Translations under genes and position numbers: made by a program | Shown here: positions 1-20,605 of the stretch, piece by piece | Position numbering within the stretch: the first letter of the stretch is position 1 | Layout: each line of letters starts with the position of its first letter | IMG/VR virus record: IMGVR_UViG_3300048883_000120 | Span: 1 to 20,605 of that record | Reading direction: 5' to 3' (one strand) | From: a virus | Length of the DNA stretch: 20,605 nucleotides | Notes under the pieces: generated by a model | What the model was told of the DNA's origin: nothing | Seen by the model: only the letters and a program-made list of their open reading frames with translations | Databases searched by the model: none

Positions 1-2490
1 ATGAGTATGAGAACTAGATGAGTAAGGATGTGAATGATTCGCTTTGTCGTAAGCAGTCTTAACTGCTTTTGATGATGCTGATACTGTTGTACTAGTTGAT
101 GATATTGAATCACTTATTGATCTCCAAGTATCTGTATCACCAATTAACCAAGAGGATGGAACGTTTTTAATCTTGTTAGCATCAATCTTAGCATCTGAAC
201 CAATAACAGCAGTAGATCCAACACTCACACTCCCCGTAACATCAAGATTCCCATTCATCTCAACATTGCCCGTTGAGGTGAGTTCTACAATTTGACCGGC
301 ACTAGCAGTCCCAAATTTGAGTGAATTTGTACCAGAAGATCGAATGTAGTTCGATGTTATATGTGTTCCGTTTATATTGAGAGCATCTTGCGCAGGATTC
401 CAAGTCAGTGCAGAATCACCTGATATAGTTCCTTCTGTGGGTTGAAACAAAATAGGTACAAAAGCATTCGCGGTAGTCGATGGCACTGTCGAGAGTTTAA
501 GATTCCCAGACATCTCAACATTGCCTGTTGATGTGATGCGCATACGTTCCGTATGTCCGGATCCGGTATGCATGGTAATTTTATCACCGGATCCAGCCCT
601 GATATTAACGTCATCATAGGCATAGAGGTCGATATTTCTACCCATTATGCGAGTAGTTTCAACAGCACCGCTTATTCCAGTAGTCAGTTTCCCTATTCTA
701 TGTTCAGTGTCATTTGCAAATAGTAACTCACCTGTAGGATATTCAATTGTAAGTTTAGTTTGTCCAATTTGCTGAAAGTAAATATTAGAGTTATCATGTT
801 GGTTGAAATATGCCCCTGCAGATGATGTAAATATCTTTAATCGACTCCCTGTCGCATTTACTTCACTAATTCCTAATGTACCTGCTACTGAAAGATTATG
901 AGATGGATTAGTAGTCCCTATGCCGACATTGCCCGTTGAGGTGAATGATGTCGCCGCTACTGTTCCAGTGACATCAATCCCGCTGGATGTGGTTGAGAGT
1001 TTTCGGGAGTTATTATGATACAAGTCAACCGAAGCATTCTCGTTTAGTGTGATACCATTTTCACCATTAGCACCCTGTATCCTTACACCTACACTACCTC
1101 TTATGAATAAAAGACCTTTTCCTCTATCTGTAATGTGACTATCATTACCATCATGATATATTTCTAAATCTTGACCGTTACCTATTCTTAGTTTACTATT
1201 GGTACCTAAATATATTTCATTAGTGGCCATATTAAGGTCACCCGACATGACACCACCAGACAATGATAACTTAGTACCAACGAGATTAGTCATTGTGGTG
1301 GCATGGTTGTCATCATTACCTAATGCATCAGATAATTCTTTTAATGTGTTTAATGTTGCAGGTGCAGAATTGACTAATGCGGATACTTCAGCATCAACGT
1401 ATGTGATACTTGCTTTTTGATTTAATGCAGTTTGAAGTCCGGTAATATAAGATATTGGTTCTGAAGTGGTATTGACTTGTGCATTGGATGCAATACCATC
1501 TAGTTTTGTTCCATCAGTCGCAACATCACGACCATCAACTGTACCATCAACTGTTACATTACCCGCGACATCCAGATTCGAGTCCATCTCGATATTCCCG
1601 TTGTCTTGAATCTTTAATCGGGTTGCACCTTGGGTTATCAAACTAATACCGTTGGTCGCATGACCATACATCAGAGTTGTAGGACTCCAATATATTTGCT
1701 CGTAATTACCTAATGTTAGACTCGATGCGGATATGTGACCCGAGACATCAAGATCCCCACTCAATGTGCCACCAGTTAATGGGAGATTTACCGACCCTGT
1801 AGCATATGTCGGAGTCATTGCGGTAATTTGAGAATAATCTTGAGGATTCCACCCCAACTGAACATAATCCCCCATGCCACGACCTGATACTGAATAGATT
1901 AGATCTATTGCATGCCAACCTTTAGTTAAGGTGTGAGAATATGCGACATCCTCAAAAGATAACGTTGACCCATCTACAAAGACTTCATCGATAAATAGTG
2001 CAAATGTACTATCACCTTTAAGTGTACTGGATATTGAAAACTCTTGATTTACATATATGAATGTGTGTATATGTGCGGTATAACTGTCAATTCCTGCAGG
2101 GAACATGTTACCTACGTCTCCCCCGAACGTACCTTGAGCATTAACTGCGGATTTAGTATCTAAGAACCCTTCAAGATCTGGTGTGACTGCAGAATTGGTC
2201 TTTTCCTTGAACCATGTTGTCCATGCTTCCGGATCTGACCCCATTGGTTCAGAGTATCCAGTTTCCCATTTCTTCCATTTCCATTTCCACTCTTCAAGTC
2301 CGGAAGCCCCTCCACCACCAGCGCCACCACCGATGACGAAGACATCACCATTAGAATCTTTAGAAAATAACTTATGATCTGCGGTGTTTAACGCAAGTTC
2401 CCCTTGTTCAATATACGCAGTATTATTTGGGTCATTTGATGGAGTTCTACCCGCAATTGAAGTTTGCTTAATTTTTATCTTGGTGGCCAT
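1..2490 (-). CDS. Large tail-fibre-like protein with PA14-like domain, C-terminus off the left edge
   Basis: The minus frame from ATG at 2490 has no stop in all 830 codons down to position 1, checked triplet by triplet, so the gene is real and incomplete. Residues 1-55 form a fibre N-terminal module (GELALNTADHKLF, then a Gly-rich hinge). A Trp/Lys cluster (WKWKWKKW, 68-75) follows. Residues about 120-215 resemble a PA14-type beta-sandwich (STFALFIDEVFVDG, then LTKGWHAIDLIY, then VQLGW), a fold often used for glycan binding. Further on come known phage-fibre signatures: DGTKLDGIASNAQVN (about 320-335), SAPATLNTLKELSDALG (about 380-400), GNVGIGTTNPS (520-530), and at the edge SSTSTTVSASSKAVKTAYDKAN. 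I infer a host-recognition fibre. It starts 64 nt downstream of a late promoter octamer; the ribosome binding site (AGAGAG near 2501-2506) is weak. The missing C-terminus probably holds the tip or a chaperone domain. Confidence 0.88.
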   Translation of the reverse strand, partial: MATKIKIKQTSIAGRTPSNDPNNTAYIEQGELALNTADHKLFSKDSNGDVFVIGGGAGGGGASGLEEWKWKWKKWETGYSEPMGSDPEAWTTWFKEKTNSAVTPDLEGFLDTKSAVNAQGTFGGDVGNMFPAGIDSYTAHIHTFIYVNQEFSISSTLKGDSTFALFIDEVFVDGSTLSFEDVAYSHTLTKGWHAIDLIYSVSGRGMGDYVQLGWNPQDYSQITAMTPTYATGSVNLPLTGGTLSGDLDVSGHISASSLTLGNYEQIYWSPTTLMYGHATNGISLITQGATRLKIQDNGNIEMDSNLDVAGNVTVDGTVDGRDVATDGTKLDGIASNAQVNTTSEPISYITGLQTALNQKASITYVDAEVSALVNSAPATLNTLKELSDALGNDDNHATTMTNLVGTKLSLSGGVMSGDLNMATNEIYLGTNSKLRIGNGQDLEIYHDGNDSHITDRGKGLLFIRGSVGVRIQGANGENGITLNENASVDLYHNNSRKLSTTSSGIDVTGTVAATSFTSTGNVGIGTTNPSHNLSVAGTLGISEVNATGSRLKIFTSSAGAYFNQHDNSNIYFQQIGQTKLTIEYPTGELLFANDTEHRIGKLTTGISGAVETTRIMGRNIDLYAYDDVNIRAGSGDKITMHTGSGHTERMRITSTGNVEMSGNLKLSTVPSTTANAFVPILFQPTEGTISGDSALTWNPAQDALNINGTHITSNYIRSSGTNSLKFGTASAGQIVELTSTGNVEMNGNLDVTGSVSVGSTAVIGSDAKIDANKIKNVPSSWLIGDTDTWRSISDSISSTSTTVSASSKAVKTAYDKANHSHPYSSSSHTH

Positions 2491-2526
2491 ATATATGGGT
2501 CTCTCTAATTGAGTTTGGGTCTTCGA

Positions 2527-2540
2527 ATAGTATGTACTAT
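2527..2540. repeat. Dyad ATAGTA-N2-TACTAT in the fibre-gene leader
   Basis: Perfect 6-bp inverted repeat with a 2-nt spacer, 14 nt downstream of the late promoter octamer and so close to the expected transcription start. Its core (TAGTA-N2-TACTA) recurs at 4509-4520 upstream of the other fibre gene. It may be an operator-like or mRNA 5'-end element, or chance in AT-rich DNA. Confidence 0.35.
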
Positions 2541-2553
2541 CCAATTATAGTCT

Positions 2554-2561
2554 TATTTATA
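2554..2561 (-). promoter_or_regulatory. T4-type late promoter for the partial fibre gene
   Basis: The minus strand reads TATAAATA, the exact T4 late promoter octamer recognised by the phage sigma factor gp55. It lies just beyond the T-run of the upstream terminator and 64 nt before the ATG at 2490, in the only intergenic gap of this size in the window. No -35 element is expected for this promoter class. Confidence 0.75.
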
Positions 2562-2562
2562 C

Positions 2563-2592
2563 AAAAAAAAGGGACTCCGAAGAATCCCTTTT
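2563..2592 (-). terminator. Intrinsic terminator after the 604-residue fibre gene
   Basis: On the minus strand the sequence forms an 11-bp stem (AAAAGGGATTC paired with GAGTCCCTTTT, with one G-T wobble) closed by a TTCG tetraloop of the very stable cUUCGg type, running into eight T residues. It lies 42 nt after the stop of the gene ending at 2635. It is the clearest rho-independent terminator in the window and ends the transcript carrying the small proteins and the first fibres. Confidence 0.9.
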
Positions 2593-2634
2593 ATATTTTA
2601 CATCTTACTTAGGTATACATTCTATTACCAAATG

Positions 2635-4449
2635 CTAGAATGTACCGCAATCGATTACTACGTTCACACCGTCAATAGTACCATGAGTCATAACCCCAGC
2701 GTCATTGATTTGCATTTGAGCAGAATTCCCAAGATGCGTAGACGAAAAGAACTCAGTATGACCATCTACTGATAATGTAGAGTATAGAGTAGTTGCATTA
2801 GTAACCTCTAACGTATCATTTAGAGTAGTTGCTTTAGTAACATCTAATGTATCACTTAGAGTAGTTGCTTTAGTAACATCTAATGTATCACTTAGAATAG
2901 TCGATTTGGTAACCTCTAACGTATCATTTAGAGTAGTTGCTTTAGTAACATCTAATGTATCACTTAGAGTAGTTGAGTTAACAACATTTAAGGTATTATT
3001 TAGAGTAGTAGCATCAGTGACATCTAATGTATCATATAGAGTAGTTGATTTAGTAACATCTAATGTATCACTTAGAGTAGTTGAGTTAACAACATTTAAG
3101 GTATTATTTAGAGTAGTAGCATCAGTGACATCTAATGTACCCGATAGAGTAGTGTTTACCGCTTCAATATCACCCGATAGGTATACATTGTTGAACTGAA
3201 CATCACCCCAAGGGGCAGAATAGTTTTCACTTGATACTGATGTGTCTGGTTTGAATGAGAATCTTGAGGTTTGTGTGTCGTAACCGAAGAAACCAGTTTT
3301 AACCGTACTACCATCCCCATAATCGAAATTCACACCACGATCAAGACCATCACCCGCAACTGTTGAACCATCACCGACTTTAATGACAGGATCATTTAAA
3401 GTAGTAACAGTAGAGTTGACTGAAGTTGTAGTACCATCAACTGTTAGGTTACCTGAAATAATTGTATTACCCGTAACATTAAGGTCATTTCCGACATTTA
3501 ATGTATCTGCGATATCCACATTACCTGAAGTAACATCAATACCACCAGTATATGTAACATCAGATGCAGTGACATATAGTTTATTAGTTACATTTGATGT
3601 GCTGATATTAGCAGTAGTGATATTAGCAATAGGTGAAGTGATTTGAGCAGTGATGTACATGCCACTATCATCAACACGAACTTCTTCATTACCCTTTGCA
3701 TAAAATCTTAAGGTATCATCATCAGTTGGGGAACCAGCAAGCGTAGTTTCCGCAGAGATGTATGTATCTTGGTCAACATCAACTACACCGCCGACACCTG
3801 TCCAGTTACCTGAAACGACACCTTCAAACCTATTAGTGGTTTCATTGTATCGCATTGCACCATTAGTTGCGGCTGTTGGTGTAGGTCGTGTTGATTCTAA
3901 ACCCTTTGGAATAACTAATACAGTATTTGTATCAATTGTAACCTTACCGGTACCATTTGGTCTCAGGACGATATCACCGTCCGTATTAATTGCTGATGTA
4001 GTGTTACCTGCCGTTTTAAGATTACCTAAAGTAGATCCTAAAGTGACAACAGTAGTTCCTGATACGGTGAAGTTACCTACAACAGCAAGTGTAGATGCTT
4101 GTACTTGTACTTGACCTGTACCGTTAGGATTTAATATTAAATTCCCATTTGCATTTGTGGTTGAAACCGTATTAGAATCTAATGTAATATTATCTACATT
4201 TAAAACATCAATCTTCTTAGAAGCATCGACTAATATTGCCGAGTTCTTTGTTAATGTTCCTAGATTATGATCTAATTTATCGGTAAAATACTTACCACCG
4301 ATGATTTCTGATACAGATGATGCACTATCATCACCTATGAATAATTTGTCTGACATGAAGGAATACGCCATTTCACCTACTGCTAACGACCCGTCTATGG
4401 GAGCTACAGTGGTGCTGGAATATTTAGTTTTTATTATAGTACCGGACAT
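2635..4449 (-). CDS. Repetitive tail-fibre-like virion protein (604 aa)
   Basis: Starts at ATG 4449 behind a good ribosome binding site (AGGAGA at 4457-4462, 7-nt spacing). Residues 20-50 carry the fibre N-terminal module (SLAVGEMAYSF, then DKLFIGD, then EIIGG), comparable to that of the fibre gene at 1-2490. Two cassettes of the form NT.S..N.NG..L.PNGTG.V follow at about 90-180 and match those of the protein at 6706-12402. A middle segment has GNLTVDGTTTSVNSTVTTLNDPVIKVGDG, of the sort seen in many marine phage fibre proteins. Residues 433-564 are eleven 12-residue repeats of the type TTLxDTLDVTKA. The C-terminus is short (IDGVNVVIDCGTF). No enzyme or signal peptide is seen. The repeats suggest a trimeric beta-rich shaft. 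The gene is followed by a strong terminator, so it is the last of its transcript. Confidence 0.85.
   Translation of the reverse strand: MSGTIIKTKYSSTTVAPIDGSLAVGEMAYSFMSDKLFIGDDSASSVSEIIGGKYFTDKLDHNLGTLTKNSAILVDASKKIDVLNVDNITLDSNTVSTTNANGNLILNPNGTGQVQVQASTLAVVGNFTVSGTTVVTLGSTLGNLKTAGNTTSAINTDGDIVLRPNGTGKVTIDTNTVLVIPKGLESTRPTPTAATNGAMRYNETTNRFEGVVSGNWTGVGGVVDVDQDTYISAETTLAGSPTDDDTLRFYAKGNEEVRVDDSGMYITAQITSPIANITTANISTSNVTNKLYVTASDVTYTGGIDVTSGNVDIADTLNVGNDLNVTGNTIISGNLTVDGTTTSVNSTVTTLNDPVIKVGDGSTVAGDGLDRGVNFDYGDGSTVKTGFFGYDTQTSRFSFKPDTSVSSENYSAPWGDVQFNNVYLSGDIEAVNTTLSGTLDVTDATTLNNTLNVVNSTTLSDTLDVTKSTTLYDTLDVTDATTLNNTLNVVNSTTLSDTLDVTKATTLNDTLEVTKSTILSDTLDVTKATTLSDTLDVTKATTLNDTLEVTNATTLYSTLSVDGHTEFFSSTHLGNSAQMQINDAGVMTHGTIDGVNVVIDCGTF
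2758..3153 (-). repeat. Eleven tandem 36-bp coding repeats (12-aa units)
   Basis: In-frame repeats encode TTLxxTLxVxxx units: residues 433-564 of the 604-aa fibre protein. There is a higher-order pattern. Units 1-3 and 4-6 are near copies of one another (endings VTDA, VVNS, VTKS or VTKA), so a 108-bp block was duplicated. Units 7-10 alternate VTK and VTN endings. Unit 11 is diverged (TLSVDGH). Confidence 0.9.
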
Positions 4450-4508
4450 TATAATGTCTCCTAATTAAATTCTGATTGATGTTTATTCGTTAATTAATAG
4501 TAGTCTCT

Positions 4509-4520
4509 TAGTATATACTA
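4509..4520. repeat. 12-bp palindrome TAGTATATACTA upstream of the 604-aa fibre gene
   Basis: Perfect palindrome that includes the TAG stop of the upstream 71-codon gene and lies about 60 nt before the next ATG. Same core as the dyad at 2527-2540. No T-run follows on the minus strand, so it is not an intrinsic terminator. No TATAAATA octamer is present in this 68-nt gap. Confidence 0.35.
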
Positions 4521-4733
4521 GAAACTACCTCCAATGACTGATAATTTTGCGTTATCTATATCAGGACGTACTTTATATGTACCTGATGCAGTGTCCCACA
4601 TTATAATTGAGCCATCTTCTCGTAATGATGTATCTACATCAATTAGTTCACTTAATCGGTGCGAAGAAGTTTGTGTAATACCAGTTACGGTAAGTGTGTT
4701 CGATGATTTTGAGAAACTTCCTACAATGCTCAT
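4518..4733 (-). CDS. Small virion-associated protein (71 aa), fibre-neighbour type
   Basis: ATG at 4733 overlaps the stop of the preceding gene by four bases (ATGA) and has its own ribosome binding site (AGGAGA, 4742-4747, 8-nt spacing). The protein is a compact beta-type sequence: a Ser/Thr-rich start, then LSELIDVDTS, DGSIIMWDTASGTYKV, and an ending in IGGSF. The pattern of a DVDTS stretch followed by DGSI...D..SG.YK is one I associate with segments of marine T4-like phage fibre proteins, so it may be a freestanding module of that kind. No catalytic motif is visible. Coupling to the 115-aa gene and position ahead of a fibre gene suggest a minor baseplate or fibre-attachment component. Function is inferred from position only. 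Confidence 0.75.
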   Translation of the reverse strand: MSIVGSFSKSSNTLTVTGITQTSSHRLSELIDVDTSLREDGSIIMWDTASGTYKVRPDIDNAKLSVIGGSF

Positions 4734-5077
4734 CTAGTTAATCTCCTAGTGATTCCTGCAGTAATCTCCACTTGACCTTCTACTATACGTGTGACATTTC
4801 CTGTAGAGGTTTCGCGAAGTTCGACATCGTATTGATATCGGCCGGGTTTTATATTATTAGAAACTGAAGAATTCAATTTCATCGAAACTATGCCCGCTGA
4901 CTCTGATATTATAGAGACGTTGAAGTCATATTTAGTTGAGGATGTGTGATGTCTTCGCATTTGAGAGTGTGCAGTATAACCCGACAAATTGACAATATTG
5001 TCATGGTTATCCCTTACCGTGATTTCTTCAGTAAAATCAGAACCCTGATCTATACTTAAATTTGCATATATTGCCAT
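4730..5077 (-). CDS. Small beta-sandwich virion protein (115 aa)
   Basis: ATG at 5077 lies 33 nt downstream of a late promoter octamer. The ribosome binding site is weak (GTGGA). The sequence has the profile of a single immunoglobulin-like or BppU N-terminus-like domain found beside fibre genes in many phages: residues 8-15 IDQGSDFT, then DNIVNLSGYTAHSQMRR, GIVSMKLN, KPGRYQYDVEL and a final strand RIVEGQVEIT. No cysteines and no catalytic residues stand out. Such proteins commonly act as adaptors or receptor-binding-protein anchors; that role is inferred here. It is coupled by a 4-nt overlap to the 71-aa gene. Confidence 0.8.
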   Translation of the reverse strand: MAIYANLSIDQGSDFTEEITVRDNHDNIVNLSGYTAHSQMRRHHTSSTKYDFNVSIISESAGIVSMKLNSSVSNNIKPGRYQYDVELRETSTGNVTRIVEGQVEITAGITRRLTR

Positions 5078-5089
5078 GTCGTTAATTCC

Positions 5090-5099
5090 ACTTATAAGT
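5090..5099. repeat. 10-bp palindrome ACTTATAAGT in the leader of the 115-aa gene
   Basis: Perfect palindrome 11 nt downstream of the late promoter octamer, so near the expected transcription start and just ahead of the ribosome binding region. Short and AT-rich, so it could be chance. Confidence 0.25.
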
Positions 5100-5109
5100 T
5101 GACTATATC

Positions 5110-5117
5110 TATTTATA
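5110..5117 (-). promoter_or_regulatory. T4-type late promoter ahead of the 115-aa gene
   Basis: Exact TATAAATA on the minus strand, in the 44-nt gap between the stop of the upstream gene (5122) and the ATG at 5077. It would give a separate late transcript for the 115-aa, 71-aa and 604-aa genes, ending at the terminator at 2563-2592. Confidence 0.7.
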
Positions 5118-5121
5118 TAAT

Positions 5122-5613
5122 TTAGATACCGTCAAGTAGATAGTCACCTAATACAGTAACAATCCATGTATTTGGTTTTTTGACTTCTTTGATCTCATGT
5201 GTCCCTCCCAAATGTTTAAACCAAATAGCATCACCGGAGTTAAGGGTATATTCTTCATCATTGACCATAATCTTCTGATTATCTGTCAGACTCAAAGAAA
5301 AGAATGAAAACGGATTTTTAGTATGTTCCCAATGGGTTATCCTATTCAGTTTATCACCTATATCAAGATGTAATACATTAGATGCTATTAGACCATCCCA
5401 CACTTCATCCCCGAAAGTCTTACGGAGTTCCGAGTCAAATTCTTTTGTAAAATCTTTGTGTTTGAGATATGAGTACCGAGATAATTGTTCATATGTATCA
5501 TGAACCTCTGTTCTCAATCTTACACCTGAGGCTACCCAGAGATTGGGAATATCTCGAATTATCGATTTACATTGTTCTGGGGTTTCGTATTTTCGGAACA
5601 CCTTTATTGTCAT
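5122..5613 (-). CDS. Degenerate 2OG-Fe(II) oxygenase-like or cupin-fold protein (163 aa)
   Basis: I choose ATG 5613 because AAAGGA (5622-5627) sits 8 nt ahead of it and it forms an ATGA overlap with the upstream oxygenase gene. ATG 5622 would add three residues but abuts that ribosome binding site. The C-terminal half looks like a double-stranded beta-helix: LHLDIGDKLNRITHWE, then IMVNDEEYTLNSGDAIWF, then THEI. Spacing from the LDIG strand to H94 matches that of the canonical neighbour (INRY to H104). The predicted metal site would be H94-x-E96 with H139, a Glu in place of the usual Asp. The Arg that binds 2-oxoglutarate after the distal His is absent (TWIVTVLG). It may be a cupin-like enzyme, use another cosubstrate, or be a non-catalytic partner. 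Confidence 0.7.
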   Translation of the reverse strand: MTIKVFRKYETPEQCKSIIRDIPNLWVASGVRLRTEVHDTYEQLSRYSYLKHKDFTKEFDSELRKTFGDEVWDGLIASNVLHLDIGDKLNRITHWEHTKNPFSFFSLSLTDNQKIMVNDEEYTLNSGDAIWFKHLGGTHEIKEVKKPNTWIVTVLGDYLLDGI

Positions 5614-6146
5614 AATAACCATCCTTTAGGGCCGAATAGTAATATCAGTGAGTACCGAGTGTCTCCTACGATAGGATTAACCCGATGTGTTGCTCGTACA
5701 TTTACCATTCTAATTGCAGTACCTATCCTATCTTCATAGAATATCTCTTTACCCTTATATATATGCGAATATCCCTGACCTGAGTTCTCGGTTAGTGGTA
5801 TGACTATATTATCTAAAAAACCTTGCCTATCGGTATGAATGGGAATCCCTTCCCCCTCCTTATACCTATTGATGAGAATTTGATCAAGTGAACATCCAGA
5901 CATTGTGGATCCAATAGTCTCGACCATGTCTCTAATATTTACCGGTATAGAATGATCCATAATAGAACAATAATGTCCATGATTATCTGAATAACCAGTA
6001 GTACCCATATTCGTGAAGTACTCATTACGAGCAACCCACGAATATGATGGAAGTTTTAGTACTTCCTCAAGTATTTTCTGAACCTCACATCTAGGAACTT
6101 CAAGTATTTCTATTTCAGATGCCACTAATCTTTCAATCCACTCCAA
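5610..6146 (-). CDS. 2OG-Fe(II) dioxygenase (about 178 aa)
   Basis: Predicted 2-oxoglutarate- and Fe(II)-dependent oxygenase. The core motif is complete: H104-x-D106 in IPIHTD, distal H154 in RATHRVNP, and R164 in DTRYSL, which would bind the 2-oxoglutarate carboxylate. The preceding strand LINRYKEGEGI and the following FLDNIVIPLTENSGQGYSHI fit the prolyl-4-hydroxylase or AlkB-type jelly roll. The length suits a minimal catalytic domain with no fused targeting domain. Marine T4-like phages often carry such genes among structural genes, but their substrates are mostly unknown. The start is uncertain: TTG 6146 gives the longest form and overlaps the 184-aa gene by 22 nt; GTG 6125 would overlap its stop by one base (TAGTG). 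Neither has a strong ribosome binding site. It is coupled to the next gene by ATGA. Candidate substrates are fibre residues, host surface or nucleic acid; none is shown. Confidence 0.88.
   Translation of the reverse strand: MEWIERLVASEIEILEVPRCEVQKILEEVLKLPSYSWVARNEYFTNMGTTGYSDNHGHYCSIMDHSIPVNIRDMVETIGSTMSGCSLDQILINRYKEGEGIPIHTDRQGFLDNIVIPLTENSGQGYSHIYKGKEIFYEDRIGTAIRMVNVRATHRVNPIVGDTRYSLILLFGPKGWLL
5622..5627 (-). promoter_or_regulatory. Ribosome binding site that decides the start of the 163-aa gene
   Basis: The minus strand reads AAAGGA, with an 8-nt spacer to ATG at 5613. It directly touches the alternative ATG at 5622, which would leave no spacer, so the downstream start is preferred. 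Confidence 0.65.
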
Positions 6147-6679
6147 GGGCCGACAACTTCGCGAAGTCCACCAGCAAACGCATGATCCAAATCTTTCAAC
6201 ATTCTTTCTTTTGATTCATAGTCAAACTGATCTGATTTTTCATACGCCATTTTGTTTGCATTGTTCTGGGTTCTGACCATACGTATAAACTCACTCATTT
6301 CTTTAAGATCTTTAGAGTTAGACCCCATCGCAAGTAATGCATCACTTATGATATTAAGTTGGTGATAATAATCATACTTGTTGATTATTCTAGAGTGCGC
6401 AGTTTTGTCAATATCTATTTCAGATATTTTATCTAATTGAGTAGAGTGATCAACGACCCCACCATCTTCGTAGGTTCCAACCCAACCTTCCTTGGATACA
6501 TCCAAGTCAGGTATTCTTTTCCACATAAAAGTATCATCCCCAGAGTCCATTGCGGAACCATCTGAACTAACTATACCTAAATAAGTGCCATTCAATTTAT
6601 TAAAGAATAAGTCATAAGAATTAGTTCCCTCTTCTTCAAACTCTTTTCTTACATCTAGTCCTATTTGTATTAAATCCAT
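6125..6679 (-). CDS. Uncharacterised protein next to the repetitive fibre gene (184 aa)
   Basis: ATG 6679 has a moderate ribosome binding site (TAAAGGC, 6689-6695). I do not recognise the family. The N-terminal half (LFFNKLNGTYLGIVSSDG, then DDTFMWKRIPDLD, then GWVGTYEDGGVVD) looks beta-rich. The C-terminal half is helical and charged (KYDYYHQLNIISDAL, KEMSEFIRMVRTQNNANKMAYEKSDQF) and ends with GGLREVVGPW. There are no cysteines, signal peptide or membrane segment. It sits 26 nt after a giant fibre gene and overlaps the oxygenase gene. A beta head plus helical tail directly downstream of a fibre is the usual place for a fibre assembly chaperone, so that is my leading guess, with an oxygenase partner as the alternative. 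Both are inferred from position. Confidence 0.7.
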   Translation of the reverse strand: MDLIQIGLDVRKEFEEEGTNSYDLFFNKLNGTYLGIVSSDGSAMDSGDDTFMWKRIPDLDVSKEGWVGTYEDGGVVDHSTQLDKISEIDIDKTAHSRIINKYDYYHQLNIISDALLAMGSNSKDLKEMSEFIRMVRTQNNANKMAYEKSDQFDYESKERMLKDLDHAFAGGLREVVGPWSGLKD

Positions 6680-6705
6680 AATTGTATTGCCTTTATCCTA
6701 TATGT

Positions 6706-9700
6706 TTAAACGCCAAAGTTGGCACTATATCCTGTAGCAGATGTCATAATGTACATCGTATATGTTGAATGGTATTGATATGATGTACCACCATTACCAC
6801 GATGAGAAGTACGATATTGATGTCGCACTATCAATAAATCCCCCTTCACTAAAGCAATCGAATTTCTCGCAGCTGTAAACGCTTTATCTTTAGTGGTGTT
6901 CCATCCTAATATGGTATACATATTAACATATACTGTCTTACCATCCGTGTGAGGGCTGGTGTGTGACCGTACCCACGAAGTGGTCGCGACACGCGTGTCA
7001 TTAGAAGAACTGGCAGGTGTTGTAGCATAAGCAGTGGCAAGTGTGGTACTACCGGTAACCTTTAATGTTTTAGACATGGTCACATCGGACTGAATATCAA
7101 CTTTATTAGCACCTGATATCTTAAAGATACCATCTGTTGTTACGATATCAGTTTGATCTAAATGTGTTCTACCATTAACATTTAATACTTTCGGAATATA
7201 AACCTCACCAGTGCCATGCGGTGTTATACTTAAAGTCCCATTAGTATTAGTGGTTGTTATGGCATTGCCCTCAAACTTTATGGTATCGAGATATGTTCTA
7301 CCACTAACATTTAATGCTTTAGACATCTCCACATTTGACTGAATGACCATTTTATTAGTGCCTGATACCTTGAAGTAACCATCGTCTGTGCTGATATCAG
7401 TCTGATCTAAATATGTTCTACCATTAACATTTAATACTTTGTTAATATAGACCTGACCAGTGCCATTAGGTGTTAGATATAAATGACCATTAGTATTAGT
7501 AGTTGATATGGTAGTGCCATCAAACTTCATGTTATCTAGATATGTGATACCATCAATATCAACAGTACCATCAATGTCCATATTTGCGTCAATGTCCATG
7601 GTATGGACATCAATGTCGATATTCTTGGCACCTGATATCTTAAAGATACCATCTGCTGTGCTGATATCAGTCTGATCTAAATATGTTCTACCATTAACAT
7701 TTAATACTTTGTCAATATAGACCTGACCAGTGCCAGTAGGTGTTAGATATAAATGACCATTCTTATTAGTAGTTGATATGGTATTGGCATCAAGTCTAAT
7801 GTTATCGACATCTAATCTACCGTAAATATCAACAGTACCATCAATGTCCATGTTAGCATCAATGTCAACGCCATAAGCACCAGATATCTTGAAGCTACCA
7901 TCTGCTGTGTTGATGTCAGTTCGATCTAGATATGTTCTACCATTAACATCTAATGTTTTAGACATGGTCACATCTGACTGAATGTCAACTTTATTAGTGC
8001 CTGATATCTTGAAGATACCATCTGTTGTTACGATATCAGTTTGATCTAAATGTGTTCTACCGTTAACATTTAATACTTTTGGAATATATACGTATCCAGT
8101 ACCATGAGGATTTAAAGTAAGACTCCCATTAGTATTAGTGGTTGATATCGTATTGACATCAAACTTCATGTTATCTAAATATGACGCACCATCAACATCT
8201 AATATACCATTAATATCCAGTTTGCTAGTTTTAACCCAGCCAGTGCCATTAGGTGTTAATACAATATCTCCATCAGTGTTATTTGCGGATATAGTATTGA
8301 CATCAAACTTCATGTTATCTAGATATGTGGTACCATCAACATCTAATGTACCATTAATATCCAGTTTGTTAGTTTTAACCCAGCCAGTGCCATTAGGTGT
8401 TAATATAACATCTCCATCAGTGTTATTTGCGGATATAGTATTGCCGTCAAACTTAAGGTTATCGAGATATGTGATACCATCAATATCGACAGTACCATCA
8501 ATGTCCATGTTTGCGTCAATGTCCATGTTAGAATCAATGTCAACTTTATTGGCACCTGATATCTTGAAGATACCATCGTCTGTGTTGATATCAGTTTGAT
8601 CTAGATATGTTCTACCATTAACATTTAATACTTTTGGAATATAGACCTGACCAGTGCCATGCGGTGTTATACTTAAAGTCCCATTAGCATTAATAGTTGA
8701 TATGGTATTGGCATCAAGTCTAATGTTATCGACATCTAATCTACCGTCAATATCAACAGTAGCATCAATGTCCATGTTAGAATTAATATCAACTTTATTA
8801 GCACCAGATATCGTAAAGATACCATCTGCTGTGTTGATATCAGTTTGATCTAAATATGTTCTACCATTAACATTTAATGTTTTAGACATGATCACATCTG
8901 ACTGAATGTCAACTTTATTAGCACCTGATATCTTGAAGATACCATCTGCTGTGTTGATATCAGTTTGATCTAAATGTGTTCTACCGTTAACATTTAATAC
9001 TTTCGGAATATAAACCTCACCAGTGCCATGCGGTGTTATACTTAAAGTCCCATTAGTATTAGTGGTTGATATGATATTGCCATCAAGTTTGATGTTATCT
9101 AAATATGACGCACCATCAACATCTAATGTACCATCAATATCCAGTTTGTTAGTTTTAACCCAACCAGAACCATTAGGAGTTAATACGATATCACCATCAG
9201 TGTTATTTGCGGATATAGTATTGCCATCAAGTTTGATGTTATCTAAATATGACGCACCATCAACATCTAATGTACCATTAATATCCAGTTTGTTAGTTTT
9301 AACCCAACCAGTGCCATTAGGTGTTAATACAATATCACCATGAGTGTTATTTGCGGATATAGTATTGGTATTAAACTTAAGGTTATCGAGATATGTGATA
9401 CCATCAATATCAACAGTACCATCAATGTCCATGTTTGCGTCAATATCAACTTTATTAGCACCAGATATCTTAAAGATACCATCTGCCGTGTTGATATCAG
9501 TTTGATCTAGATATGTTCTACCATTAACATTTAAGTGGTTATTCACTGTAACCGAATTACCGACAGACATTACAATATTACGAGCTGCGGATATCTTAAC
9601 ATCACCATTAGATGCTAGATTAGATATGGTATCACTATCGAATTTGAGTTTGTCGAGATATGTGGTACCGTCAATATCAACATTACCATCAACGTCCAAT

Positions 9701-12402
9701 GTACCCTTGATATGCACTTTAGTGAATTTGACCCAACCAGTACCATGAGGTTGTATTATTAAGTTCCCATTAGTATTAATAGTTGATATAGTATTATCAA
9801 TTAATCTAATGTTGTCTATCTGAAGTTCAGAACCAGTTATTTTCTCATTTACCTTAAGTGAATCATTGATCGTGACAAGACCATCAGTGGATCTAATGGT
9901 CAATCTTTCAGTACCACCCTGTAATCTATCATTATTTACTGTATCTTGTTTAAAGGTAAATACTGCAAAGTTATTGATGAATTCGTCAGTAGTACCAGAC
10001 AGAATTTGTCTTTCTATGGACATGTCCGACTTACGCGTATAAGAATGACCTACCTTACTGTATTTTAATGATGCTTGTGTTTGCGACAAGTTAAGGTCAC
10101 CGTACAATGTATTGGCACCATCTCTTCGGAGATACGTAGCAGTCTCTGGATTTTCTGCGTCAGCAAGTTCTGAGTTTGCCCATAGATCATTAATCGCACC
10201 CGTCATAGAAATTGCAGTTACATCATTAGTAGAATACTCAACGGCTCTTAAATCTTCTTTACCAATCTTATTATATACGTCATAGAAACTAATCTTCGAG
10301 ATTTCAGCGTATGCACCACCGGATGTGTACTGTTTAAATTCGGTGAATACTGTCTCGAGTTCCTGTGTTTCCTGATTTACAACATCGTAGTCGATCCCCC
10401 AGTAAACAACCTCAGACCATATATGTCCAGCTGGTAGTGTATATCCTTTTAGGATATGTAGTTTACCATTATAGTTATAATAACGACCATCACCAGTATG
10501 TGGATTTAATGGACGGTCTGAGGCATCCCTTGGATAATTAAGCAAATGATCCTCATTTTGAGAATCAAATGAGACTTTACGTAGTGTCCATCCCCGAGAA
10601 CCCATTATATGATGTTCTTCTGCGATCTGCCAGTTACCTAGATATGCTTGTTTAAACTTTGCTTGAGTACCGTGTATGTTATCATCAATAACCTTAACCG
10701 CAGTAGATAGATCAGTAATACTACGTTTAGTACCATCTCCACCATTCACATAATCCTGATCAAATAAATCAATGACCAGATCCAGATCACCGACTTCACT
10801 GTCCAACTCATTGACCGCAGATGTTAAATCTTTTGATGTGGTGGTTAAGTTAGCAACAGTGCCAATGTCAGTTTCATGTTCATTGATCGCACCTTTAATG
10901 GTTTGTGCAGTAGTTAGTAAGGTTTCATTCCCTATTTCGGCATCTAACTCATTGACCGCAGGTGTTAAGATTTTTGCTGTGGTGGTCAAGTTTTCTACTT
11001 TACCGATATCACTTTCATGTTCATTGATCGCGGAAGTGACCGTAGTAGATTCTGTTTCTAAAGTATCATTACCTTGGAAATTATCCATTTGGTTTACGGC
11101 ATCGGTAATAGTCTCGAATGTAGACTTAGGTTTTCCCGTAATTTTAGATGATAAGATGTCAACATTACCTTGAAATTCATCTACTTGACGCAGACCATCG
11201 GTAATAGTATCGAATGTAGACTTAACTCCATTAACTCCATCCTTAATTGATTTGATATTAACATCACCTTGAAGTAGATCGACTTGTTGTAGACCATCAG
11301 TAATGTTAGTGAATGTTGATTTGTTGCCCGTGGTTTTAGCAACTTTGATATTGACATTACCTTGAAGGTCGTCAAGTTCATTAACCGCATGAGTTATAGA
11401 TTGGAAAGTTTCTTTATCCCCTGTATTAATCCCTTGAGTAACAATGTCCCCAAGATGATTGTCTGCGAGAGATGCTACTTGGGCTTTAACATTAGTACCA
11501 GTTTTATTGGTCTTTATGTTTTCATTACCTTGGAGTAGATCGACTTGTTGTAGACCATCAGAGATATTAGTAAAGGTTATCTTGTTACCTTCAGTACCTT
11601 TATCTACGTCAATTGAGACATTACCTTGAAAGAAATCGACTTGATCTAAACCATCAGAGATTGATTTATACTTGATCTTATTATTGGTGTTGATACCTTG
11701 AGTGACAACATCCCCAAGATGATGTTCTATAGCAGATGTCATCTGTTTCATTACTGGTTTATCCAGTAATATATTAACATCACCTTGATAAGCATCAAGT
11801 TCATTGATGGCATCAGTGTAGTTATTTTGTACCGCAGGTGTCATTGGTATTGCAGATGGTTCCATTGACATATTAATAACAGTCAATGGAGTATGGTATG
11901 GAGACACACCCGCATCTTCTCTAAGTAATGATACTTCATCAGTTAGATTTGCAGTAGGGATACTGTTCGATTTGGTAGTGTGAGATAGACTGCCTTTACC
12001 TTCAACAATTCTAGTTCCCTCGACTGACATTACTTGTAGATAAAGATCCTGAATACCAGTAGTACCACCTACGAAGTGACCTTCTACTACAATAATATCT
12101 CCTTCAGTATAACCTAAACCACCACTTATCACGTTAATGTCGTAATCCATTGAATCTGAATGACGAACAGTTCTCAGTGTGCCATATTCGTCCTTTTCAG
12201 TACGAGTGGTGACCACAATATCTATTGTTAGATTCGCATCAGTTCCAATAAAAAGATTATTCGACCGTGGTCTAATATCCGTATATGTCTGTTCCGCATG
12301 TTTAGATAAAACATCAGCATCACCTACACCAGTAGAAACTTTATTAGTATCTTCTCTCCATTCATTGAACGAATGAGTTTGTTCTACAATTACCTTTGCC
12401 AT
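6706..12402 (-). CDS. Giant modular repetitive tail-fibre-like protein (1898 aa)
   Basis: ATG 12402 directly follows the stop of the 83-aa gene and has a good ribosome binding site (GGAGAG, 12410-12415). Residues 1-30 contain a fibre N-terminal signature (HSFNEWREDTNKVS). A GGLGYTEGD...GGTTG loop follows near 95-120. Residues about 200-540 are coiled-coil-like repeats (ITDGLQQVDLLQGNVNIK; LTPAVNELDAEIGN). Residues about 555-865 are non-repetitive (AYLGNWQIAEEHHIMG, YYNYNGKLHILKGY). Residues about 868-1781 are a long array of two cassettes: nine copies of RTYLDQTDINTADGIFKISG and eleven of NTIS.NN.DG.I.LTPNGTGWV. The C-terminus carries the common fibre motif NDTRVATTSWV and a unique tip of about 80 residues rich in Tyr, His and Thr. 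I infer a very long trimeric fibre whose length is set by the cassette number. No catalytic motif is visible. Confidence 0.85.
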   Translation of the reverse strand: MAKVIVEQTHSFNEWREDTNKVSTGVGDADVLSKHAEQTYTDIRPRSNNLFIGTDANLTIDIVVTTRTEKDEYGTLRTVRHSDSMDYDINVISGGLGYTEGDIIVVEGHFVGGTTGIQDLYLQVMSVEGTRIVEGKGSLSHTTKSNSIPTANLTDEVSLLREDAGVSPYHTPLTVINMSMEPSAIPMTPAVQNNYTDAINELDAYQGDVNILLDKPVMKQMTSAIEHHLGDVVTQGINTNNKIKYKSISDGLDQVDFFQGNVSIDVDKGTEGNKITFTNISDGLQQVDLLQGNENIKTNKTGTNVKAQVASLADNHLGDIVTQGINTGDKETFQSITHAVNELDDLQGNVNIKVAKTTGNKSTFTNITDGLQQVDLLQGDVNIKSIKDGVNGVKSTFDTITDGLRQVDEFQGNVDILSSKITGKPKSTFETITDAVNQMDNFQGNDTLETESTTVTSAINEHESDIGKVENLTTTAKILTPAVNELDAEIGNETLLTTAQTIKGAINEHETDIGTVANLTTTSKDLTSAVNELDSEVGDLDLVIDLFDQDYVNGGDGTKRSITDLSTAVKVIDDNIHGTQAKFKQAYLGNWQIAEEHHIMGSRGWTLRKVSFDSQNEDHLLNYPRDASDRPLNPHTGDGRYYNYNGKLHILKGYTLPAGHIWSEVVYWGIDYDVVNQETQELETVFTEFKQYTSGGAYAEISKISFYDVYNKIGKEDLRAVEYSTNDVTAISMTGAINDLWANSELADAENPETATYLRRDGANTLYGDLNLSQTQASLKYSKVGHSYTRKSDMSIERQILSGTTDEFINNFAVFTFKQDTVNNDRLQGGTERLTIRSTDGLVTINDSLKVNEKITGSELQIDNIRLIDNTISTINTNGNLIIQPHGTGWVKFTKVHIKGTLDVDGNVDIDGTTYLDKLKFDSDTISNLASNGDVKISAARNIVMSVGNSVTVNNHLNVNGRTYLDQTDINTADGIFKISGANKVDIDANMDIDGTVDIDGITYLDNLKFNTNTISANNTHGDIVLTPNGTGWVKTNKLDINGTLDVDGASYLDNIKLDGNTISANNTDGDIVLTPNGSGWVKTNKLDIDGTLDVDGASYLDNIKLDGNIISTTNTNGTLSITPHGTGEVYIPKVLNVNGRTHLDQTDINTADGIFKISGANKVDIQSDVIMSKTLNVNGRTYLDQTDINTADGIFTISGANKVDINSNMDIDATVDIDGRLDVDNIRLDANTISTINANGTLSITPHGTGQVYIPKVLNVNGRTYLDQTDINTDDGIFKISGANKVDIDSNMDIDANMDIDGTVDIDGITYLDNLKFDGNTISANNTDGDVILTPNGTGWVKTNKLDINGTLDVDGTTYLDNMKFDVNTISANNTDGDIVLTPNGTGWVKTSKLDINGILDVDGASYLDNMKFDVNTISTTNTNGSLTLNPHGTGYVYIPKVLNVNGRTHLDQTDIVTTDGIFKISGTNKVDIQSDVTMSKTLDVNGRTYLDRTDINTADGSFKISGAYGVDIDANMDIDGTVDIYGRLDVDNIRLDANTISTTNKNGHLYLTPTGTGQVYIDKVLNVNGRTYLDQTDISTADGIFKISGAKNIDIDVHTMDIDANMDIDGTVDIDGITYLDNMKFDGTTISTTNTNGHLYLTPNGTGQVYINKVLNVNGRTYLDQTDISTDDGYFKVSGTNKMVIQSNVEMSKALNVSGRTYLDTIKFEGNAITTTNTNGTLSITPHGTGEVYIPKVLNVNGRTHLDQTDIVTTDGIFKISGANKVDIQSDVTMSKTLKVTGSTTLATAYATTPASSSNDTRVATTSWVRSHTSPHTDGKTVYVNMYTILGWNTTKDKAFTAARNSIALVKGDLLIVRHQYRTSHRGNGGTSYQYHSTYTMYIMTSATGYSANFGV
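7062..9800 (-). repeat. Long in-frame array of two alternating fibre cassettes
   Basis: Cassette A (nine copies) centres on LDQTDINTADGIF and has a 40-residue, 120-bp period when tandem. Cassette B (eleven copies) centres on P-N/H-G-T-G and has a 48-residue, 144-bp period when tandem. Examples of tandem B are the near-identical segments at about 8226 and 8370, and at about 9150 and 9294. A stretch near 7150-7262 is almost identical to one near 8961-9070. The pattern indicates repeated unequal exchange in this gene. Confidence 0.9.
10790..11810 (-). repeat. Coiled-coil-like coding repeats in the N-terminal part of the giant fibre
   Basis: Degenerate in-frame repeats with two flavours. One has ITDGLxQVDxxQGNVNI units separated by variable inserts. 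The other has L(T/K)xAVNELDxEIG alternating with AINEHExDIG. The first recurs with a HLGDxVTQGIN insert twice. Regular Leu/Ile/Val spacing suggests a trimeric coiled-coil stalk. Confidence 0.8.
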
Positions 12403-12654
12403 TTATAATCTCTCCAGAATTTGTTCTAATATAAACCGCAGCTCTTTAACATCATTTTCCAATTTAATGATGTTATTTTGAGTATCTTGATCTGCAATCT
12501 TTCTTTGTTGTTGTTTATGGTGGATCAGTTTCATCCGTTGTTTATATTTATACAACGCACCACTACTTCCTGAAGAAGAGTCTGAATATAATATTGCACC
12601 TGACTGTGTATCTTTCACACAGTCAGGTGCATTTGACACCTTAATAGTTGACAC
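12403..12654 (-). CDS. Small coiled-coil protein (83 aa) between two giant virion genes
   Basis: The longest form starts at GTG 12654, 7 nt after the stop of the 1974-aa gene, with no clear ribosome binding site, so translation probably depends on coupling. The N-terminus (VSNAPDCVKDTQSGAIL) is followed by a Ser/Gly linker and then a basic and heptad-like C-terminal helix (NNIIKLENDVKELRFILEQILERL) that should form a coiled coil. Similar short proteins with an APD..KD motif and a C-terminal coiled coil sit among T4-like marine phage baseplate genes as I recall, but I cannot name the family. It likely acts as a small structural or assembly factor linking the two large neighbours. Its coding sequence also holds the hairpin at 12595-12631 and the octamer at 12545-12552. 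A later start cannot be excluded. Confidence 0.7.
   Translation of the reverse strand: MSTIKVSNAPDCVKDTQSGAILYSDSSSGSSGALYKYKQRMKLIHHKQQQRKIADQDTQNNIIKLENDVKELRFILEQILERL
12545..12552 (-). promoter_or_regulatory. Possible late promoter inside the 83-aa gene
   Basis: Exact TATAAATA on the minus strand, in codons for LYKYK of the 83-aa protein, about 143 nt ahead of the giant fibre ATG at 12402. It follows a strong hairpin, echoing the terminator-promoter order at 2554-2592. Because it is within coding sequence it could be a codon-level coincidence. Confidence 0.45.
12595..12631 (-). promoter_or_regulatory. Perfect 15-bp inverted repeat with 7-nt loop inside coding sequence
   Basis: Arms 12595-12609 and 12617-12631 are exact reverse complements (TGCACCTGACTGTGT on the plus strand), with loop 12610-12616. 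On the minus transcript it lies 31 nt after the stop of the 1974-aa gene and covers codons for APDCVKDTQSGA. It is GC-richer than its surroundings. No T-run follows (ATATTATATTC), so it is not a standard intrinsic terminator. It may be a processing, pausing or mRNA-stability element. Confidence 0.75.
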
Positions 12655-12661
12655 TAATATA

Positions 12662-15600
12662 CTAGTCCGTTAGTCCGTATGTAGCAATTGCTCTAAGGTT
12701 TTTACATCTAGGAACTTTTGCTTTATTAGTAGAGGTGAATACGATTTTAACTGCGTATACACTAAAATCCCCGAGTATATTATCATTTACAGTACCATCA
12801 AAGTTTGTGGTGTCCGAATCAATAAAGTACTCATACTCGACAAATTCCTCAGGATCATTGGTTGATACTACATCTGTATTTTCAACTTTATCATGTATTC
12901 CATGCCATGCAGGTAATGCAGGTGCGAGATGTGACCATGCTTTATCAGAAATCGCATCTATATCCACCCCAACTTTATAAAATATTTCTACTTTTGCGCC
13001 CACTGGTTGATGAATATCTAAGTATATATTCAGTGAATTTGCAGGTTCTTCTAACTGGATATTCTTAGTGACATGTTTACATTCTACCGATCCTACATCA
13101 TTCTCATCAGGTACTATAGAGTCTTCTTCAAAAAACAGATTCATCTCATTAGTACCATCTAATGGATACTCTCCAGATTTTTCAACAGGGGAGTTGATTT
13201 TATTCTGAACACAAAGTATAGATAATCTATCGGTATCAATAATAGGAGATATCATGTCATTTAGTGAAGACATTTCTGCTTCTAAGATGAAATCTTGCGA
13301 GTGCCATCTGATAGATGCTGACTTATTCAGAGCAGTATCTTGACCAATCTTTATCTCCCGTTTATCAGATAAACCTAGAAATGGTACAGTATCATTATAT
13401 TGTCTTGTAGTGTTACCATACATTAGTCTTGCTGACCATTTAATATCAGTACCTACAAAGTTGAGATGTTGCGCAAATATAGAGAATAGTGAATAGTCCA
13501 CATATTGTAGAACTCTTGATCCAGCCAGACCTGCTCTACCAGATGATGTCGCTTTTACACCATTCTTTAAAGTAATATCATAAGAATCTTCTTCTATGTT
13601 TGATACCTCAAAAGAAAGGATATCACCTAAAGTTTTACCCGTTGTTGACATATCTATCTCACCGGTGTTAGAGAACTTAGACAATTTAACACCATGATAT
13701 TCAACTTCATCTAAATTACCAGTGGAACCATGTCGTTCATTCATCGCGAATGCTACGACAGAAGGATTACCAGCATTCTCTGATCCACCCGATATGAAAC
13801 CGTGATTCTTATGCTGGACTCTAACTACTGAAGAATTCTTAGTAAATGTGAGTGCATTAGTTTTTAATTGAACGATTTGTGATCCGGTATCCGCAGAAAA
13901 CCAAGGGTTAGTAGTGATACCATGATCTCCGGTATCAAGTTTATACTTCGACTTCCATTTTCCAATTGCAGATGGTGGTGTAAATATCGCAACCTTGTTA
14001 ACATCATTATCGAACTTTGCACGATTAATCGTGAATTTAAGATCAGTATTTTGATCAGCAGTCCATGTAGATGAATTTTGAGATTTGAATAGAACCCCAA
14101 GATACGGTTGTTTGTTAATGGTGACCCCCGTCTCAATATCAGTCTTGTTCATTTCAGCAGCCCATACATTATAATCGGTCGAGTTTGCAAGTAGAACGAA
14201 ACAGTACTCAACACCTGCTTGTAGATATACTGGTGCTGCAAAGTCAAATGGGGTTTTAAGAGAAGTCACTTGTTGATTAGGTGATACATGAACCTCAGAT
14301 GCGGCTATTGTTACTGTTGAGCCCGGTAATATAATATTGGATGGAATACCGTTCTGCATTTCTCTAAGTTGCATTGTGACCGGAGCCCCTATAATATCTG
14401 ACAATATGGAATCATCATCTGCCATGTAGACTTCATTTGGTTTAGACTTAAAGTATACATCTATTGATGTGATACTTAAACCATACGGACATTCAACAGG
14501 ATCAATCAAAAATGATTGTGCTAATGGATCCCACCATTTAACATAACTTTTGGTCTTTACAGTCGTAGTGAAGTTTTTTTCTTCGGATACTACATTAGTA
14601 GTGACCATAGGCAATTTAGTAGAGTATATAGTTCCCTGCACGGTTTGAATTATACCTGTGGACTGATATAAACTTTCCGCAGTAGTTGTCTCGATATCTC
14701 TATTATGATTTGGATTATCAGACACTCTGAATAAACGCGATCCACCTTTAAAGTCCAATGCTTCAGTGGTGAAACTGTCAGGGAATTCATCGTAATCCAT
14801 ATCCTTAGTTATATTTCCCCAAACACCGTCTCCATCTTTATATAACCATCTCTCAGCCGCTTTACCTAATGCGGGGTTTGTGTTAGGTACGAAAAATGAT
14901 CCTACTAAAGACCCCTTCGCATCAGTAATCAGTGGTGTCGGTAATTGTGGATGCATATTAACACCCTCGACATCTTTCCACTGTTTAGCACTTTCTGTCC
15001 AGTGCGTAAAATCATATTTCAAACCGTTTGAATTGAAAATGTCACCTGTAAAACTGTTCGCTTTTGACACTTCAGAATAGAAGTTACGACCTGTTGAGTA
15101 ACGATCAACACCCCAATTTTCAATCGCGCATTTTTCAATCTCAGCCATAGTGTCTGAGTAGTCCTGATACCGATGTTCTTGTCTACAGTATGTAGATACG
15201 TCAATACCATCAAAGTTTGCGTATACTCTTGTATTAGGTTTAAGACCCGACACTTTAAACGATATAGGTCTTGATCTCATGTAAGGTGCGAATCGAATAT
15301 CCACAACTCTATCCCCAAAATCATCCTCATAAGTGTAATCTTCGACAAATGTCTCAATACCGTATCTTTCTTTTACACCAGTAGTTGTTGTTGCGAGTGT
15401 GTATCTATCCGATGCTTTACCACCACCACCTCGAGCATGTCCGAGAGTATTTACGGTTTTAATCCATTTGGAGGATTGGGTTGAAGATTTGACAGTCCAT
15501 GATTGATATTCAGTACCAAGTATGTCAGTTGCATCGATGATTCCCATCATAGCATCATATATACCATCATTACCGACAATCAGATCAGGCATTCTATCAG

Positions 15601-18586
15601 TATCTTTCCACTCATCAGAACTTGGTGATAACTCTAAAGAACCTTCCCAGTTAAATACATCATATGGGTTAACATTAATTGCAGAAGACGCAAGATGTTG
15701 ATCTTTAAATTCTACAATGCTATATGGTAATGTGACTAAAGAAGAACCCACATTCTTTTGAGCTATATTACTTGTGTTCCCACTATATGCAGATGGATCC
15801 CACTGTAGATTGACATTCTTCTGAACAAATTTAGGTCGAATCTCTTGTCTACGTTTATCAATACCCATTTTGAATTCAGGTGTAGTTAAATTCGCCATCA
15901 GCAGATCTGAGAATCCATCAGCAAGAAACCCTAGTTTGAATTTATCAAATCCATTTCGATCTTTAATGTCCCTCGAATTGGTTTCAAGTTCTAGTAATGA
16001 TAATGTAGCATTTCTCTCAAGTTTATTAATTCTCTTATCAAGGGTACCAATATCTTTCATCGTATATCTACGGTTATTGATATACTTTGCTCTAACATCG
16101 GAGGCATTATGAGTATATGCGGGAATATATATATCATAAAGATGCATTGTATCCGCAGGTGTTGGTGCAGATGGTGCCTCTAGTGAAGGAATTCCTTCTA
16201 CTACAGTAAAATTGCCCTGAACATCTAAGACAATCTTATCTGTTCTTGGTAGATAGTACGAAAATGAAGTAGTGAACAACGTGTGTGGTGTAGGACAACG
16301 TTGTGTGTTCTGAATATCCTTATTGTGTGGATGGTATGGTCTAAAGTCAATGCAGTTAGATAGACGTATTCCATTATACTCTCGATTACCAAACTCAGAG
16401 TCTGGGTACGAATCCGCAGTAAAGAAATCACCATTCCCTGACCATTCATAGTATGTGTACGATATCTCGAGTGTACCTACGAAATCGAATGGACTCTTCT
16501 TGATTATACGAGAATTAGTGTAAAAATTGTCTCTTTGTCCGTCATCTAATCTAAAATGTGCAGTTATATCAGTCCCTGTATCTTTCTCAATAATAGAATT
16601 GATTGCAATAATATCAGGTTTACCCAAGATGATAGTTTTCTTCGACTTATCAGCCGTAGAAATCGTAATTGTTTCTGGTGAAGAACTTAGGGTCTGTCGC
16701 AATGACTTCTTTCTTGGTTCCAAGGTCTGCCCAGTTTTAGATGCTTTGTTAACTTTGGCGTATAAGTAAAATTTATGACTACTACTAAGAGTACCACCCG
16801 TTTTTACCTTGATAGTATCGACCCCTTCAGTGATCAAGCTGGTGACCGTCAGGAGATCATCGGTGGTACTATTGAGTAAGTATACCGAATCTTCGGAGTT
16901 GTCTTGAAATGCGTATGACGTAGTAAAAGTAGCCGTATTCTCACTGACACTATTCGAGAGTATATATTCGGATACATTATAATCAAAGTCGAATTGATCA
17001 CCTGACTTATGATCGTAAATTGCTTCGTGAGGAAGTGTATATAATAGAGTGTTACTTTTAGTCATTTTTGGTGATGGACTACCAGTTTCATCATCAAAGA
17101 ATCCTACAAACCCATTACCCTTTATGCAAGTAACCTCACCAAAACCATCCCAATCAACATCATAGATATAGAATCTCGCCATTTCAGCGTTTACTTTTTC
17201 GACATAACGAACCCTTACTGACCCCAACCGGTGGGCATCATTGGTGTTGTTTTTGTCTGCATATAGATACAGTTTATGTTCACCAGAGGTATCAGGGAAG
17301 CCTTTACTACCAGTACCAGTCATATTAACAGTAATAAAGTTACCCAGTTCCAATCTGGATTGATGACCTTCAAAATGCTCTGAGTGAATTTTGTCTTTGA
17401 CAAGTACACCCTCTTTATCTCTTGACCTATTTAAGGTAATATGGGAAGGAGCCGATTTCTCTATATGATGACCCTTTATTGATGCAGATCCACCAGATAA
17501 TGTTGCAGTGAATTTGGTTTCATCATATGGATTAACAAGACCAGTTTCAAGGTCGTAATTAGGTATATGTTTTGATGTAGACATCGTAAAAGGTCTTATC
17601 GAATACGAACCCGACTCATTAAACGACTGTTTAGCAAGTGCTTCACCCAGAACGCTATAATCTGCACTTCTAGTTTCTTTGACTACTTCACCACGAACAA
17701 CCCTTGATAGTAACACAAAGTCGGATGTAGAAGTGGTCTTAGTAACTTTAGAAGATTGTTTGTGAAGTTTAGTTTTAATTTGATATCTATGGGCGCCTGG
17801 CGCTGCATAGTTATACGTACCGAGTGCATTATCATTTAATGATACATCATCAGTTGATGTTGAGATAGATTCGTCAATTAAAAGACCAATGTCCGCAGTA
17901 GGTGTTTGAGAGTATTTGTCTAATATCACATAGTCTCTTTTAACGATGACCATATAACCTTTAAGAAAATAGATACCATCGTCAAGGAACCCGATAGACC
18001 CCTTACCAATTACAGGAATATCTCTATCATTGTTTGACACATCATTCTGGGTAGAGACAACCATAGTACCGGTGACACCATCGATGGCACCTTTAATATC
18101 ACGAAGAAATTGTCCTTCCCTGAAACGAGTAATAGACTCACCACCACCTGTGGTTGGTGTATCTGAAGAGATGTACTCAAGATAGATAGTATCTGTTTCA
18201 GTCGGATATTTTGCTTTAGATATTGCTACAACTTTTGCTTTGAGTTCTGAAGATGCTTCATCACCTGAAGTTGCTATCAATTGAACACCTATAAGATCTT
18301 CAGAAACTTCTAATGATGAAGCATCCGAATTGATCTTGATATAATCAACATTAGTTGATATAACGCAATGGCCGGGCAGTACTAAACTACCTTCTTTAAA
18401 GAAATGTTTAGATAGTGAGGTGACTTGATTCTGAAGAATTGATTGAATCTGAGTCAACTCTCTCGCCTGAACTGCATGTCCAGGCCTGAATAGTATTTGA
18501 TGATATTTCTCTTTAGGTGTTAATCCATCAGAGGTTTTAATATTATAATCATCATAATACGGTTTTGTGTTTAAATTAACGGCCAT
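12662..18586 (-). CDS. Giant virion structural protein with DUF4815-type N-terminus (1974 aa)
   Basis: ATG 18586 has a good ribosome binding site (AAGGA, 18596-18600, 9-nt spacing) and lies 15 nt after gp8. Residues 8-72 match the N-terminal signature of phage DUF4815 proteins: PYYDDYN, then FRPGHAVQARELTQIQSILQ, then HFFKEGSLVLPG. Residues about 1345-1560 carry the equally typical block WWDPLAQSFLID...CPYGLSITSIDVYFKSK...PVTMQLRE...GVEYCFVLLANS...FKSQNSSTWTADQN. Near 1770-1800 is FILEAEMSSLNDMISPIIDTDRLS, and the C-terminus is KAKVPRCKNLRAIATYG. These proteins are baseplate-proximal tail components; no biochemical activity is known to me. Position after gp8 is where T4 has genes 9 and 10, so it may join fibres to the wedge. 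It is long for the family as I know it. No signal peptide or catalytic motif is visible. Confidence 0.85.
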   Translation of the reverse strand: MAVNLNTKPYYDDYNIKTSDGLTPKEKYHQILFRPGHAVQARELTQIQSILQNQVTSLSKHFFKEGSLVLPGHCVISTNVDYIKINSDASSLEVSEDLIGVQLIATSGDEASSELKAKVVAISKAKYPTETDTIYLEYISSDTPTTGGGESITRFREGQFLRDIKGAIDGVTGTMVVSTQNDVSNNDRDIPVIGKGSIGFLDDGIYFLKGYMVIVKRDYVILDKYSQTPTADIGLLIDESISTSTDDVSLNDNALGTYNYAAPGAHRYQIKTKLHKQSSKVTKTTSTSDFVLLSRVVRGEVVKETRSADYSVLGEALAKQSFNESGSYSIRPFTMSTSKHIPNYDLETGLVNPYDETKFTATLSGGSASIKGHHIEKSAPSHITLNRSRDKEGVLVKDKIHSEHFEGHQSRLELGNFITVNMTGTGSKGFPDTSGEHKLYLYADKNNTNDAHRLGSVRVRYVEKVNAEMARFYIYDVDWDGFGEVTCIKGNGFVGFFDDETGSPSPKMTKSNTLLYTLPHEAIYDHKSGDQFDFDYNVSEYILSNSVSENTATFTTSYAFQDNSEDSVYLLNSTTDDLLTVTSLITEGVDTIKVKTGGTLSSSHKFYLYAKVNKASKTGQTLEPRKKSLRQTLSSSPETITISTADKSKKTIILGKPDIIAINSIIEKDTGTDITAHFRLDDGQRDNFYTNSRIIKKSPFDFVGTLEISYTYYEWSGNGDFFTADSYPDSEFGNREYNGIRLSNCIDFRPYHPHNKDIQNTQRCPTPHTLFTTSFSYYLPRTDKIVLDVQGNFTVVEGIPSLEAPSAPTPADTMHLYDIYIPAYTHNASDVRAKYINNRRYTMKDIGTLDKRINKLERNATLSLLELETNSRDIKDRNGFDKFKLGFLADGFSDLLMANLTTPEFKMGIDKRRQEIRPKFVQKNVNLQWDPSAYSGNTSNIAQKNVGSSLVTLPYSIVEFKDQHLASSAINVNPYDVFNWEGSLELSPSSDEWKDTDRMPDLIVGNDGIYDAMMGIIDATDILGTEYQSWTVKSSTQSSKWIKTVNTLGHARGGGGKASDRYTLATTTTGVKERYGIETFVEDYTYEDDFGDRVVDIRFAPYMRSRPISFKVSGLKPNTRVYANFDGIDVSTYCRQEHRYQDYSDTMAEIEKCAIENWGVDRYSTGRNFYSEVSKANSFTGDIFNSNGLKYDFTHWTESAKQWKDVEGVNMHPQLPTPLITDAKGSLVGSFFVPNTNPALGKAAERWLYKDGDGVWGNITKDMDYDEFPDSFTTEALDFKGGSRLFRVSDNPNHNRDIETTTAESLYQSTGIIQTVQGTIYSTKLPMVTTNVVSEEKNFTTTVKTKSYVKWWDPLAQSFLIDPVECPYGLSITSIDVYFKSKPNEVYMADDDSILSDIIGAPVTMQLREMQNGIPSNIILPGSTVTIAASEVHVSPNQQVTSLKTPFDFAAPVYLQAGVEYCFVLLANSTDYNVWAAEMNKTDIETGVTINKQPYLGVLFKSQNSSTWTADQNTDLKFTINRAKFDNDVNKVAIFTPPSAIGKWKSKYKLDTGDHGITTNPWFSADTGSQIVQLKTNALTFTKNSSVVRVQHKNHGFISGGSENAGNPSVVAFAMNERHGSTGNLDEVEYHGVKLSKFSNTGEIDMSTTGKTLGDILSFEVSNIEEDSYDITLKNGVKATSSGRAGLAGSRVLQYVDYSLFSIFAQHLNFVGTDIKWSARLMYGNTTRQYNDTVPFLGLSDKREIKIGQDTALNKSASIRWHSQDFILEAEMSSLNDMISPIIDTDRLSILCVQNKINSPVEKSGEYPLDGTNEMNLFFEEDSIVPDENDVGSVECKHVTKNIQLEEPANSLNIYLDIHQPVGAKVEIFYKVGVDIDAISDKAWSHLAPALPAWHGIHDKVENTDVVSTNDPEEFVEYEYFIDSDTTNFDGTVNDNILGDFSVYAVKIVFTSTNKAKVPRCKNLRAIATYGLTD

Positions 18587-18601
18587 TACTTTTTATCCTT
18601 A

Positions 18602-20149
18602 TTATAATTCAATAACTAACTTAATAGTTTCTATTTGATCAGATTGTCTATAAGTGACACCTCTATTCTCAAGGAATACTATTTCCCCAGTATATGGTGC
18701 TATTTTCTTATCAGCACTTACATTTGCTTCTTCGTCTGGAATCAGTAGTACACCGGTCACATCATCACTTTCTAAAGATTTAAATGTATCCCCGTGAGCA
18801 AGAGTACCGTAACCGGTCTCGTCATCTTGATGATAACGAAGAAGTGATCTTTCGGAGTCTACAGTTGAATGCCAATAATCATCGCACTTAATTCTTGTTT
18901 TCTCTCCATCAGTCGAGTCCATGATTTTTAAAATCTTTCCTGGCTGAAAAGCAGACCTATCAGCAGATTGCGGAGGAATAGATATTAGAGAGAGTGCGTC
19001 ATAGATTGCTCCAGAAGCAAGATCCTCACTCATTAGAGAAGGATTTCTAATAATACCAATTCTACGGTAACCCATACTACCACCAGCTGCGGTTCCTACT
19101 GAAAAGAAACGACCTTTTATAGTATCTTTAATTGCTTGATCACCAGTACCGACAGACGAACCTTCCGAGTATACTAACTTCATATTCACACCAATATAAT
19201 GGGCGCGAAGATCACGAATTGCTGAATATCCATACCCCTTATCAGGTGAAATCACACATCTAAATTGAGATGCGCGAAGAATATTATCAGGTTTTGGCGA
19301 TACTGTAGTGAACTTAACGGTACCGTTAGAGTAACCAATACCAGCATTCTCAATAGAAAGTGAATGAACTTGACCATTACCATCAATGGTTAAAACTTTA
19401 CCATAACAAGTGTTTATATTCCCATGCGATCTGTCTCGTCCTGAGTTATCATCAACGTACCATTCTTCCCCTACGACATATGTTTTATCAAGAGATGCAT
19501 CTGTGATTACCACATTATAAATGGCACCGGCACGATCAATTGCTTGCAGAGATGTAGCATATTGATCATCACCCGAGAGATCAATATCCGGAACAGTCAC
19601 GGGCATATATGCGGTTGTTAGGAATTTAGATTGTAGAACTGTCTGCATAGTATATAAGTATTTCCATACATACCCATCAGAAGTTGAATTTCTCACACCA
19701 TTCGAATCGGGAATTGAAGAAGGATTGACAGTTGAACCAGCTGGGCCAGAACGAAGGCATAAGAACACTTTGAAATCCGGTGTCATTGCATAATATTTTG
19801 TCAAAATGGATGAACCAACTTCATCTGCGTTCTCAAGGTTGGCATCTGCATCATCATACGAATCATATATCGCACCATTCAACCAATCAATTCGTGGGAC
19901 AACATATTCTACATCTGCAGCTGTCATCTTCTTTAATTGCATCATATCAGACCAAGGTTTGGTATGAGTATAATGTTGGTTGTCTGTGGATGTGTTCAAT
20001 AAATCCGGAACCATTTTACCTTCGGTGTCTACCGGCCAATCATCAGATCTACCGATGAATAGGTAATAGTTAGAGATATCATTTCTGAGATCAACTAATA
20101 ATTGATCCGCAATATTTGATCTAAATTGACTTGTTATTATAGCTGCCAT
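18602..20149 (-). CDS. gp8: Baseplate wedge subunit gp8-like protein (515 aa)
   Basis: Matches T4 gp8 by eye in order: IITSQFR and NYYLFIGRSDDWP (residues 4-39), KPWSDMMQLKKM...VPRIDW (64-89), SDGYVWKYLYTM (157-168), GYRRIGIIRNP (360-370), and C-terminal GEIVFLENRG...DQIETIKL (488-511). gp8 is a wedge component that bridges other wedge proteins in the T4 baseplate. The protein is about 180 residues longer than T4 gp8 (334 aa). The extra sequence lies mainly between 170 and 360, including ENAGIGYSNG and an SPDKGYGYSAIRDLRAHYIG segment typical of the marine phage versions, and between 370 and 487. ATG 20149 has only a weak ribosome binding site (CGGA) but lies 39 nt downstream of a late promoter octamer. 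It is followed by the giant DUF4815 gene, probably on the same transcript. Confidence 0.92.
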   Translation of the reverse strand: MAAIITSQFRSNIADQLLVDLRNDISNYYLFIGRSDDWPVDTEGKMVPDLLNTSTDNQHYTHTKPWSDMMQLKKMTAADVEYVVPRIDWLNGAIYDSYDDADANLENADEVGSSILTKYYAMTPDFKVFLCLRSGPAGSTVNPSSIPDSNGVRNSTSDGYVWKYLYTMQTVLQSKFLTTAYMPVTVPDIDLSGDDQYATSLQAIDRAGAIYNVVITDASLDKTYVVGEEWYVDDNSGRDRSHGNINTCYGKVLTIDGNGQVHSLSIENAGIGYSNGTVKFTTVSPKPDNILRASQFRCVISPDKGYGYSAIRDLRAHYIGVNMKLVYSEGSSVGTGDQAIKDTIKGRFFSVGTAAGGSMGYRRIGIIRNPSLMSEDLASGAIYDALSLISIPPQSADRSAFQPGKILKIMDSTDGEKTRIKCDDYWHSTVDSERSLLRYHQDDETGYGTLAHGDTFKSLESDDVTGVLLIPDEEANVSADKKIAPYTGEIVFLENRGVTYRQSDQIETIKLVIEL

Positions 20150-20173
20150 TGTTTTATCCGTATATGTTTAGTT

Positions 20174-20605
20174 TTACTTGTTGTATATATTTATATAGAA
20201 ATCTTTAGGAATTTGGTAAACCCAGTTTCTTTTATCTGCAGATGCTACATTAGTTAGTGGTATTTCATCAAAACTATTTGTCCCTTTATCATCATCAAAT
20301 CTTCTTTGATTGGTAAAAAGAATATCCACCTCTTGATACTTAGTGACTAATATCAATTTATCGGTGGTCTGGTTCATAATGTTGTTGAGCGTGACTACCT
20401 TAATGTGGGTGTCCGTTGAAGTCAATATATACTCATTATCATTTAATGTTCTATTAATGCCATCAGATGTCTCTATTCTAACCAGAGTATCATCTGTTGG
20501 GTCGTATCCGTCTATCTCTGAAATACTATAATTATATATAGTTTTTCCAGTAGTACTTACTTCAGATCCACTACTGTAATTATTCTTATATATACGATTC
20601 GAATG
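20174..20605 (-). CDS. C-terminal part of an unidentified, probably baseplate, protein
   Basis: The frame is open from the right edge (20605) to TAA at 20174, giving 143 residues of a C-terminus; its start lies outside the window. The first in-frame TTG (20425) is not a credible start, because the reading frame upstream of it is protein-like (NYSISEIDGYDPTDDTLVRI). The sequence is mixed alpha/beta, polar and ends in basic and aromatic residues (KDFYINIYNK). I do not recognise a domain. In T4 the gene before 8 is 7, a large wedge protein, so a gp7 counterpart is the positional guess. The last codons overlap the late promoter for gp8. Confidence 0.65.
   Translation of the reverse strand, partial: HSNRIYKNNYSSGSEVSTTGKTIYNYSISEIDGYDPTDDTLVRIETSDGINRTLNDNEYILTSTDTHIKVVTLNNIMNQTTDKLILVTKYQEVDILFTNQRRFDDDKGTNSFDEIPLTNVASADKRNWVYQIPKDFYINIYNK
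20188..20195 (-). promoter_or_regulatory. T4-type late promoter for gp8
   Basis: Exact TATAAATA on the minus strand, 39 nt before the gp8 ATG. It overlaps the last codons of the upstream gene. It would drive gp8 and the DUF4815 giant gene, between which no further octamer is seen. Confidence 0.65.

Follow-up and report, generated by a model that had tools for sequence, protein, structure and literature searches.

Gene organization of the window

The window, by which we mean the whole stretch of DNA analyzed here, is a 20,605-base virus record that contains a T4-like structural cluster of minus-strand genes. Because its gp8-like protein is about 26% identical to the counterparts in cyanophages and in the Methylophilales phage Melnitz, we take it for a distant marine-type myovirus. 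Three small genes in this cluster, here called X, B, and C, are the subject of this analysis. The genes needed to follow the text are these:

18602-20149, minus strand: gp8-like baseplate wedge protein
12662-18586, minus strand: DUF4815 protein
6706-12402, minus strand: tail fiber of 1898 aa, directly upstream of X-B-C; an ORF with repeated fiber sequence and weak similarity to Bactofilin and phrog_15769
6125-6679, minus strand: X, 184 aa, with a beta-rich N-terminal domain and a helical domain; proposed Tfa-like fiber-tip chaperone and homologue of PHIKZ136 (phrog_13209, E 4e-20; AlphaFold2 pLDDT 84)
5610-6146, minus strand: B, 178 aa from a TTG start; predicted active-type 2OG-Fe(II) oxygenase and homologue of PHIKZ137 (PF13640; phrog_2297, E 7e-11)
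5122-5613, minus strand: C, 163 aa, double-stranded beta-helix paralogue of B (hhalign, AlphaFold2, Foldseek); proposed non-catalytic subunit and homologue of PHIKZ138
4730-5077, minus strand: LtfC-like protein
between 4730-5077 and 2635-4449: ORF of 71 aa
2635-4449, minus strand: second fiber

A preliminary description of this DNA, made from its letters alone, had placed B and C as a coupled pair between two fiber genes, with B overlapping a 184-aa gene of no assigned role, and this arrangement holds in full. The large fiber gene ends 26 nt upstream of the start of X. X and B overlap by 22 nt if B begins at its TTG, or by 1 nt (TAGTG, on the stop codon of X) if it begins at the GTG at 6125; the latter start would give a protein of 171 aa, with all residue numbers 7 lower than those used here. 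B and C are joined by a 4-nt ATGA overlap, and the ATG of C at 5613 is preceded by AAGGA, 8 bases upstream. Scans of the region for promoters and terminators returned matches at chance level.

The surrounding genes have features of their own. Long repeats, spaced by about 927 bases and 88% identical across some 1.2 kb, lie within the fiber gene at 6706-12402 and make it a likely spot for length variation or for assembly collapse. The second fiber contains repeated 'TTLxDTLDVTKA'-like units and does not end in the G-N-G tip discussed below. Just past the cassette, the product of 4730-5077 is an LtfC-like beta-sandwich that could be a second fiber-assembly factor (phrog_3304, 'L-shaped tail fiber protein assembly', E 7e-26; phrog_1084, E 7e-28).

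Protein B carries a complete oxygenase site

The residues expected of a 2OG-Fe(II) oxygenase are found in B at the following positions, with counts referring to distinct homologues; one sequence is cut, hence 32 rather than 33 for the two distal residues:

5829-5837, minus strand: H104-T-D106, predicted iron ligands (33/33)
5685-5687, minus strand: H154, predicted third iron ligand (32/32)
5655-5657, minus strand: R164, predicted 2-oxoglutarate-binding Arg (32/32)

N93, Y95, and G98 are likewise present in 33 of 33. R164 sits about 10 residues after the distal His, the spacing expected for the basic residue that binds the 2OG carboxylate. A site that is conserved in every homologue is not a chance run of letters, and the H-D-H-R set first read from the window, with its numbering counted from the TTG, thus stands. 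When 21 homologues were searched against Pfam, 15 matched PF13640 (best E 1.1e-5) and 13 matched PF13532; with 19.6 bits, the window protein stays under the Pfam cut-off of 31.2. The best sequence match in the PDB is ALKBH8 (3thp, E 1.9e-4), over 36 residues only. Judged by its sequence, B is a 2OG-Fe(II) oxygenase with a complete and conserved H-D-H-R set, and catalysis is implied by the fact that no homologue departs from it in the iron ligands, the Arg, or the N-x-Y pair.

Protein C, a paralogue of B without the active site

When profiles built from 19 C and 21 B sequences were compared by hhalign, they matched over 133 columns with a probability of 95.4 and an E of 1.7e-8, by which C is a paralogue of B. 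The fold has been kept: the AlphaFold2 model of C (pLDDT 86.8, pTM 0.82) shows the eight strands of a double-stranded beta-helix, so the dioxygenase-type fold proposed for 5122-5613 is predicted with confidence. With this model as query, the best Foldseek match in the PDB is the Pseudomonas putida prolyl-4-hydroxylase bound to EF-Tu (4iw3, E 7e-7), and the list of matches also contains PHD2 and the TlxIJ heterodimer.

The active site has fared differently. Two features need to be distinguished here:

5326-5334, minus strand: H94-W95-E96, the altered metal site claimed earlier; only W95 is conserved
5197-5199, minus strand: H139, the sole retained triad-like residue (29/30)

The preliminary description had read an H-x-E...H metal site in C, aligned with that of B by its spacing. 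These letters are present (H94-W-E96...H139), but among 30 distinct homologues H94 occurs in the window alone (1/30) and E96 in 3, whereas W95 is found in 29 and S45, Y47, and W150 in all 30. The profile alignment sets W95, not H94, opposite H104 of B and sets H97 of C opposite D106, at a position that varies freely among homologues (G, D, N, R, and others). The metal site as first read is therefore rejected. The description was right that the Arg that holds 2-oxoglutarate is missing: opposite R164 stands T149, commonly Leu in homologues, next to the invariant W150, and C has no 2OG-binding Arg or Lys.

Taken together, the profile alignment, the homologue counts, and the model indicate that C has kept the fold and lost two of three iron ligands, the first two, along with the 2OG-binding Arg; no conserved iron triad is left. 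Because C almost always has Trp where B has its first ligand, and retains no triad residue other than the distal His, it has the look of a non-catalytic subunit, as far as alignments and a predicted structure can tell. That C might nevertheless be an active enzyme, using an H-x-E...H site with another cosubstrate, is extremely improbable, given that the motif is private to the window protein and that a Trp occupies the ligand position. Among the three options offered originally (a heteromeric enzyme, an enzyme with an inactive partner, and two enzymes with different cosubstrates), the last rested on that private motif and finds no support; the second fits best with a C that is homologous to B and has kept the fold and lost the metal and 2OG residues.

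X, B, and C occur as a unit

In isolate phage records, tblastn found B in 73, X in 72, and C in 71, all but one of them Pseudomonas phages. Seven isolates were inspected, namely phiKZ (PHIKZ136-138), OMKO1, 201phi2-1, HPP-Temi, Milchi, Astolliot, and QdP_Psa3, and in all of them X, B, and C adjoin one another behind fiber genes. The cassette occurs in phiKZ-like jumbo phages, in T4-like phages (Milchi, Astolliot), and in a 115-kb Pseudomonas myovirus. Among viral contigs, single-protein searches found only one IMG/VR contig, 99.8% identical to the window across 12.4 kb, and a broad alignment of seven B proteins contained too little conserved sequence for a profile search; degenerate DNA patterns were therefore used, one for B alone and one for the X tail alone, followed by tip sequences alone. 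Wherever B or X is matched strongly, its partner genes lie beside it, except at loci where the stored stretch or contig stops short of them, and all three are present on about 28 viral contigs, some of them apparently isolate genomes that are also in IMG/VR. When bacterial genomes were scanned for the tail motif of X, the 28 matches were all attributable to chance, and none marked a cassette.

The gene order is X-B-C except at two loci, L067 (X-C-B) and L049 (X-B-C-B), so the linkage is kept even where the order is not. Pairwise distances, compared among X, B, and C as matrices, show correlations of r 0.93-0.94 (permutation maximum 0.43, n=2000), as expected of a unit inherited together.

The fiber tip ahead of the cassette

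The fibers that precede X-B-C share a short domain at their C-terminus:

6724-6978, minus strand: C-terminal tip domain of the 1898-aa fiber, residues 1809-1893 (HMM match; common to fibers ahead of X-B-C)
6790-6798, minus strand: G-N-G loop of the tip, residues 1869-1871, a possible modification site (G67, N68, and G69 invariant or nearly so in the tip alignment)

This domain of about 85 residues forms the end of the fiber immediately preceding X, or of one fiber in the adjacent array. It is short and divergent, and some phiKZ-type fiber paralogues do not have the G-N-G. Neither Pfam nor the PDB offered a family for the domain, no PHROG match was convincing, and tblastn with the short tip domains against annotated phages gave nothing useful. 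A model built without the window tip still detects that tip (E 4e-4 for 1000 sequences); left-out tip groups of other lineages are detected too, some phiKZ-type paralogues only weakly.

A search of IMG/VR with the tip alone yielded 14 loci, all relatives of tips already known ahead of the cassette. X is the next gene in 14 of 14, and X, B, and C are all present in the 13 that are long enough; five contigs (L109-L113) had not turned up earlier. Phage EL keeps gp106 and gp108, which match PHIKZ139 and 140, the genes after the cassette, and has neither the tip nor X, B, or C; the corresponding region of Melnitz has none of the four either, these being few controls, with few loci examined for a tip that lacks X-B-C. 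We looked for a cassette-free sister phage of Astolliot or of QdP_Psa3 and found none.

X, B, and C are thus an inseparable triad behind a fiber with a G-N-G tip, an obligate four-part linkage with no exception in contigs long enough to tell. B and C occur together wherever the contig allows, and always with X, which is not the mere neighbor that it had been taken for: it does adjoin B, and it is the obligate third member in all loci. The suggested connection with fibers is much stronger than first seen, because the pair is never found without X and always follows one type of tip; a host receptor, named earlier as the other possible target, has gained no support.

Protein X, a proposed fiber-tip chaperone

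In the AlphaFold2 model of X, the beta-rich N-terminal domain is followed by the helical domain. The C-terminus bears a motif of its own:

6146-6172, minus strand: C-terminal motif of X, GGLREVVGP in the window, GG[LV]HExxGP in the family (34 homologues)

In this tail, G170, G171, E174, and G177 are found in 34 of 34, H173 in 33 (the window has Arg), and P178 in 32, the Pro being replaced by Ala in 201phi2-1 and at locus L017. The tail is among the best-conserved parts of X despite the poorly ordered C-terminus. The exceptions in the window, 201phi2-1, and L017 rule out a universal hydroxylation of its Pro or His.

X has no match in Pfam: among 23 members of its family, none hit a chaperone family or a Tfa (Caudo_TAP) family at E 0.1. 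Comparison with solved folds gave nothing significant, 7ypx_a appearing at E 4.7; among viral proteins, the first structural match is the 201phi2-1 homologue and the second, a weak one, is a 'tail fiber assembly protein' (E 0.046). The X gene sits directly downstream of the fiber in the window and at other loci. In 201phi2-1, the fiber proteins gp216-220 are annotated as detected in virions by mass spectrometry and gp221-223 bear no such note, on the annotation only; in phiKZ, 131-135 are labeled as tail tip or structural (133-135 structural) and 136-138 have no such label. This placement, the domain layout, and the apparent absence from virions support the reading of X as a chaperone, and we propose that it is a Tfa-like one acting at the fiber tip.

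Proposed role of the cassette

We propose that the cassette is a fiber-tip maturation set, in which X is a Tfa-like chaperone and B with C a hydroxylase acting on the tip or on X, and we put the probability of this reading at about 50%. X would grip the C-terminal tip of the fiber during folding and trimerization. While X holds the tip, B and C would hydroxylate one of its residues, perhaps in the G-N-G loop; C, a duplicate of B without the active site, would pair with B and hold, position, or recognize the substrate. A residue of X would be a less likely target. X, B, and C would then depart, and would not be packaged. That B and C form a heterodimer is suggested by their co-occurrence, their overlapping genes, and their correlated distances. 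The Asn of the G-N-G loop is the best-conserved candidate site, and to name it is a guess. That the fiber is hydroxylated at all we would rate somewhat short of even odds. Its recurrence behind one type of tip in unrelated phages hints that the tips with which phages grip bacteria may be finished chemically; the wider proposal, that several lineages of tailed phages including phiKZ hydroxylate their receptor-binding fiber tips by means of an enzyme and its inactive paralogue delivered by a fiber-specific chaperone, is similarly tentative.

One might instead look for the substrate in X itself, with B and C hydroxylating its GG[LV]HExxGP tail and thereby switching its hold on the fiber on or off. 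A tail so highly conserved at a poorly ordered C-terminus, in a protein encoded by the immediate partner gene in all loci, would suit such a role; the classic targets are not universal, however (His to Arg in the window, Pro to Ala in 2/34), and only G, G, E, and G are invariant, so that we regard this as unlikely. The invariant iron ligands, Arg, and N-x-Y of B, which imply catalysis, also weigh against the suggestion that B and C catalyze nothing and serve, together with X, as structural subunits of a chaperone. The fact that C is always kept despite its lost site, and that all three genes are linked to fibers, would be accounted for in this way, but on balance it is quite improbable.

Bacterial 2OG oxygenases with protein substrates do exist, EF-Tu and ribosomal proteins being examples of such substrates (4iw3; PMC4295552), so B and C could modify a host protein or receptor made during infection; yet the linkage tracks a single type of fiber tip, and the same cassette is found in unrelated phage lineages, which makes a host target very unlikely. 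That B demethylates nucleic acids in the manner of AlkB, or is some other enzyme of DNA, might be suspected from the PHROG label 'DNA endonuclease', the N-x-Y...H-x-D pattern, the short ALKBH8 match, and the PF13532 matches of B. Against this, B lies in a fiber operon in all loci seen and never in a replication or repair cluster, 2OG-FeII_Oxy_3 is the better match, C resembles protein prolyl hydroxylases, and no nuclease motif was seen in B; a role on nucleic acids is accordingly very doubtful.

Comparison with known systems

B shares the H-x-D...H...R set and the N-x-Y pair with the prolyl-4-hydroxylase, 2OG-FeII_Oxy_3, and Oxy_2 (AlkB-like) oxygenases (P. putida P4H 4iw3, PHD2, ALKBH8), and C has the same fold. 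Unlike P4H, PHD2, and ALKBH8, B and C are very short (about 160 aa), phage-borne, and tied to a tip and to X, as an obligate pair of which one member is an apparently dead paralogue. A precedent for an oxygenase that employs an inactive paralogue as its partner is provided by the fungal TlxI/TlxJ and TlxA/TlxC, heteromeric 2OG oxygenases in which the inactive paralogue is without the 2OG-binding Arg (PMC12141560). The likeness lies in the combination of one active and one inactive paralogous oxygenase, whereas the Tlx pairs make natural products, and C has also lost iron ligands and would serve an enzyme whose substrate is probably a protein.

The Pam3 chaperone gp25, with a beta domain and helices, binds the fiber tip and was undetected in virions (PMC9608196). 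With chaperones of the Tfa type (Mu Tfa, Pam3 gp25 7YPX, Alteromonas A5 gp9, V22 gp27), X shares its position after the fiber, a size of about 160-200 aa, the order of beta domain then helices, and not being noted in virions; it differs in having no sequence match and only a weak structural one, in its unique GG[LV]HExxGP tail, and in the two oxygenase-fold genes alongside. Genes for 2OG-Fe(II) oxygenases are common in cyanophages, where they have been read as serving metabolism or DNA repair (PMC3037559). These are akin to B in superfamily and in belonging to T4-like marine phages, but they are multi-copy, and none is described in that paper within a fiber-tip triad.

Literature searches on PHIKZ137 and on fiber hydroxylation found nothing. 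The superfamily of B and the fold of C are known, and their combination with X and a fiber tip is absent from the literature searched; hydroxylation of a fiber tip by such an enzyme pair would be a kind of fiber maturation not described there. If it takes place, phiKZ-like and T4-like phages would rely for host binding on a tip modification that requires oxygen, iron, and 2-oxoglutarate, which would affect the production of recombinant fibers and the oxygen dependence of infection. PHIKZ136-138, three genes of a model phage that are unannotated or mislabeled, gain a joint function that is testable, and even without chemistry the cassette is a fiber module that stays together across unrelated phages.

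Annotation of related loci

Proteins of the B family are labeled 'DNA endonuclease' in phrog_2297 and in many phiKZ-like records (e.g., 6510-7004 of locus L003). Since the family carries a complete 2OG-Fe(II) oxygenase motif, this label is probably a propagated error. In Pseudomonas phage HPP-Temi (locus L007), the C gene at 4914-5399 on the plus strand is unannotated, and a reverse-strand ORF at 4887-5408 is annotated in its place. At locus L049 (3167-4836), two different B genes flank a single enlarged C of 221 aa.
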